Part shown: positions 1 to 42,493 of the stretch, one piece after another
Numbering within the stretch: the first letter of the stretch is position 1
Layout of the letters: every line of letters starts with the position of its first letter
IMG/VR virus record: IMGVR_UViG_3300030109_003194
Location: 7,266-49,758 of that record
Source of the DNA: a virus
DNA: 42,493 bases
Direction: 5' to 3' (one strand)
The notes under the pieces: generated by a model
The model's input: only the letters and a program-made list of their open reading frames with translations
Database searches by the model: none
Told to the model about the DNA's origin: nothing
Position numbers and translations under genes: made by a program

Positions 1-124
1 CAAGGCGGAGTTGTAAATCACCGTAAGCGTCAATCTTCGTCTCTGCCACTACATGAAACTTCTCAACAGACTCCCCTGTGTGCATTATAAACTCAGAACT
101 TTTTACAACATCACCAATATTCAT
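1..124 (-). CDS. Partial small phage protein (N-terminus only)
   Basis: The first 41 codons of a gene that runs off the left edge. It starts with ATG at 122-124, overlapping the RecA stop codon as ATGA, and a strong AAAGGAG ribosome binding site lies within the lysine-rich 3' end of recA. The visible product begins MNIGDVVK and is mostly short alternating polar and hydrophobic stretches. The opening resembles the GDLV start of the two tiny proteins at 37.3-37.7 kb, which may mean a small beta-barrel fold, but too little is visible to assign a function. The tight coupling suggests co-translation with RecA. Confidence 0.7.
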   Translation of the reverse strand, partial: MNIGDVVKSSEFIMHTGESVEKFHVVAETKIDAYGDLQLRL

Positions 125-1206
125 TTCTTCTCCTTTTCTTTCTTACCTATTCTACACTCGTCTTCCAAAATGTCAAGAACTCTGTCCTTAAACTTCTTAT
201 CTTTTAAAAGTTCTAGGAATTCTTTGCTTTGGAATTTTTTATCTTTCCCGTCAACATTGATAGTATACCAAGCGCCGCTGCGAATACAGCCAGGCGTGCC
301 AGCGATAGCACTAAGCCAGGAACCTTCATCATCAACGCCAACACGGTCGTTAGCAAGGTCAAATAATACATCAAACTCACAACTCCTTGGTGATGGTCCG
401 AAGCGGGACTTCATAGTCTTCGCACTTGTGTGGAAACCAATGACCTGCTTCTTCTCGTTTAGAATCTGACCGTTGGCTTTGCCCTTGTGTTGGGTCAGCC
501 AGATACGGCTGGAAGCGTGGTAGGGTAAAGCCTTACCACCTGGCTCCACTCGGTTGTCTCCGAACATCACGCCGATGTTGGTCTTCAACTGGTTGGTAAA
601 GACCATAGCAATCTGTTCTTTACCGAGCGTCTCTGTGACTTTACGCATACCTTTGGCTAGTGCCTTGGCTGTCAGACCGATACGGCTGTTGGGATCATAG
701 TCACCCTCAACTTCCGCACGAACTGGTGTTCCAGCAACACTATCCCAGACAATACAGACCAAACGATCTGGTGCTTTCTCTCGGATCAAACCAATCAATC
801 GCTCAATGTTTTCAAACACCTCTTCGATTGTGCCTGGTTGAACGTACATAAAATTCTTTTCTGTATCCAACCCAAGCTGTTGCATAAAATCTGGAGAGGC
901 TGCATTTTCGGTATCGATATAAACAGCAAGTCCGCCCATCTTCTGGGTGTTTGCTAGGATCTGCGTTACAATCAAGCTTTTACCACTAGCAGACTCGCCA
1001 GCGATTGTAGTAAGTTTGCCGACTGGGATTCCGCCGTCTCTGCGGTTGGAAATAATATAATCAAGAAGAGTTGAACCCGTGGGGATCCAAGTCTTCACGT
1101 CCGTAGGGTTGTCCCCGTGGAGATCAAATGCTACGTTTTCTTTTGCTGCCTTGTTTAGTTCTTTGCGAAGATCCTGCACAAGAGCAGCCTCTTGTTTTCT
1201 TGACAT
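121..1206 (-). CDS. recA: RecA/UvsX-type strand-exchange recombinase
   Basis: ATP-dependent DNA recombinase that forms filaments on single-stranded DNA and pairs homologous strands, central to recombination-dependent replication and repair in T4-type phages. From the chosen start (361 aa) there is a Walker A GESASGKS at about residues 70-77, a Walker B ending VWD at about 149-155, and a conserved FTNQLKTNIG-type segment in the DNA-binding core. The Walker A is closer to cellular RecA than to T4 UvsX. An upstream ATG in frame at 1269 exists, but ATG 1206 has AAGGAG at correct spacing and yields the typical N-terminal helix MSRKQEAALV, so the 21-residue extension is rejected. The C-terminus is lysine/glutamate rich. 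It lies 63 bases downstream of the SSB gene and is probably co-transcribed with it. Confidence 0.96.
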   Translation of the reverse strand: MSRKQEAALVQDLRKELNKAAKENVAFDLHGDNPTDVKTWIPTGSTLLDYIISNRRDGGIPVGKLTTIAGESASGKSLIVTQILANTQKMGGLAVYIDTENAASPDFMQQLGLDTEKNFMYVQPGTIEEVFENIERLIGLIREKAPDRLVCIVWDSVAGTPVRAEVEGDYDPNSRIGLTAKALAKGMRKVTETLGKEQIAMVFTNQLKTNIGVMFGDNRVEPGGKALPYHASSRIWLTQHKGKANGQILNEKKQVIGFHTSAKTMKSRFGPSPRSCEFDVLFDLANDRVGVDDEGSWLSAIAGTPGCIRSGAWYTINVDGKDKKFQSKEFLELLKDKKFKDRVLDILEDECRIGKKEKEKK

Positions 1207-1269
1207 AATTGCTCCTTGAAGGTTTTGAGACACCTGTACCCCGTGCCTCCCTGCGGGTTGACGGGTCAA

Positions 1270-2037
1270 CTACGCCAAAAGATCATCAAACGCTGCGTTA
1301 ATATCGCTGACACCTTCTAGATTGTTACCAGAAGATGCTTCACTGTCGCCTTCATAGTGTGTCGTCTCGTTACCGGACGAAGTAGCGGCATCACCCAACG
1401 TTTCATTGAGAACCCTCTCACACTCTTCATAGGATGTGCGCTCGAAAACTACACTAGCTGCGACAACGCTTTCGAGGAGAGTGTTGACCTGCTCCTCAGT
1501 TTCTGCTAGCTGGCTGGTGCGACGCATGGGACGGACATCAGTCGTCGGAAAGGACTGACCTTGCTTCTTGCCGTAGTCAATACGGATGTCGGTGCCCTTC
1601 TCGGTGTCGGTGATGTCACCGTACTCGGGATCAAGAACTACATCAAGTAGTGCTTGGTAGGTGGTGCGGGAAAAGCCCCACCAGCGAACGCCCTTGTCCT
1701 CTTCGCCACGGACGACGATGGGAGCGAAAACTCGCATCTTAGGCCAGAAGCGTTTGGCTGCTTCCTTCGAAGCATCAGTGCCCTCTTTCCACAAACGGCT
1801 TCCCCACTCAGAAATGGGATCAGTTTCGTTGAAGGTCTTAGGACTAAGAACTGTAGTCTTACCTTCGGCACCCATGCTGTAGTGGTAGTAAGCCTCAAAG
1901 AAAGGGTCACCGGACTCAGGGCATACTAAGCGAATTTGGTGCGTTCCCTCTGTGGGTTTCCAGAAGTTTTCATCTGAACTCCCCTGGTTAGTCAAAGCAG
2001 CGTGTTTCTGCCGCATCTTGTTTAAGTCAATACCCAT
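1270..2037 (-). CDS. 32: gp32-like single-stranded DNA-binding protein
   Basis: Coats single-stranded DNA during replication and recombination and works with the recombinase encoded just downstream. The 255-aa product has the gp32 pattern of a basic N-terminus, an early FWKPTEGTHQIRLVCP segment followed by aromatic-rich core strands (YYHYSMG, RFWPKMRVFAP, RWWGFSRTTY), and a long acidic Ser/Asn-rich tail ending NAAFDDLLA. Such acidic tails in SSBs recruit partner proteins. Only two cysteines are present, so the zinc site of T4 gp32 appears absent. ATG 2037 has AAAGGAG seven bases upstream. It is the first gene behind a promoter with an embedded palindrome, described separately, consistent with strong and possibly autoregulated expression. 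Confidence 0.9.
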   Translation of the reverse strand: MGIDLNKMRQKHAALTNQGSSDENFWKPTEGTHQIRLVCPESGDPFFEAYYHYSMGAEGKTTVLSPKTFNETDPISEWGSRLWKEGTDASKEAAKRFWPKMRVFAPIVVRGEEDKGVRWWGFSRTTYQALLDVVLDPEYGDITDTEKGTDIRIDYGKKQGQSFPTTDVRPMRRTSQLAETEEQVNTLLESVVAASVVFERTSYEECERVLNETLGDAATSSGNETTHYEGDSEASSGNNLEGVSDINAAFDDLLA

Positions 2038-2073
2038 TATTTTCTCCTTTACTGGTTAGTTGACCTTGAACAT

Positions 2074-2101
2074 ATAGTATCACACGCTGTGAGCGTGTAA
2101 A
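2074..2101 (-). promoter_or_regulatory. Sigma-70-like promoter with internal palindrome, upstream of gp32 gene
   Basis: On the minus strand TTTACA (2096-2101) and TACTAT (2074-2079) are 16 bases apart. The spacer contains the perfect inverted repeat ACACGCT-3-AGCGTGT (2082-2098), which overlaps the -35 box and almost reaches the -10 box. A start near 2067 would leave a leader of about 30 bases before the SSB gene. The promoter is a sequence-based guess; the palindrome is exact. It could be an operator for a dimeric repressor, or a leader hairpin if transcription starts further upstream. Confidence 0.6.
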
Positions 2102-2133
2102 GCTTTTTGTTGATGTTTTTTTGTTTCTACAAT

Positions 2134-2167
2134 AATAAGAGGAGTTTAGATCCCCTTATTGTTTTTT
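2134..2167 (+). terminator. Plus-strand terminator-like hairpin in SSB upstream region
   Basis: AATAAGAGGA (2134-2143) pairs with TCCCCTTATT (2151-2160) with one G-U-type mismatch and a 7-base loop, followed on the plus strand by TTTTTT (2162-2167). On the minus strand the stem has an A tract before it and no T tract after it, so it would terminate only plus-strand transcripts. No plus-strand gene lies nearby, so it may stop antisense transcription or be fortuitous. It lies in the roughly 210-base gap between the 144-aa gene and the SSB gene, the longest non-coding stretch here. Confidence 0.4.
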
Positions 2168-2246
2168 ACCTTATCGGACAATATAATCAAGAGATACACA
2201 GGGGTATAAAAGAGTGCGACGATGAGATCGAAATACTTGTGAAACA

Positions 2247-2681
2247 TTATTCCTCTTCTGGCGGTTCTTCAATCTTGAAGATTTTGCTGACATTAACCTT
2301 GTGTACTCTGAGGTCTTTGCCCGACGTTAGTAGGATCGAGTTTTCGTACTTCGACCAGTCTAACTTAAGGTCTCTGCCGGTCTTCCCGTCATGCTCTAGA
2401 GCTACAGCTTTGTTCAGCGCATTAATAGTGTAAAGGGTGTTAGTTTGCTTTTTACGATGCATCCTCATTGTAAAGAGTCGTGGATTAAATGGCTTACCTT
2501 TTTCCACAATTGCATTGTAGGTTATTATCTTTTTCTTAGGGTCTTGTTCTTCCTCTAATAGAAATATAAGGTTATTTGTTATTTCTATATTATTGACGAT
2601 AAACTCAACCTCTTCCTGTATAGCGTCATCTGATTCTGTTATCATAAAAGATGCTAACAAAACTCCTCGTTTACCCGTCAT
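2247..2681 (-). CDS. Phage protein of unknown function (144 aa)
   Basis: I do not assign a function. The product is soluble and mixed alpha/beta, with an N-terminal strand-rich region (GVLLASFMI), a central LLEEEQDPKKKIITYN motif, a basic RMHRKKQTNTLYTINALNK helix region and an acidic end (EEPPEEE). ATG 2681 has AAGGA about ten bases upstream. It sits between the degenerate tubulin-like gene and the SSB gene in the replication region. A promoter candidate overlaps the tubulin-like gene's downstream gap, so it may be expressed separately from that gene. The basic centre would suit a nucleic-acid contact, but that is inference. Confidence 0.75.
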   Translation of the reverse strand: MTGKRGVLLASFMITESDDAIQEEVEFIVNNIEITNNLIFLLEEEQDPKKKIITYNAIVEKGKPFNPRLFTMRMHRKKQTNTLYTINALNKAVALEHDGKTGRDLKLDWSKYENSILLTSGKDLRVHKVNVSKIFKIEEPPEEE

Positions 2682-2714
2682 TTACAAAGTTCCTTAATAA
2701 ACAAATATACACGT

Positions 2715-2741
2715 ATTATACGTTTATTATATAGGTTTCAA
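2715..2741 (-). promoter_or_regulatory. Promoter candidate with palindromic -10 box
   Basis: TTGAAA (2736-2741) and TATAAT (2715-2720) on the minus strand are 15 bases apart, a little short. The -10 box lies inside the perfect palindrome ACGTAT-T-ATACGT (2711-2723). It would drive the 144-aa gene at 2247-2681, whose start lies about 35 bases downstream. The region is AT-rich, so a chance match is possible. Confidence 0.4.
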
Positions 2742-2750
2742 AAAGTGGTT

Positions 2751-3608
2751 TTACTGTGTTGGTAGTGCTTGAATTTTACTACTATGAGCCACACACAGAA
2801 CTATACGAGCTTCTAGGGATGTTTCGTAAACAGAAAAGCTCGTCGATAAGTCACTAGTTTTGTAGTTTTTAACATGCTGTTTTATCTTCTTTATAAGGGA
2901 CGTATCCTCTAAAAGGTCTTGTTTCGGTATCCCATAATAAAAGTGGATGTCCGTAGCCTTTGCCAGTGGAAATAGTAGATTTATACTTGCACCCTCTTCC
3001 TCTATGGAGGAGGTTCCCAAAGTTACTATTCTTGAAATATTAGAAGGCTGGATCTTGTTTGCCAAGACTGGCTCTGTGTGTGTAAAGTAGTTTATCATAG
3101 CTAAAACATAAGCAACAAAATAAGAAACTGACTTTTCATATTCGCTGATAGAGACATCACCTATTAATTGATCTAGTGATGGCTGATTTACTAAGAATAT
3201 GCTTTCCAGCACCCCACTTCGAGCATATTCTTGAAGAATATTGTAACATATCTTGTCATCTCGTTTGCGAATTTCTGATATCATCTCTCTGTCGGGGCAT
3301 AAATATAAGACACTTAAGTTGGCATCCTTGATCGTTTCTAGAATCTTAAGAGTAGTGCCGGAAACTGGATCGCCGCCCTCTACAATCAAAAGGACATCAT
3401 CATCTTGCTTGATGGACCTTAGGTAAACCGAGACTTCATCTTGGTCTAAGCTCTGTTCGTAGTTATCGATTGACTTCTGAGGGTCTAACCTAAGAGTGCC
3501 CCGCTCATCGATACCGGCACCAATTTTATAAATTCTATATTCCGGGTATGCCGTTAGCTCTTCTGCTACAGAGCAACCAAGTTTCCCTAAACCTATAACT
3601 TTATCCAA
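2751..3608 (-). CDS. Degenerate tubulin/FtsZ-superfamily protein
   Basis: A 285-aa protein with the layout of an FtsZ/tubulin GTPase domain but a degraded active site. Visible landmarks are a glycine loop IGLGKLGCSV at 5-14 (T1), a hydrophobic strand then VEGGDPVSGTTLKIL at 76-90 in the place of the GGGTGSG T4 loop, a following strand with LYLCPDRE (T5 region), a helix and FLVNQPSLDQL at 138-148, a long central helix, and TEPVLANKIQPSNISRI at 178-193 where the T7 loop should be. The acidic T7 residues that catalyse GTP hydrolysis in FtsZ seem replaced by Gln/Ser/Asn. The start is TTG 3608, overlapping the polymerase end by 8 bases, with GAGGG upstream. It may cap, regulate or co-polymerise with the intact homologue at 35.6-36.8 kb. 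The family call comes from motif order and is less sure than for that gene. Confidence 0.65.
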   Translation of the reverse strand: MDKVIGLGKLGCSVAEELTAYPEYRIYKIGAGIDERGTLRLDPQKSIDNYEQSLDQDEVSVYLRSIKQDDDVLLIVEGGDPVSGTTLKILETIKDANLSVLYLCPDREMISEIRKRDDKICYNILQEYARSGVLESIFLVNQPSLDQLIGDVSISEYEKSVSYFVAYVLAMINYFTHTEPVLANKIQPSNISRIVTLGTSSIEEEGASINLLFPLAKATDIHFYYGIPKQDLLEDTSLIKKIKQHVKNYKTSDLSTSFSVYETSLEARIVLCVAHSSKIQALPTQ

Positions 3609-4821
3609 CCTTTATATCCCTCAAGGATCCTAATGTTTTGCCTTTTTTTATGTTTACCAAAAAATCGCCAAAGTTGGTCGTGCTCATCAACGCAACCAAT
3701 GACTTAAGTAGGTTTTCATCCTCTTTTTTCATATCAATGATAACCGCATCGTGAATAAGAAAAGCTAAATGAGACCCTGCCGAGCGGGTTCTTAATAGAT
3801 GCTCTATCTTTAGAGCCTGTTTTAGAGTCAATTCTGCGGCGGTTGATTGAACCAAGTAGTTCAGAGCGTGATGCTCGCTGGCGTCGCTTATCTTCTTTCT
3901 AAATGGCGTTGTAACTGTGTTACCATCCCAACATTCTTTGAGTAAGTTATCTTTTTCGTAAAACTCCTCTAACTTTGACGTCTCTTCTGAGTTTGCTGCT
4001 CTTTTTGAGCCATACAGCCACGCAAAAAATGCTACCTTTGCTTGGGCTCTTGTGCTTATACTCGTAAATATCTCATTTAGGTGAAAATCATGAACGTCAC
4101 CTTGGGGTTGTTGTTTTCCGAGGAGCCCCAGGAGGGTACGCACCTCTGCCCCGTTAAAATCTAATTCAATAAAGTAGTCATTCTGTGGTTTGATCGCTGA
4201 ACGGAATTCTTTACTCATCGTAAGAATTGGCACATAGCCATTTTTAGTAGTTAAGCGACCGGTCTTTGTGCCAAACTGATTGTATTTGACATATGGACTT
4301 GCTTCTAGAATCTTCTTGGCATGATTCTTTAACTTTGATGAATTGACATACGCAGAGACAACCTGGCGGTCTATAGTCACCTTGTGATGACTAAGGTCTT
4401 CAAGCATCATACACACATGTTTATAAAATTCATACCTATCTGGCTTGGGAACATTATTCGCAATGTGTTGTGTAATTTTATTTTTCACCTCGCAAAACTC
4501 AACCAAGAACCTATTTGGCACTAAGTCAAAGAAACAATTCTCAAATGTATTTACTTGAGATATTGATAAGGATCGTTTGAAAGCATTAATCTTCTTTAGT
4601 ACGTCGTCCCAGTCATCTTTTAGATACTCCGGTATGGTCTCCGAAATGTTCTTACCCTCTAAATAAAGCGATATATATTCCACATCAAGATCCCTAAGAT
4701 AAGAAGAATATTTCCATGTCTTACTTAGGTTGGAAGGAAACTCCTCCATATCAAATACTAAATTGTTGTCAGCGTAAATGCCAACGCATTCGGTCTTATC
4801 GTCAAGTGTTTGAAAAATCAA
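3601..4821 (-). CDS. Short family A DNA polymerase (polymerase domain only)
   Basis: Template-directed DNA synthesis. From the chosen start (406 aa) the family A motifs appear in order: KTGRLTT at about 186-192, motif A LDFNGAEVR at about 220-228, motif B RAQAKVAFFAWLYG at about 258-271, a VQSTAAELTLKQAL helix, and motif C HDAV at about 357-360. Both metal-binding aspartates and the motif B lysine are kept, while the usual Glu of HDE is Ala. At about 400 aa it is far below T7 polymerase (about 700) and shows no 3'-5' exonuclease motifs in its N-terminal 170 residues. The start is TTG 4821 with TAGAGG just upstream; an earlier in-frame TTG at 4857 lacks a binding site and would overlap the upstream gene. 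Proofreading, if any, must come from another protein. Confidence 0.85.
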   Translation of the reverse strand: MIFQTLDDKTECVGIYADNNLVFDMEEFPSNLSKTWKYSSYLRDLDVEYISLYLEGKNISETIPEYLKDDWDDVLKKINAFKRSLSISQVNTFENCFFDLVPNRFLVEFCEVKNKITQHIANNVPKPDRYEFYKHVCMMLEDLSHHKVTIDRQVVSAYVNSSKLKNHAKKILEASPYVKYNQFGTKTGRLTTKNGYVPILTMSKEFRSAIKPQNDYFIELDFNGAEVRTLLGLLGKQQPQGDVHDFHLNEIFTSISTRAQAKVAFFAWLYGSKRAANSEETSKLEEFYEKDNLLKECWDGNTVTTPFRKKISDASEHHALNYLVQSTAAELTLKQALKIEHLLRTRSAGSHLAFLIHDAVIIDMKKEDENLLKSLVALMSTTNFGDFLVNIKKGKTLGSLRDIKVG

Positions 4822-4832
4822 TTCAACCTCTA

Positions 4833-6341
4833 CTAACTGGATAAAATTATATCCCAAACATGCGCTAGTGTTAATGGATTCTTATCTAAGGGGCCAATGT
4901 ACTCCTCTTGTAAATACCTTAGTGTCCTTTGATAAGCTGCTTGATCGCCCTCTTTTATAGACAAATTATAAAGATTAAGAAAATCTTGAACTTCTTTCAT
5001 AGCAGCACGAGGATCGGCAGTTGTTTGGCGCTCCATGTTTCGAAGAATATAAAAAGTTTTTAACTTCCACCTGTTGCCGTAAGTTTTTTCAAAGAAATCA
5101 GGTTGAATAATTTTTCTATCGATAGAGAGACTAACAGGAGGACAGGTATGAGTGCCAGAAGTTCTTACAAGAGTTGAAGGTTTCGATGTAACATAGAAGT
5201 TGTAAAAATAGATTAGATACTTTTGAAGGGTTTCGATATCTGAAGACCATGTTTCTCTGTAATCTATCATATACATTATCTCATAGACCAAACTTGGCTC
5301 TTCATTTTCCAAAATAGAGGTCCAATTATCGGCAACACGAGCATCGCCCTCGTTCTTCTTGTATCGAGCATACCCTGGAACTGGCTCTCCATCTGGAATA
5401 GTGTAAAATGCAATGTGCCTTATGACATCCTCAAGACCTGGGATTTGGGAATAACCATAAGCCATTGGTGGGAGTTCATTGCCCTCAATTGCTGGCTTAC
5501 ATATGTAATCATAATCCTGCCCGATGTCAAAACCAACTATGGGCACACCTGTCATATACTCTTGCATCGCAGGACTAGAAATATCAGCGACGAGGCGAAA
5601 GGGTATATTTTTATCAATCATAAATCCGTATTGGGCTACAATATTAGAGACCACATCAAAATTTTCATCTAAAAATTTATAACCTTTGTTGAAGTCATCA
5701 TCATAGTCATCATCAGATATTTCAATAATCAGTCCAGACATATAGTTTGGTGTCCCATAACCCTCAATCATCCCAGATCTGGTTAGGGGTCCTGTTTTAC
5801 TAATAATATTTGTAGAAAACTCATTAAACCTTTGAAGAAATGTATGAAATCCTCTAACCTTAGCATCATTGTTTAAAGATGTCATAAAAGAGTTTGCAAA
5901 GATAGGGTAAACCTCGTTTCTCAAATACAGATCGTAATGATCTTGGAGAGGTTGCCATGCTTTGAATGCTTTAGGGTTCGCCCAAGGACTATCTTTGAAT
6001 ATAATATTTTCTCTAGCTAGTTTTCTTAGTCGTAAAGAAAGGTCGCTCCAAGCATCGGCAACGAAGTTCAAGGCAAACAACTGCTGGTCTGAGTCTCCAG
6101 GGAATCTTAGTGACTTTAGCCTACTTTGATCAGGCACAACTGTGTTACCCTTTGTGTTGACTAGTCCATAAAATCGATCTGTCGTCCAAGTTGAAAAAGT
6201 TTTAGTGTCGCCATGAAATAAGTCAAAGAGAGCCTCGTACCTCTTCCGCTCATTAAATATTTGTTTTGCCTTGAGACTATTCGAACCGTAAGAATATACA
6301 CCTGCGTTTGCAAGGGGATTTGTTCTTGGTTGCCTTGTCAT
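4833..6341 (-). CDS. Probable virion/baseplate protein of unknown function (502 aa)
   Basis: I do not recognise a family. It is a soluble 502-aa protein rich in aromatic and acidic residues, with an Asp cluster (SDDDYDDDFNKG, about 209-220) and no signal peptide or membrane segment. Its ATG overlaps the stop of the upstream 1072-aa gene as ATGA, implying translational coupling. It is the last gene of the tail/baseplate block, just before the replication genes, so a baseplate or tail-tip role is the best contextual guess. Large size and single-domain appearance would suit a wedge component, but nothing in the sequence proves it. Confidence 0.8.
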   Translation of the reverse strand: MTRQPRTNPLANAGVYSYGSNSLKAKQIFNERKRYEALFDLFHGDTKTFSTWTTDRFYGLVNTKGNTVVPDQSRLKSLRFPGDSDQQLFALNFVADAWSDLSLRLRKLARENIIFKDSPWANPKAFKAWQPLQDHYDLYLRNEVYPIFANSFMTSLNNDAKVRGFHTFLQRFNEFSTNIISKTGPLTRSGMIEGYGTPNYMSGLIIEISDDDYDDDFNKGYKFLDENFDVVSNIVAQYGFMIDKNIPFRLVADISSPAMQEYMTGVPIVGFDIGQDYDYICKPAIEGNELPPMAYGYSQIPGLEDVIRHIAFYTIPDGEPVPGYARYKKNEGDARVADNWTSILENEEPSLVYEIMYMIDYRETWSSDIETLQKYLIYFYNFYVTSKPSTLVRTSGTHTCPPVSLSIDRKIIQPDFFEKTYGNRWKLKTFYILRNMERQTTADPRAAMKEVQDFLNLYNLSIKEGDQAAYQRTLRYLQEEYIGPLDKNPLTLAHVWDIILSS

Positions 6342-9300
6342 GTTGATGTCCCCCCTCTAGGATCTTTCTTTTGAAAAACACACTCAAGAGATGTCTCATA
6401 AGTACCGCCGGCAGTGATTGTATGAGTGGCAAATTTAACGTTATAATATCCACCTATGCCAAGTATTGGACCAGCGTAAGAGCCTAACGCAGGAGAACTA
6501 TCAACAAACAAGAAATCACCAACTTTGTGAATACCATTCCCGTACATTTGAATAGTAACATCCTGGGGCAAAAATACTGATTTAGCGACACCAACTGTAG
6601 TGCCAGTCTCAATATTCATTTCTGTAAAATAGGGTATATCTTGTTTTGAAAAATTAAATCTTTTAGCAAGCCCTCTATCAGAACCAACCACATAGTGGTA
6701 AACCCCCTCTTTTTCATCGTCTATTCGCTTACCCTTAAACCTATCTAAGTCATAACTTCTAGCATATATGGTATAGTAATTATGCAACTTTGTGCCAAAT
6801 TTAGCAGTGGGGTTTAATTCTCCTGCTCCTATTTCTCTGAGTAGACCGTTTGATAGGTTTCTACTGGTGAGATTCTTAAAAGAGTCAGTACTGGGCTTAG
6901 TTGTTGTAGTAACCAAACTAGTTTCAAACTCTATATCCTCTGTAGACTGAGGGTCTCTGTTAAAAGCTGAAGATAGATATCTGAGTAGATGTTTTTGAAA
7001 AGTGTTGTAAGGCAACTGTATGAGACCGGGCTTGACAATTTTGTCATAGAAAAGCTGTCCGAATGTACCAAGTGTTATAGGTATATCGTATATTGAGTAT
7101 CTGTATCCTGTTTTTGTTTCGTGGTTTCCGAGAATAAAACTTACATCATCTCTCATCCCAGCCTCTTCCATTGCTGTCAGCAAAACATCACCCAAACGCA
7201 TATAGTAAACGTCCACCTCGTTTTGTGTAGGAGGTAGCGGCTGTTCCTCTGGTCCATAAATTGACATTCCTGCGGCGGCTTCTTCTGCCGCTTGCTTTTC
7301 AAGTCTTGCCTTCTTAGCAGCATCAGTTTCATTTTGCATTTCCCGTCGTCTGTCACGAGCAGCTATTTTATCAGGATCGTATATGATGTCAACTTTTGAT
7401 TTTCCATCGTTTGCCAAGACAACCCTAGCTTTAAAAACTCGATCCCCGGCATCGATCATTGCATCCATAAAAGATGAATAAAGATCTCTCTTCTGGTTGG
7501 TGGTTGCTCTATGGTACAAAAGGCTTAGCATTTGACCTGATGTTCTTAATTCAGAATATTTTTCGCTCTCTGTTGGTGTATTTAGTAACTCCAAAAGTTG
7601 CATTCTTTTTTTAATTAACTCACCAGATAACTTGAGTCCGCCAAGAGTAACCATTATAGTAGTTTCTCCTTGTTCGTCAATGGCAGGCGACCGGTCTTTG
7701 GATCTCAGATAGGGGCTAAATTGACTACTAGTAGACAGAGCATTAATGCTTTTACCAACAGAATAAGCGGGATCCTTTTGACCTGCGTTCGCAGTTTTTG
7801 GATCTACAACATTTCCTTTACGCATCTTGAAACCATCAACAGAAACAGCTACTGGATTCCACATCTTAGATGCACTCTCAAGGTTACTACTTCCAAAAAT
7901 ATCAGAACTTTCATTAGCGAGATAATTTCTCACTGAGCCATCAAAAGTTATGTTGAGGGTTGTTGGACCTTCTTGTGTAAAATTTATATCATGCTGCCGA
8001 TATTGCAATAAAATAGCACGGTTTGATGCCTGAACGCCATTCATAAAGGCTTTGTATTGACTCTCTGTTGAAAAAAGTTTTTTCATCATCCTTGTGTTAC
8101 CTTTAGGGAGCGACCACCCAACAACCACCTTTAGTTTTCTAAAGTTTCTTTTGATAGAAGTAGTAAATCGTTTCTGTGCGCCAGCAGTTCGGATTTCTGA
8201 TTCACTTTTTCCGAGAACAGCTTCTAATTTATTGATCTGGTCGATCAATAACTCTTTCTTTTGTAAATCTATACCCGCAGCCGTAGTGGGTCTTGTTTTC
8301 TTCTTTTTGGGATCATTGATTGCCAATGCATCTGGGTTGTCAATCCCACTCGGAAACAAAAACTGTAGATAATTAACATTAGTAAGCTCTGCCAGAGATC
8401 CAAAATATATCTCCATGTTTGATATCAATGTATAATCACCTTCGTGAGCCGTATGAAAACGCCACTGGAATGATTTTATCCCTGCCTCTGCTCCTTGTTG
8501 ATTTTTGGGTCCGAGCAGTTCATATATGCTCCCTTTTTTTCGGATATCAGCCATATTTTTTATGTGTTTTGCGGAACCATACTCACTAAAATATATCTCT
8601 TCCTGGCTTCCTTCAGAATCGACCATGAAGAAACGCATCTGAGGCACCAATAACCCTAATTGAGCAGGAGTAGCGTGAATAAATGCACCCATTAATCCAC
8701 TAGGGTGAGCATAACCAGACATACGAGATATGAACGTTCCGCCGGGAATCTCATCTGTCAAAGAAAATATATGCTTTGGTTTATACTTTTTGCTCTTACT
8801 GCGATCAAGCTTCTTGAAGTGTTCAGATATTGTATCAATATCATTAATCATCAGAGCCTGAATGTTTTTTATGTACCGAGGTAATGTCGGTGGCTCTTCT
8901 GGTTTTCTTTGTGCTTGTTCGACTTCAGCAGCATGTACTTGTGCCGAAGCTTCTGATTTTTGAATAGGCGCCAGAATTGCTACCTTGCCACCATAAGGTT
9001 CAGTTAGATTACTAACACCATTCTCGCTGACACTAGCGGCGATTTTTGCAAGGATCTCGGCTGTTTGTTTTTCTGTGAGAAGGCCGCTAGATTTAACACC
9101 AGACAGTGATGATTGAATTCGATAATAGTTTTTTGTTTTGGGGTCAAAAACAACACCCCCTTGCATTGGTACTAAGGTTTTTACCCAATCCTCATCGGTT
9201 GTACCAGCTTGCAGGCGCTTGTTTGCATCTATCTTAGCTTGGCGGCGAGGCTGCTTAGGACCAGCTTCCGCTTCGGACTGAGCTAGTGCCTCTGCTTCTC

Positions 9301-9556
9301 TTTGGTCTCTGCGAGCCCTGATTGCCCCATAGTAGGCTTGCTGTGCTGTAATCAGGGCTTGTTTAGCTTCTGCTGAGGTCTCTGGGTCAGCTATTTGTCT
9401 TGCTCGCTTTCTAACTTGTGCTTCAAGCTCAGCAAGGTTTCTATCATAATTAGCAGAGCCTGGTTTGTTATCCTTGGACGCATATGGATTGTCAGGGTCG
9501 TGGACACCCGGTCCACTGTTCCAGTAATTGTCGTCTTTTACTTCTGGGGTTGACAT
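6338..9556 (-). CDS. Large virion structural protein, probable baseplate component (1072 aa)
   Basis: The largest gene of the window. Residues about 1-240 are low-complexity, rich in Ala, Glu, Gln, Lys and Arg, and probably disordered or coiled. The remainder is beta-rich, with segments such as FISRMSGYAHPSGLMGAFIH, SMLLYHRA-type helices and a conserved-looking region around YDIPITLGTFGQLFYDKIV near residue 860. A second charged helical patch lies around residues 720-750. Its position after tape measure, a tube-cap candidate and a gp53-like wedge suggests a hub or wedge protein, comparable in place to T4 gp27/gp6-type components, but I cannot align it to a named family. ATG 9556 follows the gp53-like stop by 12 bases and its own stop overlaps the next start. 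Confidence 0.85.
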   Translation of the reverse strand: MSTPEVKDDNYWNSGPGVHDPDNPYASKDNKPGSANYDRNLAELEAQVRKRARQIADPETSAEAKQALITAQQAYYGAIRARRDQREAEALAQSEAEAGPKQPRRQAKIDANKRLQAGTTDEDWVKTLVPMQGGVVFDPKTKNYYRIQSSLSGVKSSGLLTEKQTAEILAKIAASVSENGVSNLTEPYGGKVAILAPIQKSEASAQVHAAEVEQAQRKPEEPPTLPRYIKNIQALMINDIDTISEHFKKLDRSKSKKYKPKHIFSLTDEIPGGTFISRMSGYAHPSGLMGAFIHATPAQLGLLVPQMRFFMVDSEGSQEEIYFSEYGSAKHIKNMADIRKKGSIYELLGPKNQQGAEAGIKSFQWRFHTAHEGDYTLISNMEIYFGSLAELTNVNYLQFLFPSGIDNPDALAINDPKKKKTRPTTAAGIDLQKKELLIDQINKLEAVLGKSESEIRTAGAQKRFTTSIKRNFRKLKVVVGWSLPKGNTRMMKKLFSTESQYKAFMNGVQASNRAILLQYRQHDINFTQEGPTTLNITFDGSVRNYLANESSDIFGSSNLESASKMWNPVAVSVDGFKMRKGNVVDPKTANAGQKDPAYSVGKSINALSTSSQFSPYLRSKDRSPAIDEQGETTIMVTLGGLKLSGELIKKRMQLLELLNTPTESEKYSELRTSGQMLSLLYHRATTNQKRDLYSSFMDAMIDAGDRVFKARVVLANDGKSKVDIIYDPDKIAARDRRREMQNETDAAKKARLEKQAAEEAAAGMSIYGPEEQPLPPTQNEVDVYYMRLGDVLLTAMEEAGMRDDVSFILGNHETKTGYRYSIYDIPITLGTFGQLFYDKIVKPGLIQLPYNTFQKHLLRYLSSAFNRDPQSTEDIEFETSLVTTTTKPSTDSFKNLTSRNLSNGLLREIGAGELNPTAKFGTKLHNYYTIYARSYDLDRFKGKRIDDEKEGVYHYVVGSDRGLAKRFNFSKQDIPYFTEMNIETGTTVGVAKSVFLPQDVTIQMYGNGIHKVGDFLFVDSSPALGSYAGPILGIGGYYNVKFATHTITAGGTYETSLECVFQKKDPRGGTST

Positions 9557-9568
9557 AACTCTCTACCT

Positions 9569-9910
9569 TTATTCAATATAGCTCAACACGTCCTCTAAAG
9601 GCAGTGGAACATAATATTGATCGCCTGTCTTGAATTCAGCCTCTGATGCTTTTTCATTGTACCAAGCAATAACCCACCAATATTCTGGTGATCCGTAATA
9701 CTTGTTAGCGACATTATATAATTTGTCTGTGGAACTCCACACCAATAAGACGTTAGTCAAGCTTCTTATCACCTCGTCATTAGGAAATGATATTTTTGGG
9801 GTATCATATTGAAACGTTTCTTCTATGTCACGATCAACAAAAAATGCTTTTCTATAATTATTATCATTGTTTAGAAACATTTCACGACGAGTGTATCTAG
9901 AGTATGCCAT
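9569..9910 (-). CDS. 53: gp53-like baseplate wedge protein with LysM-like domain
   Basis: A 113-aa protein whose C-terminal half is LysM-like: WSSTDKLYNVANKYYGSPEY, then WWVIAWYNEK, an acidic GDQYYVPLP strand and a final helix. T4-type gp53 and related short myophage baseplate proteins carry the same arrangement and help join wedges around the hub. ATG 9910 adjoins the stop of the upstream gene with AGGAG just before it. It lies between the tube-cap candidate and the large baseplate protein, matching the expected position. The N-terminus (RYTRREMFLNNDNNYRKAFF) is basic and polar. Confidence 0.75.
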   Translation of the reverse strand: MAYSRYTRREMFLNNDNNYRKAFFVDRDIEETFQYDTPKISFPNDEVIRSLTNVLLVWSSTDKLYNVANKYYGSPEYWWVIAWYNEKASEAEFKTGDQYYVPLPLEDVLSYIE

Positions 9911-10786
9911 CTATTTCTCCTTTCCTGGTCCGATAAAGATAGTCTGATTAACAGCAGCAGCGATGCGACTATTAGATAGACTCGGATTAGCAACCCTAAT
10001 TGATTTGGTTACGGCATCCCTGTTTTTATTCTCGGAATTCCATCGCCCTACAAGATTCTCTTGCGAAGGTGGAGGATTACCAATATCGTATGGAAAATTA
10101 GCTTTATTAAGGGCATCACTACGCAATGAAAACTTGGCTGACGGCTGGCTTGATGATGATTTATCATCTTTAGGCTTGGCATTCTGAGAAAACCCTAATG
10201 GGTGCTCATGAAGAACGTTAAGTTCACAGTTGACTCTGAATGTTTTTGGATAATATTCAACAGCACTGGAAGGGAATCCGGTGGCGTTAGGGTCGCTCTG
10301 TATTCCCCGACCAGGCTTAAAACTTGGTTTCTTATGGAACATCCCAAATTCTAATAGAGGATCAAACGTAAAACCATTGACCCACCCGAGAAGTCCGGTA
10401 CCGTTGACGGACTGTATAAGGTTACCAAACTTGATTCTCAAAAGTGGGCCCATATTCATAGCTGTTGCGCCGCCCTTTGACTTTACATCATAGAGTGGGT
10501 ATAAAAAACTTATAAGCTTATTCATTTTATTCAGGTTTCTTTGGGCGTCTTCAAAAGAATCCGCTGGTACATTCCATGCAAGACTAAGATTGCGACGAGT
10601 ATGCGAAAAAGTTGCAATCGGATCCATACGCCCGAATACCTGCTCCTCGTTCCAGGCAGCGGTATACTGATCACTAAACATTTCTATGAACGCTGGAAAC
10701 TCCACCGTGAAACCCGTTGGTACATGTTCGAATTTTAACAACATGTTGTTAAGGCCAGAGTTTCCGAATTTACCGTTTGCACCCAT
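9911..10786 (-). CDS. Probable tail-tube/baseplate junction protein (291 aa)
   Basis: A soluble beta-rich protein with a conserved-looking core: FPAFIEMFSDQYTAAWNEEQ, FGRMDPIATFSHTRRNLSLA, a helix with NLNKMNKLISFLYPLYD, then GPLLRIKFGNLIQS and GLLGWVNGFTFDPLLEFG. The C-terminal third is Ser/Lys/Asn-rich and probably flexible. Its place directly after the tape measure gene corresponds to T4 gp48/gp54, the proteins that cap the baseplate and start tube polymerisation, and the beta-rich core would suit a tube-like fold. Sequence similarity to gp48/gp54 is not evident by eye, so the role is inferred from synteny. Confidence 0.75.
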   Translation of the reverse strand: MGANGKFGNSGLNNMLLKFEHVPTGFTVEFPAFIEMFSDQYTAAWNEEQVFGRMDPIATFSHTRRNLSLAWNVPADSFEDAQRNLNKMNKLISFLYPLYDVKSKGGATAMNMGPLLRIKFGNLIQSVNGTGLLGWVNGFTFDPLLEFGMFHKKPSFKPGRGIQSDPNATGFPSSAVEYYPKTFRVNCELNVLHEHPLGFSQNAKPKDDKSSSSQPSAKFSLRSDALNKANFPYDIGNPPPSQENLVGRWNSENKNRDAVTKSIRVANPSLSNSRIAAAVNQTIFIGPGKEK

Positions 10787-10810
10787 GGTTAGTGACCTCC
10801 TTCATTATAA

Positions 10811-12985
10811 TTATTGACGTAACGGATTAAATATTACTTTATTCGCAGTAGCGGTTGCTTCAATAAATTTATTACCATCTATATTCAATTGAATTGGTAG
10901 AACAACTTCATCTGCAACAAACGAGCCCATACCTTGATTAGCCGCCTGGGTTGCACCTGGCTGTCCTTGAACCCCAAGAGGCACGCCTGGTGCTGCACCT
11001 TGAGCGGTGGCTGACATACCTGTCATATCTCGGACAGCATTCACGCCTATAGCGCCAATACCGCCACCCAGACTAAGAGCGGTTCTTGCAAATCCTCCTC
11101 CGGGTATCATAGACATGGCACCACCAGCAAGGTCGATCAATGCACCTGTGGTGTCCCCTTTTTGATAACGGTTATATGCATCCATCACGCTCAACCCAAG
11201 ACCAAGGAAAGGAAGACCTCTAGCAACTTTTCCAGCAAGATTACCGGCCATTTGCATTCCAGTCTTCGCTCCTGCCTCTGCTAGTTCAGGGGCGACAATC
11301 TTACCGGCTTTTAACAATTGATTATATTTATTGCCACCGACCTTTATCATTGAGCCGGTCAGAGGATTGAGTACTTTTCCGGCTGCTCCCGTAGCAGTTT
11401 TTGCCACCGTGGCAGCAGTGGCTGCACCGCCCATTCCTGCCATCTTTAATAGTTTGCCAAGCATTCCACCTTTGCCGCCGCCCTTTGCCATGGCATCCAC
11501 CGCACCACGAACACCCATCTTCTGGAGTAGCTTATACCCTCCATAACCTGAGACTCCGGTTGAAATTAGGCTTGTACCAATACCAGTAGTGGTGGTAGCG
11601 GCGGACTTCAACAAGAGAGTGCTTGCTATAGAATTAGCATTGGTCTGCATCGTGTCAATGACACCCATCATTTTTTCTAAAGCTTTATCGTACCCGCCAA
11701 GGGTATTAAGAGCAGCATCTTGAACCGCCTCAGTTCCCGCCATCGCTCGTTCAGCAGCGCTAGCTCCAGCCTTTGTTCCAGCCCGGTCATCTCTCCCTAC
11801 ATCAGCCTGAAAAGCTGTTATGTCCATACCTTGTTGAAAGAGTCTTGCTGCCTGCTGGACGTCACCGCCGGTAACAATGCTGGCAATCATCTGCTTTTGA
11901 CGTCTCTCTAGTGCGCCAAAAGTTCTCCCACCAACAAAGAATTGCTCTCTAAGAATTTCTACCCTATCTTTTTCCTCTGCACGCATAAGCTGAACTGTAT
12001 TGAGTTGCATACCAAACTGAGAGTTTAGCTTTCCAACAATTTCCATCGCACCCTGGAAAGTATCAAATTGGTCGGCAACGTTGAATATTTCCTTAACATC
12101 CATCTGCAAAGACCTGGCTCGCATTTGAAGATCCTTAAATACTCTCGGAGCTTCTGAACCAAACTTTGCTAACTGTGGTGTTAGTGCTGTAAAATTCTGT
12201 AAGACATTATCCAAGCTCATGCCAACTTCCTTGCGGAACTCCTGGAATCCACGCATAGATCGTACAGCCTCAGAAGCCGAATTACCAATACCTGATTTCA
12301 ACATATCTAAAGCTTTGGACGTTGTTTCAGAACTGGCACCCATCTTGAAGAACTCGCCAGTTAAGTTAGTAATATTATCTCTTTGACTTTTTGAAAGTCC
12401 GTCAAACGCTAAAAAGTTAGCATTCAATGATTCCAGGTTTTTCGCCAAGATCTCCTGGGGAATACCCATCTTGCGATAATCATCTCTTAGCCTTTGAAAG
12501 CTTTTCGAATATCTATCCTGAAAACCAGTAGAGCGGCGGAGCCCAACCTCAAGATTATTGATGTCCCTAACAAAGCCCGCTAATTGGCTTGCAGCAGATC
12601 CAACACCTTTACCTAAGTTTGCTATACTAGTGCCGGCGACTGTATCCATCGCATCGACAACAGCATTGAACGCAACACCTGTGCTGACTGCTACATCCTT
12701 AAGTTTACTCATACTCTCACCAAGTTCGGTTTGAGCTTCTGAATTCTTCTTCACACTATCAGTAAGGTCACGTATTTGCTGACCTTCTTGCTTTAGATCA
12801 CCATTTAACTTGGTGACTTTTTTCTGTAATTCTTCAACACTGTCAGCACCGACAGCACGAGCATCATTGAGTTGTTGTTGAGCCGCTAAAAGCTGCTGGA
12901 CTTTCGTTGCCTCCTTCTCGTAGGCACCAGAAAGCATGTCTAGTAGTTTTTTTTGTTCTTCTAGCGTCTTATTATCAATAGCCAC
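10811..12985 (-). CDS. 29: Tail tape measure protein
   Basis: Sets tail length by extending inside the tube, and passes out during DNA injection. The 724-aa product has an N-terminal coiled coil (about 1-90, Gln/Lys/Glu rich), long amphipathic helices through about residue 400, and then a Gly/Ala-rich hydrophobic region (about 455-660) with several membrane-compatible stretches such as GGAATAATVAKTATGAAG, typical of tape measure proteins. It starts at GTG 12985 with GAGGT eight bases upstream. It follows the gp26/gp51-like chaperone gene and a 113-aa gene. By the usual rule of about 1.5 Angstrom per residue the tail would be roughly 105-110 nm, slightly longer than T4. Confidence 0.88.
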   Translation of the reverse strand: MAIDNKTLEEQKKLLDMLSGAYEKEATKVQQLLAAQQQLNDARAVGADSVEELQKKVTKLNGDLKQEGQQIRDLTDSVKKNSEAQTELGESMSKLKDVAVSTGVAFNAVVDAMDTVAGTSIANLGKGVGSAASQLAGFVRDINNLEVGLRRSTGFQDRYSKSFQRLRDDYRKMGIPQEILAKNLESLNANFLAFDGLSKSQRDNITNLTGEFFKMGASSETTSKALDMLKSGIGNSASEAVRSMRGFQEFRKEVGMSLDNVLQNFTALTPQLAKFGSEAPRVFKDLQMRARSLQMDVKEIFNVADQFDTFQGAMEIVGKLNSQFGMQLNTVQLMRAEEKDRVEILREQFFVGGRTFGALERRQKQMIASIVTGGDVQQAARLFQQGMDITAFQADVGRDDRAGTKAGASAAERAMAGTEAVQDAALNTLGGYDKALEKMMGVIDTMQTNANSIASTLLLKSAATTTTGIGTSLISTGVSGYGGYKLLQKMGVRGAVDAMAKGGGKGGMLGKLLKMAGMGGAATAATVAKTATGAAGKVLNPLTGSMIKVGGNKYNQLLKAGKIVAPELAEAGAKTGMQMAGNLAGKVARGLPFLGLGLSVMDAYNRYQKGDTTGALIDLAGGAMSMIPGGGFARTALSLGGGIGAIGVNAVRDMTGMSATAQGAAPGVPLGVQGQPGATQAANQGMGSFVADEVVLPIQLNIDGNKFIEATATANKVIFNPLRQ

Positions 12986-12996
12986 CGTCGATTACC

Positions 12997-13338
12997 TCAG
13001 CGACGTATGGGCCATACGATACCCGACTCTCTTTCAAACTTCTTAATAGCCATATCAAGCCTGGCTTTCTGCTTGTAAGTCATAGGGTCATCGAGACCAT
13101 ATTTTTTTATTAGGTCCATGTATTTCTTTTCATTGACAAGCGCATCAGTAAAGCGCTCAACCTCAATACGAGTCCCTCTAACACGCACCGGTATACGGCG
13201 ACCCTTAAACATCTTCGATAAAAGGTACTGAATCCAGGCTGCAAAAACATTCAGGATGTTTTCGTTTATGGCAGCACTTTCGTCTAACTTCTTAAAGTCT
13301 GCTAGATCAAGGATTTCATTTTCAAAATCAATTTTCAA
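12997..13338 (-). CDS. Small protein between chaperone and tape measure genes (113 aa)
   Basis: Unrecognised. It is predicted mostly helical and basic at the C-terminus (KKFERESGIVWPIRR), with a central GRRIPVRVRGTRIEVERF strand region. The start is TTG 13338 with GAGGG seven bases upstream; no ATG is available at the N-terminus. Its position between the tail-assembly chaperone and the tape measure gene suggests a tail-assembly role, for example in chaperoning the tape measure protein, but this is context only. Confidence 0.75.
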   Translation of the reverse strand: MKIDFENEILDLADFKKLDESAAINENILNVFAAWIQYLLSKMFKGRRIPVRVRGTRIEVERFTDALVNEKKYMDLIKKYGLDDPMTYKQKARLDMAIKKFERESGIVWPIRR

Positions 13339-13389
13339 TTAAGGACCCTCTTGGTAGCTTGTCTAGTAAATAGTCTGTAAATGTATTTA

Positions 13390-13605
13390 TCACGACTTGA
13401 AGGATTTACCTCTACCAGAAGATGCTCGCCTGTTGGAGGCGTTAACCGCTTCCGCTTCATCTTTTTTCTGTTTTACCAATCTTTCCAAAAACCAAATACG
13501 AACATTTACTGGTAAATTATAGGTCTCAAAGAAGCTCCAACCACCGTGATACTTCAATTGAAATAGCTGTTCGTAAACGTTCTCAATGTATTCCTCAGTT
13601 AGGCC
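13390..13605 (-). CDS. 51: gp51-like frame extension of the gp26-like gene
   Basis: A 71-codon open frame with convincing protein character (GLTEEYIENVYEQLFQLKYH, then GGWSFFETYNLPVNVRIWFL and ERLVKQKKDE). It begins only after an in-frame TAG, at the U7 run inside the gp26-like gene, and has no ATG, GTG or TTG before codon 17. It lies in the +1 (equivalently -2) frame and overlaps the gp26-like stop. A +1 or -2 slip on U7 would give a fusion of about 355 aa. Pairs of this kind directly before the tape measure gene are tail-assembly chaperones in many phages. An alternative is initiation at ATT 13587, which has GAGG five bases before it. Confidence 0.75.
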   Translation of the reverse strand, partial: GLTEEYIENVYEQLFQLKYHGGWSFFETYNLPVNVRIWFLERLVKQKKDEAEAVNASNRRASSGRGKSFKS

Positions 13606-14458
13606 AAAAAAAGTCTATACCAAGCGGAACCTCCATGTCCGCTGTATGTCCGCACTCAGGACACTCAAAGTTTTGGGTTAAATCAATGTTGGGAACAATG
13701 CTCCCATAAATTCGCCGGAGGGTGCGAGCGTCTCTCGCTGGCATTGCCTGTATAAAGGACTCAATAGTAACTCTATTATCATCGCCATTGACGGCTACGA
13801 TATAACTTCTAAAAGTATCTGTTGTTGCCGAAGATTCGATCCTCTTCTTTTGTTTTCTGTCTGTCTCACGAAGCAGCCTGTTCTCATCTGCCGATGTTAG
13901 AAAGCGACACGTCACAGTTGCACGGGTCATTGGAAGCGTAATATCAACTTGACCGCTATCATCTATCTTTGCCGACCAATCACTAGCTTCCTCTCTAAAA
14001 TCAATACATCTAGGCTCCGAGATATCAAAAGAATACTCAACCGTTGAATCACATGCCGGACAGGCAGTGGTTGTCTCATATTCTGGGCCATATCCTGTGC
14101 GGCGGGCAGCAACCAAAAGAGCGTTTTTATCGCCCACCAACAATGTGTTAGTATCGATTGATCTGTCAACAATCAAGTTCTGCAACATTCTATCTAATGC
14201 TACACCTTCTTTGAGGAGGGCTCGTGACGTAAGAATATCCTCTTCCTTTGCGGTCATAAAACGAATCTCTACAGACTCGGCACCATGTAGAGGGTGACCT
14301 TCCGGGTAAAAAATACCTTTACTAGGTAATTCTACAAATTCAGTTGGTACTGACCAATTAAAAGCAGGAGAAGACGCCTCTCCACTATGTGGGGCTGGTG
14401 TCTCATCCTGTGTAAAATGCTCTTCATCTAAACCTAGTCGGTTTGAATTTCGACTCAT
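13595..14458 (-). CDS. 26: gp26-like tail/baseplate assembly protein with two CxxC pairs
   Basis: Resembles the T4 gp26 baseplate-hub assembly family. The 287-aa product has VELPSKGIFYPEGHPLHG at 42-59, FMTAKEEDILTSRALLKEG at 67-85 and two cysteine pairs, CPAC at 133-136 and CPECGH at 266-271, which could bind one zinc. The N-terminal 35 residues are acidic and flexible. ATG 14458 has AAAGG upstream. It is followed by the overlapping gp51-like extension and then the tape measure region, matching the T4 order 26-51-...-29. The frameshifted product would replace the last three residues (WPN) with 71 new ones while keeping both zinc pairs. Confidence 0.85.
   Translation of the reverse strand: MSRNSNRLGLDEEHFTQDETPAPHSGEASSPAFNWSVPTEFVELPSKGIFYPEGHPLHGAESVEIRFMTAKEEDILTSRALLKEGVALDRMLQNLIVDRSIDTNTLLVGDKNALLVAARRTGYGPEYETTTACPACDSTVEYSFDISEPRCIDFREEASDWSAKIDDSGQVDITLPMTRATVTCRFLTSADENRLLRETDRKQKKRIESSATTDTFRSYIVAVNGDDNRVTIESFIQAMPARDARTLRRIYGSIVPNIDLTQNFECPECGHTADMEVPLGIDFFWPN
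13606..13612 (-). other. Probable programmed frameshift site (U7)
   Basis: Seven consecutive U in the minus-strand mRNA, read as GAC UUU UUU UGG three codons before the gp26-like stop. A phenylalanine tRNA on the second UUU can re-pair perfectly after moving +1 or -2, entering the frame that encodes the 71-residue extension. A homopolymer sequencing error (true length 6) would give the same fused frame, so the run length needs checking. Confidence 0.6.
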
Positions 14459-14513
14459 ACTGCAACCTTTCTTTTTTTAAGGATACTACATCCTCAAAAT
14501 TGTGTTAAGAAGT

Positions 14514-15086
14514 TTATGATTGTACTTGACTGACGCTAGCGGGAATACCCTGAGTGGTGAAGTTCAACTGAGCCCAATCAAAGGCTATTTCGACAGTTAT
14601 CTCACTCATGTTGTCATCATCATAACTCAAAGTTCCACCAAAATCTACACTGGTGATAAATGGGTTAATCATTTCCCAAATCTCAATTGCATTTCCTTTA
14701 TCATCAAGCTGCTTTAAGAATACCGAACCGATAGCTTGGCGGAAAGCATCCTTACTTAAGCTGTTTTTAGACAACCTTTGGTCGGTAGGATATTTATATC
14801 CAGCAGCGCCGAGAACGTCCAAGAAAGCATAAGATAAGTCAGGATTAACAGGATCAACCAGTGTTAAGCTGATTGGCTCCCAAGTCACTCTACCTGGATA
14901 TTTGAAAGTGTGATCGATGTATTGATGCTCTACTACATTTACAGTTGCACGGGGCTTAGTCGCTGTTTTCACAGTCCAAACCGGAATGTCACCCCTGTTA
15001 TTACCACCACGTTGTGAAAAACTTAGTTCAAATCGAAAATTGCGTTTTGGCTCGCTTTTCGAGTTGCTCCAGAATAGACTTGCCAT
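14514..15086 (-). CDS. 19: Tail tube protein (gp19-like)
   Basis: Forms stacked hexameric rings of the inner tail tube. The 190-aa length matches T4 gp19 (163 aa) allowing small insertions. Recognisable features are an N-terminal NFRFELSFSQRG strand, the WTVKTATKPRATVNVVEHQY segment, HTFKYPGRVTWEPISLTLVD, and a C-terminal strand pair around SEITVEIAFDWAQLNF. It lies directly after the sheath gene, as in T4 (18-19). ATG 15086 has an AGGAG-type site upstream. A 55-base gap without evident signals separates it from the gp26-like gene. Confidence 0.92.
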   Translation of the reverse strand: MASLFWSNSKSEPKRNFRFELSFSQRGGNNRGDIPVWTVKTATKPRATVNVVEHQYIDHTFKYPGRVTWEPISLTLVDPVNPDLSYAFLDVLGAAGYKYPTDQRLSKNSLSKDAFRQAIGSVFLKQLDDKGNAIEIWEMINPFITSVDFGGTLSYDDDNMSEITVEIAFDWAQLNFTTQGIPASVSQVQS

Positions 15087-15125
15087 TTCTTTTTTAGCTC
15101 CTTATAGTAAGTAGTGCTTTACGAA

Positions 15126-18100
15126 TTAATCTTCGAAAGCTGCGCCACTATTTGTTATTACAAAGTCAATTGCGAAGTATTCAACTGCTCTAGTTGGCTT
15201 CACCAATAACTTAGCGTAAATAATATTTCTATCAACCAATTCAGGCGTTGTGGTAGTTTCATCCAAGATAAGCTTGAAGTCTTCAATACCAAAGTCTGCC
15301 TTTACATCTCTCAAAATGGGAAGAGCCTGTCCTTTGAAAGTATCCCAAGTTATAGTAGAATTAGGTCCGAACAACAATCTTGATGCTATGAAAGAAATTT
15401 CACGCTTCAAGAAGATCATCAAACGTCTAACGTTGATTCTATCCAGAGCAGAAGCCGTTTGTTGTAATGTTTTTTGCCCGAACACCACGATACCTTCAGC
15501 AGGGAACTTAGCGATAGGGTTGATGCCTGCTTCGTACAAAAGATCACGTTGATCTGAAGTCAGTCTGGTCGTAACATCAGTTACAGGGATACCAGCAGCG
15601 CCTTCAGTCAAACCACCACGGGTGAAACCAGCAGGTGCGAACCAAGGTGCTTGAATTCTGTCTGTGTTAGACAAAACACCCAAGGCTGCAACACTTGGCG
15701 GAGCCCACAATGATTGATCTCTGTTGTCATCATAGATTCGTACCCATGGATAGTAAGCAGCACCATAGCTATTGTTAATACTTCTATTAAGAAGAGTAGA
15801 TGCAGCAGTTCTTGGAATGTTAGCAGCATTAGCTGTCACTGGATCATCCTTAGTTTCTGCACGAGGAGTCCAAGCGTACTGAACATCGACAATAGCCAGG
15901 GTGTCACCACGAGACTCTGCCGTATCCAACAAGTAGTTAGTGACCGGAGCAGCCCAGACACCTGGGATTGTTGCTGCGTTCATCTGGACCACTTCGGGGT
16001 CAGCTACCATGTTTATAGCTTTCCTTAGAGAGAACAGACCATAGGAGGTTTGTTCTGTTTTCCCAGTTATATCCTTATTTGCAAAAGGATCACGTTCTGT
16101 TTTATTGTATCCGTCAGAGCCACCAGCAAGAACTGTAGTGAATCGATCGATACCTGCATCAAGAACCGTAGTGTAGGAGTTGCTACCAACAGCGCTGATG
16201 CTAAGTCCCGAAGCACGGTTACCCGAAGCCCAAGTAGCAGAACCACTAAGATCAGCACCACTTAGACTTCCAGCCACGTCATCAAGTGAGAAGGCGTAAG
16301 ACAACACAATCGGGCTTGAGCCGCTGTTGGTTGTCGTACCGTCAACATCTTGAGTAGGGTCATATGCTGTTGCTTCTGTCGAGGCGTTGAACGCTCTAGG
16401 TCGAAGCAAGTCTGACATTTCAGGATTGTATTGTGTATCGCTGAAAGATCGACCAGTCCAAGCACCCCAATAGGTGTTATCGAGAGATCTCGGAGATCCC
16501 TGAGTAGAGCTTGTTCGGCAAGTAACTGCTGGGAAACTGACTGATCCCGTAAACCTGACCGTTGCTGCTTCGGTACCAGCCGAATCCACTGCGTATCTCA
16601 TCATGATAGGTGCGGCAACATAAGTTCCCTTGTCCGGAAGATTGTGTCCGTCAGTACCAAAAGAGGCGGAAGAACCTGGTGCAATCATTGACAAAGCGGA
16701 CAGAGGAGCACCTGCGAGAACTGGATTGTCCGCAACCGCAGCAAAATTCTGCGGAGATGTAGATCCCGAGGTAATTGTTACGTTACGGTATTTCGGAGGT
16801 CCGAAAACACCGAAAGGCAAAAGGCGGGTTTCGCCAATACCTGCGGCAACATCAGGGTCCATAACCACTCGAATGTAGTTCGATTGATTTGCAAACTCAC
16901 CATATTCCACAGAACGCTTGTCGCTCTGAGAATATACTTGGTACCTGTCACCGATTCTAGCTGCAATATAATCTCTAGATGCTGGATTCAGGTTTAGGTT
17001 ATCATACCTTTCAATAATAATTTTATTATTATCCGTGTCTTTCATATCTCTAACAAGCAGAGAGAAACTTCCATAAGGCTGAAAGTCTCCTTTGCCTGCT
17101 TTGAGGTTAGCGATAGAAATCTTGATTTCTCTGTTGAAGTTTTCACCTGCGGTAAGAGCTTCAATGCGAAATAATCTCTGCATACCTTTGTGAGTATAAG
17201 CAGCATGATTTGTACCAAGATCTTGAGAGAAATACCAACCAGTAGACGCTTTGCGTGCAGCGCCCAAGAAGTCAGCCTGATCGTTAGTAAATGTCGTGGC
17301 AGCCGTCTTTGTTACCATTGGAACAATAGCACCAAAATAATTGCTAACGCCGCCATCAATAGCCAAGAGACCCAAAGATGCGGCACCAGCTTCACCGAGG
17401 CGGTTCTCATAAGTTTCACCCAGGAAGTACTTACCACCTTGATAAAAAGTTTGAGTATCGCTGTTTGTGATATCACTGTTTGTAATAGTAGGATCTGTAT
17501 TTAGAACTCGGCGAATGTAGTTAGGCTTCGTGTCGTTAAAGCTAACTATTTCTTTATGAGACATTCCGGAACTAGCTGTAAACACCAGAGCGATATTGTC
17601 AAGGTCGGATCCAAGATCTATAAGGGTTGACCCCACTTGGGTGCCAAGGGTATCGCCGCCTCTAACGTTGCCAGACAAAAGAACACGACTATCTTTGCAG
17701 TAAAATTGTGCTGCAAGAGTTCCTGTTGCGTTAAGTACTCCGCTGCCACTTGGGAAGATAAGCAGACCGTAAGCGCCACCCTGATCGGTAGCAGCGCCAG
17801 CAGTCGCATCCAGGTTCCAACCTGCACGACCTGTTGTGGCAGTATATCCGTTGGATTCATCACCTAGAACACGCATAAACGTGATCGGAGAGTTGCTAGC
17901 CAACCAAGCTTTAGCAGCATAAGGTGCATAAGTGGGTGCGTTTAAATCACCAACACGCCACACATCTCCGCCTTCATTACCGGCAACAGGGTCACCGAAT
18001 GTTTGCACGAAATCAGAAAATGAATTGATTTGAACGGGCTTGTTAGCTGGACCTTTTCTGGCACGACCAATAACGAGAGGTCCTACTTCTGAAGGGACCG

Positions 18101-18182
18101 CTGGAAGCTCGGAATTATCGATCTCTTTTATAAAAACGCCAGGTGATATAAACTTAAACTTTCTGGAAGAGTTGTCAGCCAT
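15126..18182 (-). CDS. 18: Contractile tail sheath protein (gp18-like)
   Basis: Forms the outer sheath that contracts to drive the tube into the host. The 1018-aa product is much longer than T4 gp18 (659 aa). The N-terminus carries the sheath motif FISPGVFIKEIDNSELPAVP and GPLVIGRARKGPANKPVQI. The C-terminal 150 residues carry the other polymerisation domain (GINPIAKFPAEGIVVFG, then ALDRINVRRLMIFLKREISF), ending in strands that complete the neighbour's fold. The long middle, roughly residues 120-750, is Gly/Ser/Thr/Asp-rich and presumably contains extra surface domains. ATG 18182 has GAGGAG upstream. It follows the gp15-like gene and precedes the tube gene. Confidence 0.95.
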   Translation of the reverse strand: MADNSSRKFKFISPGVFIKEIDNSELPAVPSEVGPLVIGRARKGPANKPVQINSFSDFVQTFGDPVAGNEGGDVWRVGDLNAPTYAPYAAKAWLASNSPITFMRVLGDESNGYTATTGRAGWNLDATAGAATDQGGAYGLLIFPSGSGVLNATGTLAAQFYCKDSRVLLSGNVRGGDTLGTQVGSTLIDLGSDLDNIALVFTASSGMSHKEIVSFNDTKPNYIRRVLNTDPTITNSDITNSDTQTFYQGGKYFLGETYENRLGEAGAASLGLLAIDGGVSNYFGAIVPMVTKTAATTFTNDQADFLGAARKASTGWYFSQDLGTNHAAYTHKGMQRLFRIEALTAGENFNREIKISIANLKAGKGDFQPYGSFSLLVRDMKDTDNNKIIIERYDNLNLNPASRDYIAARIGDRYQVYSQSDKRSVEYGEFANQSNYIRVVMDPDVAAGIGETRLLPFGVFGPPKYRNVTITSGSTSPQNFAAVADNPVLAGAPLSALSMIAPGSSASFGTDGHNLPDKGTYVAAPIMMRYAVDSAGTEAATVRFTGSVSFPAVTCRTSSTQGSPRSLDNTYWGAWTGRSFSDTQYNPEMSDLLRPRAFNASTEATAYDPTQDVDGTTTNSGSSPIVLSYAFSLDDVAGSLSGADLSGSATWASGNRASGLSISAVGSNSYTTVLDAGIDRFTTVLAGGSDGYNKTERDPFANKDITGKTEQTSYGLFSLRKAINMVADPEVVQMNAATIPGVWAAPVTNYLLDTAESRGDTLAIVDVQYAWTPRAETKDDPVTANAANIPRTAASTLLNRSINNSYGAAYYPWVRIYDDNRDQSLWAPPSVAALGVLSNTDRIQAPWFAPAGFTRGGLTEGAAGIPVTDVTTRLTSDQRDLLYEAGINPIAKFPAEGIVVFGQKTLQQTASALDRINVRRLMIFLKREISFIASRLLFGPNSTITWDTFKGQALPILRDVKADFGIEDFKLILDETTTTPELVDRNIIYAKLLVKPTRAVEYFAIDFVITNSGAAFED

Positions 18183-18251
18183 CGAAATGTTTTCTCCTCG
18201 GTTAACACGAATTTAGAAGTGGGTGAATATACAGTAAACACCACTAATAAA

Positions 18252-18281
18252 TAGTAGGGTACAATTCGAAACTCCCTACTA
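18252..18281 (-). terminator. Terminator-like hairpin between neck and sheath genes
   Basis: TAGTAGGG (18274-18281 on the minus strand) pairs perfectly over 8 bp with CCCTACTA (18252-18259) around a 14-base loop, followed by TTTATTAG. The U tract is short, so it may only attenuate, or act as an RNA processing site. It starts two bases past the gp15-like stop and 70 bases upstream of the sheath start. Confidence 0.45.
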
Positions 18282-18283
18282 GA

Positions 18284-19174
18284 TTATGGACGATATTTAT
18301 CTTTTCTTCCAGCGTTGAATTCTGGTTCGTCTCCAACTACTGCTCTTTCCCTTCCTATCGAGATCTTTACTGCTGACTCTCTGACTATAACAGGGGGAGT
18401 TTCTTGGTTTTCTTCTTCACCAACAATATATCCTAATACTTTAATATTAGCCGTTGTTTTGAAAACCCTTTCGTCAGTGTTGAGTCCGGCATTATTACTT
18501 TCATTACTAAAGTTTTGGTCTACAAACGCCTCATAAGTATTTTTTTCATTATGAATACTGAAAACAGCAGGTGTTGAGAACCTTGCTAGGAAAGGGGCCA
18601 TCATTTGATTCATCTGTTGTTGGTAATTAGACACCATCTTGATCTCATACTGAACCTCAACATATGTAGGCATTGGTATAAACAGTGTTTCGTATACAAC
18701 TTCCTGATTGTCAAAGGGAAATGTGTTGTAAGTTGTGTTTGTTCCATCACCGAACTTTTTACGTGCCTCAGCATTAGCAAAATTTCGTGTTTTATCCTGC
18801 ATTACACGCCTAGCAACAGGGATTGCCCCGCCACGATTATAGAAATCAAAATAAGGAGGCACGTAAACACCATATTTTCCCTTGTTGGATGGGTTCTTTA
18901 CTAAAGAAGTCCTGATTATTGACATAAGAGGATACTCCAACACCCTTCCGTCTGTTCGAATGTTACCCTCTTCAGGTATATTCTTTATTTGAAAAGCTCT
19001 TTCAGGTGATGAAAAGATAACAGGTACTTTCTTGAACCCAGAATTGGTGTCACACGATACATTTAGATCATCGTTTATAAAATTATAAAGCGCCGTATCG
19101 ATATCCTCAAGGGTCGATGGCGCAAAAGGATATTCAGCGTGTAATTGTTCGTCTAACTTTGTTCTCTTTGGCAT
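18284..19174 (-). CDS. 15: Tail terminator/sheath-stabilising neck protein (gp15-like)
   Basis: Caps the tail tube and sheath and links them to the neck. The 296-aa product shows the gp15 pattern: KKVPVIFSSPERAFQIKNI at 47-65, then EYPLMSIIRTSLVKNPSN, VYETLFIPMPTYVEVQYEIK, and a helix with YQQQMNQMMAPFLARFS where T4 gp15 has its ILPYF region. The C-terminus is polar and basic. Neighbours are gp14-like upstream and sheath downstream, consistent with T4 order 13-14-15-18. ATG 19174 has an AGG-type site in the short gap after the gp14-like gene. Confidence 0.85.
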   Translation of the reverse strand: MPKRTKLDEQLHAEYPFAPSTLEDIDTALYNFINDDLNVSCDTNSGFKKVPVIFSSPERAFQIKNIPEEGNIRTDGRVLEYPLMSIIRTSLVKNPSNKGKYGVYVPPYFDFYNRGGAIPVARRVMQDKTRNFANAEARKKFGDGTNTTYNTFPFDNQEVVYETLFIPMPTYVEVQYEIKMVSNYQQQMNQMMAPFLARFSTPAVFSIHNEKNTYEAFVDQNFSNESNNAGLNTDERVFKTTANIKVLGYIVGEEENQETPPVIVRESAVKISIGRERAVVGDEPEFNAGRKDKYRP

Positions 19175-19186
19175 CTTTATTTTTCC

Positions 19187-19702
19187 TTAGATATTCTTAC
19201 CGGGATTGAACAAACCTTTACGAGCTTGACGACACACAGCAGAAACTTCTAAAGACGTGCCATCAGCAAAATCACTATCTTGTCCGAATAAGTATCTAGG
19301 CTCAAAAATATCTACAATCTCGAAATACATACCGTCATACTGAACGTAATCACCTAATCTAGCAAACAGGTTTTGATCTTGAGTCAGTCGGCGCTTGTGG
19401 AAGTGAACCGTTATGTTATAGAGGTTATCAAATCCATACTCTTCTTGAGTTCTGTCTGATCCATTGAACTCCACCAAGCTATAAACCCTAATTGGGGGTA
19501 AAAACGTCTTGTGAATAGCCTCGCCATACAATTCATTATAATTTGTTCGGTCTCTGTCAATAGGAAAATACAAAAGTTGTTGACCTATTACGTGTTCTAT
19601 GATTTCGTCATTTATTTGTTTGACAAAATCACGCTCGGCCTTCCCTACGAATAAAGGAGGTGGCGGGGACGCTGGTTGAGACCATCTATTCTGAGAAGCC
19701 AT
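19187..19702 (-). CDS. 14: Neck protein (gp14-like)
   Basis: Head-to-tail connector ring component. The 171-aa product is shorter than T4 gp14 (256 aa) but shares a GQQLLYFPIDRDRTNYNELYG region comparable to gp14's YYVPREY...IFGE, and GDYVQYDGMYFEIVDIFEPR comparable to its GDLIYFP...FEITWVEPY. A proline stretch (SPPPPLF) precedes the first helix. ATG 19702 has AGGA eight bases upstream and follows the gp13-like stop by 4 bases. The role is supported by order among gp13-like and gp15-like genes. Confidence 0.85.
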   Translation of the reverse strand: MASQNRWSQPASPPPPLFVGKAERDFVKQINDEIIEHVIGQQLLYFPIDRDRTNYNELYGEAIHKTFLPPIRVYSLVEFNGSDRTQEEYGFDNLYNITVHFHKRRLTQDQNLFARLGDYVQYDGMYFEIVDIFEPRYLFGQDSDFADGTSLEVSAVCRQARKGLFNPGKNI

Positions 19703-19706
19703 TTAT

Positions 19707-20963
19707 TTATCCTACATAAATACCGGTTGGTATGTGTTTAACAACCTCCGAAAGATTATTCTGCATAGCAGCGTCACCTTCAACCAAGGCTCCATAAGCC
19801 ATCTCATCCAAAACAGTCTTTAGTTCATCTCGAAGTGCATTTTGCTCTTCTTTTGCCTCAGAGATCAAGGCGGACCCATTAAGAGTTACCTCATTCCCTG
19901 GAATTGGGATGGTTGCAAGTTTTGATCTTACTTGTCCTAGTGTTTCCTTTGCAAGTGATAGGGCAAATCTGCGAATCCACTGCTTACCGATACTATTGAT
20001 GTTTTTGTAAGGAACGTTTGGAAAAGGTAGCGTACTCATATTATTGACACCATCAGCGCCATACTTTCTGTCACTTTCTTCAACAAATGCATCCTCAGAA
20101 ACTCTAAAATCTACCCAAAAGTTTTTTGGGTTGTTTCCGTCGGGTGTTGGAAAAATTCTTAATTTATTATTATTGATCCTAAACGAATAATGAGAGGCAC
20201 GAACATTCATATCCTCCTCAAAAGCGTAGGCTTGCAAAACATTTTGCCACGCTGGGACCAATTGGAATTGACTATCATCCGCATACATGCCATAAGTGGA
20301 TAGATTGCCAACCGATCCTACTGGATAACCACCAAAGAAGTTCCACATTGATCTAGGCGTTTTGTAATAGACTCTTTGAATAGTTATTGCGCTGGTTCCA
20401 ACGCTGGCACTAAACGGTGAGCCAGCCTCTAAAGATGCGGCGTGAATAATCGACTGAAGGTCATAATCTTGAACATCATTCACCGCTGCAAAAGATGCTG
20501 AGTATATTGTTTGAGATGCTCCGACGCCTGCGTGAAGACTTGCACCTCTACCGAGGTGTGTAGCATACCCCAATTGGAAGCGTGGGAACTTAAGATTAGG
20601 CTTGGTAGTGATTCCACCCGATCCTGAATATTCTGTAAATTCACCATCCTCATCAAAAGAGCCCGTAGTGTTACCCAACATGTCCGAAAGAACATTCTTG
20701 GCTTGATGTGTGTTGATCAAGTAAGAATATTCTAAACACGACTCTTCATATGCATTGTATACTATACTAGGAGTAATCTCAAGGTCTAAAACTCTGCCAC
20801 CTAATTTATTATAGGTATATGACACTTGGTCTACAGCACCGCTTACAAAAGCGTCTGAAGTATAAATTCCATATGATAGAGCATCTGTAACGTCTCCATG
20901 AGTCCCTGTTGATGGGAGAACAACAGCACTTGTGGTGCTAACGGGTTGAAGGCTTGTTGGCAT
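19707..20963 (-). CDS. 13: Neck protein (gp13-like)
   Basis: Binds the portal after packaging and joins head to tail. The 418-aa product exceeds T4 gp13 (309 aa). Support comes from the C-terminal half: HYSFRINNNKLRIFPTP, followed by KQWIRRFALSLAKETLGQVR and LATIPIPGNEVTLNGSAL, a helix-strand pattern typical of gp13. The N-terminal half includes a Gly/Ser-rich segment and several beta segments. A terminator separates it from the major capsid gene upstream, so it probably heads its own transcript or is reached by read-through. ATG 20963 has GAGGA upstream. Confidence 0.85.
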   Translation of the reverse strand: MPTSLQPVSTTSAVVLPSTGTHGDVTDALSYGIYTSDAFVSGAVDQVSYTYNKLGGRVLDLEITPSIVYNAYEESCLEYSYLINTHQAKNVLSDMLGNTTGSFDEDGEFTEYSGSGGITTKPNLKFPRFQLGYATHLGRGASLHAGVGASQTIYSASFAAVNDVQDYDLQSIIHAASLEAGSPFSASVGTSAITIQRVYYKTPRSMWNFFGGYPVGSVGNLSTYGMYADDSQFQLVPAWQNVLQAYAFEEDMNVRASHYSFRINNNKLRIFPTPDGNNPKNFWVDFRVSEDAFVEESDRKYGADGVNNMSTLPFPNVPYKNINSIGKQWIRRFALSLAKETLGQVRSKLATIPIPGNEVTLNGSALISEAKEEQNALRDELKTVLDEMAYGALVEGDAAMQNNLSEVVKHIPTGIYVG

Positions 20964-21025
20964 CTTATATCCTCGCTTGTAGTATAAATAGTTTTAGACT
21001 TTCTTATTTTATCCCAGTAATAAGA

Positions 21026-21050
21026 AAACCCCGCCACAAGGACGGGGTTT
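21026..21050 (-). terminator. Rho-independent terminator after major capsid gene
   Basis: On the minus strand AAACCCCG (21043-21050) pairs with CGGGGTTT (21026-21033) around a 9-base loop, followed by TTTTCTTATT. The GC-rich stem and T-rich tail are a classic intrinsic terminator. It lies between the capsid gene stop (21088) and the gp13-like start (20963), so it would limit read-through from the highly expressed capsid gene. Confidence 0.85.
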
Positions 21051-21087
21051 CCTATAACTTTATTCAACCCTAGGGGTCAGATAAAGC

Positions 21088-22851
21088 CTATGCTACCGGT
21101 CGATCTACGTTAGAGACCAGATCTTGACACACGACCAAGCCATACATGTCAGGACGTACCATCTTCTTAGCATAGCGAGTCATGACACCCTTGCGGGGCA
21201 CGAAATCTTCTGTACCAAAGATGGTCGGCGTGACTTGCAGCGGGACGTAAGGAGCGTAGACATATCCACTTTCGAGGAAGCTAGCACCCTTGCGACCAAC
21301 AAGAAGCAAGTTGCGAGTGAAGTAAGGATCGACAACAATGTCCATCTTACGGCTGATAGAACCGACGTTCATAGCACCCCAAGAACCACCATCAGCGTCA
21401 ACCTGTACGTTAGCACGGAAGCCAGCAGTAAATTCAAGGATGTTAGCCATTTCGGGAGAGCAAACGATAAAGTTTGCGCCGCCACGAAGCGTCTTACGGT
21501 GAATACGAGCACTAACTTCGTTGACTGTCTCAAGGAGAGTCTCGTACCATTCAGAAACGGTACCAGTGAAGTCAGGGTAGGAAGTACCACTAAGGGCAAG
21601 ACCTGTCTCACGGTTCACGAACTTGCCTGGGCTACGAGACCAGTACAATGTACCAGCAGTTGCGCCCTTAACAAGGTCTTCAAGAATTTCTTGATCAATT
21701 TCAAGAGCAACTTGTTCGGACAAGATGCTTGTCAACTCAACTTCAGCGTCGAGGTTGTGGTAAGCATTCAAGTCTTGAGCCAACTCAGGGCTCCACTTAG
21801 CTTTGAGCTTCTTGGTGACAGCGGTAACAGCCGTAGAATCAACCTTGATGTCGATTTCTGGGATGTTGTTGTTGTGCTCCAAGCCCCAAGTAGAAGTACC
21901 TACGACAGCACCAAGAGGTGTAGCATCAGTAAATCCGTCAACCAATGGGTACGTTGCAGAAGCAACACCACCAGCAGCGGCACTCAAAACAGCATGTGCG
22001 TCAGAGAAGATGCCCATGGTTGGCATTGCGAGAACAACCAACAAGTGATCTTCAGCAGTTCCAGAGAACTGAGTCAAAGCACGGACCTGGAAGGTAGCAG
22101 CGCCTGCGCCCAATTTATTAAAGTTACCAGCAGAACCAAACGAACTAGAAAGAACGTAGCCAACCAGGTTATCTTTGTTAATGTCAGAAGGTGTTGGAAC
22201 CTTACCGACAAGATATCCAGAAGTACCAGAGGTAAATACAGGATCAGCCTGAAGAATCGTAGCGAAATCTTTAGAGCTTTCTGTCACACCGTATGTACCA
22301 GAAGCAAGAACTTCTACTGTATTTGTAACAGAGCCTGTGGGGCTAGAGTAACCGTTGTTCAAACTGTAAGCCGAAAGCTGGCCGTTGTTGCCACCGAGAT
22401 CGATGCCATCAATAATACCAGCACCAACTTTACCACCACCATAAACAGAAGTTTCGGCGACCTGAGCCAAGCGATTGGGCTGGCTACCATCAGAAGTTGG
22501 GTGCATACCACCATCTGGCGAGAACACAAAGTCTAGGAAGAAAATGAGTCCGCTAGGAAGCGACATGGGCTGCACAGACACGAGGTCTTGTGCGATAAGG
22601 TTGCCGAATACACGGCGAACGATTGGGAAAGCAACTGAGGCGAAGCCTTGAACATCACCTGCTTGCATTGTGCTCGTTTCTTTGAGAAGTTGAGCGGCTT
22701 GGTTTTCCAAAAGGCGTGCCATGGCACCAGCTTTGGTGTCGTCGAGCCCTTCGAGAAGACCAGTCTTCTCCCACTTCTCAAGGAGAGCTTCACCTTCATT
22801 AGCAAGCGAACGTTGTCGAATGCCTTCGGTGAGAGTTTCTAATACAGACAT
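21088..22851 (-). CDS. 23: Major capsid protein (gp23-like)
   Basis: Main shell subunit, HK97 fold in T4-type phages. The 587-aa product contains the gp23 signature near the N-terminus: MARLLENQAAQLLKETSTMQ, GFASVAFPIVRRVFGNLIAQ and DLVSVQPMSLPSGLIFFLDF. The C-terminal half has the conserved FIVCSPEMANILEFTAGF, and YVYAPYVPLQVTP regions. T4 gp23 is trimmed near residue 65 by the prohead protease; the N-terminal 60 residues here look like a similar propeptide but the site is not certain. Codon use is clean and a strong terminator follows the gene. It is directly after the scaffold gene with a 19-base gap, as in T4 (22-23). Confidence 0.96.
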   Translation of the reverse strand: MSVLETLTEGIRQRSLANEGEALLEKWEKTGLLEGLDDTKAGAMARLLENQAAQLLKETSTMQAGDVQGFASVAFPIVRRVFGNLIAQDLVSVQPMSLPSGLIFFLDFVFSPDGGMHPTSDGSQPNRLAQVAETSVYGGGKVGAGIIDGIDLGGNNGQLSAYSLNNGYSSPTGSVTNTVEVLASGTYGVTESSKDFATILQADPVFTSGTSGYLVGKVPTPSDINKDNLVGYVLSSSFGSAGNFNKLGAGAATFQVRALTQFSGTAEDHLLVVLAMPTMGIFSDAHAVLSAAAGGVASATYPLVDGFTDATPLGAVVGTSTWGLEHNNNIPEIDIKVDSTAVTAVTKKLKAKWSPELAQDLNAYHNLDAEVELTSILSEQVALEIDQEILEDLVKGATAGTLYWSRSPGKFVNRETGLALSGTSYPDFTGTVSEWYETLLETVNEVSARIHRKTLRGGANFIVCSPEMANILEFTAGFRANVQVDADGGSWGAMNVGSISRKMDIVVDPYFTRNLLLVGRKGASFLESGYVYAPYVPLQVTPTIFGTEDFVPRKGVMTRYAKKMVRPDMYGLVVCQDLVSNVDRPVA

Positions 22852-22870
22852 TTTAAATCTCCTTTAATTA

Positions 22871-23848
22871 TTAATTTGTCTTTTTTATTGCTGCGAGAGT
22901 CGCCCAACGGTTATACGTTGGACTAGATTCAGTAGTGCGTTCATCATTACGATTCCCACCAAGAATAACTGAGGATCTTTTTGATACTACTTCAGACAAC
23001 GATTGAGGAGCACTCTTTTGAATGCCCGCCATTGTCTTTTGAAGAGTCTCATAGACCATCTTCGCTTCTTCTACCGAACGTGCTTTAGAAACTAGCTCAG
23101 CAATTTTAGATTTTTGCTGCTCATTCAGAGAGGAATCTCCGAGCACATGGTTCGCATATAATAATCTTGCGTTTTGCAAGTTTATTTCTTGTAACGTATC
23201 TTTAGCTTTAGTAAGAAGTTGTCTTAGTTGATTAACTTCCTTCTTAAGGTTTTCATTTTGTTTTTCCTCGCCTTCTTCCGAGGTTTTAATCATATCTTTT
23301 CTGTCTTCCTCGTCCATACCATCAGTATAGAAAGACTCAACAGATTCATCCTGCTCGACTTCATCTTTGCTTACTGTTTCCTCTGCACGATCAAGTTCAA
23401 TTTGAGGAACGTCAACAACAAGAAGCTCCTTAAACATATCTACAAGTTGTTCCTCGTCAAGATCAATTTCGTCATCACGATTAGCAGGCATATCGTCTAA
23501 AGGAAGTCCTACTTCGTCAGCGATCTCTTGACGATCTAAAGCTGGCTCTTCCATTTCTTCGTCTTCTGAGTCGGCGGCGGCTATAATGTCATCCAGATCG
23601 ACCACTACAATATCTTCTTCATCAGACATGTGCGCCATGGGGACTTGCTCCATGGCAGTGCTTGATACTTCGACGTCCTCTTCAGGCTCTAGTCCGAGAT
23701 CCATCTCTTCGTCTTGTTCTAAAAGTTTTGTTACAGCGTCTCTAACCTCATCGTTGTACTTCTCAACGATGGCTGATTCTGCGTTCTTAACAGCGGCTTC
23801 TCGGAGCGCTTTAGCATCAACGATAGCTTGCTCTAACATAGTAGACAT
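22871..23848 (-). CDS. 22: Prohead scaffold/core protein (gp22-like)
   Basis: Internal scaffold on which the capsid assembles, later degraded by the prohead protease. The 325-aa product is very acidic, with long Glu/Asp runs (residues about 60-190) and predicted coiled coils at both ends. The C-terminal part, INLQNARLLYANHVLGDSSL followed by KARSVEEAKMVYETLQK, resembles scaffolds of other T4-type phages. Position before the major capsid gene supports the call. ATG 23848 has AAAGGGG upstream. Two palindromes lie in its leader. Confidence 0.85.
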   Translation of the reverse strand: MSTMLEQAIVDAKALREAAVKNAESAIVEKYNDEVRDAVTKLLEQDEEMDLGLEPEEDVEVSSTAMEQVPMAHMSDEEDIVVVDLDDIIAAADSEDEEMEEPALDRQEIADEVGLPLDDMPANRDDEIDLDEEQLVDMFKELLVVDVPQIELDRAEETVSKDEVEQDESVESFYTDGMDEEDRKDMIKTSEEGEEKQNENLKKEVNQLRQLLTKAKDTLQEINLQNARLLYANHVLGDSSLNEQQKSKIAELVSKARSVEEAKMVYETLQKTMAGIQKSAPQSLSEVVSKRSSVILGGNRNDERTTESSPTYNRWATLAAIKKTN

Positions 23849-23865
23849 AAAATAATCCCCTTTAC

Positions 23866-23903
23866 TTGATGATATTACATCAAAATAAATAGTTGATTAT
23901 CAA
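23866..23903 (-). promoter_or_regulatory. Pair of TTGAT palindromes upstream of scaffold gene
   Basis: TTGATG-6-CATCAA (23866-23883) and TTGAT-T-ATCAA (23893-23903) are both perfect and share the TTGAT half-site. Between them lies CTATTTAT on the minus strand (23885-23892), also present upstream of the sheath and gp13-like genes. The group sits 18-55 bases upstream of the scaffold start and could be a promoter/operator region for the capsid genes, but no strong -35/-10 pair is evident. Confidence 0.4.
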
Positions 23904-23946
23904 TGCAAACGACTAGAAATGTTACTGAAGACTACTAAAGTCTCAA

Positions 23947-26268
23947 TTAGAAGCCACTATGCTGCACACCGTTTAGACTCAAAACAAGCCAGTCCGAACC
24001 ATCCCACATTAGAGATGCTCCACCCTGAGGCTGCGCAAATTGACTACCTCCGCCACCGTCGGTGCCTGTAAGCAAAAGTGAGCCGTTTGAGGCACCAGAC
24101 AGACCGCTTGCAATATTAGAGCCTGTCAAGTTAATTGAATTTGAGCCATCAATCGTACCATCGGCAGCAATTTTCATAAAAATATCTTTTCGCTGCCCTG
24201 TAATTGTACCATTTGCAATTCCAAAAGTATACATAGTATTGGTACCTTGTCCTGTAACATCGATAGTAGTGGCGGCACGGTCAACATTGACTAGCCCCAT
24301 TTGCCCGACTAAAGTAGAAAGCGATGTGGTTGTGAGAGTTCCACTGAATTCCAAAGATCCAGACAATCCAGCACCACCTCGAATATCTAGCGCATGGGCT
24401 GGTTCAGCATTCCCAATACCAAGTCGTCCTGAGGCTGTGACAAACAAAACCGGGTGAGGATGAGAGTACTCTTCGTGATCGAGACGGAGCATTACTGGTC
24501 CGCCTTTGCCTGTACCGCCAGTAGAAGAAGATATGTGAAGGTTAGCCAGGGCTTGGCCGGCACCTCTCATATGGAAGGCATTGCTGCTACCTATGTTGAG
24601 ACAATCACCTCCTACAGCAAGGTCCATAATTTTACTAGTGCCGTAAGTGAGCCCCTCCCAATTAAATCTATTATAGTTACTATCGTAGTAATAAGTCGCT
24701 TTTCTTGCTGCGGCGTTAGTTCCCCACGTAATCTGACCGGCTCTTCCAGTTGGGAACATAAATTGTATGCCGACATGATTATTATTCTCTAGCATCAGTG
24801 CAGTATTTACAACAGGGTCTACTCCCTGGGTTGTGCCACCTTCGCCCAGAATATGAAGACGGTTCGTAGGGTCAGCGGTGTCGGCTCGTGGGGCGTCTGT
24901 CCCAATACCTACAAGTCCGTTACCCGACACAAACAGGGCGGGCATCGAGCCTGAGTTTGTGGAGTGATCCACACGGAAAAGTGGGTCGGGGCTAGATGAT
25001 GAAATATGAAGTAATGCTGTGGGAGCCGCTGTTCCAACGCCGATATGTCCTGTACCTGTTACAAACAGGATATTGTCAACATCATCATACTCCACTTTCA
25101 CAAGAGGAGATGCTGGGGCTGTGCCTTGGGCGGCAACACCACCAGAAATATGCAAAATAGCAGTAGGGTCATTTGACTCTGTGAAGCCATCACCAACACC
25201 CATCTGTCCGTCATCAGTTATGGCAACTTTTGCTCTATTGCTTGTGCAGAACTGCAAAGAACTGCCAGCAGTTCTTGGACCTACAATACCCGCATTCGAC
25301 ATTGCGTTTGCCAAATAAACACCGTCAGGATCAGCACCGGCATTACCGTTTAGTCCGACTATCATTCGTGTAGCATTATTGTCTTGAGTTAATTTAATAT
25401 AAGCAGTATCAGATTCCGGAGTGTTGTCTGTGTCCGCCTCAAGTAGTAATGAAGCTTTGCCAGAAGACCTCACATGAATGCTGTTGCCTGGCTCAGCAGT
25501 ACCGATACCAATCCGGCTTGTGCCTGTTACAAAAAGTATGGGTCTATCAGCTTGGTCCGGGTGATCAACTCGTAGTAAACTTCCCGTTGTAGAAGAAGAG
25601 ACATGAAGTTCGGCTGTAGGGGTGATCGTTCCTATGCCGACTTCTCCTGAGCCGGTAATATACAGAATGGGATCAGGGTGTGCTACGTCTGGATGGTCTA
25701 TACGAAAAAGAGGTTCCCCGGTAGAAGATGAGACGTGTAGCGTTGCCTCGGGGCTTATGTTCTCTCCGATGCCAACAAAACCGCTGCTATTTAATGTAAG
25801 CTTGTTTTGGCTGCCAAGTTTTAAGTTAATACTTTGGTCGGACTTGGCGTTTATTTCTGTCTGACCATTAGCCCGTTGGCGGAAACCGAAGTTAGTAGCA
25901 GTATTATGATCTATATGAGAAACAGTTGCGGCGTCCGCAAGGCCAGCGCCACCAATAGCTGTTCTACCTAGACTTGATGTAATATCTGCGTCGGCAGAAA
26001 CCGAAAGGTCAGTCCCATCAAATGTAAAATTTTCTTCACCATTAATGGTATTAGAATTAACAGAAGTTATTACCCTGTTATCGCCAGAATTAGTGTAGGT
26101 GCTGACAGCGCCTCCGCCGCCGCCACCGCCGGTGACAGCAGAACCATTAAGCGTCAAAGAACCAGTAATATCAACGGAGCCAGTAAACTGGTGTGAGTCT
26201 AAAGTTATGTCTGCACCGACAGAAGTACTACTGTCTATATCTGATCTAGATGGTTTGAAGCCGCCCAC
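23947..26268 (-). CDS. GIGT-repeat fibre-like virion protein (773 aa)
   Basis: Probable fibre or adhesin. At least five imperfect copies of a roughly 48-residue unit are visible (about residues 163-213, 211-258, 355-412, 410-457 and 572-620), each with an LHISSS-like strand, an RVDHPD-like segment, a PILFVTG strand and a VGIGT turn. Such repeats are common in trimeric phage fibres. The N-terminus has a Gly7 linker at 47-53. The C-terminus ends in a beta domain containing IANGTITGQ and DWLVLSL rather than a visible peptidase chaperone. It starts at GTG 26268 with GGAG upstream. Lying between the protease and scaffold genes, it may decorate the head rather than the tail. Confidence 0.85.
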   Translation of the reverse strand: MGGFKPSRSDIDSSTSVGADITLDSHQFTGSVDITGSLTLNGSAVTGGGGGGGAVSTYTNSGDNRVITSVNSNTINGEENFTFDGTDLSVSADADITSSLGRTAIGGAGLADAATVSHIDHNTATNFGFRQRANGQTEINAKSDQSINLKLGSQNKLTLNSSGFVGIGENISPEATLHVSSSTGEPLFRIDHPDVAHPDPILYITGSGEVGIGTITPTAELHVSSSTTGSLLRVDHPDQADRPILFVTGTSRIGIGTAEPGNSIHVRSSGKASLLLEADTDNTPESDTAYIKLTQDNNATRMIVGLNGNAGADPDGVYLANAMSNAGIVGPRTAGSSLQFCTSNRAKVAITDDGQMGVGDGFTESNDPTAILHISGGVAAQGTAPASPLVKVEYDDVDNILFVTGTGHIGVGTAAPTALLHISSSSPDPLFRVDHSTNSGSMPALFVSGNGLVGIGTDAPRADTADPTNRLHILGEGGTTQGVDPVVNTALMLENNNHVGIQFMFPTGRAGQITWGTNAAARKATYYYDSNYNRFNWEGLTYGTSKIMDLAVGGDCLNIGSSNAFHMRGAGQALANLHISSSTGGTGKGGPVMLRLDHEEYSHPHPVLFVTASGRLGIGNAEPAHALDIRGGAGLSGSLEFSGTLTTTSLSTLVGQMGLVNVDRAATTIDVTGQGTNTMYTFGIANGTITGQRKDIFMKIAADGTIDGSNSINLTGSNIASGLSGASNGSLLLTGTDGGGGSQFAQPQGGASLMWDGSDWLVLSLNGVQHSGF

Positions 26269-26284
26269 GATGATCTCCTTTTAT

Positions 26285-26728
26285 TTATTCAGTTATTCCA
26301 GAACCAGTAAGAGGGAACATTTGCCCTGCTGGTATTCCCGTACACTCGGCAAATACGGTATAAGCACCTGCTGTGGCTAGGCCATCGTTTCTAGAAATGT
26401 AAAGTCTGCTGCACTTGACATTCATTGTCATACTGTCCTTATTAGAAGTAAGAAGAATGTAATGATCGTTCTTTATGACATGACCGCTACCAGTTGCTGC
26501 AAAATGCACTCTAATATCAGGTGCCTCGCCGGAACCTGATGGTCTATTTATCACTGTGATTGATCTGGTGACAGTGGGGAAGTCAATTACATGTTCCATT
26601 CCATTATTAAGAATACTTGAACCAGTAATAAAAGGCATACCAGCGGACTGATATTGTCCCACACTGCCAAGTCCGGGCTTGGGTCCCGATGATATTTGAT
26701 AATTGGTAGTATCTGGGGATATAGCCAT
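26285..26728 (-). CDS. Small virion-associated protein of unknown function (147 aa)
   Basis: A beta-rich 147-aa protein with GLGSVGQYQSAGMPFITGSS near the N-terminus, a VIDFPTVTRSITVINR strand pair, an IRVHFAATG strand and a C-terminal FAECTGIP segment. It lacks a signal peptide or membrane segment. I recall similar proteins as common unknowns in marine T4-type phages. It sits directly upstream of the large fibre-like protein, so it may form its attachment or decorate the capsid. ATG 26728 has GAGGAG upstream, one base after the bS21 stop. Confidence 0.78.
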   Translation of the reverse strand: MAISPDTTNYQISSGPKPGLGSVGQYQSAGMPFITGSSILNNGMEHVIDFPTVTRSITVINRPSGSGEAPDIRVHFAATGSGHVIKNDHYILLTSNKDSMTMNVKCSRLYISRNDGLATAGAYTVFAECTGIPAGQMFPLTGSGITE

Positions 26729-26729
26729 G

Positions 26730-27008
26730 TTATGATCTCCTCTTTATAAACCTGTCCCTAGGCTTAAGTAGTTCATCTCTTCTCTTATTTACCTTATCAA
26801 TGAGTCTTTGTCTGTCTTCTTTTCTTTGTCGGCGCTTTTGACTTGGCGACGTAAAATGCTTACGATAACGACATTCCTCAACAATGCCCTCATTTTTAAC
26901 AAGTTTTCGGAACTTCCTAATCATGCGCTCAGGGTCGTCTCGATGATGTTCTGCACGAACAGTCACACACGGCTCTAAGGGCTGTTGTTTTTTGTTATTT
27001 CTTCTCAT
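26730..27008 (-). CDS. rpsU: Phage-encoded ribosomal protein bS21 homologue
   Basis: Homologue of bacterial small-subunit protein bS21, which binds near the anti-Shine-Dalgarno end of 16S rRNA and affects initiation. In 92 aa, an N-terminal extension precedes CVTVRAEHHRDDPERMIRKF and NEGIVEECRYRKHFTSPSQ, which line up with the E. coli IKVRENEPFDVALRRF and AGVLAEVRRREFYEKPT; a highly basic helix (RRQRKEDRQRLIDKVNKRR) follows. ATG 27008 is chosen because it gives this fit; the longer in-frame extension to 27212 overlaps a real gene in another frame. The binding site is weak (GAGAAAG). It lies among virion genes and is probably expressed late. Confidence 0.88.
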   Translation of the reverse strand: MRRNNKKQQPLEPCVTVRAEHHRDDPERMIRKFRKLVKNEGIVEECRYRKHFTSPSQKRRQRKEDRQRLIDKVNKRRDELLKPRDRFIKRRS

Positions 27009-27012
27009 TATT

Positions 27013-27408
27013 TTACTTTCTCGTTGCTGATGCAACGTTCGACCAGTTGCCGAAGCCTGGTATATTAGATATGTCAACACCCGCATCATTGGGATCAGTG
27101 CCCGCAAGAGCACTCTTTCCATTAGATTCTGTGAGTGGTTTTGTTCCTTCAAAAAGTTCAGGATTTGCAAACTTGTTTTTAGCTGCTTCGTAAGAGTTTG
27201 CCGCAACCGCATCTAGCATCTTTTTTCGAGTGGCTGTCATTTTCTGAGAATTTGCTTGACGAGGTGATACGACCCGATGTTCCTGGACCACTTGTGATGC
27301 TCCTATACCTTGTGCTACTTCAGTCACAATGTTAGCAAGAACGCCTTCCTCAAAGATGACCTCACGGACGCATTCTTTAATAATATTTTTTAGTTCTGAT
27401 TTTTTCAT
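27013..27408 (-). CDS. Small phage protein, MKKSEL-type N-terminus (131 aa)
   Basis: Unknown function. The first 20 residues form an amphipathic helix (KKSELKNIIKECVREVIFEE) like those starting many small proteins of marine T4-type phages; the rest is Ser/Asn/Ala-rich and probably flexible, ending in a PGFGNWSNVASATRK tail. Its stop is 4 bases before the bS21 start, so translation of the two is likely coupled. It lies among virion genes and may be a minor head component. The frame beats the overlapping bS21 extension because of its helix and start quality. Confidence 0.78.
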   Translation of the reverse strand: MKKSELKNIIKECVREVIFEEGVLANIVTEVAQGIGASQVVQEHRVVSPRQANSQKMTATRKKMLDAVAANSYEAAKNKFANPELFEGTKPLTESNGKSALAGTDPNDAGVDISNIPGFGNWSNVASATRK

Positions 27409-27423
27409 TTCTTTCCTTTCCGT

Positions 27424-28485
27424 TTATACTTGATACCACGAAGAGATTGAGGCGGTTGAATAGTATACAAAATTAAGTGAAGTCTTTGCGCTTGGCATGA
27501 ACATGTCAGAGGCACCGGCAAGATTTCCCGCTACCATAATACCAACACTATTCCCGGCACCCATATTACCCTCTATAACAAGAGTAAGTTTTTGTCCGCT
27601 TGTGGTTCCGTTGGGGATATTTAAGGTGTGGACATCCATACCAATTCCAAGATCTTGTCCCGTTATTGAATCCGCATCCAAAAACATCAAACCTGACCCA
27701 ATAGACAAAGTGCTGCTAGTTCCGCTGCCCAGATCTTGGGTAGTGGGGTCGGTCGCATAAGTCGTAGACATCGTGGTGCCTGAGATTTCTAAAGGCGTAG
27801 TAGGAGTGCTCGTATGAATCCCAACATACCCGTTAGTCCCCTCTAGCGTGATACGAGCTTTGTGTCCGCCATTTGTAGAAGTATTGGCTAGCTGAAGATT
27901 ACGATTTGAGTGTCCTGTATTTGGATGAAACGCATCCATAAAAAAGGCATTACCAATCGATCCAGTAAACGTTGCGTTAGCAGATCCCTCTAACCCAATA
28001 GAGCCTATTCGGCGGCCTCTTGCAGAAGTGTCCTGTTCCCCATCTTGATAGAAATCTATAAAAGGATTGTTTTCTTCGCCGTCCGTATTATCATTACCAG
28101 AGTCGGAGATAAGTTTTATACCAACCTCTTTTTTACTTTTCATAATCAAGACAACATCTTTTTCAGCGCCCGAATACGAATCAAACGGGTCAACAATATG
28201 CAAAACAGATTGCGCTGAGTTAGTACCAATCCCAATTCGGCTATTAGCGGCATCGATGTGGAACATATGAGTTTGGTGATTGCTCTCTACTCGGAAGTCT
28301 TTGTCTGCGCCTGATTCGTTGAAAACAGAGGAACCATCAAAATTAACATCGCCAGCAACATCCAGTGTTCCTGTAACTTGCATAATATCAGAAGATTCGT
28401 CGCCAATCTTTACATTGCCATCGGGGTCTACTTTAAAAGCAAAGCCTCCGCTACTGTTTTTTACACCAAAACCAGCAGTTGACAT
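27424..28485 (-). CDS. Second GIGT-type fibre-like virion protein (353 aa)
   Basis: Shorter relative of the 773-aa fibre. It carries VKIGDESSDIMQVTGTLDV, an SRIGIGTNSAQSVLHIVDP unit and an NGYVGIHTSTPTTPLEISG unit, then a C-terminal beta domain with LNIPNGTTSGQKLTLVIEG ending SSWYQV. The NGT-x-(T/S)GQ signature and terminal tryptophan recur in the 773-aa protein, suggesting a common trimerisation or tip domain. Its ATG overlaps the protease stop by one base (TAATG). Same cautions about head or tail attachment apply. Confidence 0.82.
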   Translation of the reverse strand: MSTAGFGVKNSSGGFAFKVDPDGNVKIGDESSDIMQVTGTLDVAGDVNFDGSSVFNESGADKDFRVESNHQTHMFHIDAANSRIGIGTNSAQSVLHIVDPFDSYSGAEKDVVLIMKSKKEVGIKLISDSGNDNTDGEENNPFIDFYQDGEQDTSARGRRIGSIGLEGSANATFTGSIGNAFFMDAFHPNTGHSNRNLQLANTSTNGGHKARITLEGTNGYVGIHTSTPTTPLEISGTTMSTTYATDPTTQDLGSGTSSTLSIGSGLMFLDADSITGQDLGIGMDVHTLNIPNGTTSGQKLTLVIEGNMGAGNSVGIMVAGNLAGASDMFMPSAKTSLNFVYYSTASISSWYQV

Positions 28486-29081
28486 TAGTCACTTCCCAGT
28501 ACGTCATTAAGAGCACGGTTGATCTTATCTGCCTTTGTCAAATGAGTTTTCAATTGACTTTCAGCTACCAAAAAAGCACCAGTTGTGCTGGGTTCTGAAA
28601 CTAGGTCAAAACAAAGAAGCTGGAAGTCATCCTCTACCATAGTAACGCCACCCTTTTGACTTGTTGATCCAAGACCACGACTAGAAATGCCTAGTTGAAC
28701 GCCGCCTTCAACTAGTTGTTTAGCAATCTGTCCGGCTGGGGTGTTGAGAATCTTCATCTTGCCCATCACGTCGTCACCTTTCCACCACACCTCTGTGATA
28801 ACGTGGCTAGCGTTTTTAAGTTCCACAACAGAAGTGTCGGGGTGATCTAGCTCGCCGATGGCTCTACCCTCTTTTACAAGTTTCGTGTAGTTTTTTATTT
28901 CTCGCTCCAGAATTGGGCGGGGATAAATACGACCATTGCCGTTCTCGGCTTCGGCGCATTGGATTTTTCCGGCTACAATAAGATGGGTACCTTGACGATT
29001 TCCTTCACGTTCTTCTTCTGTAAGAAGGTCATCACTATAATCTAAATTCATAAATTCTTGAAGTACATATTTCTTAGTCAT
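28485..29081 (-). CDS. 21: Prohead maturation protease (gp21-like)
   Basis: Cleaves scaffold and capsid propeptides during head maturation. In 198 aa the family signature is clear: NGNGRIYPRPILEREI at 48-63, the catalytic histidine region GELDHPD at 76-82, the catalytic serine region LGISSRGLGS at 130-139 and FDLVSEPSTTGAF at 158-170. Length and motif order match T4 gp21-type serine proteases. ATG 29081 has AAGGAG just downstream of a GC-rich hairpin. In T4 the gene is followed directly by gp22; here a 4.6-kb group of fibre and accessory genes intervenes. Confidence 0.93.
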   Translation of the reverse strand: MTKKYVLQEFMNLDYSDDLLTEEEREGNRQGTHLIVAGKIQCAEAENGNGRIYPRPILEREIKNYTKLVKEGRAIGELDHPDTSVVELKNASHVITEVWWKGDDVMGKMKILNTPAGQIAKQLVEGGVQLGISSRGLGSTSQKGGVTMVEDDFQLLCFDLVSEPSTTGAFLVAESQLKTHLTKADKINRALNDVLGSD

Positions 29082-29096
29082 TTTTATCTCCTTAGA

Positions 29097-29115
29097 GTGC
29101 GGGCGCTACCCGCAC
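29097..29115 (-). promoter_or_regulatory. GC-rich hairpin just upstream of protease ribosome binding site
   Basis: GTGCGGG-5-CCCGCAC is a perfect 7-bp stem with a pentaloop. It lies in the 41-base gap before the protease gene, and the AAGGAG site begins about three bases after the stem. No U tract follows, so it is not a typical terminator; it could stabilise or process the mRNA, or adjust protease translation. Confidence 0.5.
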
Positions 29116-29122
29116 GATACTG

Positions 29123-29467
29123 CTACCCCTGCAACAATTGGTTACTGGTCTTAACATCCATTTTTGCGTCCACATCCCCTTTAGTTCGGTATTCATACTG
29201 AAGTCCTCCGTCTGAGATAAGCATACATAACGCATACGATGTCCCCGAAGATAAACAACCTAACAATAAAGCGTTCACGAAAGAAACATCAAATGTAAAT
29301 AGTTCTGTAAATGGGTTTAGGAGCATAAGAACAACTCCAACCCAGAATCCAACACACATTGGGCAGTGAAAAAAATATTGCTTGGGGCGAATACGGCTAA
29401 GTAGTTTAGAAAAAACTAATATTTGAGTCATCCCATAACTACACAGGATGAAGTAAATCATAGACAT
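29123..29467 (-). CDS. Membrane protein with CPMC motif (114 aa)
   Basis: Probable inner-membrane protein with three hydrophobic segments (about residues 3-20, 40-52 and 62-86) and the motif FHCPMCVGFWVGV at about 33-45, which recalls the DUF1360-type small membrane proteins. The C-terminus is polar (KGDVDAKMDVKTSNQLLQG). Its function in phages is unknown. Its ATG overlaps the previous stop (TGATG). Encoding a membrane protein among head-assembly genes is intriguing because T4 proheads form on the membrane, but a link is unproven. Confidence 0.75.
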   Translation of the reverse strand: MSMIYFILCSYGMTQILVFSKLLSRIRPKQYFFHCPMCVGFWVGVVLMLLNPFTELFTFDVSFVNALLLGCLSSGTSYALCMLISDGGLQYEYRTKGDVDAKMDVKTSNQLLQG

Positions 29468-30009
29468 CAGTAATAGTAGCCATACCCCGCATAAGCGTAA
29501 GATGGAAGTGAATCAGCCGCACCTTCTGGTGTATCTTCATAGGGCTTTATCTCTCCATAAGCAGTAGAGTCTTCATCAGTGGGGTCTGTAAATCTATCTT
29601 CTATATTCTTATCATATTGTTCGGCTTTTTCTTCGTCGTGAGCCGTTTCTTTAATATATTGAGATATTTGATACAGTACTGCTTGTAGGGTATCTACCTC
29701 ACCCTCCTTGGGGTAAGTTGTCTCAACCATACCAAATACTGGTCCGCCTTTCGTCTCACTCGCTTCTGTAACGCCGCCCTTAAACAGGCTATACATAAAA
29801 TCTCTCTGGTAGTCAAAAACATCACGTTCAACATGAGGCTTTGGCATCGTTATTACTTTGCCCTCTTGGGGGGAAACTACAATATCAATATACTTGTGGT
29901 CGTTGATAAGCAAATTACCACCAAGCGTTTTTGTTATCTGTAAAGTGACTGACGCCTGAATCGGTTTCTTTTCTGATTCCTGTGCGCCGATCTTGATCTT
30001 AATTGGCAT
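29467..30009 (-). CDS. Unknown protein in prohead cluster (180 aa)
   Basis: No family recognised. The N-terminal 70 residues look like a beta domain (KIKIGAQE, ASVTLQITKTLGGNLLIN, YIDIVVSPQEGKVITMP); the middle is helical and acidic, and the extreme C-terminus is an odd tyrosine-rich tail (YAYAGYGYYY). It overlaps the preceding gene by 11 bases. Lying between portal and protease, it occupies the place of the T4 gp67/gp68 head-core proteins, so a minor prohead role is plausible. Confidence 0.75.
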   Translation of the reverse strand: MPIKIKIGAQESEKKPIQASVTLQITKTLGGNLLINDHKYIDIVVSPQEGKVITMPKPHVERDVFDYQRDFMYSLFKGGVTEASETKGGPVFGMVETTYPKEGEVDTLQAVLYQISQYIKETAHDEEKAEQYDKNIEDRFTDPTDEDSTAYGEIKPYEDTPEGAADSLPSYAYAGYGYYY

Positions 30010-30826
30010 CTGAGTTGTACTCTCTTGTTAGATTTTGAAGCTTAAGAATTTTCAATATTTCTTTGTCTCCAATCTTAGAAACATTCATTGATTGTATTCT
30101 TTCAAGGACCTTTTTAGTATTTGTAACCATATCTGCATCTTCTGCTACATCTTTCAATGTCAAAGACTTAGACACACTTTCATAAATTCTTTTTAGCTCA
30201 CTACCCACAAATAATCTAAAATCTGCCCTGGATTCGTCAAATGAACTTACATATTTATTTAGAAGCTCTTTTTGTTCTGTAAACAAATTATCATAAGCTT
30301 CGTTAAAGTTGTCTGTAAACGATCTAACAACCAGAGAATCAATTGACTTCATGTCTTCTTTGGTTTCTTCTTTTTGATCTACTAGTCTCTCTATGATTTT
30401 CTGCTCCATGAGAACTCTTGTCTTAACTGGCATTCTATTACCGAACAGTTGACTAATTGAAGCAAGAGACTGATAGTTTGGAACGAAGTTGTTGTAAACC
30501 TCTTTACTCAAATTTTTATTTATTTTTGAGATAACTTTAGACTGTTCTTCAAATATCTTTTGTTGGTCCAAGTCCTCATAGGATTTTTTGGCACGAAACA
30601 CTAACTTTTCGGCTGTATATTTATCTAATCCAGACTTATTACTAAGGGCTTCATAACAATCAAGTTCACGCCCCAAGATACTGCTAGAGCGAAAATGCTC
30701 TTTCAATATTGATTTTATCAATGATGTCTTTTTCTTATTCTTTTCGATAACAGTTTTAGTCAATTCCTTAACCAGAGCCTCAAATAAAAAGGCGGTGTTT
30801 CTTTTTTTGTTATGCTTGACCTTCAT
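29999..30826 (-). CDS. Helical unknown protein in prohead cluster (275 aa)
   Basis: A nearly all-helical, basic-then-acidic protein of 275 aa with long coiled-coil-like stretches (for example around FEEQSKVISKINKNLSKEV). It overlaps the portal gene by 17 bases, indicating translational coupling. The T4 counterpart position is occupied by prohead core proteins gp67/gp68, and a helical core component would fit, but the sequence is too divergent for a confident match. Confidence 0.78.
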   Translation of the reverse strand: MKVKHNKKRNTAFLFEALVKELTKTVIEKNKKKTSLIKSILKEHFRSSSILGRELDCYEALSNKSGLDKYTAEKLVFRAKKSYEDLDQQKIFEEQSKVISKINKNLSKEVYNNFVPNYQSLASISQLFGNRMPVKTRVLMEQKIIERLVDQKEETKEDMKSIDSLVVRSFTDNFNEAYDNLFTEQKELLNKYVSSFDESRADFRLFVGSELKRIYESVSKSLTLKDVAEDADMVTNTKKVLERIQSMNVSKIGDKEILKILKLQNLTREYNSDAN

Positions 30827-32690
30827 CTTTTGTTTCCAATTGCTCTATTAAGCGCTTAATGTTAAACTGAGTCTCGAAAATTAATTTCTCGTCAGATTGT
30901 TGACCTTCTCCAACCGTTCCCCTGGATAAAGGAGCCATTTGACCGTTCCATCCTTTAAATAGGTTTCTCTGAGAGGAGGATGCCAAATTAATGCCAGTCT
31001 TTGATAACTCACTGCGACGGCGAGCGCCTTGGCTCCACTTAGGACTCTTGACTCTCATATATCCATTGTCGTCTCGTTGTCCTGGCTCAGCGTCCGGTTC
31101 GGCAAGAAGAGGTCCTTCATCGGCTGGCTCGTCACCGCCTGCTTCATCTCCGCCTTCAAGGTCACCACCTAGATCACCACCTAGGTCACCACCCAGGTCA
31201 CCGCCGGCATCGCCGCCTTCAGGTGCTGTGCCAGCTTCTTCAATAGCAGCGCCTTGTAGGGCATCTGTATACTGCTCGATTTGAATTCTCTCAATATCCT
31301 CTTCAGCAATCTTAAAGATGTTCCGATAGACCCACTGCTTAGAGAAGTAACCATCAGTTGCTGAACCGGCAACATCGAACTTGACTCTCATATGCTCCAA
31401 CTCTTGCAGTTCTGCAATCTTAGATGGATTGTTTAGGGACAACTTGAAAGACAACAAATCACTTTCTCGATATCCCAAAGTGTAAAGGTGAATAATACAT
31501 ATTTTCTCAAGCTCGGCAACAACAACACGTTGAAGTCTTTGAATGGTACGAGCGAAGCGGATATCCTTTTGGGATAAAGTTGTCTTATCCTCCTGTGCAT
31601 CAGATTGAGCCAGGTATGCTTTGGGTACTTTAAGTGCCGAAAATAACTTATCTCTGAGGTAATTAACATCATCTATGTCGCCTGTGAACTGTCCGCCTGC
31701 TAGCGTCTCAATACGAGTATTGTTAGATGCGCCTCTTACCGGTATATAATAATCCTCATCAATACTCATAGCATTGTAGCGTAAATCAACTCGACCAGAG
31801 TCTTCGTTCACTAGTTGGTTTCGCTTCATTTGGGTCTTTACTTGTTCAATGTATTGTTCCACATCCTCTGCTGCTATATTACCAACGTCAATGTAGAATA
31901 CTCGTCGTTCTGGTGAGCGAACAATACGATAAGCCATCATCGCATCCTCTAGGAGAGTAAGCTGTCGCCAAATGCGTCGAGATGGTTCAAGAACTGAAGT
32001 GCCGTAGGGAACGTACTTGTCATTGCCAAGAACTCGAAAGTGAGATACTTGCCAGTTTTCAAAAGTTACACCTTTTTTACCCTCAGCACTTTGCCAAAAA
32101 TATTGGATATAATTCGGATTGGTTGAATCGGCACCCTCAATGCGCTCCACTTCCCTAACTGGCAACGGAATTACGTTTGTAATCCCCATTTTATCGTCAA
32201 TATCTAGATAGAGATAATAATCACCATACTTACACATACTACGAGACCAACCAAACAAATTAGACTCAACATTAAGAACACTGTATAGCAAAGTATCTAA
32301 GATATCTTTTATCTCTCTATTTTGACAATCGATATTTACCAAAGGATTGAAAGCAGTAGAGGTTGTAATCTCGTCGGCATATATGTCAATTGCAGATGCA
32401 ATCTCAGGCATGTACTCCATCTGTTCAAAATCAGTATATCGAACCTGCTTGTTACGCTGGTACAATACTTTATTATTCATATCTCCAAATGGGTTGTAAT
32501 ATTCTTTTTTCTTGAACTCACGCCCAGTTGAAGATGTGAAAGTGTACTTTTTAATATCACGACGATTAGTACGCACCACAGCGGGTCGGTCATAGTCAAC
32601 GATGGGTCCGCTAAATAATCGAGTTAGACGCCTAAATAAAGCCGACTGATTATTACGAGGATTGTTTGCGTTATTATTATTTTCAGCCAT
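30810..32690 (-). CDS. 20: Portal protein (gp20-like)
   Basis: Dodecameric ring at the DNA entry vertex. In 626 aa the gp20 core is evident: EYYNPFGDMNNKVLYQRNK, MPEIASAIDIYADEITT, then LVNIDCQNREIKDIL, RSPERRVFYIDVGNI and FTGDIDDVNYLRDKLFSALK with VPKAYLAQS. T4 gp20 is 524 aa; the extra length is a Gly/Asp/Glu-rich C-terminal linker (about residues 490-550) containing four near-identical GGDL units, followed by a basic, Ser/Arg-rich end. ATG 32690 follows the terminase stop by 3 bases. The linker is unusual for portals. Confidence 0.95.
   Translation of the reverse strand: MAENNNNANNPRNNQSALFRRLTRLFSGPIVDYDRPAVVRTNRRDIKKYTFTSSTGREFKKKEYYNPFGDMNNKVLYQRNKQVRYTDFEQMEYMPEIASAIDIYADEITTSTAFNPLVNIDCQNREIKDILDTLLYSVLNVESNLFGWSRSMCKYGDYYLYLDIDDKMGITNVIPLPVREVERIEGADSTNPNYIQYFWQSAEGKKGVTFENWQVSHFRVLGNDKYVPYGTSVLEPSRRIWRQLTLLEDAMMAYRIVRSPERRVFYIDVGNIAAEDVEQYIEQVKTQMKRNQLVNEDSGRVDLRYNAMSIDEDYYIPVRGASNNTRIETLAGGQFTGDIDDVNYLRDKLFSALKVPKAYLAQSDAQEDKTTLSQKDIRFARTIQRLQRVVVAELEKICIIHLYTLGYRESDLLSFKLSLNNPSKIAELQELEHMRVKFDVAGSATDGYFSKQWVYRNIFKIAEEDIERIQIEQYTDALQGAAIEEAGTAPEGGDAGGDLGGDLGGDLGGDLEGGDEAGGDEPADEGPLLAEPDAEPGQRDDNGYMRVKSPKWSQGARRRSELSKTGINLASSSQRNLFKGWNGQMAPLSRGTVGEGQQSDEKLIFETQFNIKRLIEQLETKDEGQA
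31160..31207. repeat. Four 12-bp tandem repeats coding GGDL
   Basis: Four adjacent 12-bp units, GGTCACCACCTA and close variants on the plus strand, within the portal gene. They encode the GGDL units of its acidic linker and probably arose by slippage; copy number could vary between strains. Confidence 0.8.
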
Positions 32691-32693
32691 TTA

Positions 32694-34265
32694 TTATCCT
32701 TTAATGATCCAGTTTAGATCATGTTGTTTTCCGTCTATACCTTTAAAAGTTTGCTTCTGAGGTTTATAGCCGTGTTGTCCTTCTATTTTAGTATTCATTG
32801 ATGTGGTAGAAACAGACATACTAGATAGTAACGCCATTTTGTAATCTGCCTCCCGTTTATTAGCTGTCAAAGCTGTATCCCTTACCCAACACCCTATACA
32901 AGCTGCAATAACAAGATCGTCATTGTAACTACGCATGGCTTGTGGTCTTCCATTGTGCCATACAAATGTTTTAATCTCATTAGCAAGACGCATAGAATTA
33001 ATAGTAATTAGTTTATTTCTCACGAATTCTTCAAACTTAGCAATAACAAGTGGTCGAGTTTTCATAGACATGGTAAACCCTGCAACGCCGCCAAGAGACT
33101 GTGCTGTGACTTCATCCACATATTCATGTGTTGATTTTATACTATAATAAAGATTTTTATAATCTAAATCCTGAAGTCTGCTAAGTACTCCTATGCCAAG
33201 AGAGTTATTTTCTATGATTAGCAAAGCATTATTATATTCTGAGGCTATTGAGTGAAGGAGCGGTGCAAACATATCCGGGGTTATCTTTCCTTGATATTCT
33301 GCTACTTGCTCCATGGTCTCAACCTCAAAAGCATGAGCAACACTATAATCAGATCCGTCACCTCGGGCAACGTCCGCAACTAATATATAATCACGATGTG
33401 GTTCAGGCTCTTTCCAAATCCAATAATTTCTATCAAAACCTGTCTTGTGAGAAGGTTCATAAGCACCATCAAGGATTTTCTTCAGATCATCACCATGTAC
33501 TACAGTATCGCCCGAGGCGTTAAAATTACATTCAAGTTCTTGAGCGATCTCACGGCGAGACATATTTCTAGTCTCCTTAGAAAACCAGTCGTTATCTCTC
33601 TCTGGGTGAACGTTCCATGGTAGTTTTATGGTGTGGAAATCATTCTTATTCTCCTCAGCTTCAGTATAAGTTTTATGAAACCAATTACCAACACCATTCG
33701 GAGTTGACAAAGCAATACACCGACCACCAGTAGAAAGTGTAGGATACAAGCCAGCCCACAGTTCGTCAATACCATCAACAAAGGCGGCCTCATCAATTAC
33801 CAAAAGAGACAATGCTTCTGAACGACCTGCATCGCCTGAAGTTGAAGAAGCTTTTACTTGAGACCCATTAGACAATTCAAAAGAATTTCGGTTATCAATA
33901 GCTATGTCAGATATTTTAAGCCAGGAAGGCAAGTTCTTGTGAATAGCCTTAATCTTTTTCACAAGATTGGCGGCGGTGCCAAGCTTGGTTGCCACCACTA
34001 AAACATTCTTATCCTTGTGGAAGAGCATCATCCAGCACACATAAGCGGCAACAGTGGTAGAGATACCTAACTGACGAGCCTTCAAGATGACACTGAATCT
34101 GTTCTCTTTAAAGTCTTGCAAAGCTTCCTCTTGAAAATCATAAAGATCAAAAGGTATAGAACCCCTCATGGGGTGTGAAATTTTTGCGTACTTTTTACAA
34201 AAGAAGGCAGGATCTTTACCGCAGCGGACTATCTCCGCCATCATTTCCTTCTTATTGAGAGCCAT
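32694..34265 (-). CDS. 17: Terminase large subunit (gp17-like)
   Basis: ATPase and nuclease that packages DNA into the prohead through the portal. In 523 aa: Walker A KARQLGIST at 62-70, Walker B LLVIDEAAF at 154-162, coupling motif ALSTPNG at 185-191, and a C-terminal RNase H-like nuclease with DVARGDGSDYS around 298-308, LIIENNSLGIG around 349-359 and YNDDLVIAACIG near the end. Length and motif order match T4 gp17 (610 aa), slightly shorter. ATG directly follows the stop of the upstream gene. No separate small terminase is recognised, though the upstream gene is a candidate by position. Confidence 0.96.
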   Translation of the reverse strand: MALNKKEMMAEIVRCGKDPAFFCKKYAKISHPMRGSIPFDLYDFQEEALQDFKENRFSVILKARQLGISTTVAAYVCWMMLFHKDKNVLVVATKLGTAANLVKKIKAIHKNLPSWLKISDIAIDNRNSFELSNGSQVKASSTSGDAGRSEALSLLVIDEAAFVDGIDELWAGLYPTLSTGGRCIALSTPNGVGNWFHKTYTEAEENKNDFHTIKLPWNVHPERDNDWFSKETRNMSRREIAQELECNFNASGDTVVHGDDLKKILDGAYEPSHKTGFDRNYWIWKEPEPHRDYILVADVARGDGSDYSVAHAFEVETMEQVAEYQGKITPDMFAPLLHSIASEYNNALLIIENNSLGIGVLSRLQDLDYKNLYYSIKSTHEYVDEVTAQSLGGVAGFTMSMKTRPLVIAKFEEFVRNKLITINSMRLANEIKTFVWHNGRPQAMRSYNDDLVIAACIGCWVRDTALTANKREADYKMALLSSMSVSTTSMNTKIEGQHGYKPQKQTFKGIDGKQHDLNWIIKG

Positions 34266-34838
34266 TTATCCCTCTGGTGTTTCTGGGTTCTTTTTAGCCT
34301 TGTCGTTGGATGGTCTTTTGTCGGAAGACTTTTCAAGGAAATCAACAAATTGTTTATGATAGTCTTTGTTGCGACGATCCGCAGAACGTTCTGAACCCAT
34401 GCGGACAGCTTCGACGTCATCAAAACCACCAATCGCATACTGTTTATTAGCTTGGACCCAAGTATGATTCCTGGATGTGGTCTGAACTAGAATGTCCGCA
34501 TCGGAATCCTCCGTCAAGGTCACACTGGTTTTTGTAATATTTTTATATTCTTTTTTCAGAAACTTGACAATATCACCAAATTTAGCATCAATCTCGTTCT
34601 CAAATTGATTACGAGGATGCAATTCATTGACTCTCATTTCGCTCTGGTATGTTATCACCATTTTCGGTCCTGCGAAACGAACCTTGAAGCCATCAATCAC
34701 ACGGCTGTCGATAATTGGATGCCCCTCTTCTCTGCTCAATCCAACTTGGAGAGCTTCTCCGTTTTCATCCAAAGCGCCATCATAAGTATTAGCAGCAGCC
34801 TGATTCAAACCTTTAATTACGTCTAGGACAGTAGCCAT
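34266..34838 (-). CDS. Unknown protein adjacent to large terminase (190 aa)
   Basis: No family recognised. It has an alpha/beta core (DSRVIDGFKVRFAGPKMVIT, FLKKEYKNITKTSVTLT) and a charged C-terminal tail rich in Lys, Ser and Pro. It occupies the place of the small terminase (gp16) immediately upstream of gp17, but it does not show the long coiled coil expected of that family, so I leave the role open. It overlaps the upstream stop by one base (TAATG). Confidence 0.78.
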   Translation of the reverse strand: MATVLDVIKGLNQAAANTYDGALDENGEALQVGLSREEGHPIIDSRVIDGFKVRFAGPKMVITYQSEMRVNELHPRNQFENEIDAKFGDIVKFLKKEYKNITKTSVTLTEDSDADILVQTTSRNHTWVQANKQYAIGGFDDVEAVRMGSERSADRRNKDYHKQFVDFLEKSSDKRPSNDKAKKNPETPEG

Positions 34839-35254
34839 TATTTTCTTCTCCTTACAGCATAGTCAACATGCTCTTGTGTGGGTCGTTTGCCAGATTTCCA
34901 ATCATCTTCTCTACCTATAACAAAATCTAGATAGCAAGCATGGCAGCAATTAAACCTATTCATATATAGGTCGTCCTTCCTGGAAAATGAATATGTTTTA
35001 CAGACGGGGCAAGTGCGGTCCTGATTTTGTCTGCTTCGGCGTTTAGTAATCCTTATGTCACCAACAACAATCTCTTCTTTCGTTGCAGAAAGTTTATCAG
35101 TCTTTTTGCGTAAGCCTTTCAATTGCTTTAGATATTCCTCTTCTTTATCTTCTTCCCATTCGTTACGGAAGTCTTGTACGGTATCTTTCCCATATTTTTC
35201 AGCGATCGCTTTTTCAACTGATGCTACATAATTTAGGTCTTTTTTTGTACTCAT
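34838..35254 (-). CDS. Zinc-ribbon-like small protein (138 aa)
   Basis: An acidic helical N-terminus (NEWEEDKEEEYLKQLKGL) precedes a cysteine cluster, CPVC at 82-85 and CCHAC at 103-107, suggesting one zinc site, then a WKSGKRPTQEHVDYAVRRRK tail. The start is ATG 35254, which overlaps the previous stop as ATGA and has CAGGGG before it; the longer frame to 35353 lies inside the upstream gene and is rejected. A DNA- or protein-binding role near packaging genes is possible. Confidence 0.8.
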   Translation of the reverse strand: MSTKKDLNYVASVEKAIAEKYGKDTVQDFRNEWEEDKEEEYLKQLKGLRKKTDKLSATKEEIVVGDIRITKRRSRQNQDRTCPVCKTYSFSRKDDLYMNRFNCCHACYLDFVIGREDDWKSGKRPTQEHVDYAVRRRK

Positions 35255-35631
35255 TGCCCCTGATAAACCGCCTTTACAATAGCTACAGATGTACCCACAC
35301 CAATAACAAGCCCTGACAAGATACCTAAAGTACCCTTGTTTCTTACAAACCAAGTATTGTCTTGTTTTATTTTTGCCTCAAGTTGAGAGATATAATACTT
35401 GTAAGACCCCTCTGTTTTAGCGCAAACTTTGCGGTCCACACTACATTCAGCAATTTTAGCGTTGGTGGCTATTTTATTTTGTAGCAGTTTTCGAAACTCT
35501 GCTTCGCTGAGTAGTATCCCAACATAGGTGTCAGAACCTTCATCAACCACCGCTGGTCGAGGTTTGAACTCAGTGACCTCGCCAGCAGTAGCGCCATGAG
35601 AAAACAATAATATTATAACCAGTAATCTCAT
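35251..35631 (-). CDS. Membrane/exported protein downstream of FtsZ-like gene (126 aa)
   Basis: Signal-peptide-like N-terminus (MRLLVIILLFSHGATAGE), a charged, probably helical middle (about 40-90) and a C-terminal hydrophobic segment GTLGILSGLVIGVGTSVAIV at about 99-118, ending in KAVYQGQ. That topology would place the middle in the periplasm, tethered to the inner membrane. Unimolecular spanins have a comparable plan but carry a lipobox, which is absent here. Its ATG is one base after the FtsZ-like stop, so a partner of that cytoskeleton is another possibility. Confidence 0.75.
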   Translation of the reverse strand: MRLLVIILLFSHGATAGEVTEFKPRPAVVDEGSDTYVGILLSEAEFRKLLQNKIATNAKIAECSVDRKVCAKTEGSYKYYISQLEAKIKQDNTWFVRNKGTLGILSGLVIGVGTSVAIVKAVYQGQ

Positions 35632-35632
35632 T

Positions 35633-36769
35633 TTACTTCTTCAGGAACTTCTTCAGACCTTCGATTCTTTTAGCTGGTCTTTTGAGCCCACTCACCAATG
35701 TATAAGTGATAAGCTTGTCTTTCTTATCGTCTTCATAAATACCACGATGAACCATGGCACCGCCGGTCAAAGCAGCCAAGGTATCAAAGCCGAACTCAAT
35801 GTTGTCCATCAAACCGACAGTCTCTTCAAAGATTTCTTCGCTACCAACGACGATGCAAGCAGCGCCCGTAGCTGTCGTAAGGTCAAAGCCTTCAGCGAGA
35901 AGTGTTTTCTCTAGGTTCTTCTTGAGAGCACTTGAGACAGCAGTTTCGTTCTCAAGGTTCTTGACGCTAGTAACACCCATAATCATACAGCCTGGTTGCT
36001 TCATAATACTGTCGTAGTCTGTGGCATCAAAGGTTGTGTACTCCGAGTCTTGGTTTGCCAATATGTTAAATACGTGGAACAATCCAGCCACTGTATTGTT
36101 GATGGTAGTCCAGAACTTCTTGACTGTAAGTTTTGGATACAATCTTTTAATCTTCTCGTTATCCACCATAATAAGGGGAGCAATCTTCCCTTTTTCTGCG
36201 AGCCCGCAAAGTTGGGTAATCCGAGCATGAGCGTTCTTGGCTACCGTTGGAGAAGCCGATTCACCAGCAGTTGGGAGAGAAGCAATGACACCAACACGTT
36301 CATCAACGTTCTCAACGCCGATATAGGTGAAATACTTCTTGGCTACTTTGATAAGGGTATTGACTGTACCGCCACCAGAACCGCCTGATACACCAAGACA
36401 AATCAAGATGCGGTCAACATTGGTTCCAAAAACTTCACGAAACTTGTTAAATACTTCTTGTTCCTTGCGTTCAATAGCCGCTTCGGCTTTGGCTTGGTCT
36501 TTGCCAGCACCTTGTTCGCCATGCTCATCGACTAAGAACTTTTGTTCTTCTGGGATACCTAACCCATTTAAGTCAGATCGGGCAGTATTAACTGCGACTG
36601 TTTTTGTATAACCCATATCATAAAACGCTTTAGCCATACGTCCGCCGCCTTGACCTGCACCAACAATAGCATATGTCAACGCACCGCCTGACTTATCCTC
36701 AACCGTTTCCTTTTCCTCATTGAGGTCTGGATCGTAATCTTCAATGTCTAGTGTAGGGATATCTACCAT
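35633..36769 (-). CDS. FtsZ/tubulin-superfamily GTPase (cytoskeletal protein)
   Basis: Predicted filament-forming GTPase. The 378-aa product keeps the landmarks in order: T1 loop VGAGQGGGRMAKAF at 36-49, T3 VNTARSDLNGL at 60-70, the tubulin signature equivalent LGVSGGSGGGTVNTL at 125-139 (GGSGGGT in place of GGGTGSG), T5 region SLPTAGESASPT at 164-175, VDNEKIKRLYP at 202-212, and T7 loop TTFDATDYDSIMKQPG at 245-260 with acidic residues retained. An acidic extension of about 30 residues precedes the fold; a basic C-terminal tail follows (KRPAKRIEGLKKFLKK). Known phage tubulins (PhuZ, TubZ) position DNA or capsids, but this looks closer to FtsZ. It is flanked by membrane-protein genes. Confidence 0.92.
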   Translation of the reverse strand: MVDIPTLDIEDYDPDLNEEKETVEDKSGGALTYAIVGAGQGGGRMAKAFYDMGYTKTVAVNTARSDLNGLGIPEEQKFLVDEHGEQGAGKDQAKAEAAIERKEQEVFNKFREVFGTNVDRILICLGVSGGSGGGTVNTLIKVAKKYFTYIGVENVDERVGVIASLPTAGESASPTVAKNAHARITQLCGLAEKGKIAPLIMVDNEKIKRLYPKLTVKKFWTTINNTVAGLFHVFNILANQDSEYTTFDATDYDSIMKQPGCMIMGVTSVKNLENETAVSSALKKNLEKTLLAEGFDLTTATGAACIVVGSEEIFEETVGLMDNIEFGFDTLAALTGGAMVHRGIYEDDKKDKLITYTLVSGLKRPAKRIEGLKKFLKK

Positions 36770-36782
36770 TTTACTAGTCTCC

Positions 36783-37097
36783 TTATAAATCTAGTTCTTC
36801 ATGCATTCTTATTAGAGCTTTCAGTCTTTCTTCACGATCTTGTATTTCTTTTGTATCTTCAAGTTTTTTATCGTAAATCTTTTTGATTGCTCCAATTTTA
36901 TCTTTTTCTAGTGTAGCACGAATTTCATTTTCTTTAATAGCTGTGTAAACCTTTGTTTGCACGCCTTCCATAAACTTAGCCTTATTCTCTGTTGGTCGAA
37001 TAAGATTATAAAGAAACCAAAGTATGCCGGCAGCTAATACTACGAAAGATACCAAATACCACATACTGTTCTTTAGCTTATACCAAAGTTTTTTCAC
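36783..37097 (-). CDS. Single-TM coiled-coil protein, i-spanin-like or FtsZ-like partner (104 aa)
   Basis: N-terminal membrane helix (about residues 13-34: WYLVSFVVLAAGILWFLYNL) followed by a highly charged coiled coil to the end (for example EIRATLEKDKIGAIKKIY). This is the usual plan of an inner-membrane spanin subunit, and its GTG start overlaps the holin stop as GTGA. However, it also lies 13 bases before the FtsZ-like gene, so it may instead anchor that protein to the membrane. No matching outer-membrane lipoprotein is nested in it; the Cys-rich lipoprotein at 38.1-38.6 kb is a possible partner. Confidence 0.78.
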   Translation of the reverse strand: MKKLWYKLKNSMWYLVSFVVLAAGILWFLYNLIRPTENKAKFMEGVQTKVYTAIKENEIRATLEKDKIGAIKKIYDKKLEDTKEIQDREERLKALIRMHEELDL

Positions 37098-37279
37098 TTA
37101 CCGTGTCTCCAGGTGGCAGCGATATCCGCAGCACCTTGCAGTCCTATGTAGGCTAAAGATACCGCAACCCAGTCGCTGCTAGTTACTGAACCTGCTGCTA
37201 AAAAAGCGGTGGAAGTGCCCCAGACAATTAATTTCCTCGAAGCCCACTTTCCTAACCATTTATCTATTTTTTGCTGCAT
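37094..37279 (-). CDS. Probable holin (61 aa, two TM segments)
   Basis: A small membrane protein with two hydrophobic stretches (about residues 17-33 and 37-56) separated by a short SSDW turn and with a basic start and end. T4-type and other phages have holins of this size and the pattern SRKLIVWGTSTAFLAAG...DWVAVSLAYIGLQGAADI is familiar for such proteins. Holins time lysis by forming inner-membrane holes. Its strong AGAGGAGGT site lies in a 10-bp hairpin three bases before the ATG, which could restrict early translation. An endolysin is not in this window. Confidence 0.75.
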   Translation of the reverse strand: MQQKIDKWLGKWASRKLIVWGTSTAFLAAGSVTSSDWVAVSLAYIGLQGAADIAATWRHGK

Positions 37280-37282
37280 AAC

Positions 37283-37309
37283 AATTATACCTCCTCTTTA
37301 GGTATAATT
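37283..37309 (-). promoter_or_regulatory. Hairpin enclosing the holin ribosome binding site
   Basis: AATTATACCT (37300-37309 read on the minus strand) and AGGTATAATT (37283-37292) form a perfect 10-bp stem with loop AAAGAGG. The Shine-Dalgarno AGAGGAGGT is split between loop and 3' arm, three bases before the holin ATG at 37279. Folding would mask part of the site, a plausible device for delaying lysis. The TATAAT in the stem has no -35 partner, so I do not read it as a promoter. Confidence 0.7.
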
Positions 37310-37511
37310 AGTTCTTCCTGGATCTTTTAGCTGCTTTGTGTAGTTGTATATTCTCGCCACGGATCCTATATTGCCTTCCTTCAAACAAAACCGAACCTAC
37401 TTTGGATAGAGTGCTGTACTCCAACAATAGACCAACTCTCCAGTCTGTGTATTCTTTAGGGTCAACGTGCCAAGTACACTCCCTAAACCTAACTAAGTCT
37501 CCAGCCCTCAC
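37308..37511 (-). CDS. Tiny GDLV protein A (67 aa)
   Basis: A small probable beta-barrel (SH3/KOW-like) protein starting MRAGDLVRFRE, with WRVGLLLEYST, VGSVLFEGRQYRIRG and a basic Lys/Arg tail (KAAKRSRKN). GTG 37511 overlaps the preceding stop as GTGA. The neighbouring protein has the same start plan; both could bind RNA or proteins, but no role is known. The last base pairs of its gene overlap the arm of the holin hairpin. Confidence 0.72.
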   Translation of the reverse strand: MRAGDLVRFRECTWHVDPKEYTDWRVGLLLEYSTLSKVGSVLFEGRQYRIRGENIQLHKAAKRSRKN

Positions 37512-37705
37512 GCTCTAGAAATTACCACTAAATCTTTTTCGTGAACTTCATACGCCCCGACGAGACCATGGTTGTATTCCCAATCTTCAGTACACCACTG
37601 AACAACCCAGTACTTTGGTGTCGGGTGCTTTGCTGTGATAAGACCATAGCCGCCTGATCCTTTTTTATCAAAAAGATTAGTTTGTACCAAATCGCCTGGC
37701 TTCAT
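37508..37705 (-). CDS. Tiny GDLV protein B (65 aa)
   Basis: Starts MKPGDLVQTNLF, then GGYGLITAKHPTPKYWVVQW, and ends LVVISRA; a small beta-barrel is likely. It overlaps the TudS-like gene by 29 bases in another frame, so the start at ATG 37705 is accepted mainly because of the GDLV start and the clean downstream frame. It is probably a paralogue or analogue of protein A. Confidence 0.65.
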   Translation of the reverse strand: MKPGDLVQTNLFDKKGSGGYGLITAKHPTPKYWVVQWCTEDWEYNHGLVGAYEVHEKDLVVISRA

Positions 37706-38150
37706 ATTTTTTCACTCTCTGTAAAAATGTTTCTTGGTTTTGTCTTGATATCATTGAACTAATCTCAGTTGTGGGACATTCTAAAGACTGGTGCATGGGT
37801 GCCTTCATGGTGGATCCACGATCCTTTACCCCTACAGATAACCCACAAGATGGTGAATTAGAAATACCTATAAACCCCACCACATCTTCATATCTTTTTG
37901 ATAATTCTTCGCATTTTTCTTTTAGTTTGGAATAAACATTTTCTTTTCCCATAATTGCCAAAACTTCGTCATCTTTTTGACGTAGCCTAATTGACGCTCT
38001 GGGCGTTCCAAAGAGTTCATGCTCTGGGCATATGGGAACCAGTTCAAAATTGTTATCAGAAGCCCACATTTTTATCTCCTTGTTTATTCTACTAGTTCCG
38101 TTCCACCTGACATTCTCTCCAAACACACAGGCGCTGATTAATATTTTCAC
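37677..38150 (-). CDS. DUF523/TudS-like Fe-S protein (157 aa)
   Basis: Matches the DUF523 family, to which the thiouracil desulfurase TudS belongs. The three conserved cysteine motifs are present: ISACVFGENVRWNG with C8, VPICPEHELFGTPR with C41, and GISNSPSCGLSVG with C102. In TudS these bind a [4Fe-4S] cluster that removes sulfur from 2-thiouracil; the true substrate here is unknown, and thio-modified nucleotides or tRNA fragments are speculation. At 157 aa it is the usual family length. It starts at GTG 38150, overlapping the lipoprotein stop as GTGA. Phage examples seem uncommon. Confidence 0.82.
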   Translation of the reverse strand: MKILISACVFGENVRWNGTSRINKEIKMWASDNNFELVPICPEHELFGTPRASIRLRQKDDEVLAIMGKENVYSKLKEKCEELSKRYEDVVGFIGISNSPSCGLSVGVKDRGSTMKAPMHQSLECPTTEISSMISRQNQETFLQRVKKYEARRFGTN

Positions 38151-38581
38151 TCTTTTTTGAAACCCTCAAAATAATAAACTGACTCACAAATATAAGGAAA
38201 GGACGAGTTTACTGCCTGAAGACGCAGGGAACCAAACACGACATCAGGGCGGTCTTGGTGACTGGAAACAATCCAATCCAGTTGCATTTCCCAAAACCCA
38301 GCGTCGTTACAATCAAAGGTAGTACGGGTTGTACAACTATTGGCTTCCCATTGGCTAGTATTTAAAGAACACCCAGCCCTGTCATCTGGGGGGAGTGGCG
38401 CTCCGTCGGTAATTATAGTATCTACGGTTTCCCACACTCTACCGCAATCACCGCCGTGTTCTGCTAGGTGTAGGGTGTAGTAGCCGTTTTGTGTATCTTG
38501 CCCGACAGCGCAGTCTCGCTCTTCAGCGTCTCCACACGCAGCTAATAATATAATACAAGCAGCAATTTTATTGACTGACAT
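38147..38581 (-). CDS. Cys-rich lipoprotein (144 aa)
   Basis: Signal sequence MSVNKIAACIILLAACGD with lipobox LAAC, so a lipid-anchored, exported protein after cleavage; several more Cys (in RDC, GDCG, GCS, SCTT, DCND, ICES) suggest disulfides in the periplasm or outer membrane. The start ATG 38581 overlaps the SbcCD end by 14 bases and gives the normal signal peptide; a longer start at 38611 does not. No lysin or enzyme motif is recognised. It could be an outer-membrane spanin-like partner, a superinfection-exclusion protein, or cargo from a host genome. Confidence 0.75.
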   Translation of the reverse strand: MSVNKIAACIILLAACGDAEERDCAVGQDTQNGYYTLHLAEHGGDCGRVWETVDTIITDGAPLPPDDRAGCSLNTSQWEANSCTTRTTFDCNDAGFWEMQLDWIVSSHQDRPDVVFGSLRLQAVNSSFPYICESVYYFEGFKKE

Positions 38582-41500
38582 AAGCATAACCATCTTGACG
38601 CTCAATGTCAATAGTCATATCGGCAATATCTTTGAGACTATCCAAGTGAGTAATCAAAAGCACAGTCTTGTAGTAGCCCTTAATCATTTCCATCACTCGC
38701 ATAAAGCCTTCAAGGTTCTCAGCGTCCAACGCTGTGCCTGGCTCATCCATAATCATAATGTCTGATTTTGGTAAGGTTGACACATTGGTTAGGGCAATGC
38801 GAATGGCAATCGCTGCCAGCGTCTTCTCTGCTCCAGAAGCCATCTCTAAAGGTCGTGCTTCGTACTTTGGATGCTTGATGAAGATATCTAACTTATTCTT
38901 TTCTGCCTCAAAGAAAATCTCGAAGTCGGTGACGTTAGAAAGAACAGTACTGACCTCATCATTGATAAGAGGGAGCATCCGCTTCACCACATCATAACTG
39001 ATACCGTTGCTGTGAGTACAACGCATAAACAAGTCATAGGCTGAATACTCTGTGCGGAGATCTTCTAGCTCCTGCTTCTTCTCTTGGAGATTAATGATCT
39101 GCTGCTCAATGCCGCCATGCTGCTTGATGTAATCCATAATCTTAGCTTCACAGATAGAGAGTTCATTTTCGGTCAGAAGTTTTTGCTCAGCTAAATCAGA
39201 CTGTTCTTGAATAAGTCCTTCACGGTTTTCAATAGCCTCTCGGTTATCTTCATAGATTTGAATCCGGTCGGAAGCAGTTTTGATATCATTAGTGAGCGTA
39301 TTAATTTCGTTGTTTGTTTTTTCTACAAACAAGTCGAGGTTGGTTGTCTCGGCTGACAAAGCTCTCTGCTTCTCTAGAAGTTTTTCGTGTTTTTCCTTTT
39401 GAGAACGTAAGCTATCAACATTCATTTCTTCTAGCTGCTGGTTGTATTGTTGTAGCTCTGTCTCAAGATTATGGATTGTGATACGAACCTCAGTAAGCTT
39501 GGACTTACTTTTATAGGCATCCTTAATAAACTTACAGTGAGAAAATTCTGGTCCGCATGGAACTTCTCCCAGGAGCTTAACACGCTTCTCGTAAGTTTGC
39601 TTGTTACGGTTCTCAAGCTTAAGGGTGGTCTCCAATGTCCTAACTTCTTCTTTTATGGCTAGGACTTCAGCAATCTGAGACTCAAGGGCTATATTATCAT
39701 ATTCTCCTAAGAAATCGTCTATTTTGGTTAGCTTTTCTAGAAGTATTTCCTTCTTCTTTTGGGCTCCCGCAACTCGAAGATCGCAGTCTTCTAGTTTAGC
39801 GGTAGCTTTAGTGAGGCGCTTGCTCTCCTTCTTGATGCTGATAATCTCAACAGGAGCGGACGCAAAGAGGCTTTCTATTTCATCGACACGGGCAGTAATT
39901 TTGTTTAACTTGTTCTTAAACTTTTTACAAGCCTTCTCTTGTTTTGTCTTTTCTGTCTCGTTATTCTCTAGTTGACTACTAAGTGTAACAATATCGTCAT
40001 CAAAGGTATTATCCTCTAGTTTTTTAAGCAACGCACGGGTCTCAATGCTGTCGCCCTTAGCAAGCTTGAACTTCTTGTCGAATTGGTCAAGATCTAAAAA
40101 CTTAGCTAGGATCTCCTTACGCTTGGTTGAGCCCTCGTTGATGAAAGTCATCGCACCCATCTGACTAGACATACTTGTAAGCAAGAAGTCGTCAAGGCTT
40201 CCAAAGATCTTGCGAATAGCCTTGTCGGTTCCATTGCGATCTAGTGAGTTCAGACTGACTGGCTCGTTGGTTGCCGGGTCAATCATAGTAAACTCTACAT
40301 CAGTCTTAGCCTCTTCGGTCTCTTCGCCGTGAAGCTTCTTGGTATACTTTTCCGACTTGCGCTCGATGATATAAGTCTTACCAGCAATATCAATCTCAAC
40401 TCGACCGCTAGCAGCAGGCTTGTTCTGATTAATCATATTCAAGTTCTTGCGAGTATTCTTACTGATAGAGTTATAGACCGTATAAAGCATACTATCAATA
40501 ACAGAACTCTTACCTGAATAGTTCTTACCGAAGATACCGACAACCCCGTTGAGCTTTTCAAAGTTTACAGTATTACCTTCTCCAAAGTTGAAGAGGTTGC
40601 TGAACTCCATCTTCTTCAAAGCCCAGTTTACATTACGCATACTGGCATCTTCGCCATTGACCCGAGCATCATAGCGTGAGTTAAGCTGGAATACTTTCTC
40701 TAGGGTCTTAGTATCAGGTTCATATTCTTTTAAGTATTCCCGAATAAGTCGCTCTTGAACAGCGGGGTCTCGTAAGTTCTCTGTGCTACCAAGATCATCG
40801 ACATCCACACTAGAGCGTTTTAGTCCTGCCTTGTTCACGAATGATAGGCTCTCGGGCTTGAATTTGCTCTTGGCGGTATCCATCACACGGCGGATCTTGT
40901 CTAGGGATACCTTGTGATGAGTAACGATACGCAGACGACAACCCTGTTGGATGTCTAGATTACGTGGCATATTGCCTTTAGGCGTAAGCTCGATTGTAGT
41001 GAATGGCTTGGGGTTTTTCAGAACGTGATGACTAACCTCATAGTTAGTCTTGTCCTCAATATCCCAGATCAAAAAGCCCTTGTCGTTTGTCTCGCCGTGG
41101 TTTTGCTGGATAGTAGAACCACAGTAACGAATTGTACCCGTATCGTTGAGGCACTGATTAGTCTTGTGGATATCTCCAAGGAACGCATAGTCAAATTTAT
41201 CAAAGACCGCTACATCGTGGTCGCCGTGGTCCATAATCCAACCGAGGTCGGTTCGGCTGTTGTTCACTGCTCCATGGTACAGAGCGATATTGATGCGATC
41301 AGCATCTGTTGGATCGGTCCAGTTGGTTTCATCAAAGACCGATAAGACATTTAGTGTAACGTTATGATCTAATTTTACTTCCCCTGCAAACTTATGTAGG
41401 TGAAGGTCTGGGTGTTCTAAGGCATCAACGATTGGAGTGATAGCGTCTTGACGACTGCTGTTTCGTAGGTTGCCGTCGTGGTTCCCAAGGATGATATGAG

Positions 41501-41720
41501 TTGGAGCGATGTCTGCTAGGTTCTTTAGGAACTCTGTAGCCAACTCAAAGTACTCTGGTGAAAGCTGTGTCTTTGTGTGGGCTAGATCGCCGCAGTGGAT
41601 AATGTAATCCACCTTCTGTTCTCGTAGCATTTCATAAGCTTGTTCAAAGACCTTACGATATTCGTAATGATATTTGAGGTTCTTGATGTGGGTATCACCA
41701 AAATGGGCGAGCCGTACCAT
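38568..41720 (-). CDS. sbcDC: Fused SbcD-SbcC (gp47-gp46) recombination nuclease
   Basis: One polypeptide of 1050 aa joins the Mre11-like nuclease and the Rad50-like ATPase that T4 encodes as gp47 and gp46. The nuclease has HFGDTHIKN at 6-14, GDLAH at 44-48, GNHDG at 79-83, YHG at about 148-150 and LGDIHKTNQ at about 181-189. The ATPase has Walker A GKNYSGKSS at 398-406, coiled coils through about 570-900, a C-x6-C hook (C722, C729) in place of CxxC, signature ASGAEKT, then MDEPGTALD near the end. It processes DNA ends for recombination-dependent replication. ATG 41720 has AGGAG upstream and follows a promoter. Confidence 0.93.
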   Translation of the reverse strand: MVRLAHFGDTHIKNLKYHYEYRKVFEQAYEMLREQKVDYIIHCGDLAHTKTQLSPEYFELATEFLKNLADIAPTHIILGNHDGNLRNSSRQDAITPIVDALEHPDLHLHKFAGEVKLDHNVTLNVLSVFDETNWTDPTDADRINIALYHGAVNNSRTDLGWIMDHGDHDVAVFDKFDYAFLGDIHKTNQCLNDTGTIRYCGSTIQQNHGETNDKGFLIWDIEDKTNYEVSHHVLKNPKPFTTIELTPKGNMPRNLDIQQGCRLRIVTHHKVSLDKIRRVMDTAKSKFKPESLSFVNKAGLKRSSVDVDDLGSTENLRDPAVQERLIREYLKEYEPDTKTLEKVFQLNSRYDARVNGEDASMRNVNWALKKMEFSNLFNFGEGNTVNFEKLNGVVGIFGKNYSGKSSVIDSMLYTVYNSISKNTRKNLNMINQNKPAASGRVEIDIAGKTYIIERKSEKYTKKLHGEETEEAKTDVEFTMIDPATNEPVSLNSLDRNGTDKAIRKIFGSLDDFLLTSMSSQMGAMTFINEGSTKRKEILAKFLDLDQFDKKFKLAKGDSIETRALLKKLEDNTFDDDIVTLSSQLENNETEKTKQEKACKKFKNKLNKITARVDEIESLFASAPVEIISIKKESKRLTKATAKLEDCDLRVAGAQKKKEILLEKLTKIDDFLGEYDNIALESQIAEVLAIKEEVRTLETTLKLENRNKQTYEKRVKLLGEVPCGPEFSHCKFIKDAYKSKSKLTEVRITIHNLETELQQYNQQLEEMNVDSLRSQKEKHEKLLEKQRALSAETTNLDLFVEKTNNEINTLTNDIKTASDRIQIYEDNREAIENREGLIQEQSDLAEQKLLTENELSICEAKIMDYIKQHGGIEQQIINLQEKKQELEDLRTEYSAYDLFMRCTHSNGISYDVVKRMLPLINDEVSTVLSNVTDFEIFFEAEKNKLDIFIKHPKYEARPLEMASGAEKTLAAIAIRIALTNVSTLPKSDIMIMDEPGTALDAENLEGFMRVMEMIKGYYKTVLLITHLDSLKDIADMTIDIERQDGYAYVSQ

Positions 41721-41751
41721 AGACGAACTCCTTCTGTAGTTTCGCAGGTCT

Positions 41752-41779
41752 ATTGTATCAGGTATATTTCAGTTGTAAA
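41752..41779 (-). promoter_or_regulatory. Sigma-70-like promoter upstream of sbcDC
   Basis: TTTACA (41774-41779) and TACAAT (41752-41757) on the minus strand are 16 bases apart. The same -35 sequence and spacing occur before the gp32-like gene. A start near 41745 would leave about 25 bases of leader before the ATG. It probably drives SbcDC and perhaps the small genes after it. Confidence 0.6.
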
Positions 41780-41794
41780 GTAATTTTGGATTAT

Positions 41795-42187
41795 CTAGCG
41801 GCGGGTCATACGCCCAGTGTTCTTGTCAAAGCGTGGCTTCCGGTCAGCACGGCGACCGTTGATGTATTTCTTGACGATTGGCTCCACAAGAATATCAGTT
41901 GAAAAATTATCGGGCAAACCACCTCTGCCGATCTCGTCAAACATTTCTTTAAGATGTTTTTTTATAATGTCTTCCGCACGAACGATCTCCTCCATGGGTA
42001 TGGCAGCACGCTCTTCTAGTGTGTCGCCCTTTGCGGGTTCCTCGGATTCTGCTTTGACACAATTTCTATACGTCTTGCCGTACATCTTTTTTGTCTTGCG
42101 AGTTGGGTGGGTCTTGTAGCCCTTCTGGCAACGTTCGTCAAGTTGCCTATTCACCATCTCACGGATTTGATCTCGGGTGATTTTCAT
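41795..42187 (-). CDS. Small basic phage protein (130 aa)
   Basis: Starts at ATG 42187, one base after the upstream stop; a longer frame to 42238 lies within the preceding gene. The N-terminal amphipathic helix MKITRDQIREMVNRQL is like that of other small T4-type phage proteins; then YKTHPTRKTKKMYGKTYRN, an acidic middle and a basic end (NGRRADRKPRFDKNTGRM). Function unknown; a small core or DNA-binding protein is possible. Confidence 0.72.
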   Translation of the reverse strand: MKITRDQIREMVNRQLDERCQKGYKTHPTRKTKKMYGKTYRNCVKAESEEPAKGDTLEERAAIPMEEIVRAEDIIKKHLKEMFDEIGRGGLPDNFSTDILVEPIVKKYINGRRADRKPRFDKNTGRMTRR

Positions 42188-42188
42188 C

Positions 42189-42493
42189 TCAATCGTCCCG
42201 TGGATCGTCAGACATTTCTTGAAATGCTGGTAAATCACCGCCTCGACTCATAAAATAGAACAATTTTTGAGTATTCTCAAGTAATCTCTTCCAGTTGTCG
42301 AGTTCAGCGGAAACTTTTTCAATTTCATATATTTCTCTTTTATATTCAACTGCCGCATTTTGAACCTGACCAGTCAAGTCTTTATTAAATTTTCCAGATT
42401 TTGCCATCCTAAATACTCTTCTGATCTTGTTATATTCTTTCTCTAGACCTTGCTCATCAGGAATTGTAAATTCAGCTTCTTTTAGAATTTCTT
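42189..42493 (-). CDS. Partial phage protein, 5' end beyond the window
   Basis: Reading the frame upstream of the first visible ATG (42407) gives an uninterrupted open frame to the window edge (EILKEAEFTIPDEQG, then LEKEYNKIRRVFRMAKSG), so the gene is 5'-truncated rather than starting at that ATG. At least 100 residues are visible, mainly helical and charged, ending EMSDDPRDD. No function can be assigned. The stop is one base from the next start. Confidence 0.7.
   Translation of the reverse strand, partial: EILKEAEFTIPDEQGLEKEYNKIRRVFRMAKSGKFNKDLTGQVQNAAVEYKREIYEIEKVSAELDNWKRLLENTQKLFYFMSRGGDLPAFQEMSDDPRDD

Follow-up and report, generated by a model that had tools for sequence, protein, structure and literature searches.

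On the minus strand of the window, by which we mean the whole 42,493-nt stretch analysed here, a gp26-like gene is overlapped at its end by a second open frame of 71 codons. How is this second frame translated? The first-pass annotation proposed a +1 or -2 programmed frameshift at a run of seven U, which would join a gp26-like part to a gp51-like part. Comparison with relatives points to programmed +1 ribosomal frameshifting, through which two tail assembly chaperones are probably made from one gene (probability about 0.86). The +1 site of the gp26-like chaperone gene is very probably functional.

Gene order, overlapping frames and predicted proteins

The window belongs to a 61.6-kb virus record, in which profile matches identified the T4-type genes for UvsX, SSB, DNA polymerase, sheath, tube, major head protein, portal, head protease, terminase and SbcC/SbcD. 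On the minus strand, the sheath gene is followed by the tail tube gene, the gp26-like gene, the second frame, a 113-codon ORF and a candidate tape measure gene (Table 1). The chaperone locus sits between the tail tube gene and the candidate tape measure gene, the latter being called by its position and length. The second frame had been described as starting at the U7 run within the gp26-like gene without a usual start and ending just before the tape measure region. The first part of this description holds, but the frame does not adjoin the tape measure gene, because the 113-codon ORF lies between them.

Table 1. Positions of the features of the chaperone locus in the window
Feature	Position	Strand	Basis
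Tail sheath protein	15126..18182	-	phrog_23, E 1e-65
Tail tube protein	14514..15086	-	phrog_4542, E 2e-24
Putative TAC-N (short form of the tail assembly chaperone), the gp26-like zero-frame protein of 287 aa	13595..14458	-	PF12322, phrog_150, fold
Predicted 5' hairpin directly upstream of the slip site, core stem AGCGGA/UCCGCU at 13623-13643	13617..13647	-	folding
Strongest synonymous conservation block of the gene, codons 275-286, including GGAGGU	13601..13636	-	40 members
TAG that closes the +1 register and bounds the shift upstream, three codons before GGC	13615..13617	-	sequence
Slip site TTT TTT TGG CCT; predicted +1 re-pairing UUU U to UUU, then GGC	13601..13612	-	conserved 12-mer, limited variants, 77 + 155 + 10 loci
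Predicted C-terminal domain read after the +1 shift, 71 codons + stop, would give TAC-NC	13390..13605	-	+1-open in relatives
TGA, zero-frame stop, downstream limit of the shift	13595..13597	-	sequence
Small ORF, 113 codons, TTG start, between chaperone and tape measure candidate	12997..13338	-	ORF list
Candidate tape measure protein, 724 aa	10811..12985	-	position, length, weak coiled-coil-like matches

Side observations were made on other genes of the window. The sheath protein is unusually long (1018 aa), with the conserved sheath domains in its last third. A 1050-codon ORF (38568-41720, minus strand) matches SbcD-like families over residues 1-342 and SbcC-like families over residues 184-1049, and the equivalents of T4 gp47 and gp46 may be fused in it. 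A 470-codon ORF (21124-22536, plus strand) runs antisense through the major head protein gene and is probably a by-product of codon use. At 3601-6341 on the minus strand, the DNA polymerase match is limited to a 418-codon ORF and to part of the profile, and a 502-codon ORF without family match lies just upstream; the polymerase may be split here.

At the junction, the zero-frame codons of the minus strand are GGT ATA GAC TTT TTT TGG CCT AAC TGA. The second frame reads TAG ACT TTT TTT GGC CTA ACT GAG, which is the +1 register. The zero frame has 287 codons and ends at 13595, and the second frame runs from the GGC at 13605 to a stop at 13390. With TAG as the upstream limit and TGA as the downstream limit, the shift is confined to the 18 nt GAC TTT TTT TGG CCT AAC. 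Within the 71-codon frame, the sole ATG, GTG or TTG is the TTG that forms codon 17 (13557) and falls within the conserved domain. The predicted fusion peptide spanning the junction contains IDFFGLTEEYIENVYEQ.

The gp26-like protein matches PF12322 T4_baseplate with 52.5 bits (cut-off 24.5, E 7e-14) and the phrog_150 baseplate hub family with E 2e-15; its match to Pfam Phage_TAC_19 is insignificant (E 0.037). The short form and the C part were modelled separately. Among the PDB chains ranked highest by Foldseek, the short-form model (pLDDT 84) is most similar to YqbN (3klu, Z 6.1) and the HK97 tail assembly chaperone (2ob9, Z 5.8), followed by 3.4 for the next chain, all of them below Z 8. Its viral fold matches are gp26 and gp51 relatives. 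The gene order and the fold, with YqbN and the HK97 chaperone as the best PDB matches, suggest that the locus encodes a short and long tail assembly chaperone pair.

The model of the C part has three helices (pLDDT 87.5) and gives weak matches to cyanophage gp51, the Moogle tape measure chaperone and other tail chaperones, the match to P-HM1 gp51 having E 0.3 and a probability of 0.98. By profile, 4 of 89 relatives match phrog_634 (gp51) in their C domains, with a best E of 0.003, and in 35 of 89 there is a weak match to the uncharacterized family DUF6760 (PF20546). The C domain of the window matches phrog_20255 only (E 8e-5). A direct comparison of the C-domain profile with T4 gp51 gave no match, a PDB sequence search with both profiles found nothing, and the PDB fold matches of the C domain were uninformative. 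This part had been labelled gp51-like, and its homology to gp51 is weak. T4 gp51 itself is more than such a downstream part: it repeats the gp26-like portion and extends it at the C terminus (gp26 versus gp51, E = 2e-6), so a short (N) and long (NC) chaperone is a better description than a gp26/gp51 fusion.

Conservation of the +1 relation and direction of the shift

The +1 relation was found in all 76 IMG/VR relatives that hold the junction, in 155 of 155 loci of two further subfamilies and in 10 of 10 loci from genome bins. The queries for the 155 loci came from the cultured Microcystis phage Mel-JY01 and Flavobacterium phage immuto, and both phages are counted in. All of the 241 relatives show the same +1 relation with the conserved peptide in the +1 frame. 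In two of the 155 loci (L132 and L161) another frame is also open by chance; the slip motif is in the +1 frame in both, and the +1 frame of L132 also has the conserved peptide. Across 121 non-redundant members the C part is 57-114 codons long (median 71). Substitutions in the C part fall mostly at the third base of the +1 frame (17,860, versus 9,215 at position 1 and 3,896 at position 2), a coding pattern which indicates that the C frame is under purifying selection. Sequence comparison thus confirmed that the overlap of the gp26-like gene with the 71-codon +1 frame is real and beyond chance. The proposal that a programmed shift at the U run joins the gp26-like protein to a C-terminal part at the tail chaperone position is very probably right. 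A homopolymer of seven is the usual place for sequencing errors, and a sequencing or assembly error, or a decaying gene, was considered. This is the least probable reading of all: the 241 relatives come from independent assemblies and agree, some of them without the homopolymer, which refutes the idea of a miscounted run of six U, and decay is contradicted by the purifying selection on the C frame.

The slip motif has the form TTT TTT TGG CCT, with the variants TTC TTT, TTT CTT, TTT CTA, CTT TTT and a TAC in the A site. In 60 distinct IMG/VR sequences, the 12-mer was TTTTTTTGGCCT in 50, TTCTTTTGGCCT in 8, and TTTCTTTGGCCT and TTTTTTTGGGCT in 1 each. In the 155 further loci it was TTTTTTTGGCCT in 110, TTTCTTTGGCCT in 35, TTTCTATGGCCT in 4 and CTTTTTTGGCCT in 3, and another 3 had the A-site TAC. 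The U7 run is therefore kept in most relatives, and the variants keep the +1 relation. Rhodothermus phage RM378 has T7GG and LR756508 has TTT CTA, both with +1. A DNA-level search of cultured phages found no relatives, and IMG/VR searches with SP-15 and RM378 queries returned only the queries themselves. Many members with differing flanks (L004, L007, L018-L024, L034) share an identical block, GGAGGTCCCGCTCGGCGTGGACTTTTTTTGGCCT, around the slip site, a pattern that suggests strong selection or local exchange. In the gp26 relatives of Streptococcus GXN1, Listeria LIS04 and Bacillus SP-15 (L085, L086, L087), a +1 open frame also follows, and the site differs: CCC CGA, ACC CGA or GCC CGA, with CGA as the next codon.

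The variants also inform on the direction of the shift. In the T7 members, the P-site UUU re-pairs perfectly one base forward. In the TTC TTT T and CTT TTT T members the second codon re-pairs at +1, and in the TTT CTT T and TTT CTA T members the first codon does so (UUU to UUC). Cognate +1 re-pairing is thus kept in every main slip variant. A -2 ribosomal shift of the phage Mu type would reach the same register with one extra residue, and T7 permits -2 re-pairing of UUU as in Mu, which uses -2 (PMC5009743). The TTC TTT T and TTT CTA T members keep the frame without possible -2 re-pairing, however: a -2 move would put tRNA-Phe on UCU in TTC TTT T and finds no match in TTT CTA T. Moreover, the predicted structure lies 5' of the site, as expected for forward shifting, and none lies downstream in the window's clade. 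On the strength of these natural variants, +1 is strongly favored over -2, and the Mu-type alternative, which is very improbable, was rejected. Of the +1 or -2 event first proposed, only the +1 part stands.

The motif is preceded by C, G or A and never by T (0 of 121 non-redundant members, against a background of 37%, P 3e-25). A T here would make U UUU UUU, a -1 site, so its absence argues that -1 slipping is blocked. The opposite arrangement was found in all five Kyanoviridae examined, of which four are cyanophages: in P-HM1, S-BM3, S-WAM1, S-PM2 and the Methylophilales phage Melnitz-3, gp51 is in the -1 frame at U UUU UUC or U UUU UUU, always with U before the motif. In the four that were measured, the 36 nt upstream of the -1 site form weak structure (-2.7 to -3.0 kcal/mol). 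LR756511 and Paride are apparently -1 as well. The T avoidance in the +1 group and the U-preceded -1 sites in cyanophages suggest that the direction of the shift is selected and differs between branches of one family. A +1/-2 event in a T4-type phage had been called unusual; the +1 direction and the 5' hairpin are indeed so, but frameshifting between gp26 and gp51 is not. Among the five Kyanoviridae loci (L269, at P-HM1 8677-9557, and L270, L271, L272, L273), gp51 is unannotated in S-BM3 and S-WAM1. The Kyanoviridae gp26/gp51 pair looks like a widespread unannotated -1 frameshift.

The C part might instead be a separate protein whose translation begins by coupled restart or at an internal site; in some cyanophages gp51 is annotated in this way. 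Many relatives have some ATG, GTG or TTG in frame, and the upstream GGAGGU could look like a ribosome binding site. In the window, GGAGGU has no in-frame start at a usable distance and the TTG at -11 runs into the TAG, and ATG, GTG and TTG are all absent before residue 9 of the C part in 34 of the 121 non-redundant members, the window being one of them. Separate initiation would also leave the slip-motif logic and the T avoidance at -1 unexplained. The probability of two separate proteins is very small, and for the window a separate gene with its own start was rejected, since there is no canonical start codon upstream of codon 17.

Synonymous constraint and predicted structure upstream of the slip site

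For the window's clade, 40 non-redundant members were compared, and the top seven gp26 codons for excess synonymous conservation all lie at 275-286, which cover the slip site and about 25 nt upstream. Codon use in this block differs strongly from the background: GAG is used in 38 of 38 (46% in background), CCG in 35 of 40 (9%), GCG in 15 of 17 (10%) and GAC in 32 of 32 (37%). Individual codons reach P values of 1e-5 to 1e-32, and only the first-codon TTT is weak (0.013). Much of this constraint falls outside the dual-coding stretch.

The upstream region is predicted to fold. The window hairpin has an MFE of -9.6 kcal/mol (z -2.0), and in the window's clade the 36 nt upstream of the slip site average -9.9 kcal/mol versus -4.4 elsewhere in the gene. 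Downstream of the slip site, the sequence of this clade is unstructured and no stimulatory structure was found. Synonymous recoding with background codons weakens the upstream fold in 39 of 40 members of the window's clade (mean z -1.85). In the other two clades the fold is stronger than its recodes in 40 of 51 and 27 of 30, giving 106 of 121 over the three clades.

Two alternative stems were recognized, H1 (-30..-27 with -15..-12) and H2 (-15..-12 with -6..-3). One or the other is present in 37 of 40 members (14 H1 only, 14 H2 only, 9 both), as compared with a mean of 2.3 and a maximum of 8 in 500 recoded sets; the stems were picked with the sequences already in view, which makes the count somewhat optimistic, while the energy test is unaffected. 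For H1, the paired changes (18 cells) exceed those in all shuffles (0 of 500), a result inflated by the kinship of the sequences; for H2, the shuffle test in the window's clade showed no covariation. RNAalifold gave no single consensus fold for this clade (3 bp only), as expected if the stem registers differ. A stricter test counted stems that end no more than 8 nt from the slip site: the fraction was 0.70 versus 0.21 in the window's clade, and the other two clades gave no significant result. The core of H1 stops 11 nt short of the slip site, and only its outer pairs reach nearer in the window. A Shine-Dalgarno stimulator was rejected: between the end of the strictly conserved GGAGGU and the P-site codon there are about 19 nt, more than the RF2 or dnaX geometry allows. 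In the longer predicted hairpin, GGAGGU would pair with ACUUUU.

A T run preceded by a hairpin is also the setting for stem-loop-assisted transcriptional slippage, in which RNA polymerase would drop one U of the T7 run beside the nascent hairpin; a one-base deletion gives the correct register and would bring part of the mRNA in frame. An IS element of the IS630 type in Roseiflexus reportedly combines a hairpin with T5C5 and a single-base deletion by transcriptional slippage. In the present family, however, the slippage-prone run beside the hairpin is interrupted in the TTC, CTT and CTA members. The broken-run members TTCTTTTGG (8 of 60), as well as TTTCTTTGGCCT (35) and TTTCTATGGCCT (4) among 78 immuto-like loci, keep both the +1 relation and the hairpin, which is at least as strong in interrupted-run members (-7.75 versus -6.39 in the immuto clade). 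Homopolymer slippage is impossible on TTTCTTTGG or TTTCTATGG and was rejected from the slip variants, and a terminator scan of the window called no intrinsic terminator at the slip site. Transcriptional slippage is therefore an unlikely explanation, although it could add to the effect in T7 members.

Proposed mechanism and comparison with known systems

Under +1 ribosomal frameshifting, most ribosomes would stop at the TGA at 13595 and release the short form TAC-N. A fraction of ribosomes, holding peptidyl-tRNA-Phe on UUU while UGG occupies the A site, would slip one base forward (UUU U to UUU; in the CTT-type relatives the first UUU would re-pair on UUC). They would then read GGC CUA and onward, adding the 71-residue helical C domain to give the long form TAC-NC. 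Refolding just behind the ribosome near the E site, the hairpin probably drives the forward movement, an effect that synthetic upstream hairpins have on 70S ribosomes; -1 slipping would be suppressed by the selection that keeps U from preceding the slip site. The N part may coat the tape measure protein and the C part may recruit tail tube subunits, in analogy to lambda G/GT.

A hairpin acting as a forward-shift stimulator is the mechanism we favor by analogy. To our knowledge, 5' hairpins as +1 stimulators are known mainly from synthetic constructs. Such synthetic hairpins, placed directly upstream against the slip site, raise +1 shifting and lower -1 shifting on 70S ribosomes and mimic the internal Shine-Dalgarno duplex of RF2 (PMC6321510). 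The +1 shifting driven by these hairpins required a starved stop codon, while the present A site is the sense codon UGG (PMC6321510 for the synthetic case). In the literature searched, with few subscription journals, there was no report of +1 shifting in T4-type gp26 genes and none of a tail chaperone +1 site with a natural stimulatory hairpin on its 5' side, and both the +1 direction and the 5' hairpin appear new for this phage group. A broader proposal has about even chances: hundreds of T4-type phages may share a natural class of +1 signal in which a cis hairpin near the E site replaces the RF2 Shine-Dalgarno duplex at a sense UGG, in a family that has switched between -1 (cyanophages), +1 (this group) and duplication (T4). 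A +1 site kept in a large T4-type group would mean that phages can adjust the chaperone ratio through a shift in either direction or through gene duplication, and, if true, would supply conserved natural 5' hairpin +1 stimulators. The missing long chaperone could be added to the annotation of hundreds of phage genomes that now lack the C part or list it as a separate hypothetical protein.

Xu, Hendrix and Duda reportedly described in 2004 a general frameshift of tail assembly chaperones. The present locus is like lambda G/GT in its position between tail tube and tape measure, in the predicted short and long chaperone from one gene, in the slip near the end of the short form and in the helical C domain. 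It is unlike lambda and most phages, which use -1, in the probable +1 shift, the predicted 5' hairpin and the lack of downstream structure in the window's clade. Known frameshifted tail chaperones are mostly -1, with -2 in Mu and +1 suspected in HSTV-2 (PMC5009743). The likely +1 in HSTV-2 also concerns tail assembly genes of a myovirus, a haloarchaeal one, so the host group is unrelated (PMC5009743). In T4-like phages, according to two papers (PMC10885494, PMC12846349), one short and one fused long chaperone gene take the place of frameshifting, a view with which the gp26-like make-up of T4 gp51 agrees. The locus shares the PF12322 N domain with T4 gp26/gp51, but T4 has two genes and no frameshift, whereas here one gene carries a probable +1 shift.

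Vladimirov, Gautam and Davidson are said to have identified gp26 and gp51 as T4-like tail assembly chaperones in 2022 (Virology 566:9). Kyanoviridae gp26/gp51 resembles the present locus in the related N domain and the short C-domain ORF and differs in the -1 site and, in the four measured, in having no stable upstream structure. E. coli RF2 (prfB) shifts +1 at CUU UGA. The present site is like RF2 in having CUU or UUU in the P site, then U and a slow A-site codon, and an upstream duplex near the E site. It is unlike RF2 in that a sense UGG stands for the stop codon and an intramolecular hairpin for the Shine-Dalgarno duplex. As with the synthetic hairpins, the predicted hairpin lies just 5' of a CUU/UUU-type +1 site, but those belong to a synthetic reporter (PMC6321510), and the arrangement described here is natural and conserved.

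Follow-up and report, generated by a model that had tools for sequence, protein, structure and literature searches.

Phage tubulins are known above all for their service to the "phage nucleus." What role, then, could a tubulin play in a phage related to T4? The question is raised by a gene in a 42,493-nt stretch (hereafter the window) of a 61.6-kb virus record (IMG/VR IMGVR_UViG_3300030109_003194). The features of this locus are listed in table 1; the product of the gene is referred to as P0001.

Table 1. Features of the tubulin locus and of P0001 (positions are those of the window)
Feature	Position	Strand	Basis or remark
TubZ-like tubulin/FtsZ-superfamily GTPase (P0001)	35633..36769	-	378 aa; profile and structure matches
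N-terminal acidic extension, residues 1-32, motif IPxLxIEDYxPD	36674..36769	-	Alignment; residues 1-19 predicted disordered
T1 loop GAGQGGG, residues 37-43	36641..36661	-	G37, G39, Q40, G42, R44 invariant in 37 members
T3-loop region GEQGAGK, residues 84-90	36500..36520	-	G87, A88 invariant in 37 members
T4 tubulin signature GVSGGSGGGT, residues 126-135	36365..36394	-	G129, G130, G132, G134 invariant
T7 loop TTFDATDYDSIM, residues 245-256, catalytic-type D248 and D251	36002..36037	-	Alignment, 37 members
Short basic C-terminus KRPAKRIEGLKKFLKK, residues 363-378	35636..35683	-	Stops where TubZ runs on into functional tail
61-aa holin-like membrane protein	37094..37279	-	Best holin match E = 0.41
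104-aa protein, N-terminal TM helix, charged helix, conserved C-terminus REERLKALIRMHEELDL	36783..37097	-	Upstream partner, clade 1
126-aa protein, signal peptide (no lipobox), ectodomain with YVGILLSEEDFRK-type motif and two Cys, one C-terminal TM	35251..35631	-	
Putative zinc-ribbon protein (CPVC...CCHAC)	34838..35254	-	Sequence reading; conserved in G001-G004
190-aa conserved protein between tubulin cassette and TerL	34266..34838	-	Possible small terminase, by position only
Large terminase (TerL, T4 type)	32694..34265	-	phrog_2, E = 2.2e-53
Portal protein (T4 type)	30810..32690	-	phrog_213, E = 4.3e-75

Identity and Fold of the Tubulin

The open reading frame starts with ATG and comprises 378 codons with zero internal stops. 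P0001 matches the Pfam families PF00091 (Tubulin; E = 1.6e-8, 35.5 bits vs. a gathering score of 33) and PF22453 (TubZ-like_C; E = 7.1e-7, 29.7 bits vs. 26). At E ≤ 0.001, these two families are matched by 37 and 21, respectively, of 37 aligned tubulin family members, which range down to ~27–30% identity with P0001. The closest solved protein is plasmid TubZ (4ei7; phmmer, E = 3.6e-11), followed by FtsZ and CetZ, and the profile of the 37 members retrieves the same TubZ with E = 9.6e-37. An AlphaFold2 model based on the 37-member alignment (pLDDT 89.8, pTM 0.89) replaced an earlier one from a shallow alignment (pLDDT 76.7); disorder is confined to residues 1–19. With this model as query, Foldseek ranks Bacillus TubZ (2xka) on top (E = 2.8e-22, TM ~0.76), then CetZ and FtsZ. 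The open reading frame, the two Pfam families, the TubZ matches, and the predicted tubulin fold bear out the first-pass annotation, which had described an intact FtsZ/tubulin-like GTPase in a T4-related phage and had named profile search and structure prediction as checks. It is near certain that P0001 is a GTPase of the tubulin/FtsZ superfamily, and, as judged by its C-terminal domain and modeled fold, it is of the TubZ type.

No PHROG family matches P0001. Among predicted viral structures, its best match is A0A6J5RW92 (E = 2.1e-26, 26% identity), a protein of an uncultured Caudovirales phage known from its annotation alone ("FtsZ Cell division GTPase"); it probably belongs to the same large family. 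PhuZ-type proteins rank lower. FtsZ and archaeal CetZ share the fold (TM-score to target 0.7–0.8) and the T7 DxxD motif with P0001, but identity is only ~20%; orthology with FtsZ was rejected, as TIGR00065 scores 46.9 bits vs. a cut-off of 295.2. Bacillus phage G gp138 ("putative FtsZ-like") is a member of the same superfamily (21% identity, E = 8e-6), whereas it has a long basic C-terminal tail, lacks the N-terminal extension, and falls into a separate tree group. The exact tree position of P0001 relative to FtsZ and PhuZ was discarded, the branches being too long to trust.

PhuZ and TubZ had both been named as precedents at the outset, and only the second holds for P0001. PhuZ, which centers the phage DNA by three- or five-stranded filaments, is likewise a phage tubulin with a GTPase domain, and a filament is presumed for P0001 too. 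However, the PhuZ C-terminal family, represented by PF22334 and PHROG 4733, both of which are matched by phiKZ gp39 (PhuZ), has no match in P0001, and PF22334 is matched by 0 of the 37 family members. Membership in PhuZ was rejected on these two grounds and on the missing chimallin and multisubunit RNA polymerase (msRNAP) described below.

Nucleotide-Binding Loops and Termini

The T1 and T3 loops, the tubulin signature, T5, and the acidic residues of T7 had been read from the P0001 sequence; all are present and conserved across the 37 divergent proteins. In P0001, the T3 region extends to GEQGAGKD, T5 reads SLPTAGE, T6 VDNEK, and T7 FDATDYDSIM, with a DxxD as in FtsZ. Invariant positions comprise GxGQxGxR in T1, GA in the T3 region, GGxGxG in T4, the P and E of T5, DN in T6, and an asparagine in H7. 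D248 is found in 37 of 37 members and D251 in 36, the remaining one having E. As the T1–T6 loops and the T7 acidic residues are conserved over 37 proteins, GTP binding and hydrolysis, initially considered plausible, are expected, and P0001 is probably an active GTPase.

Plasmid TubZ (RepX/TubZ of Bacillus, 4ei7/2xka) is the best profile and fold match and shares PF22453 and intact GTPase loops with P0001, but the two are only ~20% identical and differ at both termini. In TubZ, filament geometry and the binding of partners depend on a C-terminal tail (PMC5322520). By alignment and model, P0001 has no such flexible tail: the chain ends shortly past the last helix, and the partner-binding tail of TubZ is therefore missing. 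The tail is absent from the main tubulin group, and a long basic one is retained in phage G and the L281/L284 group. At the other end, most members carry an added acidic/proline motif: IPxLxIEDYxPD in clade 1, IPDLPLEDFEPD in clade 2, and (M/L)PDIxxPxP in clade 3. The N-terminus is altered (MTIDLDIPE) in loci L032, L066, L070, and L076. Partner binding may have been taken over by the N-terminal motif.

A Far-T4-Like Phage with No Sign of a Nucleus

The description of the genome as T4-type holds: profile searches identified in the window T4-type TerL, portal, protease, major capsid protein (MCP), tail tube, UvsX, and gp32, as well as a tail-sheath domain and a family-A DNA polymerase domain, and the lineage lies on the Far-T4 side. 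By TerL and MCP, the nearest named phages are Flavobacterium phage immuto, Microcystis phage Mel-JY01, and a 484-kb uncultured phage; Rhodothermus phage RM378 is also among the nearest by MCP. No tubulin above cut-off was found in immuto, Mel-JY01, or the 484-kb phage, with phage G as positive control; the gene was therefore gained in the window lineage or lost in those phages. Three larger relatives, G001 (190.5 kb), G002 (178.6 kb), and G003 (171.9 kb), have the same gene order around the tubulin.

A direct search of GTDB genomes retrieved no clade-1 tubulin. Two of the three largest relatives carry tmRNA genes (L192:11108-11430 in G002, tag ANDDFQLALAA; L201:4098-4423 in G003, tag ANDDFEMEMAA), and a degenerate pattern covering both tags, used in a host search, had no match in GTDB genomes. 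Other Far-T4 phages have been linked to Bacteroidetes (PMC7198788, PMC13037479). By analogy with these phages, Bacteroidetes may be the hosts, and the Far-T4 literature hints at an aquatic habitat; we take both as leads only.

These genomes show further particularities. In the window (3601-6341), the family-A DNA polymerase domain is limited to a 418-aa ORF lying beside an unassigned 502-aa ORF, and G001 has an apparent DnaE-like polymerase (51346-54762). A DUF523/2-thiouracil desulfurase-like gene (window 37677-38150; PF04463, 1.7e-18), near an SbcCD-like fusion gene, occurs in some relatives only. By sequence reading, G001 (L177, L178, L184) also encodes an apparent S-adenosylmethionine synthetase (49643-50605), IMP dehydrogenase (59988-61028), GroEL-like chaperonin (67798-69384), and RseP-like membrane protease (186403-187206). 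A ~20-kb run of genes in G001 (120295-140796; L181, L182) that read as glycosyltransferase or nucleotide-sugar genes, most without a G002 counterpart, resembles a recently acquired surface-glycan cluster. Many small proteins of G001 (1-1159 and 177676-190017) have common N-termini, such as MKITKSQLRQLIKEE or MKKLLTEWRKFLKE, which look like a recurring signal, either for targeting or as a propeptide, and may mark internal proteins of the head.

Chimallin (phrog_4795) was absent from G001–G004 and G006–G016, several of these records being fragments, and the phage msRNAP profile had no match in G001–G004 and G006; phiKZ was positive in both controls. As far as profiles can see, the tubulin family therefore shows no sign of a phage nucleus, although a shell of sequence unrelated to chimallin would escape such a search.

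A Core Gene under Extreme Purifying Selection

More than 80 IMG/VR contigs carry tubulin copies 83–100% identical to that of the window. We examined the best 80 contigs by terminase similarity, 55 of which extend at least 1.4 kb upstream of TerL. The tubulin is present in 54; the 55th stops ~40 nt into the expected place, which makes 54 of 54 testable contigs. The tubulin thus belongs to the core gene set of this clade of uncultured Far-T4-like phages. By contrast, PhuZ is accessory, being present in 66.2% of chimallin phages (PMC10299810).

Identity to G001–G004 is 90–98% for the tubulin, 79–91% for TerL, 69–85% for the portal, and 60–83% for the MCP. Among window genes with a computable dN/dS, the tubulin has the lowest value (0.013–0.033), compared with 0.051 for TerL, 0.046–0.10 for UvsX, and 0.16–0.21 for the MCP, these values being rough because synonymous sites are saturated in many pairs. 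The tubulin pN (0.011–0.063) is also among the lowest. Judging from these substitution rates, the tubulin is under extreme purifying selection.

Membrane and Packaging Genes around the Tubulin

At most clade-1 loci, a gene ending 11–14 nt before the tubulin encodes a protein of 104–109 aa with an N-terminal TM and a conserved C-terminal helix, for which neither Pfam nor PHROG gave a convincing family match. A short lysine-rich protein replaces it in loci L025, L031, L032, L037, L066, L070, and L076. On the other side, at almost every clade-1 locus, the gene of the 126-aa protein, also without a Pfam or PHROG family match, begins 1 nt past the tubulin. Beyond it lie, in order, the genes for the putative zinc protein, the 190-aa protein, TerL, and the portal, so that the tubulin is on the same strand and in the same gene run as the packaging genes. 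The first-pass annotation had placed the tubulin next to lysis-type genes. Small membrane proteins do adjoin it, but their lysis identity is not established: the tubulin neighbors gave no convincing match to PHROG lysis families. A scan for promoters and terminators gave a signal near chance.

A second large lineage has the order TerL, a 640–690-aa protein (portal-like by inspection, without a PHROG match), tubulin. A homologue of the 640–690-aa protein is encoded in 45 of the best 80 loci, with a gap of at most 60 nt to the tubulin in 31 of them. The T4 MCP and portal profiles have no match in three contigs of this lineage (G007–G009), and its TerL is 28% identical to that of the window over a patch only. 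Tubulin and packaging genes are therefore associated in both lineages, each with a gene order of its own. It is not universal, since clade 2 places the tubulin among glycosyltransferase-type and other genes, away from the packaging block, and locus L318 near UvsX/gp32. Proximity to the terminase is also circumstantial, as late genes cluster anyway. The terminase/portal module is nevertheless a more telling genomic partner than the membrane neighbors.

Spread of the Tubulin among Phages

Clade 2 tubulins are 65–69% identical to that of the window. A 66% identical copy belongs to an otherwise unrelated phage; in clade-2 phages such as G006, the only matches to the window phage besides the tubulin are RecA, at 24% identity, and an enzyme of sugar-nucleotide metabolism. 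The sharing of such a tubulin by phages with almost nothing else in common indicates that the gene moves. The head-region genes of G006 (L204–L206) have no Pfam match, and its presumed terminase (469 aa) matches neither Pfam nor annotated phages; G006 apparently represents an undescribed tailed-phage lineage.

According to a profile search that started from phage G, at least 286 IMG/VR viral stretches encode tubulin relatives, the close clades included. Three family queries were run against 50,697 annotated phage records; two found phage G only and the third none. One query also retrieved nine distant TubZ-like proteins from plasmids of Bacillales. We found no description of this tubulin family in the literature searched, whose coverage is partial, and no mention of FtsZ or tubulin in the Far-T4 literature examined. 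A clade-universal tubulin of TubZ type, apparently nucleus-free, with a rearranged tail and packaging synteny, is a variant of the known phage tubulins and TubZ.

Possible Roles of the Tubulin

Of the roles initially envisaged, the placing of DNA or capsids has the best support, from the packaging synteny and from the precedent of PhuZ, whose filaments carry capsids to DNA (PMC10299810, PMC13282480); the mechanism itself is inferred. We give a nearly even chance to GTP-driven filaments that would place capsids or DNA for packaging late in infection without a nucleus. P0001 would assemble GTP-driven filaments, either treadmilling or dynamically unstable, late in the lytic cycle; these would move capsids or replicating DNA, by pushing or carrying, and thereby bring proheads and genomes together for packaging. 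The tubulin would do the job that PhuZ performs around the phage nucleus, but in a phage devoid of one. Contacts with partners would be made through the N-terminal acidic/proline motif instead of a C-terminal tail as in TubZ, and in clade 1 the membrane proteins on either side may give the filaments an anchor or an orientation. A filament system for capsids or DNA is the best fit because the GTPase is self-sufficient, extremely conserved, located in a late-gene block beside the terminase, and transferred between unrelated phages. Polymers that have many contact faces are typically conserved to such an extreme degree.

Type III tubRZC systems are found on Bacillus plasmids and a Clostridium prophage-plasmid. 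As plasmid TubZ is the closest in C-terminal domain and fold, the filament might similarly segregate phage genomes maintained as a plasmid-like episome or in pseudolysogeny. We consider this unlikely. Unlike plasmid TubZ, P0001 is encoded in a phage late-gene block and no tubR-type gene adjoins it, its neighbors being membrane, zinc-type, and packaging proteins; a membrane-protein gene takes the upstream place of a tubR-sized DNA-binding gene, whereas three of the four plasmid relatives fetched have a 102–112 aa ORF directly upstream. No tubC-like repeats or iteron array was found at 34200-38700, which contains two-copy short repeats only, and a classic TubRZC partition system was rejected on both counts. 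The tail with which TubZ binds TubR-tubC is missing, and the genome looks lytic: it has genes for the virion, packaging, and replication, and the regions scanned revealed no integrase. The shared superfamily and the membrane proteins flanking the tubulin in clade 1 could instead point to host division as the target, the tubulin coassembling with or poisoning FtsZ, or forming a ring of its own that blocks or reshapes division. This is distinctly improbable: identity to FtsZ is ~20%, no FtsZ-type C-terminal conserved peptide was seen, the intact catalytic loop and the extreme conservation are more readily reconciled with a filament that assembles by itself than with a poison, and in an arms race against a host target, so many phages would hardly be expected to carry near-identical copies.

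The conserved three-gene unit of N-TM protein, tubulin, and signal-peptide/C-TM protein would also suit a membrane-anchored scaffold acting with its flanking proteins at the envelope, in membrane shaping or the timing of lysis. In lineage 3, a lipoprotein gene downstream of the tubulin has a weak match to Rz-like spanins (E = 0.0026). However, the flanking proteins match no lysis family convincingly and evolve much faster than the tubulin (dN/dS 0.156 for the upstream gene), and clade 2 and several clade-1 loci lack them or have others in their place, so that we doubt this role about as much as partition. The filament could finally serve a nucleus-like shell unrelated to chimallin. In jumbo phages, tubulin is found together with HSP60 and msRNAP (PMC7824862), and the apparent chaperonin of G001 would fit such a DNA compartment, but neither chimallin nor phage msRNAP was found by profile and there is no direct evidence of a shell, which makes this organizing role very unlikely.

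A Cytoskeleton Outside the Phage Nucleus?

In the material searched, the status of the tubulin as a clade-core gene with the lowest dN/dS, its mobility, its relatives in at least 286 viral stretches, and its adjacency to the terminase in two lineages are new. More tentatively than the placing of capsids or DNA by filaments, we propose that a large, horizontally exchanged, TubZ-derived family may constitute the cytoskeleton of many aquatic phages without a nucleus, essential to packaging or capsid trafficking and with a switched architecture in which an N-terminal partner motif is present and the C-tail is lost. Nearly all work on phage tubulins concerns jumbo phages that form a nucleus, in which PhuZ can be dispensed with, or else a small number of plasmids and plasmid-prophages. 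If the proposal is true, cytoskeleton-guided virion assembly would be common among phages and not peculiar to Chimalliviridae. A clade-universal, terminase-linked tubulin that evolves more slowly than the other window genes and is shared with unrelated phages suggests that filament-guided assembly may be older and more common than has been assumed, and possibly essential without a nucleus.
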